The position numbers and the translations under genes were made by a program. Of a DNA stretch of 64,000 nt, positions 1-64,000 are shown one piece after another. Source of the DNA: Sphingomonas suaedae (GTDB taxonomy: Bacteria > Pseudomonadota > Alphaproteobacteria > Sphingomonadales > Sphingomonadaceae); the NCBI RefSeq assembly GCF_007833215.1, contig NZ_CP042239.1:2232001-2296000 (forward strand), written 5' to 3'. The notes beneath the pieces are model-generated. The model did not search any database and had not been told where the DNA came from. It saw nothing but the letters and a program-made list of their open reading frames with translations. Within the stretch, counting starts at the first letter, position 1. The number at the start of each line of letters is the position of its first letter.

Positions 1-765
1 TTGGGTGAACGCCTCACGCTGCACCGCCGCCTTGTCCTCCACGCCCAATTGCTCGGCGACCTGCGCGAGAAAGGCGTGATCGCTCGCGGGCGTGATCGAA
101 TCGACCATCGTATCGGGAAAGCGCACCCGATCGGCGATCCACTTCGCCAGATCGGGATCGCGCTCGCGCGCCAACGCAATCGTCGCGGCGCGCAGCTTGC
201 CGCCATTTCCCGAAAGATTGTCGCAGCACAGCACCATGAACGGGGGCACGTCGCCCCAGCGCCGCGCGGCCAGCCCCTGCACCAGCCAGCCGACGAAACT
301 GCGTGGTTCGCCGCCCTTTCGGTCGGCGACGATATCAGGATGGTTCATGTCGAGCGTGCCGTCGCCCGCGAGGCAATAGCCCTTCTCGGTCACGGTCGAA
401 GTGACGAGGCGCACCTGCGGGTCTCCCAGCAGCTGGGCCAGCGTCGCACCGCCACCCGGGCCGATTCCCGCACGCTGCGCACCAATCACCCGCAGCGAGG
501 GCTCGCGGTCGAGCACCGCCAGCGTATAGTATCCGTCCTGCGCCGCCAGCGCCTCGACCGTTCCCGCCGAACGGAGGGACACGGCGGTGATGCCCCAGCG
601 TGGATCGCGCGCCAGCAGCGCGTCGAAATAGCTGGCCTGATGCGCGCGGTGGAATGCGCCCGGGCCGAAATGCAGCACCCCGCGCGAGATCAGGCCGGGG
701 TCATAGGCGGGAAGCGCCACATTGTCTGGCAGATGCGCCAGCGTCTCGCGCGACAATCTCTTCAA
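1..765 (-). CDS. uxuB: Mannitol dehydrogenase-family uronate reductase (fructuronate/tagaturonate reductase), 3' end cut by window
   Basis: The reverse strand reads openly from a TTG start at 765 to the window edge, about 255 codons. The protein begins MKRLSRETLAHLP and contains FGPGAFHRAHQ, the N-terminal NAD-binding signature of the polyol/uronate (mannitol) dehydrogenase family, then VTEKGY and CCDNLSGNG, both typical of the family. These enzymes reduce fructuronate to mannonate or tagaturonate to altronate with NADH in the cytoplasm. The TTG overlaps the TGA of the altronate dehydratase gene, so the two are translationally coupled. Since that partner uses altronate and no mannonate dehydratase is visible, tagaturonate may be the true substrate (inference). 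The C-terminal domain lies outside the window. Confidence 0.85.
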   Translation of the reverse strand, partial: MKRLSRETLAHLPDNVALPAYDPGLISRGVLHFGPGAFHRAHQASYFDALLARDPRWGITAVSLRSAGTVEALAAQDGYYTLAVLDREPSLRVIGAQRAGIGPGGGATLAQLLGDPQVRLVTSTVTEKGYCLAGDGTLDMNHPDIVADRKGGEPRSFVGWLVQGLAARRWGDVPPFMVLCCDNLSGNGGKLRAATIALARERDPDLAKWIADRVRFPDTMVDSITPASDHAFLAQVAEQLGVEDKAAVQREAFTQ

Positions 766-2237
766 AGCGTCACCCCCCGTTTCCAGATCGCGATCTCGCG
801 TTCGTCGTTACGCTCGGCTGCGGTCGGTTCACCCGATGCGATGGCAAGGATCCGGTCGAGCAGCGCGTCGGCCGCGGAGTCCATCCCCGCCTCCAGCACC
901 ATCCCCGCGTCAAAGTCGATCCAGCCCGGCTTGCGCGCGGCAAGGTCGCTGTTCGACGCGATCTTGATCGTCGGCGCGGGGAAGCCGAGCGGCGTACCGC
1001 GGCCGGTGGTGAACAGGATCACCCCCGCCCCCGCCGCCGACAGCGCGGTCGACGAGACGGCGTCGTTGCCAGGCGCCTCCAGCAGAGTGAGTCCCCGCCG
1101 CCGCACTCGAGCGCCATAGTCGATCACATCGGTGACCACCGCCTGCCCGCCCTTTTGCACCGCGCCCAGGCTCTTCTCCTCCAGCGTGGTGATGCCGCCC
1201 GCGATGTTTCCCGGCGACGGATTCTCCGACACCGGCTCGCCATGGTCGAGGAAATAGCGTTTGAAGCGATTGACCAGCACGCCGACCGCATCGAATATGT
1301 CGGCATCCGCCGCGCGCGCCATCAGCAAGTGTTCGGCGCCGAAGATTTCGGGAATTTCGGTCAGGATCGCGCTACCCCCCGCGCCGGTCACCGCATCGGC
1401 CATCCGTCCGACCAGCGGGTTCGCGGTCAGTCCCGACAGTCCGTCCGATCCGCCGCACTTCACCCCCAGCACCAGCCGGTCCAGACCGATCTCCTCGCGC
1501 TTCACCGCGGCCGCGATCTCCGCCAGTTCCAGCACCGCCGCGACACCCTCGGCAATCTCGTCCGACGCTGCCTGCGCCCCCACCGTTCGCACCCGCGCCC
1601 GCGCGTCGGCAGGCAATGTCTCCAGCAGCGCCGATAGCTGGTTCGACTCGCAGCCAAGCCCGACGAGCAATACGCCGCCGGCATTCGGATGCTGCGCCAG
1701 CGCCGACAGGATCGCGCGCGTACCATCGAGATCGCCACCCAGTTGCGAGCAGCCGAACGGGTGGGCGAAGGCATGGACCCCGTCGATTCCCGGAGGCAGC
1801 GAGGACGCCGATTTCGCCGCGATCTTTTGCGCGGTGCGCCCGACACAGCCGACGGTGGGCAGCACCCAGATCTCGTTGCGGGTCCCCGCCCGGCCATCGG
1901 CACGTGGATAGCCGCGCCAGCGCAACGGCGAGGGGGCAACAGCGCGCGCGGCCATCGCAGCGCCGCTGTCATAGGCCGCCTCGCCCGCCAGTGCGGTGGC
2001 GACATTGTGGACATGGACATGCGCGCCCGGCGCGATCTCGGCGGTCGCCCGACCGATCGGAAAGCCGTATTTCACCACCGGATCGCCCGCCATATGGGCC
2101 CGAATCGCCAGCTTGTGGGCGCGCGGCACGGCGTCCAGCAGGGTGACGCCGAGCACGGTTTCGCCAGCAGCAAGATCGCGCAACGCAGTCGCCACGCTAT
2201 CGCCGGGGTGGATTTGGAGAGCGGCAGGATTCATCAT
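762..2237 (-). CDS. uxaA: Altronate dehydratase (UxaA family)
   Basis: This 491-residue cytoplasmic enzyme would dehydrate D-altronate to 2-keto-3-deoxygluconate (KDG), the last step of the galacturonate branch. Residues 1-95 form the small SAF-like domain (GDSVATALRDLAAGE, VKYGFPIG, HVHNV). The remainder carries the conserved core of the family: GYPRADGRAGTRNE, PTVGCVG, FAHPFGCSQLG, LGVKCGGSDGLSG and FTTGRGTPLGFP. Length is normal for full-length UxaA, which carries both domains. It is the first gene of a two-gene unit with the uronate reductase (4-bp overlap). The divergent LacI-type regulator lies across a gap that contains a TGACACCGGT operator. Two adjacent ATGs (2237 and 2234) are both possible starts. 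Confidence 0.93.
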   Translation of the reverse strand: MMNPAALQIHPGDSVATALRDLAAGETVLGVTLLDAVPRAHKLAIRAHMAGDPVVKYGFPIGRATAEIAPGAHVHVHNVATALAGEAAYDSGAAMAARAVAPSPLRWRGYPRADGRAGTRNEIWVLPTVGCVGRTAQKIAAKSASSLPPGIDGVHAFAHPFGCSQLGGDLDGTRAILSALAQHPNAGGVLLVGLGCESNQLSALLETLPADARARVRTVGAQAASDEIAEGVAAVLELAEIAAAVKREEIGLDRLVLGVKCGGSDGLSGLTANPLVGRMADAVTGAGGSAILTEIPEIFGAEHLLMARAADADIFDAVGVLVNRFKRYFLDHGEPVSENPSPGNIAGGITTLEEKSLGAVQKGGQAVVTDVIDYGARVRRRGLTLLEAPGNDAVSSTALSAAGAGVILFTTGRGTPLGFPAPTIKIASNSDLAARKPGWIDFDAGMVLEAGMDSAADALLDRILAIASGEPTAAERNDEREIAIWKRGVTL

Positions 2238-2239
2238 AC

Positions 2240-2253
2240 AACTACCGGTGTCA
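2240..2253. promoter_or_regulatory. Putative LacI-type operator (ACCGGTGTCA), uxaA/lacI intergenic
   Basis: The element reads AACTACCGGTGTCA on the + strand, that is TGACACCGGTAGTT on the minus strand. Ten bases are identical to four other sites in the first 14 kb. The ideal palindrome would be TGACACCGGTGTCA, with the central CG step favoured by LacI-family repressors. It lies just upstream of the uxaA start and upstream of the regulator gene, consistent with autoregulation and control of both directions. Confidence 0.7.
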
Positions 2254-2296
2254 CTAGTTGATGCGACCGCGATTGGCTAGGGGTCGGTTGCACGCT

Positions 2297-3328
2297 ATGC
2301 ACTTGTATATGAAGAAATCGGCGCAGGCGACGATCAACGATGTCGCGCGGCTGGCGGGCGTATCCAAGAAGACGGTCAGCCGCGTCATCAACCGCTCCCC
2401 CCTCCTCAATGAGGAAACCCGCGAGCGCGTCGAGAAGGTGATCGCGGAAATCGGCTATGTCCCCAATCCCCAAGCGCGCGCGCTGGCACTGCGCCGCAAT
2501 TTCCTGATCGGGCTGATCCACGACAATCCGAACCCGCATATGGTATTGAACGTCCAGCAGGGATTGCTGGAGGTGCTGCGCGATACCGAGTTCGAACTGA
2601 TCGTCCACCCCGTCGATCGCGGATCGCCGACGATGCTCGACGATATCCGCCGCTTCCTCGAACGCCAGCGGCCCTATGGCGTCATGCTGCTGCCGCCGAT
2701 CAGCGAGAATGACTCGCTCGCCGCGCTCTGCACCGAAATCGGCACCCGCTATGTCCGCATGGGATCGGCCGCGTTCGACGAGCCCGAACATATGGTCGCG
2801 TCCAACGACCGCGAGGTGGTGCGCGGCGCGGTCGGTCATCTGGTCGAGATGGGGCATCGCCGCATCGGCCTGGTCCTCGGCCCGCACGGCTTTCGTTCGG
2901 CGTTCGAGCGCAGCCAGGGCTATGAGGCGGCGCTGGAGGATGCGGACATCCCGATCCAGCGGACGTTGATCGCGCAAGGCGACTATACGTTCGAATCGGG
3001 GATGCGCGCGGCCGAACGCCTGCTCGACCTGTCGCCGCGCCCCACTGCGGTCTTCTGCTCCAATGACGCGATGGCCGCAGGGGTGCTGCACACCGCCCGC
3101 CAGCGCGGACTCGATGTGCCGCGCGACCTTTCGATCGTCGGCTTCGACGATACCACCATCGCCTCCTACCTCTGGCCCCCGCTCACCACCGTGCGCTGGC
3201 CGATCGCGACGATGGCGCGCGCGGCGGCATTGAAGTTGATCGGTGACGGAGAGGATGAAGAAAGCGCCGAATCGCTGTTCGTCTCGACGCTGATCCGCCG
3301 CGCGTCGGTTTCCACCCCGGCGGAGTAG
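2297..3328 (+). CDS. LacI-family transcriptional regulator of the uronate locus
   Basis: This 343-residue protein has the LacI helix-turn-helix near its N-terminus (TINDVARLAGVSKKTVSRVIN) with the hinge sequence YVPNPQARALA. A periplasmic-binding-protein-like effector domain follows, with MGHRRIGLVLGP, VFCSNDAMAAGVL and LSIVGFDDT, the usual LacI signatures. It is divergent from uxaA and is followed by uxaC. The most likely inducer is a uronate or KDG intermediate, as in KdgR/UxuR-type LacI proteins, but the effector cannot be read from sequence. The start is ambiguous: ATG 2297 has a distant AGGGG 12 bases upstream, while ATG 2309 gives the more typical LacI beginning MKKSAQATINDVA. Confidence 0.92.
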   Translation: MHLYMKKSAQATINDVARLAGVSKKTVSRVINRSPLLNEETRERVEKVIAEIGYVPNPQARALALRRNFLIGLIHDNPNPHMVLNVQQGLLEVLRDTEFELIVHPVDRGSPTMLDDIRRFLERQRPYGVMLLPPISENDSLAALCTEIGTRYVRMGSAAFDEPEHMVASNDREVVRGAVGHLVEMGHRRIGLVLGPHGFRSAFERSQGYEAALEDADIPIQRTLIAQGDYTFESGMRAAERLLDLSPRPTAVFCSNDAMAAGVLHTARQRGLDVPRDLSIVGFDDTTIASYLWPPLTTVRWPIATMARAAALKLIGDGEDEESAESLFVSTLIRRASVSTPAE

Positions 3329-3425
3329 CGCTCCCGCCCGAGAGCGGAATTGTGATAACGATCCCGACGCGCTCCTTGCGGGTCGCAACGCGCGATCCAA
3401 GGGAGCGGTTGGTTGAAAAATGATC

Positions 3426-3439
3426 TGACACCGGTTACC
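3426..3439. promoter_or_regulatory. Putative LacI-type operator (TGACACCGGT) upstream of uxaC
   Basis: The element TGACACCGGTTACC lies 30 bases upstream of the proposed uxaC start. Its first ten bases are identical to the sites at 4950 and 13508 and to the reverse complements of those at 2240 and 13660. Confidence 0.72.
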
Positions 3440-3468
3440 GGGTTGGCAAATATGTGAGAGGAAGCCCC

Positions 3469-4908
3469 GTGCACCCGCTGGCACTCGATCCCGACCGGTT
3501 GTTTCCTGCCGATCCCGGTACGCGGGGATTGGCGCGTGCGCTTTATGCGCAGGTCGCCGGACTGCCGATCGTCAGCCCGCATGGACATACCGACCCGGCG
3601 TGGTTCGCGTCCAACGCGGCGTGGGAGAATGCAACCGAGTTGCTGCTCGCGCCCGATCACTATGTCTTCCGGATGCTCTACAGTCAGGGCATCGACCTCG
3701 ACGCGCTACGTGTGCCGCGCAAGGACGGCGTCCCGGCGACCGACCCGCGCAGCGCGTGGCGGGTGTTTGCGTCCAACTATCATCTGTTCCGCGGTACGCC
3801 GTCGCGCATGTGGCTGGACCATGTGTTTGCCGAAGTGTTCGGGATCGACCGGCTGTTGAGCGCCGATAGTGCGGACCATTATTACGACACGATCACCGAT
3901 GCGCTTGCCACCCCGGCCTGTCGCCCGCGCGCGCTGTTCGACCGGTTCCGCATCGATTTCCTCGCCACCACCGAAGGCGCCGACGATCCGCTCGTTCATC
4001 ATGCGGCGATCCGCGAGTCCGGTTGGAAGGGGCGCGTCGTCACCACCTATCGTCCCGATTCGGTGATCGATGTCGAGCATGAGGCGTTCGCGGGTGCGAT
4101 GCAGGCATTCGCCGACCTGACCGGAGAGGACGTCCATAGCTGGTCCGGCTATCTCGCCGCGCATCGCAAGCGGCGCGCAGATTTCCGCGCGGCGGGGGCA
4201 ACCGCGACCGACCATGGCTTTGCGACCGCGCAGACCGCCAATCTCTCAACCGCGCAGTGCGAAGCGCTGTTCGGCCGGATCGTCGGCGGGAACTGGACCC
4301 CCGCCGATGCCGAGCTGTTCCGCGCGCAGATGCTCACCGAAATGGCGAAGATGAGCGTCGAGGACGGGATGACGATGCAGATCCATCCCGGATCGTGTCG
4401 CAACCACAATGCCGCGCTGTTCCACAGTCATGGCCGCGACAAGGGCGCGGACATTCCGATGCGCACCGATTATGTCGGCGCGCTCAAGCCCATGCTTGAT
4501 GTGGTCGGCAATGAGCGCGACCTGACGATCATCCTCTTCACGCTCGACGAATCGACCTATGCGCGTGAACTGGCGCCGCTCGCCGGCCATTATCCCTGCC
4601 TGCGCCTCGGCCCCGCCTGGTGGTTCCACGACAGTCCGGAGGGAATGCGCCGGTTCCGCGAAATGACGACCGAGACCGCCGGCTTCTACAATACGGTCGG
4701 GTTCAACGACGACACCCGTGCCTTTCTGTCGATCCCGGCGCGCCACGATGTCGCCCGCCGCGTCGATTGCGCCTTCCTCGCCCGCCTCGTCGCCGAGGGG
4801 CGGATGCAGGATTGGGAAGCCGCCGAACTCGCCACCGACCTCACCTCCACGCTGGTGCGCAAGGCGTACAAGCTCGATCCGGGTGCCCTGGAAGTCGGGA
4901 CGGCCTGA
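3469..4908 (+). CDS. uxaC: Glucuronate/galacturonate isomerase (uronate isomerase)
   Basis: The protein (479 residues from GTG 3469) isomerises D-galacturonate to tagaturonate and D-glucuronate to fructuronate in the cytoplasm. Family hallmarks are the early metal-binding SPHGHTDP, DHYVFRMLYSQG, the SGYLAAHRKRRADF segment, MQIHPGSCRNHN and the C-terminal GFNDDTRAFLSIPARHDVARR. Length matches the usual 465-490 residues. I prefer the GTG at 3469 because AGAGGA (3457-3462) is well spaced before it, whereas the GTG at 3454 has no ribosome site. The gene is monocistronic or leads into the dhuI-kduD-kdgK unit, but its own operator and a second one at 4950 suggest separate promoters. Confidence 0.95.
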   Translation: MHPLALDPDRLFPADPGTRGLARALYAQVAGLPIVSPHGHTDPAWFASNAAWENATELLLAPDHYVFRMLYSQGIDLDALRVPRKDGVPATDPRSAWRVFASNYHLFRGTPSRMWLDHVFAEVFGIDRLLSADSADHYYDTITDALATPACRPRALFDRFRIDFLATTEGADDPLVHHAAIRESGWKGRVVTTYRPDSVIDVEHEAFAGAMQAFADLTGEDVHSWSGYLAAHRKRRADFRAAGATATDHGFATAQTANLSTAQCEALFGRIVGGNWTPADAELFRAQMLTEMAKMSVEDGMTMQIHPGSCRNHNAALFHSHGRDKGADIPMRTDYVGALKPMLDVVGNERDLTIILFTLDESTYARELAPLAGHYPCLRLGPAWWFHDSPEGMRRFREMTTETAGFYNTVGFNDDTRAFLSIPARHDVARRVDCAFLARLVAEGRMQDWEAAELATDLTSTLVRKAYKLDPGALEVGTA

Positions 4909-4949
4909 TTCAGCCATCGCAGCGCGGCAACCGCTCTTGAACTTTTACC

Positions 4950-4963
4950 TGACACCGGTTACC
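4950..4963. promoter_or_regulatory. Putative LacI-type operator (TGACACCGGT) upstream of dhuI-kduD-kdgK
   Basis: TGACACCGGTTACC is identical over 14 bases to the site upstream of uxaC. It lies about 90 bases before the RpiB-family gene and about 8 bases after a TTGAAC box at 4937-4942 that could be a -35 hexamer. No convincing -10 is seen at the correct spacing. Confidence 0.72.
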
Positions 4964-5051
4964 TGCAAATCATCATCATTTTCGCCTAGAATGAGGCGCA
5001 ACCCGGCCGGAGTCGCCTGCCCGCGGGTCCCCCCAGAGAGGATTTGAAGCC

Positions 5052-5705
5052 ATGAAGATCGCGCTGATTACCGAGAACAGCCAGGCCGCCAAGAACGGCA
5101 TCATCCACGATGCGCTCACTACCGTTGCAGAGCCGCTGGGCCACCAGGTGTTCAACTATGGCATGTATTCGGCCGAGGACAGCGCCTCGCTGACCTATGT
5201 GATGAACGGCCTGCTCACCGGCATCCTGCTCAATTCCAAGGCGGCCGATTTCGTCGTCACCGGTTGCGGCACCGGCATGGGATCGATGCTCGCCTGCAAC
5301 GCGATGCCGGGCGTGTTCTGCGGCCTGGTCATCGACCCGACCGACGCGTTCCTGTTCGGTCAGATCAACGACGGCAACGCCATCTCGATGCCCTATGCCA
5401 AGGGCTTTGGCTGGGCGGCCGAGCTCAACCTGCAGGACGTGTACCGCAAGCTGTTCGACGGCGAGCGCGGACTTGGCTACCCCAAGGAACGCGCCGAGAT
5501 CATGCGCAAGAATCGCGGCATCCTGGCGGACCTCAAGGCCGCGACCTGCCACGACATGCTGACGGTGCTGAAGACTGTCGATCAGGACCTGCTGCGCGCG
5601 GCGGTGGCGGGCGAGAAGTTCGCCGAATTGTTCTACCCGAACTGCCAGGACGCGGCGATCGCCGACTATCTCAAGCAACTGACCGCCCAGCCCGCGCTCG
5701 CGTGA
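5052..5705 (+). CDS. RpiB/LacAB-family sugar isomerase, DhuI-like 4-deoxy-5-hexosulose-uronate isomerase
   Basis: This 217-residue cytoplasmic protein belongs to the RpiB/LacA/LacB isomerase family: MKIALITENSQAAKNG, VVTGCGTGMGSMLACN (phosphate/sugar loop) and VIDPTDAFLFGQINDGNAIS. It is longer than classical RpiB (about 150 residues) because of a C-terminal helical extension. Streptococcal DhuI, an RpiB-family enzyme, isomerises the unsaturated-uronate product 4-deoxy-5-hexosulose uronate and works with DhuD, a KduD homologue. Here the gene is directly followed by kduD and kdgK and no KduI is visible, so a DhuI-like role is the best inference. A clear AGAGAGGA ribosome site precedes the ATG. 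Confidence 0.75.
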   Translation: MKIALITENSQAAKNGIIHDALTTVAEPLGHQVFNYGMYSAEDSASLTYVMNGLLTGILLNSKAADFVVTGCGTGMGSMLACNAMPGVFCGLVIDPTDAFLFGQINDGNAISMPYAKGFGWAAELNLQDVYRKLFDGERGLGYPKERAEIMRKNRGILADLKAATCHDMLTVLKTVDQDLLRAAVAGEKFAELFYPNCQDAAIADYLKQLTAQPALA

Positions 5706-5767
5706 TCGCCACCGCCTGACCATTCCCCTTCCCCCTCCCGCGCTATGGGCGGGGATCGGAGCCACGC

Positions 5768-6523
5768 ATGACTCATCCCTTCGACCTTTCGGGCCGCGTC
5801 GCGGTCGTCACCGGCGCGAATACGGGCATCGGCCAGGGCATTGCCCTCGCGCTTGCCGCGGCAGGCGCGGACATTGCCGCGGTGGGCCGTTCCGCTGCGA
5901 CCGAGACGGTCGAGAAAGTCCGCGCACTTGGCCGCCGCGCCGAGATCATCAGCGCCGACCTGTCGACGATCGAGCCTGTGGGCAGGATTGTGGACGAAAC
6001 TGTGGATAAGCTGGGCGGGCTGCACATCCTCGTCAACAATGCCGGCATCATCCGCCGCAACGACGCGGTCGACTTCAGCGAGGAAGACTGGGATGCGGTG
6101 ATGGACACCAACCTCAAATCGGTGTTCTTCCTGTGCCAGGCGGCGGCGCGGCACATGATCCCCAATGGCGGCGGCAAGATCATCAACATCGCCTCGATGC
6201 TGACATTCCAGGGCGGCATCCGCGTGCCGAGCTATACCGCGTCGAAGAGCGGCGTCGGCGGCCTGACCAAGTTGCTCGCCAATGAATGGGCGAGCAAGGG
6301 CATCACCGTCAACGCGATCGCGCCGGGTTATATCGCCACCAACAACACCGACGCGCTGCAAAAGGACGAGACGCGTAACCGCCAGATCCTGGAGCGTATC
6401 CCGGCAGGTCGCTGGGGCCAACCGTCGGATCTGGGCGGCGCGGCAGTGTTCCTCGCTTCCTCCGCATCGGACTATGTGCAGGGCCATATCCTCGCGGTCG
6501 ATGGCGGCTGGCTGGCGCGGTAA
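5768..6523 (+). CDS. kduD: 2-dehydro-3-deoxy-D-gluconate 5-dehydrogenase (KduD, SDR family)
   Basis: This 251-residue short-chain dehydrogenase reduces 2,5-diketo-3-deoxygluconate to KDG with NAD(P)H in unsaturated-uronate catabolism. The cofactor loop TGANTGIGQG, LVNNAGIIRR, the catalytic Ser in INIASMLTFQGG, the YTASK Tyr/Lys pair and the KduD-like VPSYTASKSGVGGLTK and NAIAPGYIATNNT are all present. The start FDLSGRVAVVTGANTGIG is typical of KduD. It lies 62 bp after the isomerase and before kdgK, giving the substrate order of the pathway. A palindromic repeat follows its stop codon. Confidence 0.93.
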   Translation: MTHPFDLSGRVAVVTGANTGIGQGIALALAAAGADIAAVGRSAATETVEKVRALGRRAEIISADLSTIEPVGRIVDETVDKLGGLHILVNNAGIIRRNDAVDFSEEDWDAVMDTNLKSVFFLCQAAARHMIPNGGGKIINIASMLTFQGGIRVPSYTASKSGVGGLTKLLANEWASKGITVNAIAPGYIATNNTDALQKDETRNRQILERIPAGRWGQPSDLGGAAVFLASSASDYVQGHILAVDGGWLAR

Positions 6524-6531
6524 ACCCAACG

Positions 6532-6614
6532 CCGTCACCCCAGCGAAAGCTGGGGGTCTCGTGCGGCAAGCGCGCGAGTGCCGATGGAGATGCCAGCTTT
6601 CGCTGGCATGACGG
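6532..6614. repeat. Palindromic REP-like repeat between kduD and kdgK
   Basis: Two small hairpins, CCCCAGCGAAAGCTGGGG (left) and GCCAGCTTTCGCTGGC (right), flank about 28 bases, and the outer ends CCGTCA and TGACGG are also complementary. The whole element can fold as one large stem-loop. This 'AGCGAAAGCTGG' type of repeat is common between sphingomonad genes. It may also act as an mRNA stabiliser or attenuator between kduD and kdgK, but there is no T-tract for a standard terminator. Confidence 0.75.
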
Positions 6615-6659
6615 TTTAGGCTAGGGCGCCCTCACCTTGACGCCCGAATGGAGATCGAA

Positions 6660-7673
6660 TTGACCAACGGCCATATCGTTTGTTTCGGGGAATTGCTGCT
6701 CCGCCTGACCGCTCCGGGGCGCGAGTTGCTGATGCAGACCGGGAGCCTCGACGTGCATGTCGGGGGTGCGGAGGCCAATGTCGGGATCGGCCTTGCCAAT
6801 CTGGGTCACCGCGTCTCGATGGTCAGCGCGGTGCCCGACAATCCGCTGGGACAGGCCGCGATCCGTTTCGTGCGGGGTCAAGGCGTGGACACGCGCAACG
6901 TCCAGCTGCGCGACGGGCGCATGGGCCTCTATTTCCTCTCGGTTGGCGCCGGGCTGCGCGCATCGGACATCGTCTATGACCGCGCCGCATCGAGCTTCGC
7001 CACCGCGTCCGCCGATGCATTCGACTGGGCCGCGATCCTGGACGGGGCGGCAATGCTGCACCTGTCGGGCATCACCCCCGCGCTCGGCCCCGCGACCGCA
7101 CAGGCTGCCCTCGCCGCCGCGCGCGCCGCGAAGCAACTGGGCGTCGGGGTCAGCTTCGACGGCAATTACCGTGCGCGGCTGTGGGACGCGTGGGACAGCG
7201 ATCCCCGCGCGATCCTGACCGAACTGGTCGGGCTTGCCGACACGATGTTCGGCAACCATCGCGACGTGTCGCTGCTGCTCGGCAAGACCTTCTCGGGCGA
7301 CGGCGCGGATCGCCGCCGTGAGGCTGCCGAAGCCGCGTTCGACGCCTTCCCCAATCTTCAGCGCATCGCCTCGACCGCGCGCCATGTCGATGACGCCGAC
7401 CGCCACCGCATCGCCGCCCGGGTTGATACGCGCGAGCGCGGCTACCAGACCGACGAGGTCGTGGTCGCGGGGATCGTCGACCGCATCGGCGGCGGCGACG
7501 CGTTCGCGGCGGGTATCCTCCACGGCGTGCTGTCGGGTCAGGATCTCGAAGGCACCGTCGCCTCCGGCCTCGCGCTGACCTGCCTCAAACATTCGCTACC
7601 GGGCGACGCCTCGCTGTTCGGGCAGCGCGACATCGACGCGTTCCTTGAAGGCGGTCTGGACGTGCGTCGGTGA
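6660..7673 (+). CDS. kdgK: 2-dehydro-3-deoxygluconokinase (KDG kinase)
   Basis: A PfkB-family sugar kinase (337 residues from TTG 6660) that phosphorylates KDG to KDPG, linking uronate catabolism to the Entner-Doudoroff pathway. IVCFGELLLRLTAPG, the PfkB-1 region HVGGAEANVGIGLANLG and the PfkB-2 region DRIGGGDAFAAGIL with the catalytic Asp are present. The usual GAGD is GGGD here. SFDGNYRARLWD is the typical KdgK segment. GGAG at 6650-6653 is ideally spaced for a TTG start at 6660, giving MTNGHIVCFG. The ATG at 6648 would lack a ribosome site. It ends in a GTGA overlap with the following esterase gene. Confidence 0.93.
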   Translation: MTNGHIVCFGELLLRLTAPGRELLMQTGSLDVHVGGAEANVGIGLANLGHRVSMVSAVPDNPLGQAAIRFVRGQGVDTRNVQLRDGRMGLYFLSVGAGLRASDIVYDRAASSFATASADAFDWAAILDGAAMLHLSGITPALGPATAQAALAAARAAKQLGVGVSFDGNYRARLWDAWDSDPRAILTELVGLADTMFGNHRDVSLLLGKTFSGDGADRRREAAEAAFDAFPNLQRIASTARHVDDADRHRIAARVDTRERGYQTDEVVVAGIVDRIGGGDAFAAGILHGVLSGQDLEGTVASGLALTCLKHSLPGDASLFGQRDIDAFLEGGLDVRR

Positions 7674-9217
7674 TTGGCCGGCGGACGCTGATGGGGGCGG
7701 GAGCGGCGCTGGCTGCCCTCCCCTCCGCCGCGTTCGCCAAGGGCGATCAGGTCGCCACCGGCACCACCGGTCGCTGGCAGGGCAAGGCTGATGGCGCGAT
7801 CCAGGCGTTTCTCGGCATCCGCTACGGCAGCGACACCAGCCGCAGCCGCTTTCAGACCGCAACCGCCCCCGCGCGCCGCCGCGACACGATCCGCGCCACC
7901 GACTTCGCGGTGAACTGCCCCCAGCGCAGCGGCCTGCCCAATCAGGCCGAGGATTGCCTGTTCCTCAACGTCTGGACGCCGCAGGCCAACCCAAATGCGC
8001 GCCGCCCGGTCATGGTCTATTTCCACGGCGGCGCTTACTCCAACGGCACCGTCATCGAGCCACAAGTGTTCGGCGCGACGCTGGCGGAAAAAGGCGATGT
8101 CGTAGTCGTCACGGTCAACCACCGGCTCAACGCGCTCGGCTATCTCTACCTCGCCCGGCTCGATCCGCGCTTCCCCGACAGCGGCAATCTGGGGCAGCTC
8201 GACCTGATCCTCGCGCTCAACTGGGTGCGCGACAATATCATCGGGTTCGGCGGCGACCCCAATCGCGTGATGGTGTTCGGCCAGTCCGGCGGCGGCGCGA
8301 AGATCGCCACGTTGATGGGGATGCCTGCCGCCAGGGGCCTGTTCCACAGCGCCGCGACGATGAGCGGGCAACAGGTGACCGCGAGCGGGCCGTTGAACGC
8401 CACCGCGCGCGCGCGCGCGGTCCTCGCCAAGCTCAACGCCACCCCCGGCGACCTGCCCGACATGCCCGTGCGGCGGCTGATCGAGGGACTTTCCGCCGAA
8501 GATCCGATCCTCGGCGGCGGGGTCTATATGGGGCCGGTGCTCGACATGAAGTGGCTGACCCGCCACCCCTTCTGGCCCGACGCCAACCCGCTCGGTAACG
8601 GCATTCCGATGATCCTCGGCAACACGAAGGACGAAACTCGCGCCTTTGTCGACCCGAACAGCGAGGCAGTCCGCACGCTCGACTGGTCGAACCTTGCCGA
8701 GCGGATCACGCCGCAGCTGAAGATCGACGCACACCCCGAATGGGTCGTCGCTCAGTATCGCAGGCAGTTCCCCGACTGGAGCGCGCAGGACATTTTCTAC
8801 GCCGCCACCACCGCCGGGCGCAGCTGGCGCGGACAGGTGATCGAGGCGGAAGAGCGCGCGAAAGCCGGCGTCCCCGGATGGGTCTATCAGCTCGACTTCC
8901 AGTCCCCCGTCGCGCCCGAACGCGGCGCGGCGCACACGCACGATATTCCGATGGTTTTCGGCACGATCGGCGCGGAGGGCACGGTCTCCGGCACCGGCCC
9001 CGGCGCCCAAGCCGTCTCGGCGGCGATGCAGCGCGCCTTCGTCAACCTCGCGGCCAAGGGCGATCCCAATGGCGCGGGCGTGCCGGACTGGCCGAGGCAC
9101 ACCCTGCCCGAACGCGCAACGATGATCTTCGACACGACCAGCCGCGTCGAGAACGACCCGCGCGAATGGCAGCGCGAACTGTTCGCCGGCATCCCCTATA
9201 TTCAGCCGGGAAGCTGA
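7670..9217 (+). CDS. Secreted type-B carboxylesterase
   Basis: A 515-residue alpha/beta-hydrolase of the carboxylesterase B family. The N-terminus has a twin-arginine type signal (GRRTLMGAGAALAALPSAAFA). Family marks are EDCLFLNVWTP, YFHGGAYSNG (oxyanion hole) and the nucleophile elbow VFGQSGGGAK. The catalytic His is probably in AAHTHDIPMVFG. It overlaps kdgK by 4 bp, so it belongs to the uronate operon. Removal of acetyl, methyl or feruloyl esters from pectic material in the periplasm is plausible, but the substrate cannot be assigned. Its last 16 bp overlap the convergent TetR gene. Confidence 0.85.
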   Translation: MIGRRTLMGAGAALAALPSAAFAKGDQVATGTTGRWQGKADGAIQAFLGIRYGSDTSRSRFQTATAPARRRDTIRATDFAVNCPQRSGLPNQAEDCLFLNVWTPQANPNARRPVMVYFHGGAYSNGTVIEPQVFGATLAEKGDVVVVTVNHRLNALGYLYLARLDPRFPDSGNLGQLDLILALNWVRDNIIGFGGDPNRVMVFGQSGGGAKIATLMGMPAARGLFHSAATMSGQQVTASGPLNATARARAVLAKLNATPGDLPDMPVRRLIEGLSAEDPILGGGVYMGPVLDMKWLTRHPFWPDANPLGNGIPMILGNTKDETRAFVDPNSEAVRTLDWSNLAERITPQLKIDAHPEWVVAQYRRQFPDWSAQDIFYAATTAGRSWRGQVIEAEERAKAGVPGWVYQLDFQSPVAPERGAAHTHDIPMVFGTIGAEGTVSGTGPGAQAVSAAMQRAFVNLAAKGDPNGAGVPDWPRHTLPERATMIFDTTSRVENDPREWQRELFAGIPYIQPGS

Positions 9218-9786
9218 TCCTCCAGCACAGGCGCCAGCACCAGCCGGTCGAGCATCGCCGCCACATCGTCCGCCGCCGTCTCCGGCGCACGGTCGAGCCA
9301 CCAGGTCAGGATCGTCAGCGTCGCGCCGACCAGATGCGTCACCGCCAGCTCGCGCGGCAGCCCGCCCGGCGTATCGGTCGGCGCGGCCATCGCCTGATCG
9401 ATCGCACGCCGCGTGATCGTCTGGCGCATCGAATCCCCCGCCCCGGTCAGCAGCGCATGGGCCAGCTGTCGCCGCGCCGCGACTTCGGCGGTCAGCGCGC
9501 GCATCACCGCCAGCCCGTCGCGCGCGCGCAGTAGCGGCACCAGCAGCTCAAGCAATTCGGCGATCAACCCGTCGGCGACTTCGGTCAGTACTGCGGACAG
9601 ATCGGGGTAATGGCGAAAGAAGGTCGCATAGCCGACCCCCGCACGCTCGGTCAGCGCCGCAACGCTGATCTCCGCAAAGGGTCGCTCGCCGACCAGCTCG
9701 ATCAGCGCCGCACGGAGCGCCGCCCGCGACCGGACGACGCGCGCATCGCTTGAAACTGTCGCTCGCTTCGCTATTTTATGATCCAT
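9202..9786 (-). CDS. TetR/AcrR-family regulator, divergent from P450
   Basis: This 194-residue protein has a TetR helix-turn-helix in residues 20-62 (LRAALIELVGERPFAEISVA followed by ALTERAGVGYATFFRHYPD) and a C-terminal alpha-helical ligand domain. It is transcribed divergently from a cytochrome P450 across only 26 bp. A near-perfect 21-bp palindrome covers its own start codon, pointing to autoregulation and control of the P450. Its 3' end overlaps that of the carboxylesterase. No pectin role is evident, and the pair looks like an independent insertion between the two halves of the pectin locus. Confidence 0.88.
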   Translation of the reverse strand: MDHKIAKRATVSSDARVVRSRAALRAALIELVGERPFAEISVAALTERAGVGYATFFRHYPDLSAVLTEVADGLIAELLELLVPLLRARDGLAVMRALTAEVAARRQLAHALLTGAGDSMRQTITRRAIDQAMAAPTDTPGGLPRELAVTHLVGATLTILTWWLDRAPETAADDVAAMLDRLVLAPVLEDQLPG

Positions 9787-9797
9787 AGTGTATCATA
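9777..9797. promoter_or_regulatory. 21-bp palindromic operator of the TetR/P450 pair
   Basis: Outer arms TATGAT and ATCATA and inner CA/TG pairs are symmetric around the centre (pattern TATGATnCAnnnTGnATCATA). The site includes the TetR start codon (9784-9786 on the minus strand) and lies 16 bp before the P450 GTG. Size and symmetry fit a TetR-dimer site. Confidence 0.7.
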
Positions 9798-9812
9798 TTT
9801 CGGAGTTCGCTT

Positions 9813-10991
9813 GTGTCTGCCCAGCCGCAATCAATGGCCCCGCCGCTGGGCCGCTGCCCGATCGACCATGCGCGCGACGACCGCAAGTCTGCAAGCGCGG
9901 CGCGGGGCGGCCTGCTCGCCGCGCCCGAAGTCAGCGGCTTTGAAGCGGTCCGCGCGGTGCTGCGCGATAGCGATGCGCGCCAGGCGGGGTTCAAGGCCGA
10001 AGTGATCCTGCGCTATCGCGGCCGCGCCCGCCCGCCGATCCTGTATCTGCATGGCGAGGCGCATCGCCGCCAGCGCAGCGGCACCGCGCGCTTCTTCACC
10101 CCGCGCGTGGTCGAGACCCGTTATCGCGACCTGATGGAGCGGACCAGCGACGCGCTGATCGCGCGCCTGGTGCGCGACGGCGGCGGCGATCTCGACCGGC
10201 TGTCGCTCGAAATGGCGGTCACCGTCGCGGCGGAGATCGTCGGCCTGACCGAGAGCGACATTCCGGGCATGAGCCGCCGCCTCGACGCCTTTTTCAGCAC
10301 GACCTTCCAGACCGGGCGCGGCAAGTTCGCCGAGCTGATGAGCTTCCTGCTCGGCCAGTGGCGGATGCGCCGCTTCTACGCCAGGGATGTGAAGCCTGCG
10401 ATCGAAGCACGCCGCGCCGCCCCGCGCGAGGATGTGATCTCGCATCTGCTGGGCGAGGGTTACACCCCGCTCGACATCCTGACCGAATGTTTCACCTATG
10501 GCGCGGCGGGGATGGTGACGACGCGCGAGTTCATCACCATGGCCGGATGGCATCTGCTCGAACGGCCCGAATTGCGCGCACAATTCCTCGCCGCCGATGG
10601 CGAGGGGCAGTTGGTAATCCTTGAGGAAATCCTGCGGCTAGAACCCGTGGTCGGCACGCTCTATCGCCATGTCGGGGGCGGGACCGTCGCGCTCGATATC
10701 CGGTCGGCCAATGGCGATTCCGCTGCGGTCGGGGCGTGCCCCTATGCGCTCGACCCCGACCGAACCCGCGCGCCCAAGGTCACCGGGCCGGGCCTGGCGT
10801 TCGGCGACGGTGAGCATCGCTGCCCCGGTGCGGGCGTGGCGCTGCACGAATCCGCCGTGTTCCTCGACCGGCTGCTGCGCATCCCCGGCCTGCGGCTCGA
10901 GCGCGCGCCGGACGTTGGCTGGAACCCGCTGGTCGCGGGCTATGAGCTGCGCGGGTGCCGCCTCGTTATCGACCCAGTCACTTCACCGTAA
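9813..10991 (+). CDS. Cytochrome P450
   Basis: A 392-residue soluble bacterial P450. The haem-binding signature is FGDGEHRCPGAGVALHE near residues 331-347 (FxxGxHxCxG with the Cys ligand). The K-helix ExxR is EEILRLEP and the I-helix region is FTYGAAGMVTTREF. The substrate-pocket sequence HGEAHRRQRSGTARFFTP is the usual C-helix area. A GTG start follows a GGAG ribosome site. No ferredoxin or ferredoxin reductase gene is adjacent, so electron partners must be elsewhere. Control by the divergent TetR protein is likely. Substrate unknown. Its last 14 bp overlap the convergent ThuA-cupin gene. Confidence 0.93.
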   Translation: MSAQPQSMAPPLGRCPIDHARDDRKSASAARGGLLAAPEVSGFEAVRAVLRDSDARQAGFKAEVILRYRGRARPPILYLHGEAHRRQRSGTARFFTPRVVETRYRDLMERTSDALIARLVRDGGGDLDRLSLEMAVTVAAEIVGLTESDIPGMSRRLDAFFSTTFQTGRGKFAELMSFLLGQWRMRRFYARDVKPAIEARRAAPREDVISHLLGEGYTPLDILTECFTYGAAGMVTTREFITMAGWHLLERPELRAQFLAADGEGQLVILEEILRLEPVVGTLYRHVGGGTVALDIRSANGDSAAVGACPYALDPDRTRAPKVTGPGLAFGDGEHRCPGAGVALHESAVFLDRLLRIPGLRLERAPDVGWNPLVAGYELRGCRLVIDPVTSP

Positions 10992-12066
10992 TCGGGTAGG
11001 AGATGACGAGCACCAGCGGGTCCTCGCCGATCTGGCGGATCCCGACCTGCGCGCCGGTATAGAGATAGGCGGTCATGCCCGGCTTCAGCCGCGCGGTGAC
11101 ACCGTCCGACACGACCTCGCCCTCGCCCGAGACGACGGCATAGACCTCGTCATGGTCGATCGGGTGCACGCCGATCGCCGCGCCCTTGTGCAGCGCGCGC
11201 TTGCGATATTCCATGGCCCGCCCCGGCACGCCATCGGTGATCCGCCATGCCGTGCTCATCCCGATCTTGCCATGCGGGGGTGGCTCGTCGACGCGCTTTG
11301 CCTCTTCATCGACGACCACCATCGGCCGTGCGCCGCGCCCTGAGGCCCAGTCGATCCCGCCCATGACGTGATCGAGCACGCGCGGATCGCTCCATGCTGC
11401 CTTGGTGTGGCCAAGACCGGTGTAGAAGACGCGCCCACCCTCGAACGCATGTGCCCAGGCGATCGGGCGCGGATTGATGCCCTTTTCGCCGATCGATGCG
11501 GGGTCGAGCGTCAGCAGCGGGCGCAGCCGCGGGTCGAGATCGTCGAACCAATACCATTCGTCGACCAGTTCGGCGGTCGCCGGAAAGTCGCGGATCGACG
11601 GATGATCGCCCGGTTCGCGCGTCACTTTCCCCTTCGGCGTACCCGCAGGATGGCGGGCAAAGCGCGCGCCGATCATCCGACCGTACCAGTCCCAGTGATA
11701 GTGCGAATCCGCCGCGCCATGCACGCCCACGATCCCGCCCCTGTTGCGGACATAGGCCATCAGCGTCTCGCGCCGGGCGCCGGTGAACCATTCGCTCGCC
11801 GGATCTTTGGCGTTGGTGGTAGTCGAAAGCAGCACGATCGCGGCGAAGCGCTTCACCCGGGCGCCATCGTCGAACAGCGCGGCGTCCTCGCTCGCCGCAA
11901 CGCGATAGCCCTTGGCCTCCGCTGCCTTGGTAATCGCGGCGACCGCAGTTTCGATCGAATCGTGCCGCCAGCCGGTGGTATGGCTGAAGATCAGGATTTC
12001 CGGAGAGGGCGGCGGCGTCGCCGCGCCCAGCAGAATCGCCGCCAGCAGCGCCAGGATCGCCCGCAT
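10978..12066 (-). CDS. Secreted ThuA-like domain fused to a cupin domain
   Basis: The protein (362 residues from ATG 12066, which follows AGGGAGAGG) starts with a Sec signal (MRAILALLAAILLGAATPPP). Residues of about 20-250 are a ThuA-like (trehalose-utilisation, class-I-amidotransferase-like) domain: ILIFSHTTGWRHDSI, GIVGVHGAADSHYHWDWYGRMIG and RVFYTGLGHTKAAW. Residues of about 265-362 form a cupin (AAIGVHPIDHDEVYAVVSGEGEV). ThuA domains occur in sugar-oxidation loci and cupins of the KdgF type linearise unsaturated uronates, so a combined periplasmic role on pectin fragments is attractive but unproven. It lies 11 bp downstream of the pectate lyase in one operon. Confidence 0.8.
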   Translation of the reverse strand: MRAILALLAAILLGAATPPPSPEILIFSHTTGWRHDSIETAVAAITKAAEAKGYRVAASEDAALFDDGARVKRFAAIVLLSTTTNAKDPASEWFTGARRETLMAYVRNRGGIVGVHGAADSHYHWDWYGRMIGARFARHPAGTPKGKVTREPGDHPSIRDFPATAELVDEWYWFDDLDPRLRPLLTLDPASIGEKGINPRPIAWAHAFEGGRVFYTGLGHTKAAWSDPRVLDHVMGGIDWASGRGARPMVVVDEEAKRVDEPPPHGKIGMSTAWRITDGVPGRAMEYRKRALHKGAAIGVHPIDHDEVYAVVSGEGEVVSDGVTARLKPGMTAYLYTGAQVGIRQIGEDPLVLVISYPITVK

Positions 12067-12077
12067 AAACCCTCTCC

Positions 12078-13451
12078 CTAGTTCCGCATCGCCCGGTCGC
12101 GTTCCGACAGGCTTTCCTGGATCGGCCTCTTCTGCCCCGGATAGCGACCCGATTTCGGCTCCATCGTATCGAGGTTCCACTCGGCTTCGACAAATGGCGC
12201 GCGCGTTTCCTTCATCTTGGGATAGCCGCCCACTTCCTTCTCGTCATCGATGATCTCGCCGCGTCCCTCTGCGACAAAGAACAGCACGCGGATGTCATGG
12301 GCATCGCGGTCCCAGGGGCGGGCTCCGGCATTGGCCAGGACATGCGTCTCGACATCGCGCGACGGCAGTACCGGCAGCCCCTTAGGCCAGATTACAGGGG
12401 TCTTCGCCTCGATCAGCTTGGCGCGCGTCTCGCCATAGCGACCGAACATCGGCAGGGGCTTGCCCATCTTGTCCACCGCGATGTTGTCGCGCCCGTGATA
12501 GCGCAGGTCGCCATCGCCGCCGAGCATCAGAAAGGGCAGCCCCTCATCGGTCGAGGGTCCGCCGCGCATGACATTGCCCACCGCCGACAATTCGCCCTGC
12601 TGATAGGGATAGCCGGCCCATTCGAGCGCCATCAGATTGTAATGCACCGCGCGCTTGCCGGGGTCGTAGATCAGGTTGTTGACCACGGCGGCATGGACCC
12701 CGCCCTTCAGCAGCGGGCTGCGCTCGACATTATGGGCATAGACGTTGCGGTAGATCAGGATGCCGGTCGCATTGTCGTGGATCAGCGATCCCTTGCTGTG
12801 CTCGCCCTTGGGATGGCTGGCATCGGCCAGACCTTCGGCGAGCAGGTTATAGCTGAAGGTAATGTTGTGGCTGGTCCCCTTGCGCCACTCCGCAACCGTT
12901 TCACCGGTGAAGCGCGGGCCGCTGGCCGACAGATTCTCGTCGAGCGCCCAGGTCATGGTGCAATGATCGACGATGACATTGTAGGCGCCGACCGTGGACA
13001 GCGCATCGACTTCCCAACCCGAGCGCTTGGCCTGCCCGTCGACCCCGGTCCGGATGCGGATGTGACGCAGGATCACGTCATGCGTCTTCACGTCGAACCC
13101 GCCGCGGATCAGCGTGATGCCCGGCGAGGGCGCCGTCTGGCCGGCGATGGTGAGATAGGGTTCGGTGATGTCCCAGCCCTTCAGCCCCATGTCGATCACG
13201 CCGCCGACCTCGAATACCACGATGCGCGGCCCCTTGGCCTCGATCGCCGCCTTCAGGCTGCCCGGTCCGTCGCTGTTGAGGTTGGTGACGCGGATGATCC
13301 GCCCGCCGCGCCCGCCCTGCGTGGTCGCGGCCCAGCCCTGTGCGCCAGGAAAAGCGGTGGCGGTAACGGGCGCCTCCGGAGCCTTTTGAAGGGTGGGGGA
13401 TGCGGCCGCCGGGGCGGCCAGCATCAGGGCCAGCGGGAACCAGTTTCGCAT
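12078..13451 (-). CDS. Secreted pectate lyase (parallel beta-helix, PL1-like)
   Basis: A 457-residue secreted protein with a Sec signal (MRNWFPLALMLAAPAAASP). The parallel beta-helix begins with AFPGAQGWAATTQGGRGG, RVTNLNSDGPGSLKAAIE and ITLIRGGFDVKTHDVILRHIRIR, followed by DALSTVGAYNVIVDHCTMTWALDE. This is the arrangement of bacterial polysaccharide-lyase-1-type pectate lyases. It would cleave de-esterified homogalacturonan by beta-elimination, yielding unsaturated ends for the DhuI-KduD branch. ATG 13451 follows GGAGAG. The longer in-frame extension to 13532 lacks a signal and covers the operator region, so it is not used. A TGACACCGGT element lies 57 bp upstream. Confidence 0.88.
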   Translation of the reverse strand: MRNWFPLALMLAAPAAASPTLQKAPEAPVTATAFPGAQGWAATTQGGRGGRIIRVTNLNSDGPGSLKAAIEAKGPRIVVFEVGGVIDMGLKGWDITEPYLTIAGQTAPSPGITLIRGGFDVKTHDVILRHIRIRTGVDGQAKRSGWEVDALSTVGAYNVIVDHCTMTWALDENLSASGPRFTGETVAEWRKGTSHNITFSYNLLAEGLADASHPKGEHSKGSLIHDNATGILIYRNVYAHNVERSPLLKGGVHAAVVNNLIYDPGKRAVHYNLMALEWAGYPYQQGELSAVGNVMRGGPSTDEGLPFLMLGGDGDLRYHGRDNIAVDKMGKPLPMFGRYGETRAKLIEAKTPVIWPKGLPVLPSRDVETHVLANAGARPWDRDAHDIRVLFFVAEGRGEIIDDEKEVGGYPKMKETRAPFVEAEWNLDTMEPKSGRYPGQKRPIQESLSERDRAMRN

Positions 13452-13507
13452 AGTCTCTCCTGTCTGCGCCTTCTTGACACGGCGCCAATTCCGGAACAAT
13501 GTCCTTA

Positions 13508-13521
13508 TGACACCGGTTTCT
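13508..13521. promoter_or_regulatory. Putative LacI-type operator upstream of the pectate lyase
   Basis: TGACACCGGTTTCT shares its first ten bases exactly with the uronate-operon sites and lies 57 bp before the pectate lyase start. A second copy 152 bp away faces the TonB receptor, so both divergent units have their own site. Confidence 0.7.
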
Positions 13522-13659
13522 CTAAGAGACAAATCTGGTGCGCGACCGTGAGAACACGGCAGAAAACGGGGAGGATGGCGCTGAAATTTGCCGCGAATCG
13601 CGGCTTCGGCACCTCTCCAGAGAGTGATTCGGCCCGTTGCTTAGCGTTTCGGGCGAGAA

Positions 13660-13673
13660 AGCTACCGGTGTCA
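13660..13673. promoter_or_regulatory. Putative LacI-type operator upstream of the TonB-dependent receptor
   Basis: AGCTACCGGTGTCA is the reverse complement form of TGACACCGGTAGCT and lies 30 bp before the receptor ATG. It links outer-membrane uptake to the uronate regulon. Confidence 0.7.
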
Positions 13674-13702
13674 TAGGCACCGACTTGAGAGGGGAATATT
13701 CG

Positions 13703-16522
13703 ATGCGGTTTACTCTTCGCCGTGGCAGTGCGCGCTTCATGGCCGCCGCCTCCGTCCTAGTCATCGCCACCGCCGCGCAGGCGCAGGATGCACCCGCCGA
13801 GCCGACGCCTGCCGAGGGCGAGGAAATCGTCGTCACCGGCTTCCGCGCCTCGCTCGACGCCGCGCTCAACGTGAAGCGCGATTCGGTCGCTGCGGTCGAT
13901 GCGATCGTCGCCGAGGACATCGCCAAATTCCCCGACCAGAATCTGGCAGAATCGCTCCAGCGCATTCCGGGCATCTCGATCCAGCGTGACGGCGGCGAAG
14001 GGCGCGCGATCACCGTGCGCGGTCTGGGTTCGCAATTCACCCGCGTCCGCGTCAACGGGCTGGAGACGATCACCACCAGCCATGACGGCGCCTCGTCCAA
14101 CCGCGACCGCGCGTTCGACTTCAACGTCTTTGCGTCGGAACTGTTCAGTTCGATCGTCGTCCACAAGACCGCGTCGGCGGATCTGGACGAAGGGTCGCTG
14201 GGCGCGGTGGTCGATCTCAACACCGGCAACCCGCTGGCGGGCAAGCAGGGCCTGACCTTCGCCGCGTCGGCGCAGGGCAGCTATAACGACCTCGCCGAAA
14301 CCTGGGGGCCGCGCTTTGCCGGGCTGATCGGCTGGAAGTCACCCGATGGCAGCTTCGGCGCCTCCGTCTCGGCCGCCTATCAGAAGACGACCACGCGCGA
14401 GATCGGCAACAACACTGTCCGCTGGGCACAGGCGCGCTTCGATTCGGTCGATGGGACCCCGTGCTGGACCACCGCAAACCGCGGCGGCACCTATATCCCG
14501 AGCGCAGTGTGCGACCAGGCCGCCACTGCCTTCCATCCCCGCATCCCCCGCTATGGCGAGATCAGCCATTATCGCGAGCGACTGGGGCTGACCGGCAGCG
14601 TGCAATGGTCACCGAGCGACGCGACCAAGGTGTCGATCGACGGTCTTTATTCAAAATTCTCGGCGGACCGTCGGGAGAAGTGGGGTGAGGTGCTGTTGCG
14701 CTCAAACGAACGCTCGATCGATGTCGTCGACCCTGTCTATGACGGCGACGGCAACATGATCAGCGCGACGCTGAACGACGCCTGGGTCCGCACCGAACAT
14801 TATCTCAAGCAGACGCAGACCGAATTCTACCAGATCGGCGGCAGCTGGGATCAGGATATTGGCGACAATTTCCGCTTCACCCTGCTGGGCGGTTATTCGC
14901 GCTCGAATGCCGATGTTCCGGTCGAGACGACGATCGTGTTCGATGATCGCGATGCCCAGAACTACAGCTACGACTATACCAACATGCAGTTCCCGACGCT
15001 GACCTTCGGGACCGATCCGACCAATCCGGCGAATTTCCAGCTCGCCGAGATCCGCGACCGCCCGTCGAACGTGCTGAACCAGTTCCGCACCGCGCAGCTG
15101 CGCACCGAGTGGGACGTGACCGAGAATTTCACGGTCAAGACGGGCGCGGTGTGGCGCCGGTATAACTACGATATCAACGCCTTCACCCGCGATACGGCGG
15201 TGTGCGGCAACGGCGGCACCGATCTGGTGCTGGGCACGATCACCTGCTCGGCAAACACGGTATTCGGCCCGACGGCGGTCTATGGCTTCCAGGTCACCCC
15301 GGCGCTGTCCGAGATATTCAACCTCAACGGATCGGGCGCCCCGGCAGGTACCAGCACGTCGTGGGTGATCCCCAACCTCGACGCGGCGGCCGCCTATACC
15401 GGCCTCTACGATCGCGCTTTGCGCGTCGACACCGGCAACAATCGCGGTGTCGAGGAAGAGACCAAGGGCGCCTATCTCCAGTTCGATGCCAAGGGCGCGC
15501 TGTTTGGCCTCGATTACGCGCTCAATGCGGGTATCCGTTATGTCCGCACCGACCAGTCCTCCTATGGCATCAACAGCGGCGTCGTGGTGACCGTGGAACG
15601 CGATTATGAGGACTGGCTGCCCTCCTTCAACCTCGCGCTGTATCCGACCAACGACATCATCATCCGTGGCGCAATCGCCAAGGTGATGACCCGTCCTTCG
15701 CTCGGTAATCTGACGCCGGGCGGTTCGGCAGACGGGTTCAACTATCGCGTGACCAGTGGCAATCCGTTCCTCGACCCGTTCCGCGCCACCAATTTCGACG
15801 TCGCGCTCGAATGGTATTTCGCGCCGCAGTCAATCGCCTCGGTCGCACTGTTCAAGAAGGACGTAGCGAGCTTCCCGGTCGGCATCACCCGCACCGGCAC
15901 CTTCACCGAAACCGGCCTATCGCCGTCGGTGCTGGTCCCCTCCTCGCCCGCCGCGCTCGACCCGTCGCTGCAATCGCAGCCGATCTGGACGATCGCGACC
16001 ACCGGCAACGGCACCGGCGCTTCGCTGGAGGGCATCGAACTTGCGCTCCAGGCACCGTTCACCTTCCTGCCGGGCTTCCTTTCGAACTTCGGCGGCATCG
16101 TGAATGCGACCTTCGTCGACAGCTCTGCAACCTATACCCAGCAAGGTCCAGCGGTCACTCCGGGCGGCGGGCTGCAGGCCGTCACGCTTGAGAACACGCT
16201 CTACGGCCTCTCGAAGACCCAATATAACGCGACGCTCTATTACGAGGACAGCAAGTTCAGCGCGCGCGCATCGGTCTCCTATCGCGGCCCGTTCACCGAT
16301 GCGGGTTCGGGCACCGGCAACATCTTTGAGGGCTATTCGGCAATCACCAATGTCGATGCCTCGGTGCGTTACAAGGTGACCGACTATCTGGAACTGTCGG
16401 TCGAGGGCACGAACCTGACCGATGCCTATCGCGAACGCTGGGTCGATATCGGCACGCGCCGCAACTATGAAAACAACCATTTCGGCCGCACGATCCTGGT
16501 GGGTGCGCGGATCAAGATGTGA
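13703..16522 (+). CDS. TonB-dependent receptor (oligogalacturonide/pectin-fragment uptake)
   Basis: A 939-residue outer-membrane receptor with a signal peptide ending in AQAQ, a TonB box (EEIVVTGFRASLDAA), and a plug domain with FPDQNLAESLQRIPGISI, GEGRAITVRGLGSQFTRVRVNG and SSIVVHKTASADLDEGSLGAVVDL. A long beta-barrel follows, ending in a terminal aromatic-containing strand (FGRTILVGARIKM). No STN signalling domain is present, unlike the receptor at 52348. ATG 13703 follows GAGAGGGGAA. An operator of the uronate type is 30 bp upstream and the gene lies between a pectate lyase and a GH43 enzyme, so pectic or arabinan-like oligosaccharides are the likely cargo. Confidence 0.92.
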   Translation: MRFTLRRGSARFMAAASVLVIATAAQAQDAPAEPTPAEGEEIVVTGFRASLDAALNVKRDSVAAVDAIVAEDIAKFPDQNLAESLQRIPGISIQRDGGEGRAITVRGLGSQFTRVRVNGLETITTSHDGASSNRDRAFDFNVFASELFSSIVVHKTASADLDEGSLGAVVDLNTGNPLAGKQGLTFAASAQGSYNDLAETWGPRFAGLIGWKSPDGSFGASVSAAYQKTTTREIGNNTVRWAQARFDSVDGTPCWTTANRGGTYIPSAVCDQAATAFHPRIPRYGEISHYRERLGLTGSVQWSPSDATKVSIDGLYSKFSADRREKWGEVLLRSNERSIDVVDPVYDGDGNMISATLNDAWVRTEHYLKQTQTEFYQIGGSWDQDIGDNFRFTLLGGYSRSNADVPVETTIVFDDRDAQNYSYDYTNMQFPTLTFGTDPTNPANFQLAEIRDRPSNVLNQFRTAQLRTEWDVTENFTVKTGAVWRRYNYDINAFTRDTAVCGNGGTDLVLGTITCSANTVFGPTAVYGFQVTPALSEIFNLNGSGAPAGTSTSWVIPNLDAAAAYTGLYDRALRVDTGNNRGVEEETKGAYLQFDAKGALFGLDYALNAGIRYVRTDQSSYGINSGVVVTVERDYEDWLPSFNLALYPTNDIIIRGAIAKVMTRPSLGNLTPGGSADGFNYRVTSGNPFLDPFRATNFDVALEWYFAPQSIASVALFKKDVASFPVGITRTGTFTETGLSPSVLVPSSPAALDPSLQSQPIWTIATTGNGTGASLEGIELALQAPFTFLPGFLSNFGGIVNATFVDSSATYTQQGPAVTPGGGLQAVTLENTLYGLSKTQYNATLYYEDSKFSARASVSYRGPFTDAGSGTGNIFEGYSAITNVDASVRYKVTDYLELSVEGTNLTDAYRERWVDIGTRRNYENNHFGRTILVGARIKM

Positions 16523-16536
16523 GGACGCAGGAACGC

Positions 16537-17559
16537 ATGACCGACCGAATCGAGACTCTCCTTCAGCCCGGTCGGCGTGCGTTTCTTGCAACCGTTGGCG
16601 GCGGCGCGGTACTGGTCGCGTCCGCCGCCACCGCGCAGACGGCCCCGCCCTCTACCGGACAGCCGGGACCGGCGGGGCTTCCGGATCCCGTCGAAACGAT
16701 CGATCTTTGGCCGAACGGCGCACCGGGTCTGCCTGTGTCCCCGCCGGTCGAAACCGTCATTGAGCGCAGCACCGACCGCGACCTGACCGACCGCGCGGTG
16801 CTGGGTATCACCCGTCCGCGCATGGTCGTTTTCCGTCCGAACCGCCCAAATGGTGCGGCGGTGATGATCACCCCCGGCGGCGGCTATCGCCACATCGTCA
16901 TCGACAAAGAGGGGTATGAGATGGGCCGCTGGCTGTCCGCCCGCGGCTTCACCGTCTTCGTCCTCTTCTACCGCCTGCCAGGCGAAGGCTGGGCCGCGGG
17001 ACCCAATGTGGCGCTGGCCGATGCGCAGCGTGCGATGCGGCTGATCCGTCACCGGGCTCGCGACTATGGCATCGATCCGCAGCGGGTTGCCGCGATGGGA
17101 TTTTCGGCGGGCGGTCATCTCTGCGCCGATCTGCTCACCCGCTTCGACGCGGGCGTGTATGCTCCCGTCGATGCCGCCGACCGCCAACCCGCGCGGCCCG
17201 TCGCCGCAGCGCCCATCTATCCGGTTATCAGCATGACCGCGCCGAATGCCCATCCCGGATCGCGCACGCTGCTGATCGGCGCGAGCGCGGATGCCGCACT
17301 GGAACGGGCGCATTCGCCCCACCTCAACGTCCCGGCCAATGCCCCGCCAGTCTTCCTGCTTCACGCCGAGGATGACGATGTCGTCCCGGTCGAGAATGCC
17401 CTGCGGCTGCGCGCGGCGTTGCGGGCAAAGGGCGTACCGGTGGAAACCCATCTCTTCGCCCATGGCGGCCATGGCTTTGGCCTGCGCAAGACGCTGGGCA
17501 AGCCCGTCGCCGCCTGGCCCGACCTGTTCCTCGCCTGGGCGGGCGGACTCCTCGTTTGA
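16537..17559 (+). CDS. Tat-exported alpha/beta hydrolase (sugar esterase-like)
   Basis: A 340-residue protein with a twin-arginine signal (PGRRAFLATVGGGAVLVASA). The alpha/beta-hydrolase core has the oxyanion loop MITPGGGYRH, a nucleophile elbow AAMGFSAGGHLCAD, an acid in HAEDDDVVPVENA and a catalytic His in FAHGGHGFGL. The family resembles secreted acetylxylan/pectin acetyl esterases. It starts 14 bp after the receptor stop and overlaps the GH43 region closely, so receptor, esterase and glycosidase form one operon. Deacetylation of pectic side chains in the periplasm is the best guess. The GTG at 16519 that overlaps the receptor stop is the alternative start. Confidence 0.82.
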   Translation: MTDRIETLLQPGRRAFLATVGGGAVLVASAATAQTAPPSTGQPGPAGLPDPVETIDLWPNGAPGLPVSPPVETVIERSTDRDLTDRAVLGITRPRMVVFRPNRPNGAAVMITPGGGYRHIVIDKEGYEMGRWLSARGFTVFVLFYRLPGEGWAAGPNVALADAQRAMRLIRHRARDYGIDPQRVAAMGFSAGGHLCADLLTRFDAGVYAPVDAADRQPARPVAAAPIYPVISMTAPNAHPGSRTLLIGASADAALERAHSPHLNVPANAPPVFLLHAEDDDVVPVENALRLRAALRAKGVPVETHLFAHGGHGFGLRKTLGKPVAAWPDLFLAWAGGLLV

Positions 17560-17576
17560 ACAAAAAGGAAATCGTC

Positions 17577-19178
17577 ATGCGTATGAACCGCCGCGACCTT
17601 ATCGGCGCAGCCTCACTCGGCAGCGCGATTAGCGTGGCACCCGGCGCATTCGCCGCGACGCAGACGTCCGCAACCGGCCCCGCGCCCGACTGGAAGCGCG
17701 GCTTCGACAATCAGCGTGTCCCCGACCTTGGCGACGGGCGCTTCCTCAACCCGCTGATGGCGGGCGACCATCCCGATCCGACGATCCTCAAGGACGGGGA
17801 GGATTATTACATGACCTTCTCGACCTTCGACTCATACCCCGGCCTCGTCATCTGGCACGCGCGCGACCTCATCAACTGGCAGCCGGTCGGCGCGGCGCTG
17901 ACGAAGACTATCGGATCGGTCTGGGCGCCGGAGCTGTGCAAGCATGAGGGGCGCTATTTCCTCTACATTCCGACCAAGGGGCCGAACACCAGCTGGGTGA
18001 TCTGGGCCGACCGGATCGAGGGGCCGTGGAGCGATCCGATCGATTTGGGCCTCCCAAACCATATCGATCCCGGCCATGCGGTGGGGGAGGATGGGTCGCG
18101 CTGGCTGTTCCTGTCGGGCGGCGACCGGGTGCGCCTGTCCGATGATGGACTCCGCCGCATCGGCGAGCCCGAACATGTCTATGACCCGTGGCGCTATCCC
18201 CGGGACTGGATCGTCGAGGGGTTCGCGCCTGAAGGGCCGAAAATCACCCGTCACAATGGCTGGTTCTACATGATTACCGCAGTGGGAGGCACGGCCGGTC
18301 CGCCGACCGGACATATGGTCATTGCCGCGCGCTCGAAATCGATCCACGGGCCGTGGGAGAATTGCCCCCACAACCCGCTGGTCCGCACGACCTCCCTGCG
18401 GGAAAAATGGTGGTCGCGTGGCCATGCGACGCTGGTCGAAGGACCGGGGGGCGACTGGTGGAGCGTCTATCACGGCTATGAGAACGGCTATTGGACGCTG
18501 GGGCGTCAGACATTGCTCGATCCGGTCGAGTGGACCGACGACGGCTGGTTTCGCATGAAGGGCGGCGATCTGTCGCAGCCGATTGCCAAGCCCAAAGGCG
18601 GCGAAAAGACCGGCCCGCACGGCATGGCCCTGTCGGACGATTTCGCGACCCTCGCGCTCGGCACCAAATGGAATTTCTTCCGCCCCGCGCCCGACGAACG
18701 CAGCCGCGCCCGCGTCGCAAACAATGTCCTGCACCTCGACGCGCGCGGCACCGCGCCGTCCAGTTCATCGCCGCTGCTGCTGATCGCGGGGGACCCCGGC
18801 TATCGCTTCGAATGCGATATCGAGATCGGGCCAGGCGGCACTGCGGGCCTGATCCTCTTCTACGACGACAAGCTCTATTGCGGGCTCGGCTTTGACGGCG
18901 AGCGCTTCGTCACCCACCAATACGGCATCGAACGCGCCCGCCCCGCCAATCCCCGTGGGCGCAGGATGCGGATGCGCGTGACCAACGACCGCCACATCGT
19001 GACCTATGATACCAGTGGCGATGGCGGAAAGACCTGGCACCGCTTCGATCGGGGCATGGAGGTTTCGGGATATCACCACAATGTTCGCGGCGGCTTTCTG
19101 ATGCTGCGCCCCGGCCTCTATTCGGCGGGAACGGGAACTGCGAAATTCGCCAATTTCCGGTTCGAGGCGCTGGAATAG
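17577..19178 (+). CDS. Tat-exported glycoside hydrolase family 43-like enzyme
   Basis: A 533-residue exported enzyme (MNRRDLIGAASLGSAIS signal). The five-bladed propeller of GH43 begins at GDHPDPTILKDGEDYYMTFST, where the Asp is the usual general base, then VWAPELCKHEGRYFLYI and HIDPGHAVGEDGSRWLF. A C-terminal beta-sandwich (about residues 350-533, SDDFATLALGTKWNFF onward) resembles the accessory domain of GH43 xylosidase/arabinofuranosidase proteins. ATG 17577 follows AAAAGGAAA. The TTG at 17556, overlapping the previous stop, is unlikely. It probably trims arabinose or xylose from pectin side chains. It ends the receptor operon. Confidence 0.85.
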   Translation: MRMNRRDLIGAASLGSAISVAPGAFAATQTSATGPAPDWKRGFDNQRVPDLGDGRFLNPLMAGDHPDPTILKDGEDYYMTFSTFDSYPGLVIWHARDLINWQPVGAALTKTIGSVWAPELCKHEGRYFLYIPTKGPNTSWVIWADRIEGPWSDPIDLGLPNHIDPGHAVGEDGSRWLFLSGGDRVRLSDDGLRRIGEPEHVYDPWRYPRDWIVEGFAPEGPKITRHNGWFYMITAVGGTAGPPTGHMVIAARSKSIHGPWENCPHNPLVRTTSLREKWWSRGHATLVEGPGGDWWSVYHGYENGYWTLGRQTLLDPVEWTDDGWFRMKGGDLSQPIAKPKGGEKTGPHGMALSDDFATLALGTKWNFFRPAPDERSRARVANNVLHLDARGTAPSSSSPLLLIAGDPGYRFECDIEIGPGGTAGLILFYDDKLYCGLGFDGERFVTHQYGIERARPANPRGRRMRMRVTNDRHIVTYDTSGDGGKTWHRFDRGMEVSGYHHNVRGGFLMLRPGLYSAGTGTAKFANFRFEALE

Positions 19179-19184
19179 GCACGC

Positions 19185-20981
19185 CTATCCGCTCAGGAAC
19201 CGCCGCGCATTGTTGACCAGGATATTCTCGACCTGCTCGGACGTATACTCCGCCTTCGCCATCGCGGCGCGCATGACGCTCAGATGTTCGTCATAATCCT
19301 TCATCGTTCCGAGCATGATATAGTCGCTGCCATAAGTGATCCGGGTCAAGGCGGGATCCTTCACGCCAAACACCGCGTGGAGCCCTTTGAAGAACTCGAC
19401 CGCCAGCGCCGGACTCTCGATCAGCTCGGGCATGAAGGCCAGGTCGCCATAGACCGTCGCCTTAAGGGCGGAATTGGTCGGATCGAGCAGCGTCCTGCCC
19501 GCATGTAGCGCCCAGACGCATTTGGGTGGGTCCCCGCCTGCCCGCAGAGCGCAGACGAAATCCTCCGCGCTGTTGACCAGATGGCCCAGGCTGATTCGCA
19601 GCCTGTGCCGCTCCGCCACGTCGATCCAGAAATGTGGATTGGCGCGCTGGCCGAAATCCGGCCCCGCCTGCATTCCCGGCCCTGCATGGGCCATGACCGG
19701 AATGCCCTGCTTCGCGCAGGTCGTGTAGAATTCCTCCAGCGCGGCGTCGATCGCCGATCCGATCTCCTTGCCGCCCCCCTGCCCCGCCAGCGCCGCGCGC
19801 CAGCGACGGAAATGCGCGGCCCGATAGCGCGAGCGCGGATCGAAGGCGTCGTTGCGCAGTTCCTTGTTGCCCGAAGGTCGAAAGCCCATCGGCGGATAGA
19901 GTTTGAACCCGGCCACCTTGTCGCGGCCCAGCGCCAGCATCGCATCGAGCGCACGGGGCAGGCCCGCCTTCGCTTCAAGCGCGTGTTTGAGCGGGCAGAA
20001 CCCGGCAAAGGTCACGATCTCCACCCCCGGGCGGCGCCGACCGCCCGTGCGATATTTGCCGGCGAGCGCATGGGCGACCGCGACCTGCTCGACATGCGCC
20101 GATCCCCGACGCGGCGGAACGCCCAGCCACGCATCATAATCGACCAGATGATTGAGGATCAGCGTCGGCTGCTCGCGCTGCCCCGCGGCCAGCGCAAGAT
20201 ATTTGGTCAGATGATGCTCGCGAGATTTGAGCATCAGATAGCCCCAGCCGAAATAACGGATGATCGCTCCGATCGACCTGCTGAACCCGGTATCGGAACA
20301 GCCGCTGTCACAGCGCACGCCGCCAGACTTTTTGATACTGGCGCCGCCATCGAACAGCTTCGTCCCTGGGGGCGGAAGGTCGCTATTCTCGGCCCGGCGC
20401 GCCAGATCGGCGAAGGCGCGCTGAATTTCCGCCTTTGCGACGGGCGCGCCAGGCCCCTCGCCCATCCGTTTGCGCACCTTGTCGAGCGAGGTTCCGCGCG
20501 AATCGGCGACGACCGCCTCGATCAATTCGGCATAGGCCGCGTCGCGTTCGCCTTCGTTCGCGAACAAGGGCAACTCCGCATTCGCGTCCTTCTCCGCGCC
20601 GGGATCGCGTGTCGCCCAATAGGCGATATCCGCGCCGAACGTCTCGGGGCTCAGCGTCCCGACGCTTTTGGCCAAGGCCGCGCCCCCCTCGATCCGGCGA
20701 CGCTCCGCCGTCGCGGAATCGGCGAATTTCTGCACGCCGCGCAGCAGATAATCCACGATCGCCTTGAGGAAGGGCGGCGCATCTCCCTGGCCGAACAGTA
20801 TCTCGACCATGAACATGCCGATCGGCAGGTCGTGCGCGTTGAACAGATGGACATGCGTGTCGGCATAGGCGCGACGCGCCGACGGCTTCTTCCCGAGCGC
20901 CGCCGGTCCGCAGGATGCCAGCAGGGGGAGCGCGGCGCCCGTGGCGAGAACGGCGCGGCGATCGACGAGGGGCGGGATCAT
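19185..20981 (-). CDS. Amidohydrolase_2-type metal-dependent hydrolase, lipoprotein
   Basis: A 598-residue protein with a lipoprotein signal (LATGAALPLLASCG, Cys near residue 25). The amidohydrolase-2 barrel is shown by DTHVHLFNAHD (first HxH metal site), GFKLYPPMGF, IPVMAHAGPG, LRISLGHLVNSAE and ITYGSDYIML (Asp). A helical insert of about 200 residues between strand 1 and the rest includes a Cys pair in RCDSGCSDTG. The size is much larger than the usual 300-350. Its ATG overlaps the patatin stop by 4 bp. Substrate unknown; the operon suggests hydrolysis of a lipid-derived or amide-linked product at the outer face of the membrane. Confidence 0.75.
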   Translation of the reverse strand: MIPPLVDRRAVLATGAALPLLASCGPAALGKKPSARRAYADTHVHLFNAHDLPIGMFMVEILFGQGDAPPFLKAIVDYLLRGVQKFADSATAERRRIEGGAALAKSVGTLSPETFGADIAYWATRDPGAEKDANAELPLFANEGERDAAYAELIEAVVADSRGTSLDKVRKRMGEGPGAPVAKAEIQRAFADLARRAENSDLPPPGTKLFDGGASIKKSGGVRCDSGCSDTGFSRSIGAIIRYFGWGYLMLKSREHHLTKYLALAAGQREQPTLILNHLVDYDAWLGVPPRRGSAHVEQVAVAHALAGKYRTGGRRRPGVEIVTFAGFCPLKHALEAKAGLPRALDAMLALGRDKVAGFKLYPPMGFRPSGNKELRNDAFDPRSRYRAAHFRRWRAALAGQGGGKEIGSAIDAALEEFYTTCAKQGIPVMAHAGPGMQAGPDFGQRANPHFWIDVAERHRLRISLGHLVNSAEDFVCALRAGGDPPKCVWALHAGRTLLDPTNSALKATVYGDLAFMPELIESPALAVEFFKGLHAVFGVKDPALTRITYGSDYIMLGTMKDYDEHLSVMRAAMAKAEYTSEQVENILVNNARRFLSG

Positions 20982-22453
20982 TGGCCGGACTCCGCCCTGG
21001 GCTTCAGGTCGAGCTCGGACAGGCGAATCCAGTTGCCCTTGGCACCATGCTCCCGGCCGTAGCGCATCAGGCAACCCATGAAGCTGGGGGAGAACATCGC
21101 CTCGGGCGGGTTCTTCACGCACGGCCTGGTTTCTACGACCTCGTCGGGCGTCCGGGACCGCGGCGGTGACGACCCTATCTCGCCGTCCGTTTCCGGCTTG
21201 CGATCGAACCCATCGGCGGTGCGTAGCCAGATATACCCTTTAGGGTGGGCAAGCCGTAGGTCCGCGATCGACTGCACCTCCAGCTGGTTGACTAAAATGG
21301 TCTGCGCGCGCAACGCCGTGTCGAGCGCGTTACCCTTGCGGTCGAAGGCTGCATCCTCATGCTTGCGGATCAGCACCGTTGGGCCGTTGCGGAGCACATA
21401 GAGTGCGGGAAGCTCGGCATTCGTGAGGCTTTTCAACGCGACGCGGTCCTTGTCGCTGCTGTTTAGCTGCGCCTTGATCTCCTGCTCCCGCCTCTCCTTC
21501 ATCAGCGTGACGACCCGATCGACCCGTTCGGCGGCATTCGCCTCGAACACCGACTGACGGACCCCGCCGTCATAATAGGTCTTCCAGTCCGCGCCCGAAC
21601 CGATGCGAACCTGCTGAAAGAAGACGGGCATCGCCGCCGAAGCGAGCGCCGCACCGGCAATGCACTGCCTTGCCCTCTTCAATGCGCCGGGTGGACCGGG
21701 ATTTCGACCGTCAGGATACGCAATTCGGGCGATTTCGGTGATATTCGAATAATAGAAGACCCCATCGCTGGCGCCGACATAGCCCACCAGCACTTCGGTA
21801 GTGCTGTTGGCGAGATGACGGATCAACGGGCACTCGGTCGCGCTGTCGCACAGTCGCCCATAAATGCGGTCGCGCAGTGGCGTAAGTCCGGCGAAGGAGC
21901 CGCTGATCACGGCCCAGCCCTTCCATCCGTGGCGATAGACGATCTCGCGCTCGGCGGCGGGGCGATAGCTTGCCATCAAAAGGCCGGTGAGCTTCTTGCG
22001 CTCCTGCGGACCAAGATCCGAATCGTTCAATGCCCCCACGAACAGCGCCTGGAGCGCCCCCGTACTGACCCCGGTGACCCGTTCGAAATCGGGCATCTTG
22101 CCGCCCTCTTCCAGCGCGGCGAGGAATCCGGCGCCGTAGGCGCCCCATTGGCCCCCCCCGGACAGCAACAGGCTGTGGCGAGGTTCCCCCCCGGCGGTCA
22201 CGAACGCATTCACCAGCGCGGCCTCTTCTGCGACCTGCGCGGCGGATTTCGACGCGAGCGACGTTCCGTCCTCACGTTTCACGCTCAGAGTTTCGGCGAC
22301 CGGCTTTCCGCTCTGGATATCCTGTACCAGTTGAGATGGTTCAAGCGCGGTCCGCTTGAGGTCTGCCTCCGCGCATTCGATGTCCAGCGTCCCGCGCGTC
22401 GCACAAGCGGGCAGCAGCGCGGCGGCACCCAGCAGGCCTATCCATTTCAGCAT
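20978..22453 (-). CDS. Patatin-like phospholipase lipoprotein
   Basis: A 491-residue protein from ATG 22453 (ribosome site GGGGGAAAG) with lipobox LLPAC. Patatin signatures are the oxyanion loop SGGGQWGAYGAGF, nucleophile GVSTGAL and the Asp in YYDGGVRQS. These lipid acyl hydrolases release fatty acids from phospholipids. Membrane anchoring suggests action on envelope lipids. The C-terminal 100 residues contain Cys near the end (RPCVKN, MGCLMRYG) and have no clear domain. It lies between the secreted coiled-coil protein and the amidohydrolase within a peroxidase operon. Confidence 0.85.
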   Translation of the reverse strand: MLKWIGLLGAAALLPACATRGTLDIECAEADLKRTALEPSQLVQDIQSGKPVAETLSVKREDGTSLASKSAAQVAEEAALVNAFVTAGGEPRHSLLLSGGGQWGAYGAGFLAALEEGGKMPDFERVTGVSTGALQALFVGALNDSDLGPQERKKLTGLLMASYRPAAEREIVYRHGWKGWAVISGSFAGLTPLRDRIYGRLCDSATECPLIRHLANSTTEVLVGYVGASDGVFYYSNITEIARIAYPDGRNPGPPGALKRARQCIAGAALASAAMPVFFQQVRIGSGADWKTYYDGGVRQSVFEANAAERVDRVVTLMKERREQEIKAQLNSSDKDRVALKSLTNAELPALYVLRNGPTVLIRKHEDAAFDRKGNALDTALRAQTILVNQLEVQSIADLRLAHPKGYIWLRTADGFDRKPETDGEIGSSPPRSRTPDEVVETRPCVKNPPEAMFSPSFMGCLMRYGREHGAKGNWIRLSELDLKPRAESGQ

Positions 22454-22512
22454 CGTCTTTCCCCCTTGAATCCATCTCGCCATGCGCCCGCGCGGCAGGC
22501 AAGCGCTTACGG

Positions 22513-23715
22513 TCATTGCGCGGTCGAAGTGGTCCAGTCACAGCTGGGCGCATCCGTGCGCCCCGCATGAATCGCATTGAGATTGGTCAGGGCAGTGCGA
22601 CAGACGATCACGCCGCCGCCACGTACCGATCCGTCCGCTGGATTGAACAACCGCCAGCTGACCACCAGCCCGCCGGTAATCCCGACCGCAGGCGCGCCAA
22701 GCGCCGTCCAGAGGTTCGCGCGTTTCAACAGCGTCCCCCCGGCCTGGCTCACATTCAGTCGCAACGCGAGCAACCCGGCGTCGTGCTTGGTCAGCGTTTC
22801 AGCGATCGCCGCTGCGGCCAACTCACTACTTCCACCCTCGCGCGGCGCGCTGACGCGCACGGAAAAGGCATCGGCGCGCGCCACCATCGCATCGAGCGCG
22901 GCGAGCTTGGGCGCCGCCGCCTTCTTTTCTGCATCGGTCGTCGCCCCGGCAGCGACTTGACTGCGGCAAAGTGCTGTCTGTTCACGCTGCAGAAGCAACG
23001 CATCGAACGCCTTGACCACGGCGCCGTCCGCTGCCGCAAGAGCCACTTCCCGGGGCATCACCCACTGAATCTTATCCGTCCGCTTTCCGACGACCGCATC
23101 GATCAGCGGCGCTTCCGCTGCGGCCACCGTGAAGCCGCTGATTTCGGTATCCGTGCGCAGCAGCGAGAGCGCCGCGCCGATGATGGCGGGCACGGGCAAC
23201 CCCGCAGATTTCCCTGACTCGACCAGAACCTCAGTCGTACTGCAATAGCTTTGTGCGACGCCTTCCAGCGCCTGAGTGATGGCCTGCATTTCGCGTGTGA
23301 CGGCAACCGCCGCCGACAAATCGAGTCTCTCGGTGGCGCCGAGCAGCGTTATCTTGCGCGGCTTGGCGTCGGCCTTCGCCCCGTCCTGCTGTGCCGTCAC
23401 AGCCGCGACCGCCTTTTCACCAATCTGCGCGGCCGCCTCGTCCACCGCGCGGCTGGCGAGCATCCAGCCCTCCAGCTTGCCCGCATCGGCACCCAGCGTC
23501 GTCTTGCCCTCGGCCTTGGAAAAGCCAAGGGCATCGATCTGCGCCTGCATCACTTCCTTTTCGAGCTTGCCCTGCTCCAGCCGGAGCTTCGCGAACTCAA
23601 GGTCGAGCTTCGCGCGTTCGAGCGCGGCGGCGTCGGTCCCGCCATCGGTCTGCGCCTGGGCGGCACTCGTCAGCATCAACGCCATGACGGCGCCCATCAG
23701 GGTCCGGCGCATCAC
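22513..23715 (-). CDS. Secreted coiled-coil protein of unknown function
   Basis: I do not recognise the family. The 400-residue protein has a Sec signal (MRRTLMGAVMALMLTSAAQAQ) and a charged heptad-like helix near residues 30-62 (LERAKLDLEFAKLRLEQG). It then has Ala-rich segments that look helical, with Cys in QSYCST, ALCRSQ and PSCDW. The last 100 residues contain a hydrophobic Gly-rich stretch (LGAPAVGITGGLVVSW) that could be a membrane segment. It overlaps the peroxidase gene by 4 bp and precedes the patatin gene by 59 bp, so it should act with them. Possibly an envelope scaffold. Confidence 0.7.
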   Translation of the reverse strand: MMRRTLMGAVMALMLTSAAQAQTDGGTDAAALERAKLDLEFAKLRLEQGKLEKEVMQAQIDALGFSKAEGKTTLGADAGKLEGWMLASRAVDEAAAQIGEKAVAAVTAQQDGAKADAKPRKITLLGATERLDLSAAVAVTREMQAITQALEGVAQSYCSTTEVLVESGKSAGLPVPAIIGAALSLLRTDTEISGFTVAAAEAPLIDAVVGKRTDKIQWVMPREVALAAADGAVVKAFDALLLQREQTALCRSQVAAGATTDAEKKAAAPKLAALDAMVARADAFSVRVSAPREGGSSELAAAAIAETLTKHDAGLLALRLNVSQAGGTLLKRANLWTALGAPAVGITGGLVVSWRLFNPADGSVRGGGVIVCRTALTNLNAIHAGRTDAPSCDWTTSTAQ

Positions 23716-25328
23716 AACACTCCCGCAAAGGCCAGCATGGCCTGAAAACTGTCGATCGGTGCGTCGAGCCCCGCATCGGCCGGATGCCAGCGGGCGCCAC
23801 CCGCGCCCGCGTGCCAGTAGCTTTCGGGGTCGACCACGAGCAGCCCGACCAATGTCTCCGCGACGATCAGCGAGCCGAGCGGACCGAGCCGCTTGCCCCC
23901 GCCGCGTTTCTCCGCCTCGGCCAAGATGTAGAACCAGAGCGGCGTCGTCTCCGCCAAGCCATGCTGTTCCAGCGCGACGCCGCCGGGAACCGAGACGAGT
24001 TCGGCGTGCGCCAGCGGCGCGATGTCCACACCCTGCGCCGCCAGCTGCGCGGCGATCGCCTGCGCGGTCGGAACGTTGAGCACGTAGCTGCGCCGCAGAT
24101 TGCGCTGCGCCAGCGAGCGCAGATGCGGCAGATCCTCATTGACCAGATCGCCCAGCGCCGGGGCGAGCGCGGCGTCAATCGCCAGTGCCTGAAGATTGGC
24201 GGGCTGGTCGTCGATGAAATTGTTCCAGTCGATCACCCAGATATCGGGCAGCACCTCCGGCCCGCCCAGCCCGCCGCGCCCGGTGAACTGGAACAGCTGG
24301 TTGAGCGAGGCGCGCGGGAAATCTGCGTTGAAGACATAGCCCGGGCGGATCATCGAATGGCCGAAGCGGAATGCCGCGACGCTGAATTCGATCGGCATCG
24401 GCGCATGATCGCCCGACGCCCCGCCATGTCCGGTCGCGAAGTCGCGATAGCGTTGCGCCCCGCCCGCAAGTACCGCATCGAGCATGGCCGGATCGCAGAT
24501 CGCGCGCAGATAGCGTTCGACCACCAGCCATTGATAATGCCATTGCACCAGTTGGCGCGCGCGGGCGAAGCGTTCGTCGTCGCTGCCCGCGAGCCGGTCC
24601 GCGATCGCATTGTGGAAGCGCAGAAAGGCGAGGTGCAGCTGCGCCACCACCAGATTCTCGTCGTTGCGCCCATCGGCGATGAACGCCATGCGACGCGGGT
24701 CGACCGGCCCGAAATCGCTGTGCATCGCGCTGGTGTCGGGAAGCTCGTCGGCGCGCACGACCCCGGCATCGACCATCGCGCCGAAGCGCGGCAAATCATT
24801 GGGCGCGCCGCCATCGGTCTGCCCGATCCGCATCTGCGCGCCGTCGCGCAGCTTGGCATCGATCGCCATGCCGTCGCCATAGACGCTGTCGAGCCGCAGC
24901 GTGCCGCGCCGCAGATTGCCCAGCTGGGCGCGCACGTCGCTGCGCGCATTGAGCGTGAGTTGCGGCGTGCCGATCGCGAAGCGGGGCAGCGATGCCGGGT
25001 CGCGGTCGGTGTTGGCGGTGATGTCGTGATCGACGAACTGGCCGAAATAGGTGAGGATCGCGGCAAGGCCCGATGGTCCAGGCAGACCAGCCCCGGCCGT
25101 CATCCCCGCGCCGACCGCGCCCAGCGCGTCGAACGGATTGGCGATCCGGGAGATCCCCGCGACATCGAACAGATAGCCGAACGCATCGGCTCCGGAGGCC
25201 CCGCGGGCAGTCATCCGATCGCGCGACCCGGCATAGGCGAGGACGGCGGAGGCGGGCGCCCGCTCGCTCGTCGCCGCGGCGGGCGGGATCGGCCCGGCAT
25301 TCTGTCCATGGTTCAACGAACTCAACAT
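23712..25328 (-). CDS. Animal-type haem peroxidase/oxygenase
   Basis: A 538-residue member of the peroxidase-cyclooxygenase superfamily. The distal site is FGQFVDHDITANTDRDP, with the DHD motif that carries the distal His and haem-linked Asp. The proximal His is in FRFGHSMIRPGY. The helix NLVVAQLHLAFLRFHNAIADRL is another strong family signature. No signal peptide is visible. ATG 25328 after GGGAGA is chosen. The open frame continues to 26807, but that part is antisense to the regulator gene. Bacterial homologues oxidise halides, phenols or fatty acids. With a patatin in the operon, lipid oxygenation is a reasonable inference, not proven. Confidence 0.88.
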   Translation of the reverse strand: MLSSLNHGQNAGPIPPAAATSERAPASAVLAYAGSRDRMTARGASGADAFGYLFDVAGISRIANPFDALGAVGAGMTAGAGLPGPSGLAAILTYFGQFVDHDITANTDRDPASLPRFAIGTPQLTLNARSDVRAQLGNLRRGTLRLDSVYGDGMAIDAKLRDGAQMRIGQTDGGAPNDLPRFGAMVDAGVVRADELPDTSAMHSDFGPVDPRRMAFIADGRNDENLVVAQLHLAFLRFHNAIADRLAGSDDERFARARQLVQWHYQWLVVERYLRAICDPAMLDAVLAGGAQRYRDFATGHGGASGDHAPMPIEFSVAAFRFGHSMIRPGYVFNADFPRASLNQLFQFTGRGGLGGPEVLPDIWVIDWNNFIDDQPANLQALAIDAALAPALGDLVNEDLPHLRSLAQRNLRRSYVLNVPTAQAIAAQLAAQGVDIAPLAHAELVSVPGGVALEQHGLAETTPLWFYILAEAEKRGGGKRLGPLGSLIVAETLVGLLVVDPESYWHAGAGGARWHPADAGLDAPIDSFQAMLAFAGVL

Positions 25329-25481
25329 CGCGGCGTCTCCCTGCTCACATGCAGCCCTTGTCCGCGCTGACCGCGCGCAACGCGCGGAAGAAGCGTCGCA
25401 GAAGCGTGAAAAACGGTTCATTCGCGCGCGCTTGGTGATAAGGATCGTGGTCTTGATGCTGTCCATCCTGGGGGATGATCG

Positions 25482-27251
25482 ATGGACGGAGGCGCTCGGT
25501 TTTCGTTGAAGCTCGTGGGGCCATTCGGCTTTTTCACGCCTGCGGGCGTGCGGATGGAGATCAGCAGCAAGAAGGCCATCGCCCTGCTTGCCCTGCTCGC
25601 CGTCGCGCCCGATGGCGAGCGCACCCGGGTGTGGCTCTATTCGATGCTCTGGGGATCGCGCGACACGCCCCAGGCCCAGTCGAGCCTGCGCCGCGAGCTT
25701 TCGACGCTCCACCAGTTGCTGGAGGCGCATGACGCGGGCGACCTTCTGACGCGCTCGACGCAGCGTATCCGGCTCGACCTCGACCGGATCGACATCGACC
25801 TGCTGTCGCTGGCGATGGGGGCGACCGCGCGAGCGGGGGACGAGCGCAGCGATTTCCTGGAAGGGATCGACCTGCGCGGCTGCGACGAGTTCGAGGATTG
25901 GCTGCGCGATCAGCGGGCACGGCTGGACGCGCTCCGCCAGGTGGCGTTCCCCCAGGCGGCGACCCCACTGGCCGATGCGCATAGCGTGTTCGGCGCGCCA
26001 TTGCCCCCGCAATCCGAACTGCTCGGCGCCCACCCGCCCCGGCTCCCGCCCAAGCCGTCGGTCGCCGTGCTCCCCTTCATCCATCTCGGCCGCCCGGAAG
26101 AGGCCAACTGGCTGGGCCAGGGGATCGCGCATGAGGTGGGCATGACCCTGACCCAGTTTCCCCAGCTGTTCGTCGTTTCGACCAGTTCGGCGGCGGTGCT
26201 CGTCCAGCGGCGACTGACCCATGTCGAGATCGCCCGTCAGCTCGGTGTCCGCTATCTGCTCGACGGCACGATCCGCGAGGCGGGCGACCGGCTGCGCACC
26301 TCGGTCAGCCTGCTCGACGGGCAGAGCGGGCTTCAGGTTTGGAGCTGGAGCACCGAAGGGCGCCGCGACGACCTGTTTTCGCTTCAGGAGGCGGTAGCGA
26401 CGATGGCCGCGCCGCAGATATGGACCCAGATCGATCTTGCCGAACGTCACCGCATCCTGCGCCAGCCGCAACTCGGCCATGACAGCTACGAACTCTATTG
26501 GCGCGCCAATGCGCTGTTCCGTAGCTGGGAGCGCGAACCCGTGCTCGAAGCGCTGCGGCTGACCGACGCGCTGACGGCCACCGATCCGGCCTGTCCGCTC
26601 TCCGCCGGGCTTGCGGCCTTTTGCAACGGGGTCGCCTTCGCCTTTCGCTGGACCGGCGATCCAGCCGCGACCCGGCGGCGGGCGATCATCCAGTATCAGA
26701 ATGCGCTGCGCCATGGCGCCGACAATGTCGAATCGCTCGGCTATGTCGCGGGGACGCTGATCAGCATCGGCGGCGACCTGGCGCTGGCCGACCGGATCAT
26801 CGCCCATGCCCTGTCGCTGCTACCTGCGCACCAGCCGACCCTGTTCTGGGGCGGCTGGGTCGATATCGCCACCGGCCGCGCGGCGCGGGCGCGCGAGCGG
26901 CTGGAACTCGCGCTCCGGATCAACCCGGCATCGGGGGTGCGCGCCTATGCGCTGACCGGCATCGGCATCGCCAATCTGTTCGAGGGCGACAATGATGCCG
27001 CCTTCGCGATGCTTAGCGAGGCGGCGATCCACATCGCGCATTATCCCGTGACGATCGCCGCGCTCGCGGTGGCGGCGGCGCGGCGGGGCGATTGGGGGAC
27101 CGCGCGCGACGCGCTGGCGAGGCTGGAGGAAGCGGGTGGGACGGCTGCGGATACGCTGGCGATTTTTCAGGACCCCGGGCTGCGCGCGATGATTCTCGCC
27201 GAGCTGAACGGCGTGCAACAACGGGCAGCAGCCAGCGCCGAACGGCGCTAG
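25482..27251 (+). CDS. SARP-like transcriptional regulator with FlgO-like and TPR regions
   Basis: A 589-residue protein. Residues of about 8-90 look like the winged-helix DNA-binding domain of SARP/OmpR-type activators (KLVGPFGFFTPAGVRMEISS, LLALLAVAPDGERTRVWLYS, SLRRELSTLHQLL). Residues of about 185-300 resemble the FlgO/adenylate-cyclase-associated domain (PSVAVLPFIHLGRPEEANWL, ARQLGVRYLLDGTIREAGDR). Residues of about 340-575 are TPR-like helical repeats (LARRGD-type modules). It is divergent from the peroxidase operon across 153 bp and is the obvious candidate regulator for it. No kinase or phospho-acceptor domain is seen. Sensing may occur through the middle domain. Confidence 0.75.
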   Translation: MDGGARFSLKLVGPFGFFTPAGVRMEISSKKAIALLALLAVAPDGERTRVWLYSMLWGSRDTPQAQSSLRRELSTLHQLLEAHDAGDLLTRSTQRIRLDLDRIDIDLLSLAMGATARAGDERSDFLEGIDLRGCDEFEDWLRDQRARLDALRQVAFPQAATPLADAHSVFGAPLPPQSELLGAHPPRLPPKPSVAVLPFIHLGRPEEANWLGQGIAHEVGMTLTQFPQLFVVSTSSAAVLVQRRLTHVEIARQLGVRYLLDGTIREAGDRLRTSVSLLDGQSGLQVWSWSTEGRRDDLFSLQEAVATMAAPQIWTQIDLAERHRILRQPQLGHDSYELYWRANALFRSWEREPVLEALRLTDALTATDPACPLSAGLAAFCNGVAFAFRWTGDPAATRRRAIIQYQNALRHGADNVESLGYVAGTLISIGGDLALADRIIAHALSLLPAHQPTLFWGGWVDIATGRAARARERLELALRINPASGVRAYALTGIGIANLFEGDNDAAFAMLSEAAIHIAHYPVTIAALAVAAARRGDWGTARDALARLEEAGGTAADTLAIFQDPGLRAMILAELNGVQQRAAASAERR

Positions 27252-27437
27252 GTTCGGCTTCAGCTGCGCTGAAACAACTCCAAATTGCGCAAGACCGGCA
27301 GGCCGCGCGATCAAAGAGTCCGGCAACCGTTCGAGACTCGTGAAAAGTGAACGATCCTGCCGTGACGGATCAATTCGCAATTGCGCCGGTCCGCGACTTG
27401 CCCAACGCTGGTCGCATTGGATCGACGGGAGGGCGGA

Positions 27438-29111
27438 ATGGCGCGCATCACTTACGAAACCCGCAAGGACTGGCAGAACTACCACCTTACGCTCACGAAC
27501 GATATCGACGATTACGGCATCTTCGATCGCGAGGAGGAAGGATGCTGCGCGAAGGGCTCGCCGCTGAGCGGCCCCGAGCTGTTCCGCGCGACCCGCGGCC
27601 CGCTGCACGACTATATCGCCAAGGCCGTGAAAGATCGCGTCGCCGCGGGGATGATCGGCCGCGCGTGGAGCTTCGCGCCGCTGGCCGGAAGCAACCGGCG
27701 CGAACTCGACCTGACGGGCCTGCAGGGCTGCACCCGCGCCACCGCCGCCGACCTTCATCCCGATTGCAGCGACGCGCCGGAGGACGTCGCCTTTGTTCGC
27801 GGCGGCACGACGCTGCGCTGCCTCGTCGAATGGGCCAAGAACCTGAGCCCGCGGCGCTCGATCATGACCAGCGGCACCCATCTCGGCCCGACGGTCGCGG
27901 GCGGGTTCGGCACCGCCAGCCATGGCTCGCGGCTGGGCTTTGGCGGGCTTCAGGACATGGTGATGGGGATGCACCTCATCACGGGGGAGAAGGAATCGGT
28001 GTGGATCGAGCCAGCGCGGGCGCCGGTGCTGAGTGGCGCGGCGGCATCCCGCTTCGCGACCCGCATCATCCGCTCCGATGCGATGTTCGACGATGCGCTG
28101 ATTCATCTGGGCGGCATGGGGATCGTCAACGGCGTCGCGCTGCGGCTCGCGCCTTATCACAGCTACAATGTTCTGGCCGTGGTTCACCCGCTCTGGCCCG
28201 ACTGGGAAGCGCAGGTCGAACAGGGGCGGTTCCGCGAGATTGCAGCACAGCTCGGCCATGATGACGATCCCGCATTCTACGAAGTGACGATCGATCCGTT
28301 CGACAATGACGGCACGCGCGACGCGATCCATCTGATGTACTTCATCGCCCCACCCGGGCTGCTTCCGCCCGATGGCGGCGATGGAACGCCGCTGCCGCAC
28401 GCGGGAGATTCGATCGCCGGATTCGCGAAGGAGCTTGTGCGACGCAAATCCGAGTCGGAGGCCCATGGTCTGTGGCCGGAAGGCTTTTCGGCGTTCAGCT
28501 ACTACAAGGGCCTTGTCCGCGAATTCTATGGCGCCTTCACGCTTCCGATCACGCCGGCCTCTCCCGCGCTGGGGTGGGAACATCTGCATCGCGATGTCGT
28601 CACCGGGAACGCTCCCGGCGCGCTCTACAATGCCTCTTATGCGATCCGGCGGGACGAGGTGGGCCGGGCACTGCCGCTGATCCTGTCGGCGGCACGCGAT
28701 CTGGAGCCTGCCTTCCTCAATACGATACGGTTCGTCACCCGCCCGTCCGGCACGCTCGCCTTCACCCGTTTCGAGGAGACTGCGGTGATCGAGATCGACG
28801 GATTGTCCGACAATTTGCCGGATGCCCTGCCCGATGAAGTGCCCGATGAAGCGCGCGCTTGGGGCGTATTTACCAAGACCGGCGCGATGAAGATCCGCAC
28901 GGAATTCGACCTGAACGGCATCGACTATTCGATGCACTGGGCGAAGCTGGGCCAGCTCGACGCGCCCAAGGTCGAACGCGATTTCGGCCCGCGCGACGAT
29001 CCCGCCTCCCCCATCGGCCGCTGGCGCGCGACCCGCACCGCGCTGCTGGCACCGGAAGCACGCGCGGTGTTCGTCAACGATGCGCTGCGGACCTACAAGC
29101 TCGTACCCTGA
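27438..29111 (+). CDS. FAD-linked oxidoreductase (VAO/PCMH family)
   Basis: A 557-residue flavoprotein. GRAWSFAPLAGSN, VRGGTTLRCLVEWA and SGTHLGPTVAGGFGTASHGSRLGF form the PCMH-type FAD-binding domain (residues of about 60-200) as in sugar-lactone and cholesterol oxidases. GGLQDMVMGMHLIT and FDDALIHLGGMGIVNGVAL continue it. The C-terminal half is the substrate domain. No signal peptide is seen, so it is probably cytoplasmic. ATG 27438 follows GGAGGGCGGA. The upstream 186-bp gap shows nothing else. Its place after the SARP-like gene suggests a link to the peroxidase operon, but that is only proximity. Confidence 0.8.
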   Translation: MARITYETRKDWQNYHLTLTNDIDDYGIFDREEEGCCAKGSPLSGPELFRATRGPLHDYIAKAVKDRVAAGMIGRAWSFAPLAGSNRRELDLTGLQGCTRATAADLHPDCSDAPEDVAFVRGGTTLRCLVEWAKNLSPRRSIMTSGTHLGPTVAGGFGTASHGSRLGFGGLQDMVMGMHLITGEKESVWIEPARAPVLSGAAASRFATRIIRSDAMFDDALIHLGGMGIVNGVALRLAPYHSYNVLAVVHPLWPDWEAQVEQGRFREIAAQLGHDDDPAFYEVTIDPFDNDGTRDAIHLMYFIAPPGLLPPDGGDGTPLPHAGDSIAGFAKELVRRKSESEAHGLWPEGFSAFSYYKGLVREFYGAFTLPITPASPALGWEHLHRDVVTGNAPGALYNASYAIRRDEVGRALPLILSAARDLEPAFLNTIRFVTRPSGTLAFTRFEETAVIEIDGLSDNLPDALPDEVPDEARAWGVFTKTGAMKIRTEFDLNGIDYSMHWAKLGQLDAPKVERDFGPRDDPASPIGRWRATRTALLAPEARAVFVNDALRTYKLVP

Positions 29112-29548
29112 GCTTCAGAGCGCGACAGCAAGTTCAGCCAGGTCCTGCAGCCCCCCGCTAAGACCGCCGGTCGGAACGGCCGGAACGTCGTCCAGCGCTG
29201 CCAGACATCGTCGGCGATCTGACCGCGCGGCAGGCTGTTCAAGAGGCCCTGGACGAAGAAGCGGGTACTGGCGGTGGAAAATAGTTCGTCCTGCTCGCCC
29301 CAGCTCGATCGATAGCGCCACCCGAACAGATCGTTTTTCGCGAGTGTCTGGGCTTCGCTGTCGAGTGCCCGGTCCAGGAAATTGAGCCGCTGGTGGGTCG
29401 GAAAAGTGAACGTGCCGAGATTGAGACCCGGCGTCGTGTCCGCCGCGAACCGCCCGCCCAGCGATTTGAGCAGACTATAAGCCTCCCCGCGGCGTAACCC
29501 GCCTTTCGCCTTGCCCTTCGGCTTGGGCTTGGCGATCGGCAACGTCAC
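29093..29548 (-). CDS. Small hypothetical protein with N-terminus abutting an IS remnant
   Basis: A 151-residue reading frame that I do not recognise. It has a basic Lys/Pro-rich start (IAKPKPKGKAKGG) and a rather ordinary, aromatic-rich globular middle (NLGTFTFPTHQRLNFLDRAL, TLAKNDLFGWRYRSSWGEQD, DDVWQRWTTFRPFRP). The composition suggests a real protein rather than a shadow. The GTG at 29548 lies directly behind the truncated transposase start, and the frame stays open upstream across the IS remnant. It may therefore be the surviving C-terminal part of a gene whose 5' end was lost when the IS decayed. It overlaps the FAD-oxidoreductase 3' end by 19 bp. Confidence 0.45.
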   Translation of the reverse strand: MTLPIAKPKPKGKAKGGLRRGEAYSLLKSLGGRFAADTTPGLNLGTFTFPTHQRLNFLDRALDSEAQTLAKNDLFGWRYRSSWGEQDELFSTASTRFFVQGLLNSLPRGQIADDVWQRWTTFRPFRPAVLAGGCRTWLNLLSRSEAQGTSL

Positions 29549-29568
29549 GCCGGGAATGGTCGGCTTTT

Positions 29569-29690
29569 TAACGCCGCATCCGCGCCTCCGCCAACCAAAT
29601 CAGGTCGCTCATAACAACGCCTCCTCAGCGCCGCGAATGAATCCATCGAACATCCGATCGGCAAGCGATTTAATAGGTGCTGAACCTAGA
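29569..29690 (-). mobile_element. Decayed left end of an IS5-type insertion sequence
   Basis: On the minus strand a GAGGAGG ribosome site precedes ATG AGC GAC CTG at 29613, encoding MSDLIWLAEARMRR and then a TAA. IS5-family transposases characteristically begin MSDLFWLS(E/D)xQM. The leader GGTTCAGCACCTATTAAATCG before it looks like the terminal region of such an element. It starts within a few bases of the stop codon of the GMC oxidoreductase gene. The rest of the transposase and the other terminus are missing, so this is a relic. Confidence 0.6.
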
Positions 29691-31362
29691 TCGCGCCGGC
29701 CTTTAGCTGCCTGACTGCATGATCGGCCGCGCGTGCCGTCAGCGCCATGAAGGTGAGCGAGGGATTGACGCATGACACCGACGCCATTTGCGCGCCGTCG
29801 GTCACGAACAGATTTGCAGCGTCGTGGGCTTGGCTCCATTTGTTGAGCACCGCGTGGCGCGGGTCATGGCCCATGCGTGCGCCGCCCATCTCGTGGATCG
29901 CGTCGCCCGGCACATGCTCGCCGCGCCAGCTGTGCACGTTGAGCAGGCCCGCCGCCCGCAGCATCTTCTCGCCTTCGGCCCGCGCGTCGTCCATCATGCG
30001 AATCTCGTTTTCCCGGAACCGCACGTCGAAGCGCATCAGCGGAACACCGAACCGGTCGACCTTGTCGGCGTGAAGGCTGACGCGATTGTCTTCATAGGGG
30101 AGGCATTCGCCGAACGCACCCATGGCGAACTTCCACGGTCCATAGTCGCGCATGCCCTGCTTCATCGACGCGCCAAAGCCCTTGGGCGGGGCCGGCTCGC
30201 GCCGTGCGCTGCCCTGATAGCCATAGCCGCGGCGGAAGCCCACGCCTTCCTCGCCGCCGACATTGCGGAAACGCGGGATATAGACCCCGCCCGGCCGCCG
30301 GCCATATTCGATGAATTCGCTGAACCCCGGGATGTCGCCCGCCGCGCCGACGCGGAAGATATGGTCCATGACATAGCGGCCGAGCGTGCCGCTGCTGTCG
30401 AAATGGCTCTTGCCGCTGCCCGGCGCGCGCGAGTTCATCAGGATCTGGTTCGACGCCATCGCCGAGGCACAGAGGAACACCATCCGCGCCGGGATCACCT
30501 CGACCTGTTTGGTCTTGGCATCGACGACGCGCACGCCGGTCACGCGGCGGCGCGGCGCGTCATAGTCGAGGCTGGTGACCACCGAGTCCGGACGCAGCGT
30601 CAGCCGCCCCGTTGCGCGCGCGGCCGGCAGCGTCACAGCCTGGGTCGAGAAATAGGCGCCGAACGAGCAGCCGCGACCGCACTGGTTGCGATACTGGCAT
30701 TTGCTGCGACCCTGATCGGGCTTGTCCTCGGTCAAGTTCGACAGGCGCGAGGGGATCAGCTTGCGCCCCGGCGAACTGGCTTCGAGCTTTTCCTTCAGCC
30801 ATTTCTCCGCGACGTTCATCTGCATCGGCGGCTGGAAGAGGCTGTCGGGGAGCTGCGGCAGGTTTTCGCGCGAGCCCGATACGCCGACCACCTTTTCGAC
30901 ATAGTCATACCAGGGGGCGAGGTCATCATAGCCGATCGGCCATTCGCCATCGATCCCCTCGCGCTTGTTCGCCTCGAAATCCTCCGGGCTCCAGCGAAAG
31001 CTCCAGCGCCCCCAGATCAGCGACTTGCCGCCGAACGCGCCCGGGCGGATCCAGTAGAATTTGTCGCCCTCGCCATAGGCATAGGGGTTGAGCCGGTCGT
31101 TATTGTAGAATTTTTGCGAAGAGGGCGCGATGTAGCCGTTCTTCGCGATGAAATAATCGCTGTCGATCAGATGCTTGGGCATCATGTCGCGCGCGGGGAT
31201 CTCATATGCGGGCTTGCCGTCATAATCGTAATCCTGGCCGTGCTCGACCATGACGCCACGGTCGAGCATCAGCACGCGCAGGCCCTTTTCGGTCAGTTCC
31301 TTTGCCGCCCATCCGCCGCTCACCCCAGAGCCGATGACGATCGCGTCGAACATGTCGGCCAT
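29686..31362 (-). CDS. GMC-family FAD oxidoreductase, probable glycoside 3-dehydrogenase large subunit
   Basis: A 558-residue flavoprotein. The FAD loop is VIGSGVSGGWAAKELTEKG. The C-terminal GMC active-site region is GDAIHEMGGARMGHDPRHAVL and VSCVNPSLTFMAL with the His/Asn catalytic pair. A Cys cluster near residue 220 (SKCQYRNQCGRGCSFGA) resembles the iron-sulfur region of FAD-glucose dehydrogenase catalytic subunits. It has no signal of its own and would be carried across the membrane by the Tat-bearing subunit-3-like protein encoded at 32221. Substrate is probably C3 of glucosides. It is the last gene of the operon. An IS remnant touches its stop. Confidence 0.88.
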   Translation of the reverse strand: MADMFDAIVIGSGVSGGWAAKELTEKGLRVLMLDRGVMVEHGQDYDYDGKPAYEIPARDMMPKHLIDSDYFIAKNGYIAPSSQKFYNNDRLNPYAYGEGDKFYWIRPGAFGGKSLIWGRWSFRWSPEDFEANKREGIDGEWPIGYDDLAPWYDYVEKVVGVSGSRENLPQLPDSLFQPPMQMNVAEKWLKEKLEASSPGRKLIPSRLSNLTEDKPDQGRSKCQYRNQCGRGCSFGAYFSTQAVTLPAARATGRLTLRPDSVVTSLDYDAPRRRVTGVRVVDAKTKQVEVIPARMVFLCASAMASNQILMNSRAPGSGKSHFDSSGTLGRYVMDHIFRVGAAGDIPGFSEFIEYGRRPGGVYIPRFRNVGGEEGVGFRRGYGYQGSARREPAPPKGFGASMKQGMRDYGPWKFAMGAFGECLPYEDNRVSLHADKVDRFGVPLMRFDVRFRENEIRMMDDARAEGEKMLRAAGLLNVHSWRGEHVPGDAIHEMGGARMGHDPRHAVLNKWSQAHDAANLFVTDGAQMASVSCVNPSLTFMALTARAADHAVRQLKAGAI

Positions 31363-31384
31363 GCCGATCCCCCATTAAATCCGG

Positions 31385-32224
31385 TTACGCGCCGATCCGG
31401 CGCAGATGGTCGAAGCTTGCCTTGATGTCGGGCAGGTAGGGCGCAGGGGCCTGATCATTCTCGACATAGAGATGCTTGACGCCCGCCTGCGCGTTGAGCG
31501 TGAAGATATCCGCGAAATCGATCGTGCCGGCCCCGACGCTGGCCATCTTGCCGTCGGCGGTGCGATCCTTGACGTGATAGGCGTAGATGCGTCCGGGCAG
31601 GCGGGCGATCAGCGCCTTGGGATCCTCGCCCGCAGCGATCGCCCAGAACAGGTCGAGCTCGATCCCGACCAGCGCGGGATCGGCGTCCGCAACCAGCATG
31701 TCGAAGAGGCTGCGGCCCTCTGCCTTCACGGTAAATTCGAAATCGTGGTTGTGATAGGCGAAGCCCAGTCCCGCCTCCTTGAACTGCCCCGCCCAGCGGT
31801 TGAAATCGCCGATCGCGCGCTTGAACACCTGCGGGTCGCGCATCTCCGGAGTCAGCCACGGCAGGACGACCGTGTCGGCGCCCAGCGTCTTCGCCATCCG
31901 GACCACGGCGCCGAGATCGGCGGCCATCGCGTCGTACCCGACATGGATTGACGGGCTGACCAGGTCGAGCCGGTCCATCGCCTTGCGCAAGGCGGCGTGG
32001 TCCATCTTGTCATAGCCGCCGCCGCCATATTCGACCTCGCGATAGCCGATCGCCGCCACCTTCTCGAGCGTACCGATCGGGTCGGGAGCGAAGAGCTCGC
32101 GTACGGTATAGAGCTGCAAGCCGATCGGTCGCTTGGGCGTCCCGCGCGCCATCAGCGGTGCTGCGGCGAGGGTGGTGGCGAGCGCGGCACCGCCCGCCAG
32201 CCATTGGCGTCGGTCGATCTTCAT
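31385..32224 (-). CDS. Tat-exported TIM-barrel sugar isomerase/epimerase-like protein
   Basis: A 279-residue protein with a twin-arginine signal (DRRQWLAGGAALATTLAAAP). The AP-endonuclease-2/xylose-isomerase-like barrel is shown by GLQLYTVRELFAPDP, GYREVEYGGGGY, FAYHNHDFEF (metal-binding His), VGIELDLFWAI and YAYHVKDRT. Periplasmic members of this family accompany glycoside 3-dehydrogenases and are believed to isomerise or cleave 3-keto-glycosides. It overlaps the subunit-3 gene by 4 bp and lies 22 bp before the GMC gene. Activity is inferred from family and context only. Confidence 0.82.
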   Translation of the reverse strand: MKIDRRQWLAGGAALATTLAAAPLMARGTPKRPIGLQLYTVRELFAPDPIGTLEKVAAIGYREVEYGGGGYDKMDHAALRKAMDRLDLVSPSIHVGYDAMAADLGAVVRMAKTLGADTVVLPWLTPEMRDPQVFKRAIGDFNRWAGQFKEAGLGFAYHNHDFEFTVKAEGRSLFDMLVADADPALVGIELDLFWAIAAGEDPKALIARLPGRIYAYHVKDRTADGKMASVGAGTIDFADIFTLNAQAGVKHLYVENDQAPAPYLPDIKASFDHLRRIGA

Positions 32225-32781
32225 GAGGAAAACACCTTCGTGCCGGGGGAATAGGGGTGCGCGCCATCATATCGCCCCGGCACGGGCAGATAGTCGCGCT
32301 CCTGCGTGAGGCCGACTTCCGACGTGAAATAGCCGGTTATGACGAGCTGGCGAAATTTGTCGAAAAAGCTCAGGCCGCCTGGCAACTTGTCCTCCATCGC
32401 CAGCGTCAGCAGCGCATCCTGCTGCTCGGGCGACGCCTTGACCGCGGCCAGCTGGTAATCTGCCTGGCTGCGTGCCTCGATCGCATCGAGCCCGGCAAGG
32501 ATCGGCTTGCGCTCATCGGGCATCGCCCAATCGGCGAGCATCTTTTCGATGAACTCCGGCACGCCCGCCGCAATCGCGCCCGGAGTGTCGGTGGTCGGCA
32601 TGATGCGTTCGCTGAGCGCGCTCATCAGCGCGCGCTGCTCCGCGCTGAATACCGGCGCGCTCGGCGGGCCGTCGCTGATCGGCGTCACCTGCGCCGCCGC
32701 TGCACGCGCGATCGGCGCGAACAGCGCGGTGCCGAACATCGCCGCCATCCCGGCGAGCGCGTCGCGTCGGTCAAGTCTCAT
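32221..32781 (-). CDS. Gluconate-2-dehydrogenase subunit-3-like protein (Tat hitch-hiker subunit)
   Basis: A 186-residue protein with a Tat signal (RRDALAGMAAMFGTALFAP) and the typical subunit-3 body: LSERIMPTTDTPGAIAAGVPE, FIEKMLADW and FFDKFRQLVITGYFTSEVG. In FAD-dependent gluconate, glucose and glucoside-3 dehydrogenases this small subunit stabilises and exports the GMC subunit. The pair with the GMC protein is therefore very likely one enzyme, with the cytochrome c at 36906 as possible electron acceptor. Start and stop overlap neighbouring genes by 4 bp. Confidence 0.88.
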   Translation of the reverse strand: MRLDRRDALAGMAAMFGTALFAPIARAAAAQVTPISDGPPSAPVFSAEQRALMSALSERIMPTTDTPGAIAAGVPEFIEKMLADWAMPDERKPILAGLDAIEARSQADYQLAAVKASPEQQDALLTLAMEDKLPGGLSFFDKFRQLVITGYFTSEVGLTQERDYLPVPGRYDGAHPYSPGTKVFSS

Positions 32782-33614
32782 TTCTTCTCATCCTGCTGAT
32801 CGTGACTCGCCGCGGCTTCCGGAAGCGGGCGCACCCAGATGTTGCGGAACGACACCGGCGAATTGTGATCCTGCAGCTGGATCGGCGCGGCATCGCCATG
32901 TGCCTCGTACTTCGCGATCTGCCGCCACACGGTGGTGCCCAGCCAGGGCTGGCGGTTCTGGACCAGCACGCCGTTCAGGAAGGCGGTGATATAGGCCGGG
33001 CGCAGCAGCTTGCCGTCGGCGGCGAAGCGCGGGCGCTCGAAGACGATGTCGTAGCTCTGCCATTCGCCCGGCTTCCGCGACGGGTTCACCAGCGGCGGCG
33101 TGCTGCCATAGATCGCGCCGACCGTGCCATCGGCATAGGTCGGGTTGTTGTAGCCGTCGAGGATCTGGATCTCGTAGCGCTGCATGAACCAGATGCCGCT
33201 GTTGCCCCGATCCTGCGAGCTTTTCTCGGGCGGGTTCGGCGAGCGGAATTCGAGATGCAACTGGACGTCGCCAAAGCTCGCCTTGCTGATCAGTGCGTTC
33301 TCGCCGCCGCCCGCGCGCGGGCGCGACGTGACTGCGCCATCGGCGACCGTCCATGGCGTCTGCTGGGCCTGCCAGGCGTCGAGCGAGGCGCCGTCGAACA
33401 GAATGACAGCGTCGGACGGCGCGCCGCCGGGTTGCGCCGCCGGGGTCACGACGGTCGGGTGAGGCCGATCGGCGTCATGCACCTTCCAGCGGGTGCCGGG
33501 GATGGTCGGGGTGTCGCGGAAGCCGGGCTTGTCCTGCGCCGGGGCCGATTCGCTCGCCGCGGTCAATGCCAGTGCCGCAATCGGCAGAGTGAGTTTCACA
33601 TGCTTCCCCTTCAT
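32778..33614 (-). CDS. Secreted DUF1080 (3-keto-disaccharide hydrolase-like) protein
   Basis: A 278-residue secreted protein (LPIAALALTAASESAPAQ signal) with the DUF1080 concanavalin-like fold: LFDGASLDAWQAQQTPWTV, QLHLEFRSPNPP, GNSGIWFMQRYEIQILDGYNN and PAYITAFLNGVLVQN. DUF1080 enzymes are known to cleave 3-keto-glycosides by elimination/hydration. It sits between the hitch-hiker subunit and a TIM-barrel gene in a fully coupled operon. A GTG at 33599 with AAGGGGAA ahead is a good alternative start giving a cleaner signal peptide. The ATG at 33614 overlaps the upstream stop. Confidence 0.87.
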   Translation of the reverse strand: MKGKHVKLTLPIAALALTAASESAPAQDKPGFRDTPTIPGTRWKVHDADRPHPTVVTPAAQPGGAPSDAVILFDGASLDAWQAQQTPWTVADGAVTSRPRAGGGENALISKASFGDVQLHLEFRSPNPPEKSSQDRGNSGIWFMQRYEIQILDGYNNPTYADGTVGAIYGSTPPLVNPSRKPGEWQSYDIVFERPRFAADGKLLRPAYITAFLNGVLVQNRQPWLGTTVWRQIAKYEAHGDAAPIQLQDHNSPVSFRNIWVRPLPEAAASHDQQDEKK

Positions 33615-34519
33615 GCCGCGTCGATCGCGCGATAGGCGGCGAGCAGGCGCGCCTCGCCCGCGCGACCCTCGACCGAATTGCCATGTTCCATGCCGATCAC
33701 CCCGGAGAACCGCTTCGCGCGGAGCCAGCGGACGATGTTGGCATAGTTGATCTCGCCCGTCCCCGGCTCCTTGCGGCCCGGATCGTCGCCGAACTGGAGA
33801 TAGGCGATCTCGCTCCAGCAGCTGTCCATCGTTCGGATCAGATGCCCCGCCTGAATCTGCTCATGATAGAGATCGGCGAGGATCTTCACCGCCGGGCTGT
33901 CGACGCCGCGCGCGACCGCATAGCCCTGGGGCACCGTCTGCAGGAACACGCCTGGATGATCGACCAACGTGTTGAGCGGCTCCATCACCATCACCAGCCC
34001 GTGCGGCGCGACGAGGTCGGCGGCGTGGCGCATGGTATCGATCACCCGGCCGGTCTGGATATCGACCGGCACCCGACGATCGAGAAAGCCGGGGACTACC
34101 GTCATCCATTTGGCGTTCAAGCGCTTGGCGACGTCGATCGACGCGCGGATATCGGTGAGGAATGCGGTGCGGTCGCTATCGTCATTCGCCCCGAGCACCG
34201 GGCGAGATTGCACCCATTTGGGCATCGACGCTACGAACACGCCCATCGTCATGCCGCGCTGCTGCAGCGCCTTCGCCATCGCGACCTGTTCGGCGACCGG
34301 GCGGCTAGCGGCTTCGTTGTCCTCCCACGCGGTGAAGCCCTGGTCGGCGGCAAAGGCGATTTGTTCGAGCCGATTGCCCCGGCTCGCAAAACTGCCCTCA
34401 TGCGGCGCGAAGCCGAGCGAGAAGCGCGGTGCGTTCGATTGCTTCGCGGCGCCCGGCATTGCCGCCGCGCCCGCCATGGCGGCACCCGCAGCAAGGACGG
34501 AGCGCCGCGTCAGCCTCAC
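33611..34519 (-). CDS. Tat-exported hydroxypyruvate-isomerase-like TIM-barrel protein
   Basis: A 302-residue protein with a twin-arginine signal (TRRSVLAAGAAMAGAAAMPG). The barrel shows RFSLGFAPHEGSF, GFTAWEDNEAA, AKWMTVVPGFLDRR, GLVMVMEPLN (metal-binding Glu), KILADLYHEQIQAG and SGVIGMEHGNS. It resembles the hydroxypyruvate isomerase/2-keto-sugar isomerase branch of the family. With the two other barrels in the operon it may act on successive 3-keto-sugar intermediates. It overlaps both neighbours by 4 bp. Confidence 0.82.
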   Translation of the reverse strand: MRLTRRSVLAAGAAMAGAAAMPGAAKQSNAPRFSLGFAPHEGSFASRGNRLEQIAFAADQGFTAWEDNEAASRPVAEQVAMAKALQQRGMTMGVFVASMPKWVQSRPVLGANDDSDRTAFLTDIRASIDVAKRLNAKWMTVVPGFLDRRVPVDIQTGRVIDTMRHAADLVAPHGLVMVMEPLNTLVDHPGVFLQTVPQGYAVARGVDSPAVKILADLYHEQIQAGHLIRTMDSCWSEIAYLQFGDDPGRKEPGTGEINYANIVRWLRAKRFSGVIGMEHGNSVEGRAGEARLLAAYRAIDAA

Positions 34520-35817
34520 GCCGCTTCACCCGCCAGCTGCGCGCGCGACTTGCCGCGCTCCCGCAGCCAGATGAAGCCGAACACGACCAGCAGAACCGCC
34601 GGCAGGATCGCCAGCGTCCGGAACGACACCGACGCCGCCGCATCCTCGACCGCCAGCTTGGCCGCACCGGTCAGCGCGGCGAACGCCTCCGGTCCGCCTG
34701 CGAACTCGATCTTGGCAGCATCGAACATCGCGCCGAGCTGGGGCAGCACGAAGAAGCTGGCGAGCGCGCCGGCCGATCCGACCAGCCCCATCGCCCACGC
34801 CCCGCCGCGCGGATAGCGCTCGGCGACCGATGCGAGCATCGTAGGCCACATCACGCACACGCCAAGGCCCCAGACGGTCGCGGCGATAACCGCGGCGACC
34901 GGCGACTGCGCCTGCGACAGCATGAACAGCCCGATTCCGGCGAGCAGGCTCGACACCCACAGCAGGCCGGGGTTCGAGATGGTGTTGGCCAGCCGCCCCG
35001 CGAAATGGCGGAACACAAACATCAGCGCGTTGACATACACCAGCAGCAGGATGCCGCGCATGCCGACGCGGTTGGAGAGGGCCACGTCGATCCACTGGCC
35101 GGGTGCCAGTTCGGACGCGGCGGTGAGGAACATCGCGCCGAACCAGATGAAGAAGCTGGGGCGGCGGAACACCTCGCCGATCATCTGGCCAAAGCTCACG
35201 CCGCTTTCGCTGCGCAGCGGCGGCGGGAAGTGCGTGGTCGCCGCGACCAGGATCGTCGCGGCGGCGGGAACCATCACCAGCGCCATGATCCCCTGCCACG
35301 GCAGGGTCGCCGACAGGAAGAAGCCCGCCAAGCCGCCGATGATGATGCCGCCGGGAAACCAGGCATGGAGCACGTTGAGCCGATGGGTGGCGTCATCGGG
35401 GTAGAGTTGCGTCGTCAGCGGGTTGATCGCCGCCTCGGTCAGGCCCCAGCCGATTCCGCTCAGCAGCATCCCGACCCACACGATCGTGTAGATGGTCATG
35501 CCGCTCGCGATCTGGCCCGCCGTGACGATCAGTAACGGTCCGGCAAAGAAACACAGGCCAGCGGCCACCAGACAGCGCTTCATCCCGATCTGATCGAGAA
35601 ACGCGCTCGCGACGAACAATGTGATCGCGAAACTCAGGAACGCGGCGCCCAGCGCGGCGGCGATCAGCTCACCCGCCTGCAATGGGGCGATCGGGTCGAT
35701 CCATTCGGCCTTCAGGCCGCTGGCGATGGCCCCGCGGATTGCCAGCCCCGCTGCGGCGGTGAACAAGGCAAGGATGCCCAGCCAGAACAGCCGCCCCTTG
35801 TGATATGTCTCGGCCAT
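34516..35817 (-). CDS. MFS sugar transporter
   Basis: A 433-residue inner-membrane protein with about 12 hydrophobic helices, beginning with LFWLGILALFTAAAGLAIRG. The loop between helices contains HRLNVLHAWFPGG and a further WPTMLASVAERYPRGGAWAM, typical of the fucose/glucose-permease-like MFS branch. In this operon it would import the monosaccharide, keto-sugar or glycoside released in the periplasm. Coupled to the preceding barrel gene by a 4-bp overlap and 21 bp from the cytosolic barrel gene upstream. Confidence 0.88.
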   Translation of the reverse strand: MAETYHKGRLFWLGILALFTAAAGLAIRGAIASGLKAEWIDPIAPLQAGELIAAALGAAFLSFAITLFVASAFLDQIGMKRCLVAAGLCFFAGPLLIVTAGQIASGMTIYTIVWVGMLLSGIGWGLTEAAINPLTTQLYPDDATHRLNVLHAWFPGGIIIGGLAGFFLSATLPWQGIMALVMVPAAATILVAATTHFPPPLRSESGVSFGQMIGEVFRRPSFFIWFGAMFLTAASELAPGQWIDVALSNRVGMRGILLLVYVNALMFVFRHFAGRLANTISNPGLLWVSSLLAGIGLFMLSQAQSPVAAVIAATVWGLGVCVMWPTMLASVAERYPRGGAWAMGLVGSAGALASFFVLPQLGAMFDAAKIEFAGGPEAFAALTGAAKLAVEDAAASVSFRTLAILPAVLLVVFGFIWLRERGKSRAQLAGEAA

Positions 35818-35838
35818 CGCCGCCTCCCCCCTTTGTTT

Positions 35839-36882
35839 TTATGTCAGTCCCAGCATCGCGCGATTGAGCGCCGGATCGCTGCCCCCGGCGAAATCGTCGA
35901 ACGCCTTGTCTGCCTTGCGGATCATGTGCGCGGCGATGAAGGGTGCGCCCTCGCGGGCGCCGTCCTCGGGATGCTTGAGGCAGCACTCCCATTCGAGCAC
36001 GGCCCAGCCGGCATAGCCATATTGCGTCAGCTTGGAGAAGATTCCGCTGAAATCGACCTGCCCGTCGCCCAGCGAGCGGAACCGGCCGGGACGGTCCACC
36101 CAATCCTGGAACCCGCCATAGACGCCCGATCGCCCGGTCGGATTGAGTTCAGCATCCTTGACGTGGAACATCCGGATGCGCTCGTGATAGATGTCGATGA
36201 AGCTCAGATAATCGAGCGCCTGCAGCACATAATGGCTGGGATCGTAGAGGATGTTGGCGCGCGGGTGATTGTCCACGCCCGCCAGGAACCGCTCGAACGT
36301 CACGCCATCGTGCAGGTCCTCGCCGGGATGAATCTCGTAAGCGACATCGACGCCCTGTTCCTCGAACGCGTCGAGGATCGGCCGCCAGCGCTTCGCCAGC
36401 TCGCCAAAGGCCTCTTCGACCAGCCCCGCCGGTCGCTGCGGCCAGGGATAGAGATAGGGCCAGGCGAGCGCGCCGGAGAAGGTCGCGTGCGCGTTCAGCC
36501 CCAGCCGCCGGCTCGCTTTGGCGGCGAGATGAAGCTGCTCGACCGCCCATGCCTGGCGTTCCGCAGGCTTGCCCTTCAGCGCTTCGGGCGCGAAGGCGTC
36601 GAACGCCACGTCATAGGCCGGGTGCACCGCAACCAGCTGTCCCTGAAGATGCGTCGACAGCTCGGTGATCTCGACCCCAACCTCGCGGCACGTGCCGGCC
36701 AGCTCGTCGCAATAATCCTGGCTCTCCGCCGCCAGCGCCAGGTCGATACAGCGGCTGTCCCAGGTCGGAATCTGCACCCCGACATAGCCTGCCTCCGCCA
36801 TCCAGCGCGCAGCGGAGGGCAAGGTATCGAACGGCGCGGCATCGCCCATAAACTGTGCGAGGAAAACCGCCGGACCCTTCAT
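35839..36882 (-). CDS. Cytoplasmic TIM-barrel sugar isomerase/epimerase
   Basis: A 347-residue barrel protein without a signal peptide (start MKGPAVFLAQFMGD after GGAGGGGG). Metal-site sequences are VDVAYEIHPGEDLHDG, ANILYDPSHYVLQALDY, IRMFHVKDAE and GWAVLEWECCLKHPE. It contrasts with the two exported paralogues further along the same operon and would act on imported keto-sugars. The product pattern fits the sugar-phosphate isomerase/epimerase superfamily; substrate unknown. Confidence 0.85.
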   Translation of the reverse strand: MKGPAVFLAQFMGDAAPFDTLPSAARWMAEAGYVGVQIPTWDSRCIDLALAAESQDYCDELAGTCREVGVEITELSTHLQGQLVAVHPAYDVAFDAFAPEALKGKPAERQAWAVEQLHLAAKASRRLGLNAHATFSGALAWPYLYPWPQRPAGLVEEAFGELAKRWRPILDAFEEQGVDVAYEIHPGEDLHDGVTFERFLAGVDNHPRANILYDPSHYVLQALDYLSFIDIYHERIRMFHVKDAELNPTGRSGVYGGFQDWVDRPGRFRSLGDGQVDFSGIFSKLTQYGYAGWAVLEWECCLKHPEDGAREGAPFIAAHMIRKADKAFDDFAGGSDPALNRAMLGLT

Positions 36883-36905
36883 GACACCCCCTCCGCAGGT
36901 TTGAG

Positions 36906-37298
36906 CTACTTCGTTTCCGCTTTCAGATACGCGATCAGCGCGGCCCGACGCGCCGGATCGGGCACCTTCATCACCATGCGCGTGCCGGGCACAACCTTGG
37001 TCGGCGCGGCGAGATACGCGTCGAGCGTCTTCGCATCCCACACGATGCCGGACGCCTTGAGCGCCGGACTATAGGCGAACCCTGGCGCAGCTCCGGCCTT
37101 GCGGCCGAACAGCTTGTTGAGATTGGGCCCCATCACGCTCTTCCCGCCAGCGGGGAGCGTGTGGCAGGCGCGGCAGGCGGCGAAAGCCTGTGCACCGGGA
37201 GTCTGGGTCTGGCGCGCGCCGACGCTGGGCGCTCCAGCCGTTAGCGCTACCACGCCGAGGAGCGATGCCGCGAAGGGCAATGCGATGAGTGCTTTCAC
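36906..37298 (-). CDS. Small secreted c-type cytochrome
   Basis: A 130-residue protein from GTG 37298, chosen because GGAGGGG lies 3-9 bases upstream and because it places the signal peptide (ALIALPFAASLLGVVALTAGA) at the N-terminus. A single haem site AACRACHTLP (CxxCH) and an axial Met in GTRMVMKVPD mark a class-I cytochrome c. The spacing GPNLNKLFGRKAGAAPGF is the usual type. As first gene of the GMC operon it is the candidate periplasmic electron acceptor for the dehydrogenase. Confidence 0.9.
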   Translation of the reverse strand: MKALIALPFAASLLGVVALTAGAPSVGARQTQTPGAQAFAACRACHTLPAGGKSVMGPNLNKLFGRKAGAAPGFAYSPALKASGIVWDAKTLDAYLAAPTKVVPGTRMVMKVPDPARRAALIAYLKAETK

Positions 37299-37327
37299 AA
37301 TCCCCTCCGACTGTGCCAACCTTCGGG

Positions 37328-37343
37328 TTGACATCGTTGACAA
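37328..37343. promoter_or_regulatory. Palindromic putative operator between cytochrome c and Gfo/Idh genes
   Basis: TTGACATCGTTGACAA has 12 symmetric bases around a central CG (TTGnCAnCGnTGnCAA), the form of a LacI-family operator. It lies 30 bp before the cytochrome start and 77 bp before the divergent oxidoreductase. No regulator gene of that type is adjacent. Confidence 0.4.
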
Positions 37344-37419
37344 CATCTAAGCGGATGGCGGCGCGCAACGCAACCCCGCGAAACCGGGCGGGCGGAATTA
37401 GAGAAACAGGAGAGGCGCA

Positions 37420-38592
37420 ATGGAGACGGACGGACATCAACGCATTCGCTATGGCATGGTCGGCGGCGGCGAGGGCGCATTTATCGGCGCGGTGCATCGC
37501 ATGGCGGCCGCGCTCGACGGCGATTACGCGCTGGTGTGCGGCGCGTTCAGCAGCGACGCGGAGCGCGGGCGACGCAGCGGTACGGCGCTGGGCCTCGATC
37601 CGGCGCGCAGCTATCCCACGCTCGACGCCATGCTCGCGGGCGAACGTGCGCTGCCCGAGGGTGAGCGGATGCAGCTGGTGTCGATCGTCACGCCCAACCA
37701 TCTCCACGCCCCGGCAGCGATCGCCGCGCTCGATGCCGGGTTTCATGTGATCTCCGACAAGCCGATGGCGCTGAACCTTGCCGAGTCGCGGGCCATCGCG
37801 GCGGCGGTCGAACGCAGCGGCAGGCTTTACGGGCTGACCTTCACCTATAGCGGCTATCCGCTGGTCGAAGAGGCGCGGGTGCGGGTGGCGCGAGGCGATT
37901 TCGGTGCGATCCGGCTGGTGCAGGTCGAATATTCGCAGGGCTGGCTGAGCGGACCGCTGGACCGCGAAGGCAACAAGCAGGCGGAGTGGCGCACCGATCC
38001 GGCCCGCGCCGGTCTTGGCGGTTGTCTGGGCGACATCGGCACCCACGCCTTTCATCTCGCCGAACATGTCTCGGGTCTCGCGGTCGAGGAACTCAGCGCC
38101 GATCTCACCACCCATGTCCCCGGTCGCCGTCTCGACGACGATGTCGCGGCGCTGCTGCGGCTGGACGGCGGCGCGCGCGGCGTGCTCAAGGCGAGCCAGG
38201 TCGCGGCGGGCGACGAAAATGGCCTGCGCCTGCGTATCCATGGTGAGCGCGGCGGGCTGGACTGGTCGCAGATGGAGCCGAATACGCTCACCCTGCGCTG
38301 GCTCGATTGCCCCGCCGAGATCGTCCGCGCCGGCGGCCCCGGCCTCGCCCCGTCCACGCTGGCCATGCTGCGCACGCCTGCGGGGCACCCGGAGGGCTAT
38401 ATCGAGGCGTTCGCCAATCTTTACCGCAGCTTCGGGCGGGCCGTACGCGGCGGAGCGACTATACCCCCGCCGCGTGGCGCGGCAGACTGGTTCCCCGGTA
38501 TCTCCGACGGGCTGCGGACCATGGCGTTCATCGAGACGATGATCGAAAACAGCGCCGGCGCGCAGAAATGGACACGTCTTGCGCCGACCTGA
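37420..38592 (+). CDS. Gfo/Idh/MocA-family oxidoreductase
   Basis: A 390-residue cytoplasmic NAD(P)-dependent enzyme. The Rossmann loop is [17 protein letters not shown], followed by [21 protein letters not shown] and [13 protein letters not shown] with the catalytic Lys of the EKP-like motif (here DKP). [19 protein letters not shown] is the substrate-domain motif. These enzymes oxidise or reduce sugars at C3 or other positions. It is divergent from the keto-sugar operon and could reduce imported 3-keto-sugar or make it. Ribosome site GGAGAGG precedes the ATG. It is followed by a 401-bp stretch that holds a receptor relic. Confidence 0.9.
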
Positions 38593-38606
38593 ACCTGGCG
38601 CATCGG

Positions 38607-38867
38607 CGACGGTGGCCGATCGCATCGGACAGATCTGCGCAGGTCTACAACCTGAAAAACGACCGGCTGCGCGGGTGGGACGATGTGAACCTGACGCTCC
38701 ACCGTGGCGCGCGCGGGGGAACTGGTGGTCTTTGTCTTTGTGAATAACGTTCTCGGTAGCACGCCAATCACCGAGGTCCTCCCCAATACGGATTTACCGG
38801 TATGACTACCGACATCTTCACCGGCGATCCGCGCATCATTGGGTTCAACAGCCGCAAGAGCGGCTGA
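38607..38867 (+). pseudogene. Relic of a TonB-dependent receptor C-terminus
   Basis: Translating with two frame changes gives SAQVYNLKNDRLRGWDDVNLTL, then ELVVFVFVNNVLGSTPITEVLP, then TGMTTDIFTGDPRIIGFNS and a stop at 38865. This aligns closely with the last barrel strands of the receptor at 52348 (YARVYNTEYDRLRAWDNLNLTL, FYVKNVFNDAPITDVFTNSDDTG and the terminal DPRLFAV). Only the C-terminal 80 or so residues remain. It occupies the 401-bp gap between the Gfo/Idh gene and fadE; the remaining bases hold the fadE promoter region. Confidence 0.8.
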
Positions 38868-38951
38868 CCGGCCTCTCCGGTAGTACAACTCGGGAGGGTG
38901 GCGTTCGCACCATATTCTCATTTCTACCGGCCATTGACAGCAAAGTCCAAT

Positions 38952-38969
38952 ATTGACATTGATGTCAAT
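38952..38969. promoter_or_regulatory. Palindromic putative TetR operator upstream of fadE
   Basis: The 18-bp sequence ATTGACATTGATGTCAAT has 8-bp perfect arms around two central bases and ends 24 bp before the fadE ATG. A further half-site ATTGACAG lies at 38933. Related 16-mers occur at 47622 and 47646. Confidence 0.7.
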
Positions 38970-38993
38970 GTTTAGACGGTCGGAGGATGGGTC

Positions 38994-41483
38994 ATGGCGA
39001 TCTGGATCGTTGCGCTCTTGGTTGGCGCTTTCGCGCTGGCCTATATCCAGGCGCGGGCGTTGCTTTGGCTGTCGGGCCTTGCCGGCTGGCTCGCTGTCGG
39101 CACCGCGTCGGGCTTGGTCGGCCCCACCGCCACGCTCGTTCTCGCCATCGCGCTGCTGCCGATCGTCATGGTCGCGCTCGTGCCGCTGCGTCGCGGGCTG
39201 TTATCGCGGCCGTTATTGACCGTGTTTCGCAGGATCATGCCGCGCATGAGCGCGACCGAACAGGCTGCGATCGACGCCGGAACGGTGTGGTGGGATGCCG
39301 AGCTGTTTGGTGGCGCGCCGCGCTGGCAGCGCCTGCTCGAAACCAGGCCTCCGAAGCTCACTCTGGAAGAGCAGCGCTTTCTGGACGAGGAGACCGAGCA
39401 GCTGTGCGACCTGTCCAGCGACTGGGAAAGTACGGCGGTCTGGCAGGACCTGCCGCCCGCTGCCTGGGCCTATGCGCGCGACAAAGGCTTCCTGGGGATG
39501 ATCGTTCCCAGGGAATATGGCGGGCTCGGCTTTTCCGCTTATGCGCAAAGCCAGGTGATCCAGAAACTCTCGACGCGCTGTTCGGCGGCGGCGGTTTCGG
39601 TGATGGTGCCCAATTCGCTGGGGCCAGCCGAGCTGCTGGTGCATTACGGCACCGAGGCACAGAAGCGCCACTACCTACCCCGCCTTGCCCGCGGAGACGA
39701 GATTCCGTGTTTCGCGCTGACCAGCCCCTATGCAGGTTCCGACGCCGCTTCGATCACTGATACCGGCATTGTCTGTCGCGGCATATGGCAAGGGCGCGAA
39801 ACGCTGGGATTTCGCATCAGCTGGAACAAGCGCTACATTACGCTGGCACCGATCGCGACGGTGCTGGGCCTGGCGTTTCGTGTGCAGGATCCTGAAGGGC
39901 TGCTCGGCGGCAAGGCCGATGTCGGGATCACCTGCGCGCTGATCCCGCGCGACCATCCGGGAGTCCGGATCGGCCGCCGCCACTGGCCGCTCAACGCCGT
40001 GTTCCAGAACGGTCCCACCTCGGGCGACGACGTGTTCGTGCCGATGGATATGGTGATCGGCGGGCAGGACCAGGTCGGCAATGGCTGGCGCATGCTGATG
40101 GAATGCCTGGCGGCGGGCCGCGCCATCTCGCTGCCGTCGTCCAATGTCGGCATGGCCAAGCTCGCAGCGAACAGCGTCAGCGCCTATTGCGCGTTCCGCC
40201 GCCAGTTCAACACGCCGATCGGCCAGTTCGAGGGCGCGCAGGAGCCGATGGCGCGAATGGCGGGGCATGTCTATGCGATGGACGCGACGCGCCGCCTCGC
40301 AGCCGCCGCGCTCGACATCGGCGAGAAACCCTCGGTCATTTCGGCCATCGCCAAATATCACGTTACCGAACGCGCCCGGATCGTGGTGAACGACGGCATG
40401 GACCTGATCGGCGGCAAGGGTATCTGCATGGGTCCGGGTAATTTCCTCGCCCGCGCCTATCAGCAGATCCCGATCGCGATCACGGTCGAGGGCGCGAACA
40501 TCATGACGCGCACGCTGATCATCTTTGGCCAGGGGGCGATCCGCTGCCACCCCTATGTCCTCGCGCTGATGCGTTCGGCAGAGGGGGGCGATAGCAGGGC
40601 GTTCGACCGCGCGCTGTTCGGCTATTTCAGCTTCCTGCTGTGCAATGCCGCGCGGGCGCTCGCGTTCGCCACGCCGCTGCGGCTGTTGATCGCCCGTCCA
40701 CATGGCGCGGCGCGGGAGCTTGCGCGCTATTATCGCGCCGCCACGCGGCTTTCGACGGCGCTGGCGCTGGCGAGCGACGTCTCGATGGCGACGCTGGGCG
40801 GGACCCTAAAGCGGCGTGAGACGATCACCGGGCGGCTGGGCGACGTGCTGTCGCAGCTGTTCATCCTGTCCGCTGTGCTGAAGCGCTATGAGGATGAGGG
40901 GCGTCCGACCGCCGACCTGCCGTTGGTTCACTGGGCCGCGCAGGACGCGCTGGCGCGCGCCGATACGGCATTGCGCGATACGATCGACAACCACCCCAGC
41001 GGCGCGGCGCGCTTTGTCCTGCGGCTGTTGATCCGACCGTTCGGCGGACGCATCGCGCCGCCCGACGACCGCGCCGACGCCGCGGTGGCGGCGCTGGTGC
41101 AGGCACAGGGTCCGGCGCGCGAGCGGCTGTTCGCGGGGTGCTGGACGCCCCGGATGGCGGTCGACCCCATCGCCGCGACACATGTCGCCTTCGCCCTGTA
41201 TCCCGCCGTCACGGCGATCGAGCAGCGGCTGCGACCGGACATCCGTACAGGCAGGGTCGCGCGTCTGCCGCAGAATTATCGCGAACTCGACGCCTGGGCA
41301 GCGGACGCCGAACGCGCCGGACTGATCAGCGCGGCAGAGCGCGGCGTGATCGCCGACTTCGCCGAACATGCCGATATCGCAATCCAGGTCGACGACTTCC
41401 CGCATGATTTCGGATTGGCCGAGGGGATGCGCCAGTTCGAGAACGCGGCCCGGTACCCTCATCCGGCTGAGGCTGCAGAATGA
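38994..41483 (+). CDS. fadE: Membrane-anchored acyl-CoA dehydrogenase (FadE)
   Basis: An 829-residue enzyme matching the size and layout of the enterobacterial FadE family (about 814). Two N-terminal membrane helices (residues 1-70) precede the acyl-CoA dehydrogenase body: DKGFLGMIVPREYGGLGFS, ALTSPYAGSDAASITD, ITVEGANIMTRTL. The last 300 residues are the DUF1974 domain typical of FadE. It performs the first beta-oxidation step at the inner membrane. The ATG follows GGAGGA. A palindromic operator is 24 bp upstream. It overlaps the next gene by 4 bp. Confidence 0.92.
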   Translation: MAIWIVALLVGAFALAYIQARALLWLSGLAGWLAVGTASGLVGPTATLVLAIALLPIVMVALVPLRRGLLSRPLLTVFRRIMPRMSATEQAAIDAGTVWWDAELFGGAPRWQRLLETRPPKLTLEEQRFLDEETEQLCDLSSDWESTAVWQDLPPAAWAYARDKGFLGMIVPREYGGLGFSAYAQSQVIQKLSTRCSAAAVSVMVPNSLGPAELLVHYGTEAQKRHYLPRLARGDEIPCFALTSPYAGSDAASITDTGIVCRGIWQGRETLGFRISWNKRYITLAPIATVLGLAFRVQDPEGLLGGKADVGITCALIPRDHPGVRIGRRHWPLNAVFQNGPTSGDDVFVPMDMVIGGQDQVGNGWRMLMECLAAGRAISLPSSNVGMAKLAANSVSAYCAFRRQFNTPIGQFEGAQEPMARMAGHVYAMDATRRLAAAALDIGEKPSVISAIAKYHVTERARIVVNDGMDLIGGKGICMGPGNFLARAYQQIPIAITVEGANIMTRTLIIFGQGAIRCHPYVLALMRSAEGGDSRAFDRALFGYFSFLLCNAARALAFATPLRLLIARPHGAARELARYYRAATRLSTALALASDVSMATLGGTLKRRETITGRLGDVLSQLFILSAVLKRYEDEGRPTADLPLVHWAAQDALARADTALRDTIDNHPSGAARFVLRLLIRPFGGRIAPPDDRADAAVAALVQAQGPARERLFAGCWTPRMAVDPIAATHVAFALYPAVTAIEQRLRPDIRTGRVARLPQNYRELDAWAADAERAGLISAAERGVIADFAEHADIAIQVDDFPHDFGLAEGMRQFENAARYPHPAEAAE

Positions 41484-42787
41484 GCGACCGCTATCTTGCC
41501 TTTGCCAATTCGGGCGTCGGCCACTGGCTCACCGGGGCGCTCGGTCTGCCGCAGCCGGTGCCGCTCGTGCGGAATCCCGGCAGATTCGTCGCCAGCGCAC
41601 GCATCGTCGATGTCGGCGAGGGTCGGTTGACAGCGCTGCTCGCGCGCGACGCGGCGGCGCTCGGCGTTCGCATCGACGATGCGGAAGGCCCCAATGTGCC
41701 CGACGCCCTGCTGGTCGATGCGACCGGCTGCCGTACCGTCACGGATAGCCGAGCGCTGTACCGGGTCTTTCACGATCATCTGCGCGCCGTGCAACCCAAT
41801 GGGCGCATCCTGATCTGCGTCGGCGATCCCGACGATGCGCCCGATGTCGAAGCGGCGGCCATCGCGCGCGGGATGGAGGGCTTCCTCCGTTCGCTGGCAA
41901 AGGAGGCGCGGCGCGCGATCGCGGCCAACATCATCCTCGTCCCCTGGAACGCGATGCCGACGCTCGCCAGCACGCTGGCCTTTTTCCTGTCGGCCCGCTC
42001 CGCTTATGTCTCAGGACAGGCCGTGCGGGTCGGACCCGCACCCGAGGCGAAGGCGGACAGGACCAGCCGGACGGTGCTGGTGACCGGCGCGGCGCGCGGG
42101 ATCGGCGCGGCGACTGCGACCAGCTTCGCGCGGGCGGGGGCGCATGTCGTCGCGCTCGATATTCCCGCGCTGTCGGACGAACTGGACGCTGTTGCCGCCG
42201 CGATCGGCGGCAGCACGCTCGCGCTCGACATAACCGCGCCCGATGCCCCCGCGCACATCGCTGCGGATGCGGCGACGCGCGGCGGTTATGACGTTGTCGT
42301 GCACAACGCCGGCATCACCCGCGACAAGACGCTGGCGCGGATGGATGCGCAGCGCTGGACGTCCGTCATGGAGGTCAATCTGGGCGCACCGATGCGGATC
42401 ACCGGAGCCCTGCTCGACGGTGGTCACCTTGCCGCCGGAAGCCGGATCGTCGGCGTCGCTTCCTTGAGCGGCATCGCGGGCAATGTCGGCCAGACCAACT
42501 ATGCGCTGTCAAAGGCCGGGGTGATCGGGTGGATCGAACGGCTGGCGCGCGAGGTCGCGGCGCGTGGCATCACCGCCAACGCCGTCGCGCCCGGTTTCAT
42601 CGAGACGCAGATGACCGCCGCCATCCCCTTCGCCATCCGCGAGGCGGGGCGCAGGATGAATTCGATGGGCCAGGGCGGCGCGCCAGAGGATGTGGCGGAG
42701 ACGATCGCGTGGCTCGCCGACCCGGCCAGCGGCGGCATCAACGGACAGGTGGTGCGCGTGTGCGGCCAAAGCCTGCTGGGCGCCTGA
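41480..42787 (+). CDS. High-molecular-weight beta-ketoacyl reductase (FabG4-type SDR)
   Basis: A 435-residue protein with two Rossmann units. The C-terminal half has the active SDR motifs: VLVTGAARGIGAATA, VVHNAGITRDKTLAR, catalytic Ser in GVASLSGIAGN and YALSK. The N-terminal 190 residues are a degenerate SDR/flavodoxin-like domain without the GxxxGxG loop. This architecture is that of mycobacterial FabG4, which reduces 3-oxoacyl-CoA with NADH. Here it would supply the 3-hydroxyacyl-CoA dehydrogenase step of beta-oxidation. It overlaps fadE by 4 bp and has 6 bp before the hydratase gene. Confidence 0.88.
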   Translation: MSDRYLAFANSGVGHWLTGALGLPQPVPLVRNPGRFVASARIVDVGEGRLTALLARDAAALGVRIDDAEGPNVPDALLVDATGCRTVTDSRALYRVFHDHLRAVQPNGRILICVGDPDDAPDVEAAAIARGMEGFLRSLAKEARRAIAANIILVPWNAMPTLASTLAFFLSARSAYVSGQAVRVGPAPEAKADRTSRTVLVTGAARGIGAATATSFARAGAHVVALDIPALSDELDAVAAAIGGSTLALDITAPDAPAHIAADAATRGGYDVVVHNAGITRDKTLARMDAQRWTSVMEVNLGAPMRITGALLDGGHLAAGSRIVGVASLSGIAGNVGQTNYALSKAGVIGWIERLAREVAARGITANAVAPGFIETQMTAAIPFAIREAGRRMNSMGQGGAPEDVAETIAWLADPASGGINGQVVRVCGQSLLGA

Positions 42788-42793
42788 ACGGTC

Positions 42794-43684
42794 ATGCCTG
42801 CCGAGACGATCCTGGTCGATCGCCCGCTATCGACCGCCGCAGTCCTGCGCGGTGGACTGCGCACCCTGGCGAAACGGCCGCACGGCGCGCCGACGCTTCC
42901 CGACGTCGAATTGCTGCGACCGATCGTGTCGATCGATGCGGGGCATCTGGACGCCTATCGCGTGCTGTGCGGGTTCGACCCCGATCACGGCATACCGATC
43001 ACCTATCCGCACCTGCTGGCCTTTCCGCTGCACCTGCAATTGATGCTGCGTCCCGACTTCCCCTTCCCTCTTGCCGGGCTGGTACATATCGCCAACCGCA
43101 TCGTTCAGTACCGCGCGCTGCGGTCTGACGACCAGCCGTCGGTGCGTGCCAGCTTCGGTCCGCTTCGCGCCCATGCCCGCGGGCAGGCGCTGACCATCCG
43201 CGCCGAAGTCGCCGTTGCCGACGAGACTGTCTGGGAGAGCGAAAGCCTATATCTGCGGATCGGCGCGCGCGACCCGGTTGGCGCGGCGTTCGCGGCGATG
43301 GCGGGGGAGAAGGCGGCGCGCACGCAACGTGCCCGGGAGAATTTGTCGGCCCGGCTCGGTCCGCGCTATGCCCGTATTTCCGGCGATCGCAATCCGATCC
43401 ACATATCGAGCATCGGCGCGCGCCTGTTCGGTTTCAAACGGCGCATCGCCCATGGCATGTGGACCAAGGCCCGCGCGCTTGCGGTCGCACTGCCGCCCCG
43501 GCGCCTTGAGGCACTTACGGCCACCGTCGATTTCCGCGCCCCGATCCTCCTGCCGGGCACCGCCACCTTTTTCGCCGATCCCGAACCGCACGATGCGCGC
43601 TTTGCCGTGCGCGACGCTGCGGGCGAGCGGCTCCACCTGATCGGCAACTATGACGCAGATCCTTCGGAGAAGCCGCCATGCTGA
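42794..43684 (+). CDS. MaoC/HtdX-like enoyl-CoA hydratase
   Basis: A 296-residue hot-dog-fold protein. The hydratase-2 motif is YARISGDRNPIHISSIGARLFGF with the catalytic Asp and His, followed by AHGMWTKARALA. The N-terminal half is a second, degenerate hot dog (FPLAGLVHIANRIVQYRAL). This double-domain size matches HtdX/HtdZ proteins. It would hydrate trans-2-enoyl-CoA to R-3-hydroxyacyl-CoA, matching an SDR-type dehydrogenase rather than FadB. Its 3' end overlaps the thiolase gene by 7 bp. Confidence 0.86.
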   Translation: MPAETILVDRPLSTAAVLRGGLRTLAKRPHGAPTLPDVELLRPIVSIDAGHLDAYRVLCGFDPDHGIPITYPHLLAFPLHLQLMLRPDFPFPLAGLVHIANRIVQYRALRSDDQPSVRASFGPLRAHARGQALTIRAEVAVADETVWESESLYLRIGARDPVGAAFAAMAGEKAARTQRARENLSARLGPRYARISGDRNPIHISSIGARLFGFKRRIAHGMWTKARALAVALPPRRLEALTATVDFRAPILLPGTATFFADPEPHDARFAVRDAAGERLHLIGNYDADPSEKPPC

Positions 43685-44964
43685 GCATCAGTACCCCGCG
43701 CCGCGTCGCGATCATCGGCGGACGCCGCATTCCCTTCGCGCGCTCGAACACCGCATATGCGGAGGCGTCGAACCTGGAGATGCTGACCGCCGCGCTCGAC
43801 GCGCTGGTCGACCGCTTCGGTCTGGCCGACATGCGGCTGGGCGAAGTGGCGGCGGGTGCGGTGCTCAAACATTCGCGCGACATCAACCTGACCCGCGAAG
43901 CCTTGCTATCGACCCGGCTGTCGCCGGACACCCCCGCCTATGACCTGCAACAGGCGTGCGGCACCGGGCTGGAGGCGGCGATCCTCGTCGCCAACAAGAT
44001 CGCCCTGGGGCAGATCGATGTCGGCATCGCCGGCGGCGTCGACACCACGTCCGACCCACCGATCGCGGTGAACGAGCGGTTTCGTCAGGCGCTGCTGCGC
44101 GCCAACCGCGCCAAGTCGATCGGTGCGCGCGTGAAGGCGCTGGCCGCGATCCGCCCGAACATGTTGTTCATGCCCGCGCTGCCGCGCAATGCCGAACCCC
44201 GCACCGGCCTGTCGATGGGCGAGCATTGCGAGGCGATGGCGAAGCGCTGGAACATCGCCCGCGCCGATCAGGACGCGCTGGCGGTCGCCAGCCACCATAA
44301 GATGGCCGCCGCTTATGATCGCGGCGATTTCGACGATCTGGTGGTGCCGTTTCGCGGCCTTGGGCGTGACAATAACCTGCGGGCCGATTCGAGCATCGAG
44401 AAGCTGGCGACGCTGAAGCCGGTGTTCGACCGAGCGAACGGCACGCTTACCGCCGGGAATTCGACGCCGTTGACCGACGGCGCGGCGGTGGTGCTGCTGG
44501 CAAGCGAGGAATGGGCCAAAGCGCATGACCTGCCGGTGCTCGCATATCTGCGCGCCGGGGAAACCGCTGCGGTCGATTTCGCGAATGGCGACGAAGGACT
44601 GCTGATGGCCCCCGCTTATGCCGTGCCGCGGATGCTCGACAAGCTGGGCCTGACGCTCCAGGATTTCGATTTCTACGAATTGCACGAGGCGTTTGCCGCG
44701 CAGGTTCTCTGCACGCTGAAGGCGTGGGAGGACGGCGATTTCGCCCGCGACCGGCTGGGCCGGACCGAGCCACCTGGATCGATCGATCGCGCCAGACTGA
44801 ACGTCAATGGCAGCTCGCTCGCCGCCGGCCATCCCTTCGCCGCGACCGGCGGACGGATTCTCGCCACGCTTGCCCAGATGATCGACCGGCGCGGCGGCGG
44901 ACGCGGACTCATCTCGATCTGTGCCGCAGGCGGACAGGGCGTCGTCGCGATAGTGGAAAAATGA
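43678..44964 (+). CDS. fadI: Acetyl-CoA acyltransferase (thiolase, FadI/FadA2-like)
   Basis: A 428-residue thiolase. The acyl-binding Cys is in LQQACGTGLEAA. Other marks are LHEAFAAQ, GHPFAATGGRILAT and the second Cys in ISICAAGGQGVVAI. It catalyses thiolytic release of acetyl-CoA. The long loop with MLFMPALPRNAEPRTGLSMG is characteristic of the FadI branch. It overlaps maoC by 7 bp and the acyl-CoA ligase by 4 bp. Confidence 0.92.
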   Translation: MLSISTPRRVAIIGGRRIPFARSNTAYAEASNLEMLTAALDALVDRFGLADMRLGEVAAGAVLKHSRDINLTREALLSTRLSPDTPAYDLQQACGTGLEAAILVANKIALGQIDVGIAGGVDTTSDPPIAVNERFRQALLRANRAKSIGARVKALAAIRPNMLFMPALPRNAEPRTGLSMGEHCEAMAKRWNIARADQDALAVASHHKMAAAYDRGDFDDLVVPFRGLGRDNNLRADSSIEKLATLKPVFDRANGTLTAGNSTPLTDGAAVVLLASEEWAKAHDLPVLAYLRAGETAAVDFANGDEGLLMAPAYAVPRMLDKLGLTLQDFDFYELHEAFAAQVLCTLKAWEDGDFARDRLGRTEPPGSIDRARLNVNGSSLAAGHPFAATGGRILATLAQMIDRRGGGRGLISICAAGGQGVVAIVEK

Positions 44965-46682
44965 GCGTCATGCCGACCACCGAAACCGACGCCGACGTCG
45001 ACCGGCTCTTTGCCGATCGCTTCTGGACGCGGCATTACAGTCCCGGGGTACCCGCCGGGATCGACGCCGAACTGGACGCGGCGGGGTCGATGGTCGATCT
45101 CTTCGAGCGTGATGCGACCCGCTATGCCGACCGCGAGGGCTTTGTCAGCCTGGGGACGGGGCGCAGCTATGGCGCGATCCTGCGCGACGCCAAGGCGTTC
45201 GCCGCATGGCTGCAGCATATCGGCATCGGCAAGGGCGATCGGGTCGCGCTGATGATGCCGAACTGCCTGCAATATCCCGTCGCAACCTTCGGCGTGCTTT
45301 TCGTCGGTGCGGTGGTGGTCAACGTCAACCCGCTCTACACCGCGCACGAACTGGGCCATCAGCTCCGCGACAGCGGCGCCACCGCCATCGTGGTGATGGA
45401 TTTGTTCGCCGCCACCGTTCTGGCCGCGCGCGAAGGGAGCGAGCTCCGCCATATCGTCGTCACCTCGATGGGCGACATGCTCGGCCCGGTGAAGGGGCGT
45501 GCGGTCAGCCTGTTGATGGGGCGTCAGGCACCGCGTTTTTCCCGCGCGGGGATGCATCGCTGGAAACAGGTGCTCGGGCAGGGCCACAGGATGACGTTCC
45601 GGCGTGTCGCGATCGATCAGCAGGACCTGGCCTTTCTGCAATATACCGGCGGCACGTCGGGGGTGGCGAAGGGGGCGATGCTTACCCATCGCAACGTCGT
45701 CGCCAATGTGCTGCAGGGTCGCGCCTGGGCGCTGGCGCAGTTCGACGATGGCGAGGTGCTGACCAACGTCACGATGTTGCCGCTCTATCATGTGTTCTCG
45801 CTGACCGCGAACCTGCTGATGTTCGTGGGCGTTGGCGGACGCAACATCCTGATCGCCAACCCGCGCGATACGAGGCGGGTGGCCTGGATCCTGCGCAAGG
45901 AGAAGTTCGCGGGGTTCACCGGCGTGAACACGCTGTTCGCAAGTCTGCTCGACGATGCCGAATTCCGGCAGCGTGATTTCTCCGCGCTGAAACTCACCAT
46001 CGCCGGCGGTATGGCGACCCAGGCCGATACCGCGCGACGCTGGGAGGAGGCGACCGGCAAGCCGCTGGTCGAAGGCTATGGCCTCACCGAATGTTCGCCG
46101 GTGGTGTGCATCCGGCCGATCGACCTCGCCTCGCCTCAGCGCATGGGCTATAATGGGACGGTCGGTCTGCCGGTGCCATCCACCGATGTGCGGATGCGTC
46201 GTCCTGATGGCGGCTGGTGCGGCTTCGACGAACCGGGCGAATTGTGCGTGCGCGGCCCGCAGGTGATGCGCGGCTATTGGCAGCGGCCGGACGACACAGC
46301 AGAAGTGCTGTCGGCGGACGGCTGGCTCGCGACCGGCGATGTCGGCGTGATGGGCCGCGACGGCGAGGTGCGGCTGATCGACCGGCTGAAAGACATGATC
46401 CTGGTGTCCGGCTTCAACGTCTATCCGGCCGAGGTCGAGGGGGTCATCGCGAGCCATCCCGACGTGGTCGAGGTGGCGGTGGTCGGTCTGCCCGATCCGG
46501 TGAAGGGCGAGCGGATCAAGGCGGTTGTCTATTCGCTATCGCCCACCCTGACTGCGGATATTGTGCGCGCCTGGTGCCGCGAGCGGCTGACCAGCTACAA
46601 GGTGCCGTCGGTGGTCGAATTGCGCGGCGAGCCCCTGCCCAAGACCAATGTCGGCAAGATCCTGCGCCGCGAACTGCGTTGA
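44961..46682 (+). CDS. fadD: Long-chain fatty-acid-CoA ligase (FadD-like)
   Basis: A 573-residue ANL-superfamily ligase. The ATP loop is YTGGTSGVAKGAMLTH, the acyl-adenylate region VEGYGLTECSP, the hinge DRLKDMILVSGFNVYPAEVE and the catalytic Lys in PKTNVGKILRREL. It activates fatty acids for the upstream oxidation genes. ATG 44961 overlaps the thiolase stop; a second ATG at 44970 is equally possible. It ends 12 bp from the convergent transporter gene. Confidence 0.92.
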   Translation: MSVMPTTETDADVDRLFADRFWTRHYSPGVPAGIDAELDAAGSMVDLFERDATRYADREGFVSLGTGRSYGAILRDAKAFAAWLQHIGIGKGDRVALMMPNCLQYPVATFGVLFVGAVVVNVNPLYTAHELGHQLRDSGATAIVVMDLFAATVLAAREGSELRHIVVTSMGDMLGPVKGRAVSLLMGRQAPRFSRAGMHRWKQVLGQGHRMTFRRVAIDQQDLAFLQYTGGTSGVAKGAMLTHRNVVANVLQGRAWALAQFDDGEVLTNVTMLPLYHVFSLTANLLMFVGVGGRNILIANPRDTRRVAWILRKEKFAGFTGVNTLFASLLDDAEFRQRDFSALKLTIAGGMATQADTARRWEEATGKPLVEGYGLTECSPVVCIRPIDLASPQRMGYNGTVGLPVPSTDVRMRRPDGGWCGFDEPGELCVRGPQVMRGYWQRPDDTAEVLSADGWLATGDVGVMGRDGEVRLIDRLKDMILVSGFNVYPAEVEGVIASHPDVVEVAVVGLPDPVKGERIKAVVYSLSPTLTADIVRAWCRERLTSYKVPSVVELRGEPLPKTNVGKILRRELR

Positions 46683-46694
46683 CCCGGCCGCCGA

Positions 46695-47558
46695 TCAGCT
46701 GCGTGCGGCGTTTCTCTGGCTGACGACCAGGCCGAACGCGGCGGCCAGCGGCAGCATCAACGCGCCATAGACTGCAGCGGGCAGCGCCATATCGGGACGC
46801 ATCAGCACGCTCTGCGCGACGACGATGGCCAGCGTCGCATTGTGGATGCCGACCTCGAACGCGCTCGCAATCGCCTGGGGTCGGTCGATCCCGAGCAATC
46901 GGGGCATCGCGTAACCGATGCCAAGACTTATCAGGCAGAAGGATAGGGTGACGCCCGCCAGCGGCCCCAGCACCCGCAACAGAATGTCGTAGTTCGCGAT
47001 CGCCGCCCCGACGATGACCCCGGCCAGGATCAGCACCGAAGCGATGCGGACCGGCTTGTCCATGGCGCGGGCGAAACCCGGTTTGAACGCGCGCACCACC
47101 ATGCCCGCCGCCACGGGACCGAGGACAAGCAGAAAGACCTCGACCGTCTTGCCGAACTGCAGCCCCAGTTGCAGGCCGCCCGGCCGGAACCATGCGATCG
47201 ACAGATTGACCACCAGCGGTAGTGTGACGACGGCGATGATCGAGTTGATCGCGGTCAGGCTGATGTTGAGCGCCACGTCGCCGCGAAACAAATGGCTGTA
47301 GAGATTGGCGACGGTTCCGCCCGGCGACGCCGCCAGCAGCATCATTCCAACCGCCAGCACCGGCGGCAGCGCGAACAGCATCACCAGGCCGAAACAGGCC
47401 AGCGGCAGCAGGATCAGCTGGCAGCCCAATGCGATCGCGACGGGTTTCGGACGCCGAGCGATTCGGACGAAATCGCCGGTGGTGAGGTCGAGGCCCAGGC
47501 CGAACATGATGACCGCCAGCGCGAACGGCAGGGCGACGAGGGTGAGCCCGGATTCCAT
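46695..47558 (-). CDS. BASS-family (bile acid:sodium symporter) transporter
   Basis: A 287-residue membrane protein with about 9-10 hydrophobic helices. FALAVIMFGLGLDLTTGDF, LLAASPGGTVANLYSHLFRGD and AFEVGIHNATLAIVVAQS are the conserved BASS sequences, including the sodium-binding NAT region. It would import an anionic sterol-like or carboxylate compound. It is divergent from the di-metal hydrolase with two operator copies between them, so it should be co-regulated with the beta-oxidation operon. Confidence 0.88.
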   Translation of the reverse strand: MESGLTLVALPFALAVIMFGLGLDLTTGDFVRIARRPKPVAIALGCQLILLPLACFGLVMLFALPPVLAVGMMLLAASPGGTVANLYSHLFRGDVALNISLTAINSIIAVVTLPLVVNLSIAWFRPGGLQLGLQFGKTVEVFLLVLGPVAAGMVVRAFKPGFARAMDKPVRIASVLILAGVIVGAAIANYDILLRVLGPLAGVTLSFCLISLGIGYAMPRLLGIDRPQAIASAFEVGIHNATLAIVVAQSVLMRPDMALPAAVYGALMLPLAAAFGLVVSQRNAARS

Positions 47559-47621
47559 GAACGAGACTCCCCTTTGGCATCACGCGCAAGTCGATAGGTT
47601 TTGCGACGCCCGCCACGACTG

Positions 47622-47637
47622 TTGACAATGATGTCTA
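47622..47637. promoter_or_regulatory. Putative TetR operator copy, left
   Basis: TTGACAATGATGTCTA matches the fadE-upstream operator in 14 of 16 bases. It forms a 13-bp perfect inverted repeat with the copy at 47646-47661 (TTGACAATGATGT against ACATCATTGTCAA), 14 bases apart. Confidence 0.65.
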
Positions 47638-47645
47638 TTTCTATA

Positions 47646-47661
47646 TGAACATCATTGTCAA
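47646..47661. promoter_or_regulatory. Putative TetR operator copy, right (inverted)
   Basis: Read on the minus strand the site is TTGACAATGATGTTCA, 13 of 16 bases like the fadE operator. It ends 15 bp before the hydrolase start and lies next to its GGAG ribosome site. Confidence 0.62.
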
Positions 47662-47676
47662 TATGGAGTGAGTCGA

Positions 47677-48531
47677 ATGAACATTCATGCGACGCTGACC
47701 CCCGCCACCCATGGCATCCTGGTGCGGGATCTGAAATTCAACCGCGACCCGGCGAGACATCCGCGCTGGTGGCACGGCAACGATCCGGTGCCGACCGCGT
47801 TCTTCAACGCGCTGTCCTGCACCTTCCCTGCGGGCGAGAAATTCTTCATGGACAGCGTGCGCGCCTATCGCCGCGAGGTCGGGCCGGAACTGCAGGCCCA
47901 GATCAAGCAGTTCCTGGGGCAGGAGGCGGTACACAGCCGCGAACATGCCGCGTTCAATGCGCTCGCCGCCAACAGCGGCTACGACGTCGCCCGGCTGGAG
48001 GCGCGCACCAAGAAGGTGCTGGACTTCGCCCGCAAGCGCAGCAAGCAGCGCCAGCTGGCGGCGACCTGCGCGCTGGAGCATTTCACCGCGATCCTCGCGC
48101 ACGCGTTGCTCGCTGGCGACAGCGCCGACATGGCTGCCGCGCCGATCGATGCCGAACGGTTGTGGAGCTGGCATGCGATCGAGGAGATCGAGCACAAGGC
48201 GGTGGCCTATGACACCTTCCTGGTCGCCACCAGGGATCTGACCGGTTTGCGGCGTTACATCATGCGGAGTTTTGCCATGATCCTTGCAACCATCATCCTG
48301 TTTTCGACGATCAAGGCCAGCATGGCCGACCTCTACCGTGCCGATGGCATCAAGGGGCCACGCATCTGGGGTCGCACCATCGCCTATCTGTTCGGATCGA
48401 ATGGCGTCCTGCGCCGCATCTTTCCGCTATGGCTGACCTATTTCAAGCCCGGTTTCCACCCGTGGCAGCATGACGACCGCGATCTGCTCGCCCGCGCTCA
48501 GGCGCGGCTCGGACTGGAGGCGGCGGCATGA
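47677..48531 (+). CDS. Predicted metal-dependent hydrolase (di-iron type)
   Basis: A 284-residue protein of the 'predicted metal-dependent hydrolase' family. Ferritin-like metal ligands are in FLGQEAVHSREHAAF, CALEHFTAI and WHAIEEIEHKAVAYD (two ExxH and an EExxH). HPRWWHGNDPVPTAFFNALS is the usual N-terminal motif. A hydrophobic helix occurs at IMRSFAMILATIILFSTI. ATG 47677 is chosen because GGAG at 47665 is well placed; the GTG at 47668 is too close. The role may be oxidative processing of lipids. It overlaps the DUF2147 gene by 4 bp. Confidence 0.82.
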   Translation: MNIHATLTPATHGILVRDLKFNRDPARHPRWWHGNDPVPTAFFNALSCTFPAGEKFFMDSVRAYRREVGPELQAQIKQFLGQEAVHSREHAAFNALAANSGYDVARLEARTKKVLDFARKRSKQRQLAATCALEHFTAILAHALLAGDSADMAAAPIDAERLWSWHAIEEIEHKAVAYDTFLVATRDLTGLRRYIMRSFAMILATIILFSTIKASMADLYRADGIKGPRIWGRTIAYLFGSNGVLRRIFPLWLTYFKPGFHPWQHDDRDLLARAQARLGLEAAA

Positions 48532-48965
48532 AGCGACTCCTCCCCCGCGCGGGCGTGCTCGCCATACTGCTTGCCGTCCCGGCGGCGCTGCCTGCGGCCA
48601 ACGCGCAATCGGTCATCGGCCGCTGGAACACGCAGAAACAGGGTGGAATCGTCGAGATTCACCGCTGCGGCGAAGCGCTGTGCGGCCGTGTCGTCGATGG
48701 CGCGCCCTTACGGGCCAACCCCGATCAGCGCGATGTCAACAACCCGAACAAGGCGCTGCGCGATCGCAAGCTGCTCGGCGCGCGGGTGCTGCACGGCTTC
48801 ACCGGCGGCCCGCGCGTATGGAAGGGCGGACCCGTCTATGATCCGGAGACGGGCGACGGCGCGAATTCGGGCGTGCTCACGCTGGCCGACGCCAACACGC
48901 TGAAGGTGAAGGGCTGCATCGCCGCCTTCCTGTGCCGCACCCAGACCTGGAAGCGCGTGCGCTAG
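48528..48965 (+). CDS. Secreted DUF2147 protein
   Basis: A 145-residue secreted protein (LLPRAGVLAILLAVPAALPA signal). IGRWNTQKQGGIVEIHRCG, GRVVDG, DRKLLGARVLHGF, WKGGPVYDPETGD and CIAAFLCRTQTWKR are the DUF2147 pattern (a small lipocalin-like beta-barrel). Four Cys may form disulfides in the periplasm. Function unknown. Coupled to the di-metal hydrolase gene. Confidence 0.88.
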   Translation: MKRLLPRAGVLAILLAVPAALPAANAQSVIGRWNTQKQGGIVEIHRCGEALCGRVVDGAPLRANPDQRDVNNPNKALRDRKLLGARVLHGFTGGPRVWKGGPVYDPETGDGANSGVLTLADANTLKVKGCIAAFLCRTQTWKRVR

Positions 48966-49078
48966 GTTCGTTCCGCGCGCCGGGCGGTATCGCCGACTCC
49001 TCACCCGTCCACCCACCCAACATGATCTTGTGGCTGGCCGGGTGGGGATCCGGTCGGCGCCACCTTGCCGGAGCAGCC

Positions 49079-49687
49079 TCAGTCCGACGGTGTGACGATC
49101 AGCAGGGGCAGGATCTGGGCGACCAGGCGTTTGGCTGCGTCCCCATCCTGCCCCAGCATCTGGCGCAGATGCGGACCGATCACAGCGTCGCCGAACGCGC
49201 AGATCGCAATCAACAGCACGATCCCGGGGATGCGCGAATCCTGGTCGGGCAGTTCGGGCGCGCGTGCCTTCACCGCATCGACCAGATCGAGCACCGCCTG
49301 TCGGATCACTTCGAGATGCTCATATTCGCGCGCCAGTACCAGCCAGGCGGCAAGCTGCCCCGCCCCGCCCTCGCCGAATGCGTGGAACACCCGCTCGACC
49401 AGCATCGACGGTGCGGCAGCGTCGGTATGCAGCTGGCTGACCGCGTCGCCCAGCGCATCCGCCAGATCGCGGATCATCGATTCCATCAGCGCAGTCTGGA
49501 GGCCAGCTGCCGATCCGAAATGATGGATGACATTGGTGTGCGACATGCCGATCGCCTTGCCGACATTGGCCAGAGTTACCGCCGCCGGACCGCCGTCGAG
49601 CAGCAGCGCGCGCGCCGCGATCAGTCCTTCGTCACGGGCCTGTGCGGCGCTGCGCTTGCGGCGCTTGGGCGTGGGAAGATCGGCCAT
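49079..49687 (-). CDS. TetR-family regulator, candidate regulator of the beta-oxidation locus
   Basis: A 202-residue TetR protein: a basic N-terminus (PKRRKRSAAQARDEG), then the helix-turn-helix LANVGKAIGMSHTNVIHHFGS at residues of about 40-60. The C-terminal domain is helical, with LAAWLVLAREYEH. It is the only regulator close to the fad/BASS genes and the TTGACAnTGATGTC palindromes are the right size for it. No copy of the palindrome is seen in front of its own gene. The 113 bp between it and DUF2147 contain nothing notable. Confidence 0.85.
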   Translation of the reverse strand: MADLPTPKRRKRSAAQARDEGLIAARALLLDGGPAAVTLANVGKAIGMSHTNVIHHFGSAAGLQTALMESMIRDLADALGDAVSQLHTDAAAPSMLVERVFHAFGEGGAGQLAAWLVLAREYEHLEVIRQAVLDLVDAVKARAPELPDQDSRIPGIVLLIAICAFGDAVIGPHLRQMLGQDGDAAKRLVAQILPLLIVTPSD

Positions 49688-49767
49688 CGGACGGGCTTAG
49701 CCAAAAACCGGCCTGCGCAACACCCGTCATGCACCTGTCAATCGATCGCCGGGGTCCTTCACGAATT

Positions 49768-49830
49768 TCGGCACCGGTGACGCCGCCGCCGGAGGGCATG
49801 ACGCCCGTTGGCTGCGGCGACCGGTGCCGA
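49768..49830. terminator. Strong hairpin downstream of the small secreted protein gene
   Basis: Perfect 11-bp arms TCGGCACCGGT (49768) and ACCGGTGCCGA (49820) are extended inward by CGCCGC/GCGGCG after a 2-base bulge. It lies 20 bp behind the stop of the minus-strand gene at 49851. There is no T-run, so it may be a transcript-end stabiliser rather than a classic terminator. Confidence 0.45.
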
Positions 49831-49850
49831 TTATCACGACTGAAAAGGAA

Positions 49851-50339
49851 TCAGGGAACGGTGTAGGTTAGCGCAGGAGACACCTTGATCGTTCCATTGA
49901 TCGTGCAGTTGGACGACGTTCCGGAAGTCCGGGGAAGCACGGCATTGGTGAAGGTGATGGTGTCGGCCGCATCGTTCCAGGCGCCGGTGATATTGCCCGC
50001 GCAATTGCCGGTGATGCCTTCGACGACGACATTGTTGATCGTCACGGACGACGTGTCGGTGGCGGTCAGCGGATAGTCGAAGTCGGTGAAGGTGATGTTG
50101 GCGCACTGGCCGAACAAGCCGCCGGACAGGCTGAGGTCGGTCACTTCTGCGTCATTGCTCGCGACGACGAGCTCGCCCGAAAGGCCGCTGCAATTCAGGG
50201 TGATCCCTTTCGAAACGGTGATCGTCCCCACATTGCTGAGCGTAAAGGTCCCGTTCGGCGACACCGTCTGGGCGGACGCCCCGGTGGCCAGGCCCAGGAT
50301 AGCGACGGTGCCGATACAGAATGTCTTGAAATTTTTCAT
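49851..50339 (-). CDS. Small secreted protein, possibly PraB-like
   Basis: A 162-residue secreted protein with a clear signal (MKNFKTFCIGTVAILGLATG, cleaved after ASA). The mature part is Thr/Ser/Asn/Val-rich with regular beta-like segments (VSPNGTFTLSNVGTITVSKG) and paired Cys (LNCSG, GQCAN, GNCAG, SNCTI). The general pattern resembles PraB, a secreted protein linked to alkane oxidation and biofilm surfaces, but I assign this only weakly. ATG 50339 follows GAGAGGAT. It stands alone next to the FecR gene. Confidence 0.6.
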   Translation of the reverse strand: MKNFKTFCIGTVAILGLATGASAQTVSPNGTFTLSNVGTITVSKGITLNCSGLSGELVVASNDAEVTDLSLSGGLFGQCANITFTDFDYPLTATDTSSVTINNVVVEGITGNCAGNITGAWNDAADTITFTNAVLPRTSGTSSNCTINGTIKVSPALTYTVP

Positions 50340-50481
50340 GACAGATCCTCTCTTTGCACGACCGGCACTTGAGCGCGCCGTGTCGGTGGGAACGGGTGCT
50401 CCCACAACCATAGACGCAGGGGATCGTCGCGCGGGGGGATCGCCCGTGCGATTTTTAATTCCATCTATATCAAAATCGGAT

Positions 50482-51492
50482 TTATTCTGCGGCCAGTTCG
50501 ATCCGATCCGGAGCAGTCTTCACGATGCGCGCAAAGCCGTTCAGCTCGACGGCCTGGGCAAAGCTGTCGACGTCGCCTGCGCGGAATACCCCGACGATGT
50601 GTTCGTCGGGAATCCTGCCGCCCGTGAACACAAGCTTGCGTTCGGAATAGCGGTTCATCTCCTCGACCGCCTCCGCCAGCGGATCGCGCATGAAGGTCAG
50701 GCGACCGTCGAGCCAGCTGGTTTCGCGCGCCGTATCGACCCGGTCGATCGTCCAGCTGTCGTCGGGCCGCGCGACCAGTTCGGCACCCGCGGTCATTTCG
50801 GCGCTATGGCCCGGTTTCAGGAATGCGCGCGGCTCCTCGACGCGCACCTTGCCCTCGACCAGCGTCACCGTCACCTCACCGCCGTCCAGCCGCACGCCAA
50901 AGGCCGTTCCCAGCGCGCGAACGGTCTTGTCGCCGGCCTTGACCAGAAACGGGCGCAATGGGTCTCTGGCGACCTTGAAAAAGGCCCGTCCGCGGACCAG
51001 CGCCAGACTGCGCGTGGAACCCATAGCCGATACCCGCACTTCGGAAGCGGTATCCAGCGTCACGGTCGATCCATCTTGCAGGGTTAGCGTCGTGCGCTGG
51101 CCCAGGCCGGTCTGAAACGTCTGGGCGTCAGCCAGCGACGCCGTCTTGAAATCGCCGATCAGCCCTGAATCGCGCACGGCCCATGTGCTGCCCAGCGTCA
51201 GCGCGATCGCTGCGGCGATACCGGCCATCCGCCAGCGCCGCAACGCGGGATCGTGCGTGCGTGCGTCTTCGGCGCGCGCGGCCACGATTCGCGTATCGTC
51301 CGCCACCGCTCCGGTCATCGCCCAGACGCGCTCCATCCGCAGCCAGGCATCCTCATGCGCCGGACTCGCGTCCAGCCAGATGCGGAATTCATGTTCCTCG
51401 CTGGCGGTCATTTCGCCCGAACGCCGCAAAGCCAGCCAATGGGCCGCCTCGCTGCGCAATGCATCGCGCGCCGGAGGAGACAGGGCGGTCAT
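50482..51492 (-). CDS. fecR: FecR-family anti-sigma/sigma regulator
   Basis: A 336-residue inner-membrane regulator. Residues 1-85 form the cytoplasmic N-terminal domain with EEHEFRIWLDASPAHEDAWLRM (DUF4880-like). One membrane helix follows (WRMAGIAAAIALTLGSTWAV). The periplasmic FecR domain contains FQTGLGQRTTLTLQDGSTVTL and VTLVEGKVRVEEPR. The C-terminus ends in the STN-like region (GFARIVKTAPDRIELAAE). It transmits the receptor signal to the ECF sigma factor. Overlaps the sigma gene by 4 bp. Confidence 0.92.
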   Translation of the reverse strand: MTALSPPARDALRSEAAHWLALRRSGEMTASEEHEFRIWLDASPAHEDAWLRMERVWAMTGAVADDTRIVAARAEDARTHDPALRRWRMAGIAAAIALTLGSTWAVRDSGLIGDFKTASLADAQTFQTGLGQRTTLTLQDGSTVTLDTASEVRVSAMGSTRSLALVRGRAFFKVARDPLRPFLVKAGDKTVRALGTAFGVRLDGGEVTVTLVEGKVRVEEPRAFLKPGHSAEMTAGAELVARPDDSWTIDRVDTARETSWLDGRLTFMRDPLAEAVEEMNRYSERKLVFTGGRIPDEHIVGVFRAGDVDSFAQAVELNGFARIVKTAPDRIELAAE

Positions 51493-52031
51493 GCGTCCGT
51501 CTCCATATCCTCGGCAATCCGGACGAGCGCGCGGTGGATCAGTTCCTTCACCGATTCCCGGGAGATGCCCATGCGCGCGGCAATGGCTTGATAGGTCATG
51601 TTCTCGAACCTGTGAAACTGGAAAGCGGCGCGCGCGCGGGGCGGCAGCGCCAGGATCGCGCGGACCGCGCGGGCATATTCCTCATTGCCGATGGCCACAC
51701 GTTCGGGCGACAGATGATCTACCGGCTCGGTCAGCACGTCGAGCCGCTGGTGGTATTCGCCGCCGCGCGCCTGGTTGCTGCGGTGGCGGCTGATGAGGAC
51801 GTTGCGCGCCACGGCGAACATATAGCGATCGACATTGTCGATCGGCGTTTCGCGGCGCGCGGCGTGCAGCCGCAAAAAGACTTCCTGTACCAGGTCGTCG
51901 GTTTCGGCATCGCCCACGCGCCGCGCGAAATAGCGGCGCAAGGCGGGGCCGTAATGCGCCAGCCATGCGGCAAGATCGCGCTCTTGCGAGGCCCGTTCGT
52001 TGCTCGCGTCATGGTCCAGGCGCTCGATCAT
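51489..52031 (-). CDS. fecI: FecI-type ECF sigma factor
   Basis: A 180-residue ECF sigma factor. Region 2: LVQEVFLRLHAARRETPIDN and YMFAVARNVLISRHR. Region 4: ILALPPRARAAFQFHRFENM and YQAIAARMGISRESVKELIHRAL. It is encoded first in the unit with FecR and is divergent from the STN-containing TonB receptor, as in FecI/FecR/FecA systems. Promoter targets are presumably the receptor gene and itself. Confidence 0.93.
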   Translation of the reverse strand: MIERLDHDASNERASQERDLAAWLAHYGPALRRYFARRVGDAETDDLVQEVFLRLHAARRETPIDNVDRYMFAVARNVLISRHRSNQARGGEYHQRLDVLTEPVDHLSPERVAIGNEEYARAVRAILALPPRARAAFQFHRFENMTYQAIAARMGISRESVKELIHRALVRIAEDMETDA

Positions 52032-52347
52032 TCCTTACGGCACTCCGTCACGCGGCCTTGATATATCATCGATCCCGCGATCTCTGTATGGTGCGCCGAA
52101 AGCGCCAGTCACCCCGCTTGACGCGGCGCAGCGGAAACAGGGGGGATAGGCGGGTGACGATTTTGGCAAGACGCCCTTCCCGCGATGGCATCGTCCCGGC
52201 CCTTCGCTGCAACGCAAAGCCACGTTTCCGAACATTTTTTCGCGACAATATCCCCCCGAAACCAGCGCCGTTGCGTCCTAGTGATGCAGCGGCGTCGTTC
52301 GAATGCCGCCGGACAAGGGCAAAGCCCTGTTATCGGAGGGGAAAACC
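52032..52347. promoter_or_regulatory. Divergent intergenic region between the ECF sigma gene and the TonB receptor
   Basis: This 316-bp stretch contains no gene. It must hold both promoters. An AT-rich patch (AACATTTTTTCGCGACAAT, near 52231) and a CGTCCTA at 52274 are possible promoter parts, but no -35/-10 pair with normal spacing can be named. The receptor ribosome site GGAGGGGAAAA is at 52336. Confidence 0.5.
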
Positions 52348-55300
52348 ATGCGTCAGCGCGCGTCTGCATATCATCGCTACCTCATGATCGGCGTCGCTAG
52401 TGCCTGCCTGATCGCCGTTTCCGCGCCCGCGCAGTCGCGGCCCGCCGAATCGCGTTTCCAAATCGCGGCGCAATCGCTGGACGGTGCCTTGCGCGATTTC
52501 GGTGTACAGAGCGGCTTCACCATCATGGCCGACGCATCGGTGACGAAGGGAAAATCCTCGGCCGGCTATACCAACATCGCCGATCCCGAAACCGCGTTGC
52601 GCGCCTTGCTGCGTGGCACCGGTCTCAATTACCGGCGGCGGGGCAATGTCTTCGTCGTTATGCGCGCGGTGCCGGTATCGCAGACAGATGCGCAAGGTAG
52701 CAGGCCAGTGGTAGCGCAGAGCGCCCCCGCGCAGGAAGAGGTGGTGCAGGACATCATCGTTACGGCGCAGCGCCGAACGGAATCGCTGCAGGACGTGCCG
52801 ATCGCGGTGACGGCGATCTCGGGCGATGGGCTGGACAGTCGGAAGATCGAGAGCGGCGGCGAACTGGTCCGGGCGGTCCCCAACATCAATTTCACCAAGA
52901 GCAATTTCTCCAGCTTCAACTTCACCATTCGTGGCATCGGGACGAAGGCGATCTCGGCGTCGAGCGACCCCGCGGTCGCGGTCAGCTTCAATTCGACGCC
53001 GCTGATCCGCAGCCGTCTGTTCGAGCAGGAATTCTTCGATATCGAACGGGTCGAGGTGCTGCGCGGGCCGCAGGGTACGCTCTATGGCCGCAACGCCACC
53101 GGCGGCGTGGTCAACGTTCTGCCCGCCCTGCCCAGCACCGTCCTGGAAGGGTCCGCCTGGATCGAGGCGGGCAACTACGGCTCGATGCGCGCATCGGCCA
53201 TGCTCAACGTGCCGCTGACCGACAGCTTCGCGATCCGCGCGGCGGGTGCCTATACCCATCGCGAGGGGTTCGATTACAACAGCTTCACCGATCGGCGCGT
53301 CAACGGTCGCGACATGTATTCGACCCGGATCAGCGCGCAATGGGAGCCCAGCGACAATTTCCGTGCGAACTTCATGTGGCAGCATTTCAAGGAGGATGAC
53401 AGTCGGTCACGCAGTGGCAAGGCATTGTGTACGCGCGATCCGGGTCCGACGCAGATCGGCGCTACCGCTGTGCCGGAATCGCTGCGCGCGGTGCTCAGCC
53501 AGGGCTGTCTGCCCGGTTCGCTCTATGCCGACGCAGCTTTCGGCGCACCCAACGGATCGAGCTTTCCCAACATTCGCCTTGGCCAGGAGGGGGTCATCTA
53601 TGGGTTCGATCCGAGCTTCAACCCCATATACGGGCTAAGGCCGGGTGACCCCTATGGAGGCGTGACCCAGTCGCGCGACCTGCGCGAAATCTCGACGACC
53701 TACGATCCGAAGTTCCGCGCTACCAACGATGTGTTCCAGCTCAATCTGGAACTGGGACTGGGCGGAGGTCTGCGTCTGTACTCGCAATCGCTCTATACGC
53801 GGGACCGTTACTATCAGTCGCAGGACTATTATCGTTTCGCCTCAAGACCGATTTTCTCGGACTCGGCGGATCCAAATCTGTTGAACATCTACGGAATGCC
53901 TTATGCCAGTGCCGGACCGACGCCGGGCGGCATCTATGTCGATCCGCAACTGGGCGCATCCGATCGGGTGTTGGCGATCGATCTCAGCCGCTCGAAGAGC
54001 CGCCAGTATTCGCAGGAATTTCGCTTACAGTCCGACTGGGACGGCCCGCTCAATTTCGGCTTCGGTGCCAATTACCTCGATTTCAAATCTCAGGACGATT
54101 ATTTCGTTTTCAACAATACTTTCACATTCATCGCCGAATATTTTTATAATCAGACCGGTCTTTTCGAGGGCTTTATTGGAACCCGGCCATGCCAGCCCAC
54201 CAGCATGTATGATGACACGGATACCGGAGACTGCATCTTCATCGATTCAAATCCACTCGGCCAGCTTAGCGAACAGGGACGCAATTACTTCCTCAGTCGC
54301 AATCTGGTCGAAACGCGATCGAAAGCAGCATTCGGCGAACTCTATTACGACGTCACCGATCGTTTCAAGTTGACCGCCGGTGTACGCTATACCGACGACA
54401 TCAAGGTCGGTACGCCGGTACCCAGCCAGCTGCTGCTGAATTTCGGCCCGGGCATCGGGCAGGCAACCGGGGGGACGTCCTCTTTCGGCTACCCCGAAGA
54501 TCCCGAAATCCGTCAGCGCTGGCGCCGCTTCAGCGGTCGCCTGGTCGCCGATTGGCGACCCGACCTGCCCTTCTCGGACGATACGTTGATCTATGCGTCG
54601 TTTGCGCACGGCTACAAGGGCGGCGGCACCAATCCGCCTCGCGTGGCGATCGATCCGGAGGTGGTGCAGTTCCAGCCGCTGCCGGAGACGTTCGAACCGG
54701 AATATGTCAACGCGATCGAGATCGGCACGAAGAACTCGTTCGACAATGGTCGGCTGACGCTGAACCTCACCGCCTTCTATTATGACTATACAAATTATCA
54801 GGTGTCGCAGATCGTCGATCGTATTTCGTTCAACGAAAATTTTGACGCGCGGAGCATGGGAGTGGAACTGGAGGCCGCGTGGCGACCGACCCGCGACTTT
54901 CAGATCGATGCCAATTTCGGCTATCTTAATACGCGCATCGCCGACGGCGAAAGTTCGATCGATGTCATGGACCGCACCCAGGGCAATCCCGACTGGACGG
55001 TGGTGCGCCCGTTCGTTCAGGTGCCCTCCAACTGCATCGCGCCGACCGCGCTGGTGGAAGCGGCTCTGAACGGTCTGGCACCCGAACAGGCGCCGCAGGC
55101 GCTGGCTGCATTGTGCGGCGGATCGTCGCGCGGCGGCAGCTGGTCGGAAGCCGTCGCCGTGCCAACAGCCCTGCGCTGGTGGCGGCGATTGGGGACCGCC
55201 CAGTACAATCCTCTGGTCGACGGACCCAATGGCGGTCGCGGCTTCGCGGCGGACCTGAGCGGCAACGAACTACCCAACGCGCCCAATTACACCGTCAACG

Positions 55301-55614
55301 TCGGTGCACAATATACGTTGCCGCTCGGCGACTGGCGCGCGACGCTGCGCGGCGATTACTACCGCCAGGGCGCAAGCTACGCGCGTGTCTACAATACCGA
55401 ATATGACCGGCTGCGCGCGTGGGACAACCTCAACCTGACGCTGACGATCGCGCGGCCGGCAGACGATTTCGCGATCCAGTTCTATGTCAAGAACGTGTTC
55501 AACGATGCCCCGATTACCGATGTCTTCACCAACAGCGACGATACCGGGCTCACCGCGAACATCTTCACGCTCGACCCGCGCCTGTTCGCCGTCCGCCTGT
55601 CGAAACGGTTCTGA
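52348..55614 (+). CDS. TonB-dependent receptor with N-terminal STN signalling domain
   Basis: A 1088-residue outer-membrane receptor. After the signal peptide (ending near SAPAQS) comes an STN/secretin-like domain (RFQIAAQSLDGALRDFGVQS, DPETALRALLRGTGLNYRRR), which contacts FecR. The TonB box and plug are QDIIVTAQRRTESLQDVPIA and FNFTIRGIGTKAISASSDPA with IERVEVLRGPQGTLYGRNA. The barrel ends with DPRLFAVRLSKRF (terminal Phe). It is divergent from the sigma factor. The cargo is unknown; this plug type is common among sphingomonads for aromatic, xenobiotic or siderophore ligands. A strong terminator follows. Confidence 0.93.
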   Translation: MRQRASAYHRYLMIGVASACLIAVSAPAQSRPAESRFQIAAQSLDGALRDFGVQSGFTIMADASVTKGKSSAGYTNIADPETALRALLRGTGLNYRRRGNVFVVMRAVPVSQTDAQGSRPVVAQSAPAQEEVVQDIIVTAQRRTESLQDVPIAVTAISGDGLDSRKIESGGELVRAVPNINFTKSNFSSFNFTIRGIGTKAISASSDPAVAVSFNSTPLIRSRLFEQEFFDIERVEVLRGPQGTLYGRNATGGVVNVLPALPSTVLEGSAWIEAGNYGSMRASAMLNVPLTDSFAIRAAGAYTHREGFDYNSFTDRRVNGRDMYSTRISAQWEPSDNFRANFMWQHFKEDDSRSRSGKALCTRDPGPTQIGATAVPESLRAVLSQGCLPGSLYADAAFGAPNGSSFPNIRLGQEGVIYGFDPSFNPIYGLRPGDPYGGVTQSRDLREISTTYDPKFRATNDVFQLNLELGLGGGLRLYSQSLYTRDRYYQSQDYYRFASRPIFSDSADPNLLNIYGMPYASAGPTPGGIYVDPQLGASDRVLAIDLSRSKSRQYSQEFRLQSDWDGPLNFGFGANYLDFKSQDDYFVFNNTFTFIAEYFYNQTGLFEGFIGTRPCQPTSMYDDTDTGDCIFIDSNPLGQLSEQGRNYFLSRNLVETRSKAAFGELYYDVTDRFKLTAGVRYTDDIKVGTPVPSQLLLNFGPGIGQATGGTSSFGYPEDPEIRQRWRRFSGRLVADWRPDLPFSDDTLIYASFAHGYKGGGTNPPRVAIDPEVVQFQPLPETFEPEYVNAIEIGTKNSFDNGRLTLNLTAFYYDYTNYQVSQIVDRISFNENFDARSMGVELEAAWRPTRDFQIDANFGYLNTRIADGESSIDVMDRTQGNPDWTVVRPFVQVPSNCIAPTALVEAALNGLAPEQAPQALAALCGGSSRGGSWSEAVAVPTALRWWRRLGTAQYNPLVDGPNGGRGFAADLSGNELPNAPNYTVNVGAQYTLPLGDWRATLRGDYYRQGASYARVYNTEYDRLRAWDNLNLTLTIARPADDFAIQFYVKNVFNDAPITDVFTNSDDTGLTANIFTLDPRLFAVRLSKRF

Positions 55615-55638
55615 CCCGCCCCTCCCGCGGATCGGACT

Positions 55639-55672
55639 CCGGCGCGCGTTGGGGGAGCGCGCGCCGGTTTTT
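55639..55672 (+). terminator. Rho-independent terminator after the STN receptor
   Basis: A 10-bp perfect stem CCGGCGCGCG/CGCGCGCCGG with a 9-base loop is followed by five T residues (55668-55672). It lies 25 bp behind the receptor stop codon and separates it from the next barrel gene. Confidence 0.85.
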
Positions 55673-55710
55673 CGCCGATTGGCAGTTACGGGGGTTAGAA
55701 GCATGATGTG

Positions 55711-57978
55711 ATGATCCCCTATCGTTTCGCCCTGTTGCTGTCCGTCGCTTTGCCCCTGGCCCCATGGCTCGAAGCCAGGGCGCAAGACGGTCCGGCGGGC
55801 GTCGAACCGGTGGCGGAAGCGCAGACTCCCGTGCCGTCCGATCGTTTTTCGCTGGACACCGACATCGTCATCATCGGTCGCCCCTATGGCCAGGCCGAGG
55901 TGGAGTCCGAATCCGAATTCGACGAGGCCAGTATCGCCAGCAAGGGCAGCGACAGCATCGCCGATCTGCTCGACCGCCTTGCGCCCTTTATTGACGATCC
56001 GGACGGTGCGCCCGTCATCCTCGTGAACGGCAGGGAGGTCGGCTTCGACCGGTCAATCCTGTCCTATCCGCCCGAGGCGCTCGATCGCCTCGCGGTGCTG
56101 AAGCCGGAAGCGGCGGCGCGATACGGGCAACGCGCCGGCAAGCGTGTGGTGAACCTGATCCTCAAGAAGAAATTCGCCAGCCTGGACGCCGAAGCGGGCG
56201 CGTCCCGGGCGACCGCAGGGGGCCAGTTCGGCGTTTCACTGTCGGCCCGGCGCGTGGCGATCGACGGGCCGACCCGGTGGCACGCGCGGGCGAGCATCGA
56301 GCGCGTTGACGCCCTCCTCGAACGGGACCGCCCCACCCGGCCGCGTCAGGGTGCGAACGGCCTGACAACCCTGCTGCCGTCACGGCGCGGCATAGCGTTC
56401 AACGCTGGCGTCACGCGCCCGATCGGCGACTTTTCGGCCTCGCTGAACATGAACGCCAGCACCAATGAGCGCCGAGGGGTGCGCGCGCCGGTCGCGAACG
56501 ATGGCGATCCGGGCGACCCCGTCGCCGGATTGCGCGCGGACAGCGACTCCCAATCGTTCGGTGTCGTTGTCAACATTTCGGGCAGGATCGGCAAATGGCA
56601 GACCGGCCTGTCCGCCAATTATACGCGCAACGGGTCGCAAAGCCTGCTCGAACGCGATGACGGCGTACGGCGTACCGACCGGGACCGCTCGCGAAGGGAG
56701 AGCCTCACCGCACGGCTGAACACCAGCACGACCGTCATCGATCTACCCGCCGGACCGCTGACGACCAACCTCGCCGTGGATGTCTCGCATAGTCACTTCG
56801 TCAACCGGCAAGCGAACGGCGGTGCGGGAACTCCGTTCGTGACCGATGAACGAACGCGCGCGCAGGGTAACGGCCAGGCATCGTTCAACATCCCCCTGTC
56901 GCGTCGGGCGGAGGGGACAGCCGGGCCGCTGGGCGATCTTTCCGCCGAATTGACCGTGGGCGCACAGACGCTGGGGGGGCGCGGTCCCCAAAGGCGCTTC
57001 GGTGGCGGCGTAAACTGGTCGCCGGTGGCGATGCTGCAACTGCGCGCGGCGTTCGACCAGGCCGAAACCGCGCCCTCGATCGACGAACTCGACGGGCCGC
57101 CGGTCACCACGGTCCGGCGCATCTTCGATTTCGCGACGCAGGAAACCGTGGACGTCATCTCAACCGCGGGCGGAAACCCCGAACTGGCGCGCGGCAGCCA
57201 GCAAAGCTTGTCGCTGACGGCAAGACTGGCGCCCTTCGACGATCAGTTCCTCGCGTTCAATATCGGCTACCGGGCACAGACCGCCAGGGGCGGCATCACA
57301 TCGCTCCCGGAACTGACGCCAGCCATCGAAGCCGCCTTTCCCGAACGTATAACGCGCGACGCGCAAGGGCGACTGATCGCGATCGATACCCGCCCCATCA
57401 ACATCGAACGCACCAGCGACGCCGAATTCACCTCCGGCATCGCCCTGCGCCTGCCGCGTCCCGGTCAGAGACGCGGTGCCGTACCAGACGAACCCGGTGC
57501 CGAACCCTGGCAATACAGCCTAGCGCTCACCCACCGCTGGCGGGTGAGGAGCGAATTGCTGGTACGATCGGGCCTTCCCGTCATCGACCAGCTCGGCGGT
57601 GACGGTGGCCAGTCGGCCCATTTCATTTCGTTGCAGGCCACCGTCGGCAAGCGGGGGGTCGGTGCCAATCTCAGCGGTAACTGGAGCAGCGCCACCCGCG
57701 TGCGCGGCGATGTCGGCACCGATGGCGGAGGTGGCTTCAGGGTCGTGCCACCCGCCATCTTCAACCTCTCGCTCTTCGTCGAACCGGAACATTTTCGGCG
57801 GGGCGGCGCGCGATCTTCGTGGATGGACAAGCTGAAGCTTTCGCTCGATATCCAGAATGTCCTGAGGGGGTACCGCAAGCTGCTTTTCGACGATGGCAGC
57901 GTCCCCGCTGGCTATAGCCGCTACGAGACCGATCCGCTCGGCCGCACGATAAAACTGACCGCGCGCAAAAGATTCTAG
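55711..57978 (+). CDS. Atypical TonB-receptor-like outer-membrane barrel
   Basis: A 755-residue protein with a signal peptide (FALLLSVALPLAPWLEARAQ). A plug-like domain follows (residues of about 45-155): IVIIGRPYGQAEVESESEFD, SIADLLDRLAPFIDD, APVILVNGREV and LDRLAVLKPEAAARYGQRAG. The barrel region is rich in repeated strand-like segments and the C-terminus is a typical terminal strand ending in RKRF. A recognisable TonB box is weak or absent and the plug is shorter than in normal receptors. It follows the STN receptor by 96 bp, behind a terminator, so it probably has its own promoter. Start is ATG 55711, with GTG 55708 as alternative. Confidence 0.75.
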   Translation: MIPYRFALLLSVALPLAPWLEARAQDGPAGVEPVAEAQTPVPSDRFSLDTDIVIIGRPYGQAEVESESEFDEASIASKGSDSIADLLDRLAPFIDDPDGAPVILVNGREVGFDRSILSYPPEALDRLAVLKPEAAARYGQRAGKRVVNLILKKKFASLDAEAGASRATAGGQFGVSLSARRVAIDGPTRWHARASIERVDALLERDRPTRPRQGANGLTTLLPSRRGIAFNAGVTRPIGDFSASLNMNASTNERRGVRAPVANDGDPGDPVAGLRADSDSQSFGVVVNISGRIGKWQTGLSANYTRNGSQSLLERDDGVRRTDRDRSRRESLTARLNTSTTVIDLPAGPLTTNLAVDVSHSHFVNRQANGGAGTPFVTDERTRAQGNGQASFNIPLSRRAEGTAGPLGDLSAELTVGAQTLGGRGPQRRFGGGVNWSPVAMLQLRAAFDQAETAPSIDELDGPPVTTVRRIFDFATQETVDVISTAGGNPELARGSQQSLSLTARLAPFDDQFLAFNIGYRAQTARGGITSLPELTPAIEAAFPERITRDAQGRLIAIDTRPINIERTSDAEFTSGIALRLPRPGQRRGAVPDEPGAEPWQYSLALTHRWRVRSELLVRSGLPVIDQLGGDGGQSAHFISLQATVGKRGVGANLSGNWSSATRVRGDVGTDGGGGFRVVPPAIFNLSLFVEPEHFRRGGARSSWMDKLKLSLDIQNVLRGYRKLLFDDGSVPAGYSRYETDPLGRTIKLTARKRF

Positions 57979-58207
57979 GCTGTGGCGACGTAGCGGTATG
58001 ACCGGTTCACCGGCCTGATCGAGGACGAAAAATCCGCCCAAGGATGCAGCCGACCCCGCTCGACCTCGCAATATTATCGGTCGCTCTAGAGGCTGCCACG
58101 TCGCCTTTTTGGAGTCCATAACCAGCGATTTCGCGAGTGCGTGGAACGGTGGGAAGGCCCCAGCGTCTCCAATTTATCGCGTCAAATCAATATGATACGA
58201 GCCGGGC

Positions 58208-58283
58208 TGGTGGAGCTGAGGGGAATCGAACCCCTGACCTCTGCAGTGCGATTGCAGCGCTCTCCCATCTGAGCTACAGCCCC
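58208..58283 (-). tRNA. tRNA-Ala (anticodon CGC)
   Basis: The minus strand folds as a 76-base cloverleaf with encoded CCA. The acceptor stem GGGGCTG pairs with CAGCTCC. D-arm is GCTC/GAGC. Anticodon stem CTGCA/TGCAG encloses ATCGCAC with CGC at positions 34-36, and the T-arm is AGGGG-TTCGATT-CCCCT. It reads GCG alanine codons. Confidence 0.96.
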
Positions 58284-58502
58284 GCTCCACGCCCCGGCAC
58301 CGCCGGAAGGCGGACCGTCTAGCTTTCCTGCACCCTCTTTGCAACGTCCTTTGCGCCGATTTTCCGGCTCGGCGAGCGCCTGCGTCCGCTCGTCGCACAC
58401 GCCCCGTTCAAGCTCGGAACAATTGCCGCTTCCGGTTCATTTTTTGGATGTGGGGTGCGCGGATGGCGCGCGCCTGAAAACCAATAGGATGAGGAGGTTA
58501 CC

Positions 58503-59435
58503 ATGGGTTACGAACCCTATCCGAACCGAAATCGCGACGAACTCTGGGGCACCGGCGGCGAGTCGCCCTCGCGCGGCTATGGCTATGGCTACGACCCCGC
58601 TCGCGACCGAAGCCGATCGAGCGCGCGCGAGTTCGCCGCGGCCGATTATGACCGCGAACGCGGCGAGCGCAGCGGTTGGCGCGACCGCGACGAGGGCGGA
58701 TATCGCGACGAGGGTCGCTATGGCCGATCCGGCGGCGCGCGCGGATACGCACCGCGCGGCTATCGCGACTATGACGATCGCTACACCAGCGGCAGCCGAG
58801 GCTATCGCGACCATGATGAGCGCGGACGCCGCCATGACCGCGAGCCTGCGGACTATTCCTATGACGATCGCGGCTTTTTCGACCGCGCGGGGGACGAGGT
58901 CCGCTCCTGGTTCGGCGACGAGGATGCCGAGCGCCGCCGTGCGATGGATGCCCGCTATGACGAGCGCTATGGCAATGACTGGGCGAGCCGCGACCAGGAT
59001 TATTATGGCTGGCGCCGTCGCCAGATCGACGATCTCGACCGCGATTATCACGAATATCGTCGGGAAAACCAGGCGCGGTTCGAGGATGAATTCGGCAATT
59101 GGCGCAATGAACGCCAGGGCCAGCGCAGCGCACTCCAGCGGGTGTCCGAACATATGGAAGTGGTCGGCTCCGACGGCGAACATGTCGGGACGGTCGACAA
59201 GGTGCGCGGCGACCGCATCATCCTGACCAAGAGCGATCCCGATGCAGGCGGTCATCACCATTCGATCCCGTCGCGCTGGATCGAATCGGTGGATGACAAG
59301 GTTCACATTCGCAAGACGGCGGATCAGGCGAAGTCGGCCTGGCGTGACGAGGAGCGCAGCGGCGCGTTGTTCGGCGACCGCGACGATGCGCGCGGTGCGC
59401 ACTCTCTCAACCGGAGCTTCTCTGGGACTTATTGA
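58503..59435 (+). CDS. DUF2171-domain protein with Tyr/Arg/Asp-rich disordered N-terminus
   Basis: A 310-residue cytoplasmic protein. Residues 1-130 are low-complexity and charged, rich in Tyr, Arg, Asp and Gly (GYRDYDDRY, GSRGYRDHDERG). Near residue 137 is the motif RSWFGDEDAERRRAMD, known from SWFGD-type stress proteins. The C-terminal domain (about residues 215-265) is DUF2171, related to the PRC barrel: HMEVVGSDGEHVGTVDKVRG and IPSRWIESVDDKVHI. A perfect GAGGAGG ribosome site precedes the ATG. Such proteins are usually part of the general stress response in sphingomonads. The 218-bp gap upstream beside the tRNA must hold the promoter. Confidence 0.85.
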   Translation: MGYEPYPNRNRDELWGTGGESPSRGYGYGYDPARDRSRSSAREFAAADYDRERGERSGWRDRDEGGYRDEGRYGRSGGARGYAPRGYRDYDDRYTSGSRGYRDHDERGRRHDREPADYSYDDRGFFDRAGDEVRSWFGDEDAERRRAMDARYDERYGNDWASRDQDYYGWRRRQIDDLDRDYHEYRRENQARFEDEFGNWRNERQGQRSALQRVSEHMEVVGSDGEHVGTVDKVRGDRIILTKSDPDAGGHHHSIPSRWIESVDDKVHIRKTADQAKSAWRDEERSGALFGDRDDARGAHSLNRSFSGTY

Positions 59436-59448
59436 GCCCAAGCATCGC

Positions 59449-59475
59449 GCGGAAAAGTGGGCACCGGTTTTCCGC
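59449..59475. repeat. Short dispersed palindrome (GCGGAAAA...TTTTCCGC)
   Basis: Arms GCGGAAAA and TTTTCCGC (8 bp) enclose GTGGGCACCGG. This form of palindrome, with a 'GTGGGCACCGG' loop, is a dispersed intergenic element in alphaproteobacterial genomes. It sits 13 bp after the DUF2171 stop. Confidence 0.6.
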
Positions 59476-59535
59476 AATAACGATGCGGCAGCAGAAGTGG
59501 CTCCCAAGCGGGCCGGTCTCGACCGGCCAGCGACG

Positions 59536-59575
59536 GAAGGCCCGGGCGGAAACGTCCGGGCCTTCTTGTTTTATT
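59536..59575. terminator. Rho-independent terminator, convergent DUF2171/GreA-B-like genes
   Basis: A 10-bp perfect stem GAAGGCCCGG/CCGGGCCTTC with a 10-base loop is followed by TTGTTTTATT on the + strand. It lies between the convergent DUF2171 and Gre-type genes and would serve the + strand gene. Confidence 0.85.
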
Positions 59576-60035
59576 CGGGGGTCGGTTCGACCGACAGGAT
59601 TTCGATCGCTTCGGTACGGCCGTTGAAATCGACCAGTTCGCGCGGCTCGGCGCCCAGCATTGCGGCGGCGAGCGGCGCCTGAAAGGCGATGCGGTCGGCC
59701 GCAGGGTCCGCCTCGTCATGCCCGACGATGTCGATGCACCGCTCGCGCCCGGCCATGCGAAATCGCACGCGCGATCCGATCGCGACCGTGCCGTCGGGCG
59801 GCGTCGGAACGATCTGCGCCGTCGTCTGGCGGGTATGCCAGTAGCGCAGGTCCCGCTGGATCGCCTCGCGCGCGTCGCCTTCCGCCCCCACGACCGCAGC
59901 CTCGAGCTCCACCACACGCGCGTCGATCAGCGCCTTGCCACGCGCAGTGACCAGATTCGGTCCCGGCACCATCGGGATTTCGAACTTCGGTTCCTTATGC
60001 TCCTCGTCGCTCTCGCGGCGGAATGCGACGCTCAT
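59571..60035 (-). CDS. GreA/GreB-family transcription elongation factor-like protein
   Basis: A 154-residue protein with a Gre-like layout. A helical N-terminus (NLVTARGKALIDARVVELEA, AREAIQRDLRYWHTRQTTAQ) would form the coiled-coil. The C-terminal FKBP-like domain follows: DGTVAIGSRVRFRMAGRERC, FQAPLAAAMLGAEPRELVDF. It is closer to the GreB-like accessory proteins than to canonical GreA, and the acidic tip residues are not obvious. It would act on stalled RNA polymerase or as a DksA/Gre-like modulator. It is followed by the metallopeptidase gene upstream in the same direction, 10 bp apart. Confidence 0.82.
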   Translation of the reverse strand: MSVAFRRESDEEHKEPKFEIPMVPGPNLVTARGKALIDARVVELEAAVVGAEGDAREAIQRDLRYWHTRQTTAQIVPTPPDGTVAIGSRVRFRMAGRERCIDIVGHDEADPAADRIAFQAPLAAAMLGAEPRELVDFNGRTEAIEILSVEPTPE

Positions 60036-60045
60036 CGTGCCATGC

Positions 60046-60936
60046 TCAGATCGCCCCGCTGAACGTGTCGCAGGCCGCCGGGTCGCCGCTCTCCAGCCCG
60101 CGCTTCAGCCAACGCATCCGCTGCTCCGACGTACCATGGGTGAAGCTCTCCGGAACCACGGTTCCCTGCGCCTGGCGTTGCAGCGTATCGTCGCCGATCG
60201 CCTCGGCGGCGCGCAGCCCTTCCTCGATATCGCCGGGCTCCAGCCGGTCGCGATTCTGGGCGCCCCAGACGCCCGCATAGCAATCCGCCTGAAGCTCGAC
60301 ACGGACCGAAAGTTCATTGCCCTCGGCCTGGCTCATCCGCGCCTGGCGCGCACGCACCTGCTCCATCGTGCCGGTGACGTTCTGAATATGGTGACCCACC
60401 TCATGCGCAATCACGTAATTCTGCGCGAAATCGCCCGCCGCGCCGAAGCGCGTCGCCAGTTCACGGAAGAAGGCGGTGTCGAGATAAATGCCCCGATCCG
60501 ATGGGCAATAGAAGGGCCCCGCCGCCGACGACGCCTGTCCGCAGCCCGACTGGACCCGACCTTCGTAGAAATTGAGCACCGGTGCCGGATAGCGCTGCCC
60601 GCCATCGGCGAACAATTTGGTCCAGGTCTGTTCGGTGCTGGTCATCACCCGGCACGCCTGCAATTCCTCAGGGGTGTCGCACGCCTTTTGCTGGGTCACC
60701 TGCTGCCCGCCGCTGCCCGTCACACCGCCACCGCTCAGCAGTGCGCCGCCACCGCCCATCGTCATGAAGATCGCCGCACCGATACCGATCAGCGCGATCG
60801 TCCCGCAGCCCAGTCGGCTCCCGAGCAGCATCGGCAGCAGCGCGAACAGGATGTTGCCGCCTCCGCCGCCAAAGCCGCCGCCGCCCGAGCCGAGATCGCG
60901 GACATTGTCACTGGGATCGAGATCGTCGAGCCGCAT
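60046..60936 (-). CDS. YpfJ-type neutral zinc metallopeptidase
   Basis: A 296-residue inner-membrane protein. The N-terminus (MRLDDLDPSDNVRDLGSG, Gly-rich) is followed by one membrane helix (CGTIALIGIGAAIFMTMGGG). The zinc site is QNYVIAHEVGHHIQN (HExxH). Other family marks are YCPSDRGIYLDTAFF and ELQADCYAGVWG. C-terminal HGTSEQRMRWLKRGLESG completes the domain. The longer frame to 61071 lacks a proper start. ATG 60936 with AAAAGGGG upstream is chosen. Confidence 0.92.
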   Translation of the reverse strand: MRLDDLDPSDNVRDLGSGGGGFGGGGGNILFALLPMLLGSRLGCGTIALIGIGAAIFMTMGGGGALLSGGGVTGSGGQQVTQQKACDTPEELQACRVMTSTEQTWTKLFADGGQRYPAPVLNFYEGRVQSGCGQASSAAGPFYCPSDRGIYLDTAFFRELATRFGAAGDFAQNYVIAHEVGHHIQNVTGTMEQVRARQARMSQAEGNELSVRVELQADCYAGVWGAQNRDRLEPGDIEEGLRAAEAIGDDTLQRQAQGTVVPESFTHGTSEQRMRWLKRGLESGDPAACDTFSGAI

Positions 60937-61033
60937 CGGGCACCCCTTTTCATTGGTCCTTCGCAACAATGCCCGAAGCCGCCGCATGTTGCATGAAGAA
61001 TCCCGCATTGCCCTTCGCGTTGCATTGCACCAC

Positions 61034-62206
61034 ATGGGGGCCATGGCCGATGCCGATCCGCAACGCAGCACGAAGCAGGGCCGCGAACGGCCGCTGCCCC
61101 TTCCCGGCTGCGTCGCATTGGTGCTGCAGGGCGGCGGCGCGCTGGGCAGCTATCAGGCCGGGGTGATTGAGGCGCTGGCGGAGGCCGATATCGCTCCCGA
61201 TTGGGTCGCTGGCATCTCGATCGGTGCGATCAATGCGGCGATCGTCGCGGGCAACCCGCCCGAACGGCGCGTCGAGCGGCTGAATGCGTTCTGGGACCGG
61301 GTCACCAGCGGCCTGCCCAGCTTCCCGATCTTCCCCCAGGATCAGGTCCGCGAATTCGTCCATGAATGGTCGGCGGCGATGGTGCTGGGTCAGGGAGTCC
61401 CCGGTTTCTTCCATCCCCGCCCGGTGCCACCCTTCTTCGCGACGCCCGGCAGCTGCGCCGCGCTCAGCTATTACGACACCGCCGCATTGCGTGAAACGCT
61501 CGACGCACTGGTCGACTGGGATCTGGTCAACGACGGCCCGGTGCGCCTCTCGGTCGGCGCGGTCGAGATCGAAAGCGGCAATTTCCGCTATTTCGACACG
61601 GCGGACGATCGCATCGACGCGCGCCACATCATGGCCTCGGGCGCGCTGCCGCCGGGACTGCCCCCGGTCGAGATCGACGGGAAATATTATTGGGACGGCG
61701 GCCTCGTCTCCAACACCCCGCTGATCCATGTCCTCGACCATCAGCGCGAAGCGACGCTCGTCTTCCAGGTCGATCTCTTCTCCGCCGCATCGCCGATGCC
61801 CCACACCATCACCGACGTGATGGCGCGGGAAAAGGAAATCCGCTTCTCCAGCCGCACCCGCCAGGTCAGCGACGAACGCCTCAAGCTGCGCAAGGAGCGC
61901 GAGATGATCCGCAAGGTGCTCGCCAAATTGCCCGACAGCCTTGCCGACGACCCCGATGTCGCCGTCCTGCGCGCCGCCGCGAACGAACAGCCGGTCAGCC
62001 TTGTTCACCTGATCTACCGCGCCAATGCCTGGGAGGGCGGGAGTCGCGACTTCGAATTTTCCGCCCGCTCGATGCGCGAGCATTGGCAGGCGGGGCGCGA
62101 AGCGGTCGCCGAAACCATGGCCAATGCCCGCCTGATCGCCAGCAATATCGCCGACGGCCGCACCGCCGCCTTCGACCTTACCCGCCGCCAGCATCCCCAT
62201 CCCTAG
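61034..62206 (+). CDS. Patatin-like phospholipase with DUF3734 C-terminus
   Basis: A 390-residue cytoplasmic lipid hydrolase. The oxyanion loop VLQGGGALGSYQAGV, nucleophile GISIGAINAAIV and catalytic Asp in YWDGGLVSNTPL are all present. The last 130 residues (SSRTRQVSDERLKLRKEREM, GGSRDFEFSARSMREHWQAG) are the DUF3734 tail usual in alphaproteobacterial enzymes, often linked to poly-hydroxybutyrate or membrane lipid turnover. It lies 16 bp before 3-hydroxybutyrate dehydrogenase. ATG 61034 or 61043 may be the start; neither has a strong ribosome site. Confidence 0.87.
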   Translation: MGAMADADPQRSTKQGRERPLPLPGCVALVLQGGGALGSYQAGVIEALAEADIAPDWVAGISIGAINAAIVAGNPPERRVERLNAFWDRVTSGLPSFPIFPQDQVREFVHEWSAAMVLGQGVPGFFHPRPVPPFFATPGSCAALSYYDTAALRETLDALVDWDLVNDGPVRLSVGAVEIESGNFRYFDTADDRIDARHIMASGALPPGLPPVEIDGKYYWDGGLVSNTPLIHVLDHQREATLVFQVDLFSAASPMPHTITDVMAREKEIRFSSRTRQVSDERLKLRKEREMIRKVLAKLPDSLADDPDVAVLRAAANEQPVSLVHLIYRANAWEGGSRDFEFSARSMREHWQAGREAVAETMANARLIASNIADGRTAAFDLTRRQHPHP

Positions 62207-62222
62207 TTTCAGGAGTATCCCC

Positions 62223-63008
62223 ATGTTCCTCAAGGGCAAGTCCGCCATCGTCACCGGCTCCACCTCGGGCATCGGCCTCGCCATCGCCAAGGCGTTCGCG
62301 GCGGAGGGCGCGAGCGTGACGATCAACGGGTTCGGTGACGCGGACGCGATCGAGCAGGAGCGCGTGGGGCTGGAGCAGCTGAGCGGCGCCAAAGCGCTGT
62401 ATGATGCTGCCGATATGAGCAAGCCCGACGCCATCTATGCGATGGTCGAGCGCTGCCACACCGAGCTTGGCGGCCCCGACATCATCGTCAACAATGCCGG
62501 TATCCAGCATGTCGCGGCGATCGAGGACTTTCCCCCGGAGAAATGGGACGCGATCATCGCGATCAATCTCTCCTCCGCCTGGCACATGATGCGTGCCGCG
62601 GTGCCGCATATGAAGGCGGCGAAATGGGGCCGCATCCTCTGCACCGCCTCCGCCCACAGCCTCGTCGCCAGCCCCAACAAATCCGCCTATGTCGCCGCCA
62701 AGCATGGCATTGCGGGACTGACCAAGACGATCGCGCTGGAAACCGCGACCGACGGCATCACCGTCAACTGCATCTCGCCGGGCTATGTCTGGACGCCGCT
62801 GGTCGAGAACCAGATCCCGGACACGATGAAGTCGCGCGGCCTGACCCGCGAGCAGGTGATGAACGACGTGCTCCTCGCCGCGCAGCCGACCAAGGAGTTC
62901 GTCCAGCCCGAACAGGTCGCCGCGCTGGCGCTGTTCCTGTGCCGCGAAGAGGCGAAGGCGATCACCGGCGCCAATTATTCGATGGACGGCGGGTGGACCG
63001 CGGCATGA
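62223..63008 (+). CDS. bdhA: 3-hydroxybutyrate dehydrogenase (SDR family)
   Basis: A 261-residue SDR enzyme that interconverts D-3-hydroxybutyrate and acetoacetate with NAD. TGSTSGIGLAIAKAFA is the cofactor loop, NNAGIQHVAAIEDFP is the diagnostic Bdh sequence, and catalytic Ser and Tyr are in CTASAHSLVASPNKSAYVAA. SPGYVWTPLVENQIPD is also typical. It is placed in one operon with a patatin, suggesting polymer or lipid recycling. Its TGA overlaps the next ATG. Confidence 0.94.
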   Translation: MFLKGKSAIVTGSTSGIGLAIAKAFAAEGASVTINGFGDADAIEQERVGLEQLSGAKALYDAADMSKPDAIYAMVERCHTELGGPDIIVNNAGIQHVAAIEDFPPEKWDAIIAINLSSAWHMMRAAVPHMKAAKWGRILCTASAHSLVASPNKSAYVAAKHGIAGLTKTIALETATDGITVNCISPGYVWTPLVENQIPDTMKSRGLTREQVMNDVLLAAQPTKEFVQPEQVAALALFLCREEAKAITGANYSMDGGWTAA

Positions 63009-63625
63009 AGCCCGCGTTCCCGCTCATCGCAGTGGCGGTCGCACTGTCGCTGGCAGGATGCTCGCGCGGCGGTCTTGCGGGCGAAGCCGGGCCGGAAACC
63101 CGCTGGCGCCAGGTGACCACGGCGCAGGATCGCGACCGGCTGCGTGATTGGCGCAAGGCATGGGTCGAGGCGCTTCCCGCCGCCCGCACCGCCGACAATG
63201 GCGTGATCGCGAGCGAGCGTGCGCTGTTCGAGCCGGATCAGGCGATGCCAAACGCGATGCCGCCAGCGGGCGATTATCGCTGCCGGACCTTCAAGCTCGG
63301 CGCCAAGCGGCCCGGCCTGCGCACCTTCTATGCCCAGCCCTGGTCGCGCTGCCGCATCGGGCGACAGGGCGACATGCCCGTCTTCGCGAAGCTCGAAGGG
63401 ACCCAGCGCCCCTATGGCACGCTCTATGCGGAGACCGATGCCCGGGTGATTTTCCTCGGCGCGCTCGAACTGGGCGACGAAACGACCACGCTCGCTTATG
63501 GCCAGGATGCGAAGCGGGACATGGCGGGTTATGTCGAGCGGATCGGCGTCGGACGCTGGCGGCTCGTCCTGCCCTGGCCCAGCTTCGAATCGCAGCTGGA
63601 CGTAATCGAACTGGTCCCCGCCTGA
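63005..63625 (+). CDS. DUF4893-type lipoprotein
   Basis: A 206-residue lipoprotein (LIAVAVALSLAGC lipobox). The mature part has WRQVTTAQDRDRLRDWRKAW, PPAGDYRCRTFKLGAK, PWSRCRIGRQGDMPVFAKLE, GTQRPYGTLYAETDARVIFL and PWPSFESQLDVIELVPA, the pattern of DUF4893 proteins. Two Cys, in YRCRTF and SRCRIG, may pair. Function unknown. The ATG overlaps the Bdh stop (ATGA). Start confirmed by the signal sequence. Confidence 0.82.
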   Translation: MKPAFPLIAVAVALSLAGCSRGGLAGEAGPETRWRQVTTAQDRDRLRDWRKAWVEALPAARTADNGVIASERALFEPDQAMPNAMPPAGDYRCRTFKLGAKRPGLRTFYAQPWSRCRIGRQGDMPVFAKLEGTQRPYGTLYAETDARVIFLGALELGDETTTLAYGQDAKRDMAGYVERIGVGRWRLVLPWPSFESQLDVIELVPA

Positions 63626-63676
63626 CCCGGGCGCTTGGACATTGCACCGTCGCGTTGGCGGGTTAGGGTAGCGCGC

Positions 63677-64000
63677 ATGAAAATGCTGCTCCTCACCGCC
63701 GCCGCCGCGGGCCTCACGCTTGCCGTCCCCGCCGCTGCGGACAGCGTCCGCGACGCCACCGCACGCGAGCTACCCGCGCTGATGACGCTTTACCGCGACC
63801 TCCACGCCAATCCCGAGCTGAGCCTTGCCGAGGTGAAGACGGCTGCCAAGCTCGCGGCCGAAGCGCGCAAGGCGGGCTACACCGTGACCGAGAAGGTCGG
63901 CGGAACCGGCGTGGTCGCGGTGATGAAGAATGGCGAGGGACCGACGATCCTGATCCGCGCCGATATGGACGGATTGCCGGTGACCGAGGAAACCGGCCTG
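63677..64000 (+). CDS. M20-family amidohydrolase/peptidase, 5' part only
   Basis: The window ends after 108 codons. The start is ATG 63677, encoding a signal peptide (MLLLTAAAAGLTLAVPAAA). DLHANPELSLAEVKTAAKLA, VGGTGVVAVMKNGEGPTILIR and RADMDGLPVTEETG are the N-terminal metal-binding sequences of secreted M20D amidohydrolases (hippurate-hydrolase type). The remainder lies outside. Confidence 0.85.
   Translation, partial: MKMLLLTAAAAGLTLAVPAAADSVRDATARELPALMTLYRDLHANPELSLAEVKTAAKLAAEARKAGYTVTEKVGGTGVVAVMKNGEGPTILIRADMDGLPVTEETGL

Follow-up and report, generated by a model that had tools for sequence, protein, structure and literature searches.

An operon of Sphingomonas suaedae most likely lets this bacterium cut glycosides by oxidation outside the inner membrane followed by elimination of the bond, not by hydrolysis. 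It lies in a window of 64,000 nucleotides, the whole stretch of DNA analysed here, taken from a genome of 4.15 Mb in a single contig, and most of its parts are of already known kinds. The operon rather likely specifies a route extending over two compartments in which glycosides undergo oxidation, beta-elimination, hydration and reduction, with a core probably split between periplasm and cytosol. This core is related to the Caulobacter lac locus and to an Agrobacterium operon. In the periplasm, a dehydrogenase composed of a GMC protein, the subunit Sub3 and a cytochrome c would oxidise a glucoside (or galactoside) at its C3 hydroxyl and pass the electrons to the respiratory chain, and a barrel protein (barrel C) would expel the aglycone or second sugar from the 3-keto-glycoside, leaving 2-hydroxy-3-keto-glucal. 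An MFS protein would bring this enone sugar into the cytosol, where barrel A would add water to give 3-keto-glucose and a divergently encoded Gfo/Idh/MocA enzyme would convert the latter to glucose. Two further periplasmic proteins appear to be accessory: a DUF1080 protein, which probably cleaves those 3-keto-glycosides that are poor substrates of barrel C, and barrel B, which probably shifts or epimerises the keto-sugar. Enzymes for selective oxidation at C3 and for deglycosylation without hydrolysis might also be obtained from this operon.

The nine open reading frames listed in a preliminary description of this DNA are all present, with the domains and the divergent Gfo gene named there. 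Eight of them are on the minus strand, and their seven junctions (four 4-base overlaps and three gaps of 21-23 bases) are consistent with a single transcription unit; the Gfo/Idh/MocA gene is on the plus strand (37420..38592). The open reading frame of the cytochrome c reaches 37346, but its start is probably the GTG at 37298, as suggested by the spacers of the related loci L003-L007, so that the divergent promoter spacer comprises 121 bases (37299..37419). Seven of 80 named loci (L003-L009) likewise contain all nine kinds of gene, five of them with an identical printed gene order (in L007 and L009, over-long open reading frames alter the sorting), and an eighth locus, L010, contains every kind except DUF1080; the layout is therefore beyond chance. 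The use of three different barrels had been considered unusual, yet it is a recurrent arrangement: all three, together with the dehydrogenase, are found in 14 of the 80 named hydratase loci, from Alphaproteobacteria, Gammaproteobacteria and Bacteroidota.

The make-up of a LacABC-type membrane glycoside 3-dehydrogenase is complete within the operon: the GMC large subunit (558 aa, 29686..31362; PF05199 and PF00732 over their cut-offs), the small Gluconate_2-dh3 subunit Sub3 (32221..32781; PF13618, 125.5 bits) and a cytochrome c with a signal-like N-terminus (36906..37298; PF00034, 30.9 bits). No export signal was seen by eye at the N-terminus of the GMC protein, which is presumed to be exported together with its hitch-hiker partner Sub3. 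Twin-arginine signals were recognised by eye at the N-termini of Sub3 (MRLDRRDALAG), barrel B and barrel C. Homology supports a LacABC-type periplasmic dehydrogenase, in line with the periplasmic oxidation put forward in the preliminary description, and the co-occurrence of the complex with the hydratase and the lyase suggests that it oxidises glycosides at C3. In a phylogenetic profile of 149 genomes of the family (E <= 1e-80 for the dehydrogenase, E <= 1e-60 for the hydratase and E <= 1e-50 for the lyase), the dehydrogenase was found in 28, the hydratase in 28 and both in 27, while the lyase was present in 20 of these 27 and in 2 of the 122 others (all counts uncorrected for kinship). In one of the family genomes (L109), a stretch of 16 kb showed no more than barrel B, DUF1080, Sub3, barrel C and GMC, with barrel A located elsewhere.

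Barrel C (279 aa, 31385..32224; AP_endonuc_2) is proposed to be a Tat-exported 3-keto-glycoside beta-eliminase or 1,2-lyase, on the basis of its homology and predicted structure. It matches AtOGE (8bvk) with an E of 2.5e-24 (phmmer), and its residues E65, H94, H158, H160, D191, H217 and E255 correspond to E39, H66, H132, H134, D163, H189 and E233 of that enzyme, the first pair having been aligned by eye. The AtOGE metal ligands His132, Asp163, His189 and Glu233 are thereby kept as H158, D191, H217 and E255, and the catalytic His134 as H160. These metal-ligand and catalytic His columns show at least 95% conservation across 32 rows, and an alignment of 29 rows has 14 invariant columns, among them H158, H160, D191, H217 and E255. 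With the predicted model (pLDDT 91.7), the top Foldseek matches are the lyases BT1, AL1 and AtOGE. Named 3-keto-glycoside lyases occupy ranks 1-4 and 6-7 (E 4.1e-19 to 2.4e-16), ranks 5, 8 and 9 are Parabacteroides barrels without assigned function, and the next assigned enzyme follows at 8.4e-12. The best of these folds, the 3-keto-beta-glucopyranoside-1,2-lyases BT1 and AL1 (PDB 8tct, 8tcd, 8tcr), share 24-27% identity with barrel C. Regarding export, the match begins at AtOGE residue 8, which leaves no room for a signal in the solved AtOGE chain. A Tat-like motif, as called by a script rule of our own rather than a trained predictor (its first version scored L029 as cytosolic and L056 as Sec), is present on barrel C in 18 of 18 loci that also have GMC or Sub3 but in 6 of 12 without them (Fisher p 0.0016). 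Among the 22 named loci that encode GMC or Sub3, 4 lack barrel C.

Hydration and reduction would follow in the cytosol. Barrel A (347 aa, 35839..36882), with no export signal seen at its N-terminus, matches the solved 2-hydroxy-3-keto-glucal hydratase 8ro4 over residues 1-346 of 347 (E 1e-174) and is proposed to have the same activity. The divergent enzyme (PF01408 and PF22725 over cut-off) is a putative 3-keto-glucose reductase, a Gfo homologue being found within the fetched stretch in 71 of 80 hydratase loci. The MFS protein (34516..35817; PF07690, 61.2 bits), whose gene keeps its place in the loci of relatives, is the proposed importer of the cleavage product, a substrate suggested by gene order. 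Since barrel A matches a hydratase and barrel C a lyase, the core would consist of the four steps given above. Homology upholds the periplasmic oxidation, non-glycosidase cleavage, transport and reduction of the route first put forward, including its transporter and reductase; its barrel roles and its dependence on DUF1080 find no support in the form given. Of its three "isomerase-like" barrels, homology makes one a lyase and another a hydratase; cleavage could therefore proceed without DUF1080, and what is imported may be the enone glycal instead of a keto-sugar.

Several known systems resemble this route. In Caulobacter, a transporter, "two sugar epimerases", a reductase, lacABC and the DUF1080 protein CCNA_01705 are important for lactose use, although the fate of the keto-sugar was left open (PMC9007349). 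The two "epimerases" are here named lyase and hydratase, with a compartment proposed for each, which opens the question to assays of a small number of isolated proteins and to gene knockouts in a laboratory strain. The gene kinds of the Caulobacter crescentus lac locus were compared through the C. vibrioides locus L043, which shares with the window the GMC, small subunit, cytochrome c, DUF1080, Tat-type lyase barrel, hydratase barrel, Gfo and transporter genes (identities of 74% for barrel A, 48% for GMC and 34% for barrel C). However, L043 differs in gene order, lacks barrel B within the fetched 21 kb, and its transporter, adjoined by a LacI regulator, belongs to the Nuc_H_symport family, unlike the MFS protein of the window. 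The biochemistry of the route has been published for the GlycDH-AtOGE-AtHYD-Gfo operon of A. tumefaciens (PMC10628242), with which the window has in common oxidation, elimination, hydration, reduction and a homologous eliminase. That operon is described as a flavin dehydrogenase with two barrels and a Gfo enzyme alone, and DUF1080 and the periplasm go unmentioned in the paper. As far as the available part of the source describes it, the levoglucosan route of Bacillus smithii (lgdA-lgdB1-lgdB2-lgdC), whose biochemistry is also published, resembles the window in its four-step chemistry, two "sugar phosphate isomerase" enzymes, of which LgdB2 is reportedly partly bifunctional, and Gfo reductase, but differs in its NAD-dependent first step, nearby ABC transporter genes and anhydrosugar substrate (PMC7676230).

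Barrel B (302 aa, 33611..34519; PF01261, 100 bits) has a Tat-like N-terminus and, judged from its sequence and predicted fold, is a hydroxypyruvate-isomerase-like exported enzyme with an isomerase-type site. Its nearest structural neighbours are 3ngf and 1k77, followed by ketose 3-epimerases and YcjR, and its E180, D216, Q242 and E278 coincide with the site residues Glu, Asp, Gln and Glu of 3ngf and 1k77, which we take to be the metal-ligand positions of the hydroxypyruvate isomerase group. With this group, including YgbM (OtnI), barrel B shares the site residues, the PGRxEPGxGE motif and the nearest folds; it differs in its Tat-like signal, its glycoside operon and its scores, the best family models, hydroxypyruvate isomerase (2.9e-35) and 2-oxo-tetronate isomerase (2.3e-31), giving 121.8 and 109.5 bits against curated NCBIfam cut-offs of 353.45 and 325. 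A 3-keto-glycoside lyase was discarded, as E180-P-L-N183 stands where the His-Asn-His catalytic motif is expected. It is possible, if tentative, that barrel B is a YcjR-like periplasmic C2 or C4 epimerase of 3-keto-sugars, which would supply a gluco-specific lyase with galacto- or manno-configured sugars. YcjR, a 3-keto-D-glucoside 4-epimerase, appears at structural rank 11 (E 2.7e-13) and matches by sequence (E 5e-7), and its two glutamates, E180 and E278, are unchanged across 15 rows; against this, barrel B is closest by sequence, fold and tree to hydroxypyruvate/oxo-tetronate isomerase-like proteins, and its position 242 is Gln, not His.

It is doubtful that barrel B acts as a keto-shift isomerase, returning spontaneously formed, lyase-resistant 2-keto-glycosides to the 3-keto form. 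Hydroxypyruvate and 2-oxo-tetronate isomerases move a carbonyl between adjacent carbons, and their models are the best for barrel B, although its scores fall well short of the two curated cut-offs. The ketone is reported to move spontaneously from the 3- to the 2-position, and the lyase PuCGE to be unable to use 2-keto-nothofagin (PMC10628242; PMC13273386), but the shift was reported for C-glycosides. Moreover, 2-keto-puerarin is consumed alongside the 3-keto form, which the authors attribute to fast spontaneous back-isomerisation (PMC10628242), so a repair enzyme may be unnecessary; the tie of barrel B to DUF1080 is also left unaccounted for. No ketone-repair step in oxidative glycoside cleavage was found described in the literature compared, and that barrel B is an exported isomerase mending misplaced ketones (2-keto to 3-keto) on periplasmic glycosides is a shade more doubtful still. 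If true, repair by barrel B and a carrier for a reactive enone sugar would define a two-compartment pathway, and an exported enzyme of its fold would have been recruited to such loci perhaps on two occasions, in sphingomonads and in a Bacteroidota/Alteromonadales locus type. Whatever its reaction, barrel B is a recurrent exported enzyme tied to such loci.

The DUF1080 protein (32778..33614) has a Sec-like N-terminus by eye and scores 142.7 bits with PF06439, over the curated Pfam cut-off of 26.8. Its closest solved match, 4qhz (E 4.3e-54), is named merely a putative glycosyl hydrolase; the solved 8rr2 is named 3-keto-disaccharide hydrolase domain-containing. The protein is probably a candidate cleaver of 3-keto-glycosides, and on its own it could release 3-keto-glucose, the glycal step being then minor. 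It is nonetheless rather improbable that DUF1080 is the main cleaver, yielding periplasmic 3-keto-glucose for import and reduction, with the barrels as isomerases of side products. The family name of PF06439, 3-keto-disaccharide hydrolase, the role of CCNA_01705 in Caulobacter and the position of DUF1080 beside barrel B in all nine family-sample genomes with barrel B at at least 42% identity (its own included) speak for it. However, the hydratase and lyase homologues would be left idle, though they are core while DUF1080 is not, and the window protein is far from 8rr2 (E 3e-4) and 9fbe (E 3e-3). Furthermore, DUF1080 is missing from L010, and L148 and L149 lack the DUF1080 and barrel B pair at that place, with just a 46-47% DUF1080 homologue downstream. 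PF06439 is absent from 11 of the 27 genomes that have both dehydrogenase and hydratase; five of these 11 possess the lyase, and six lack the lyase too, so that in those six some other enzyme must do the cleaving or the hydratase must be bifunctional. One genome carries the pair without the pathway core, and DUF1080 and barrel B look like a separable accessory cassette.

A dehydrogenase of free sugars, polyols or other alcohols whose products the barrels rework, as in an inositol or ketose pathway, is very improbable. In its favour, the closest solved relative of GMC is the fructose dehydrogenase large subunit (E 4.8e-37), GMC plus Gluconate_2-dh3 also build glucose and gluconate dehydrogenases, and barrels A and C weakly match the myo-inosose-2 dehydratase IolE. 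However, these IolE matches, at 65.8 and 39.6 bits, are far below the curated NCBIfam cut-off of 290, whereas barrel A matches the hydratase along its full length, barrel C preserves the lyase site, and the hydratase is present in 27 of the 28 genomes that encode GMC.

The eight-gene operon of the preliminary description is borne out. In a single-contig genome of 4.15 Mb, the window carries a minus-strand unit comprising cytochrome c, barrel A, an MFS transporter, barrel B, DUF1080 (PF06439), Sub3 (Gluconate_2-dh3), barrel C and the GMC dehydrogenase, in this order, with the Gfo/Idh/MocA gene (Gfo) divergent (29686..38592 in all); barrels A, B and C are its three TIM-barrel genes. The junctions MFS/barrel B, barrel B/DUF1080, DUF1080/Sub3 and Sub3/barrel C overlap by 4 bases, and the remaining gaps measure 21-23 bases. 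By eye, Sub3, barrel B and barrel C have twin-arginine signals and the N-terminus of DUF1080 is Sec-like; no signal was seen on barrel A of the window, and GMC begins at its own Rossmann motif without one. The start of cytochrome c would be better placed at GTG 37298, a position at which an ATG preceded by a GGAG motif is found in the related loci L004-L007. As for the surroundings, a 151-aa ORF without Pfam match, which may not be a gene, lies directly downstream (29093-29548, minus strand). Beyond it are a 576-aa protein that matches no Pfam family and resembles FAD-linked oxidoreductases only weakly (27381-29111, plus), a 589-aa protein without Pfam match that is regulator-like by eye (25482-27251, plus), and an animal haem peroxidase family protein (PF03098; 23712-25160, minus). 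Acyl-CoA dehydrogenase, short-chain reductase and MaoC-like genes adjoin the operon (38994-43684, plus), with no link to it seen.

Agrobacterium tumefaciens and B. smithii employ a sequence of oxidation, elimination, hydration and reduction, according to the available parts of both reports (PMC10628242; PMC7676230). By homology, the operon core (dehydrogenase, lyase, hydratase and Gfo) is predicted to be this known pathway. Barrel A aligns with the 2-hydroxy-3-keto-glucal hydratase of PDB 8ro4 from residue 1 to residue 346 of its 347 (E 1e-174), and is therefore a predicted glycal hydratase. Among sequence matches of barrel C, the A. tumefaciens 3-keto-glycoside eliminase AtOGE (8bvk) comes first (E 2.5e-24), followed by 8tcd, 8tcs and 8tct. 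The available part of the AtOGE paper, which gives 8BVK as its structure, names His132, Asp163, His189 and, weakly, Glu233 as metal ligands and His134 as catalytic residue (PMC10628242); these are kept in barrel C as H158, D191, H217, E255 and H160. For the alternative metal position of AtOGE (E39, H66), the counterparts are E65 (a pairing made by eye) and H94. None of these seven barrel C residues varies across 29 aligned rows, which include exported as well as cytosolic homologues. In a fold search with the predicted model (pLDDT 91.7), ranks 1-4 went to the lyases BT1 and AL1 and ranks 6-7 to AtOGE; barrels without assigned function took ranks 5, 8 and 9, and the next assigned enzyme (8.4e-12) lies four to five orders of magnitude behind AtOGE. 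Both sequence and model thus point to barrel C as a 3-keto-glycoside lyase. IolE-type dehydratases or generic isomerases were rejected as identities for barrels A and C, with matches below the cut-offs and the specific matches better.

The preliminary description had envisaged cleavage of periplasmically oxidised glycosides by DUF1080, with three isomerase-like barrels. Its theme of oxidative cleavage stands, but two of the barrels are by homology a lyase and a hydratase, and DUF1080 is probably not the main cleaving enzyme. What appears to be new is a sphingomonad version of the known pathway, with barrel B as an added component; no paper naming the sphingomonad operon or giving barrel B a role was found in the open-licence literature. 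The sphingomonad N. rosa is entered as 3-ketolactose-forming in the available part of PMC5443232. For Caulobacter, the accessible text of PMC9007349 names two 'epimerases' and gives the fate of the keto-sugar as unknown. The Caulobacter vibrioides locus (L043) contains, in order, a transporter, a homologue of barrel C bearing a Tat motif, Gfo, a homologue of barrel A, cytochrome c and GMC, with Sub3 and DUF1080 nearby; hence the two 'epimerases' may be read as lyase and hydratase. This species was also the only one of 14 control genomes with a PF06439 match (E <= 1e-10).

Within the family, parts of the core tend to occur together. In a sample of 149 genomes that includes the own one, barrel A (E <= 1e-60) and GMC (E <= 1e-80) were each detected in 28 and jointly in 27 (Fisher p 2e-27, kinship ignored). 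Barrel C (E <= 1e-50) is present in 20 of these 27 versus 2 of the 122 others, and PF06439 (E <= 1e-10) in 16 versus 6; for the lyase profile, only the 22 genomes at E <= 1e-50 are counted out of 25 at E <= 1e-15, with G119, G067 and G081 excluded. Barrel C is unaccompanied by PF06439 in five of the 27, and the reverse holds for one. The main counter-evidence comes from the six with neither, where another cleaving agent must act. Further copies of single parts were noticed. A paralogous locus of the own genome (G000:C1:1922418-1928468) holds Gfo (56%), barrel A (72%), an MFS_2 transporter, Sub3 and GMC (49%); barrels B and C and DUF1080 were not found within 19 kb. The second DUF1080 gene of this genome (26% identical; G000:C1:2822132-2822773, seen in L001 and L116) lies some 2 kb from a Gfo/Idh/MocA gene, perhaps with another Gfo-type frame between. 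Two relatives that also have the full operon contain additional GMC (70-71%) and Sub3 pairs (L151, L152), near which hydratase and lyase were not detected.

A scan of GTDB genomes with barrel A gave at least 592 confirmed stretches, the best 80 of which were used as named loci; they are biased towards close relatives, the closest being from Sphingomonas and Sphingopyxis. Among these best 80, a Gfo homologue lies within the fetched stretch in 71, and GMC or Sub3 in 22. Barrel C has a Tat-like motif in all 18 GMC/Sub3 loci that contain it (19 proteins), versus 6 of the 12 loci with barrel C and no GMC/Sub3, some of these 12 lying on short contigs (motif absent in the other 6; p 0.0016); the Tat labels were revised from a first automatic set, with L029 and L056 changed. 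This pattern suggests that the compartment of the lyase tends to follow that of the dehydrogenase. If barrel A, having no signal, stays inside, it would be the enone glycal that passes the inner membrane, with a putative role for the MFS transporter. In one relative (L148, ~3774-6100), the neighbour of DUF1080 is a Gfo/Idh ORF that may encode an exported Gfo, with a twin-arginine-like stretch close to its probable start.

Barrel B and DUF1080 appear to form a cassette. Barrel B matches (E <= 1e-20) occur in 23 of the 149 family genomes, with at least 71% identity in eight (own included) and 42-46% in G047, and DUF1080 adjoins barrel B in all nine. The other 14 have matches of 28-39% identity, were not scored as barrel B, and had no DUF1080 within the short regions retrieved. 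In wider stretches from the other seven genomes with at least 71% identity, all nine genes are found in L110, L111 and L113, every gene except a detected cytochrome c in L112, every gene except a detected MFS in L108 and L114, and only the five from barrel B through GMC in L109. Two genomes, G043 and G123 (L148, L149), have the core operon genes but lack barrel B and DUF1080 between MFS and Sub3, and carry a different DUF1080 (46-47% identical) downstream. Conversely, G047 (L115) has the pair without the core, next to GH43, alpha-galactosidase, sulfatase and a weak TonB-plug match. L010 has barrel B without DUF1080. Among the best 80 loci, barrel B confirmed by active-site columns is found in 15: 14 belong to the 22 GMC/Sub3 loci, and the remaining one (L059, a short contig) to the 58 others. 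A looser second-round profile also caught L022, L030, L031, L032, L047 and L073, removed as other barrels by these columns; with all 21 retained, the counts are 16 of 22 versus 5 of 58. At class level, only 5 of 289 genomes have a barrel B relative (E <= 1e-40), two from the own genus and three (36-38%) in other settings. The three barrels, considered unusual at the outset, are a recurrent arrangement rather than an oddity of this genome.

The best models for barrel B, hydroxypyruvate isomerase and 2-oxo-tetronate isomerase, score far below the cut-offs. Its predicted model (pLDDT 79.7; residues 1-34 below 50) is closest in fold to 3ngf and 1k77, then to ketose 3-epimerases and UlaE, with the 3-keto-D-glucoside 4-epimerase YcjR at rank 11; across 15 aligned rows, Glu180, Asp216, His219 and Glu278 never vary. 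Neighbours of cytosolic relatives gave no pointer to a substrate. The reported keto shift and lyase behaviour lead to two proposals. Barrel B could repair the shift, a candidate we regard as rather unlikely: 3-keto C-glycosides spontaneously shift to 2-keto forms and 2-keto-nothofagin is not used by a lyase (PMC13273386 and the available part of PMC10628242), but 2-keto-puerarin is consumed, which the authors read, in the same available part, as spontaneous back-isomerisation (PMC10628242). Alternatively, it is proposed as an epimerase that would widen the substrate range. A second eliminase is rejected, as barrel B is without the His-Asn-His motif and the 50 chains listed for its fold include no lyase.

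A second, distant exported set of the barrel B group occurs in Paraglaciecola, Marisediminitalea, a gammaproteobacterial MAG, Hymenobacter, Mucilaginibacter and Niastella, with GMC and lyase and hydratase homologues in 6/6 loci. In a tree that left out L059, L031 and L032, this set and the exported barrel B of sphingomonads form separate clades. A single origin for the exported barrels B of both sphingomonads and Bacteroidota/Alteromonadales is weakly rejected (p-AU 0.0385, long branches); this is no more than a hint, as the choice of test was made with the tree already in view.

Regarding the divergent spacer between Gfo and cytochrome c, no LacI-type palindrome was seen by eye in the window, and no operator of this type shared by the compared loci emerged. 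LacI-operator-like palindromes (TTTACCGGTAAA, TTTAGCGCTAAA, GTTAGCGCTAAC) were noticed by eye in the spacers of L005, L008, L009 and L010, and a LacI gene adjoins the operon of L010.
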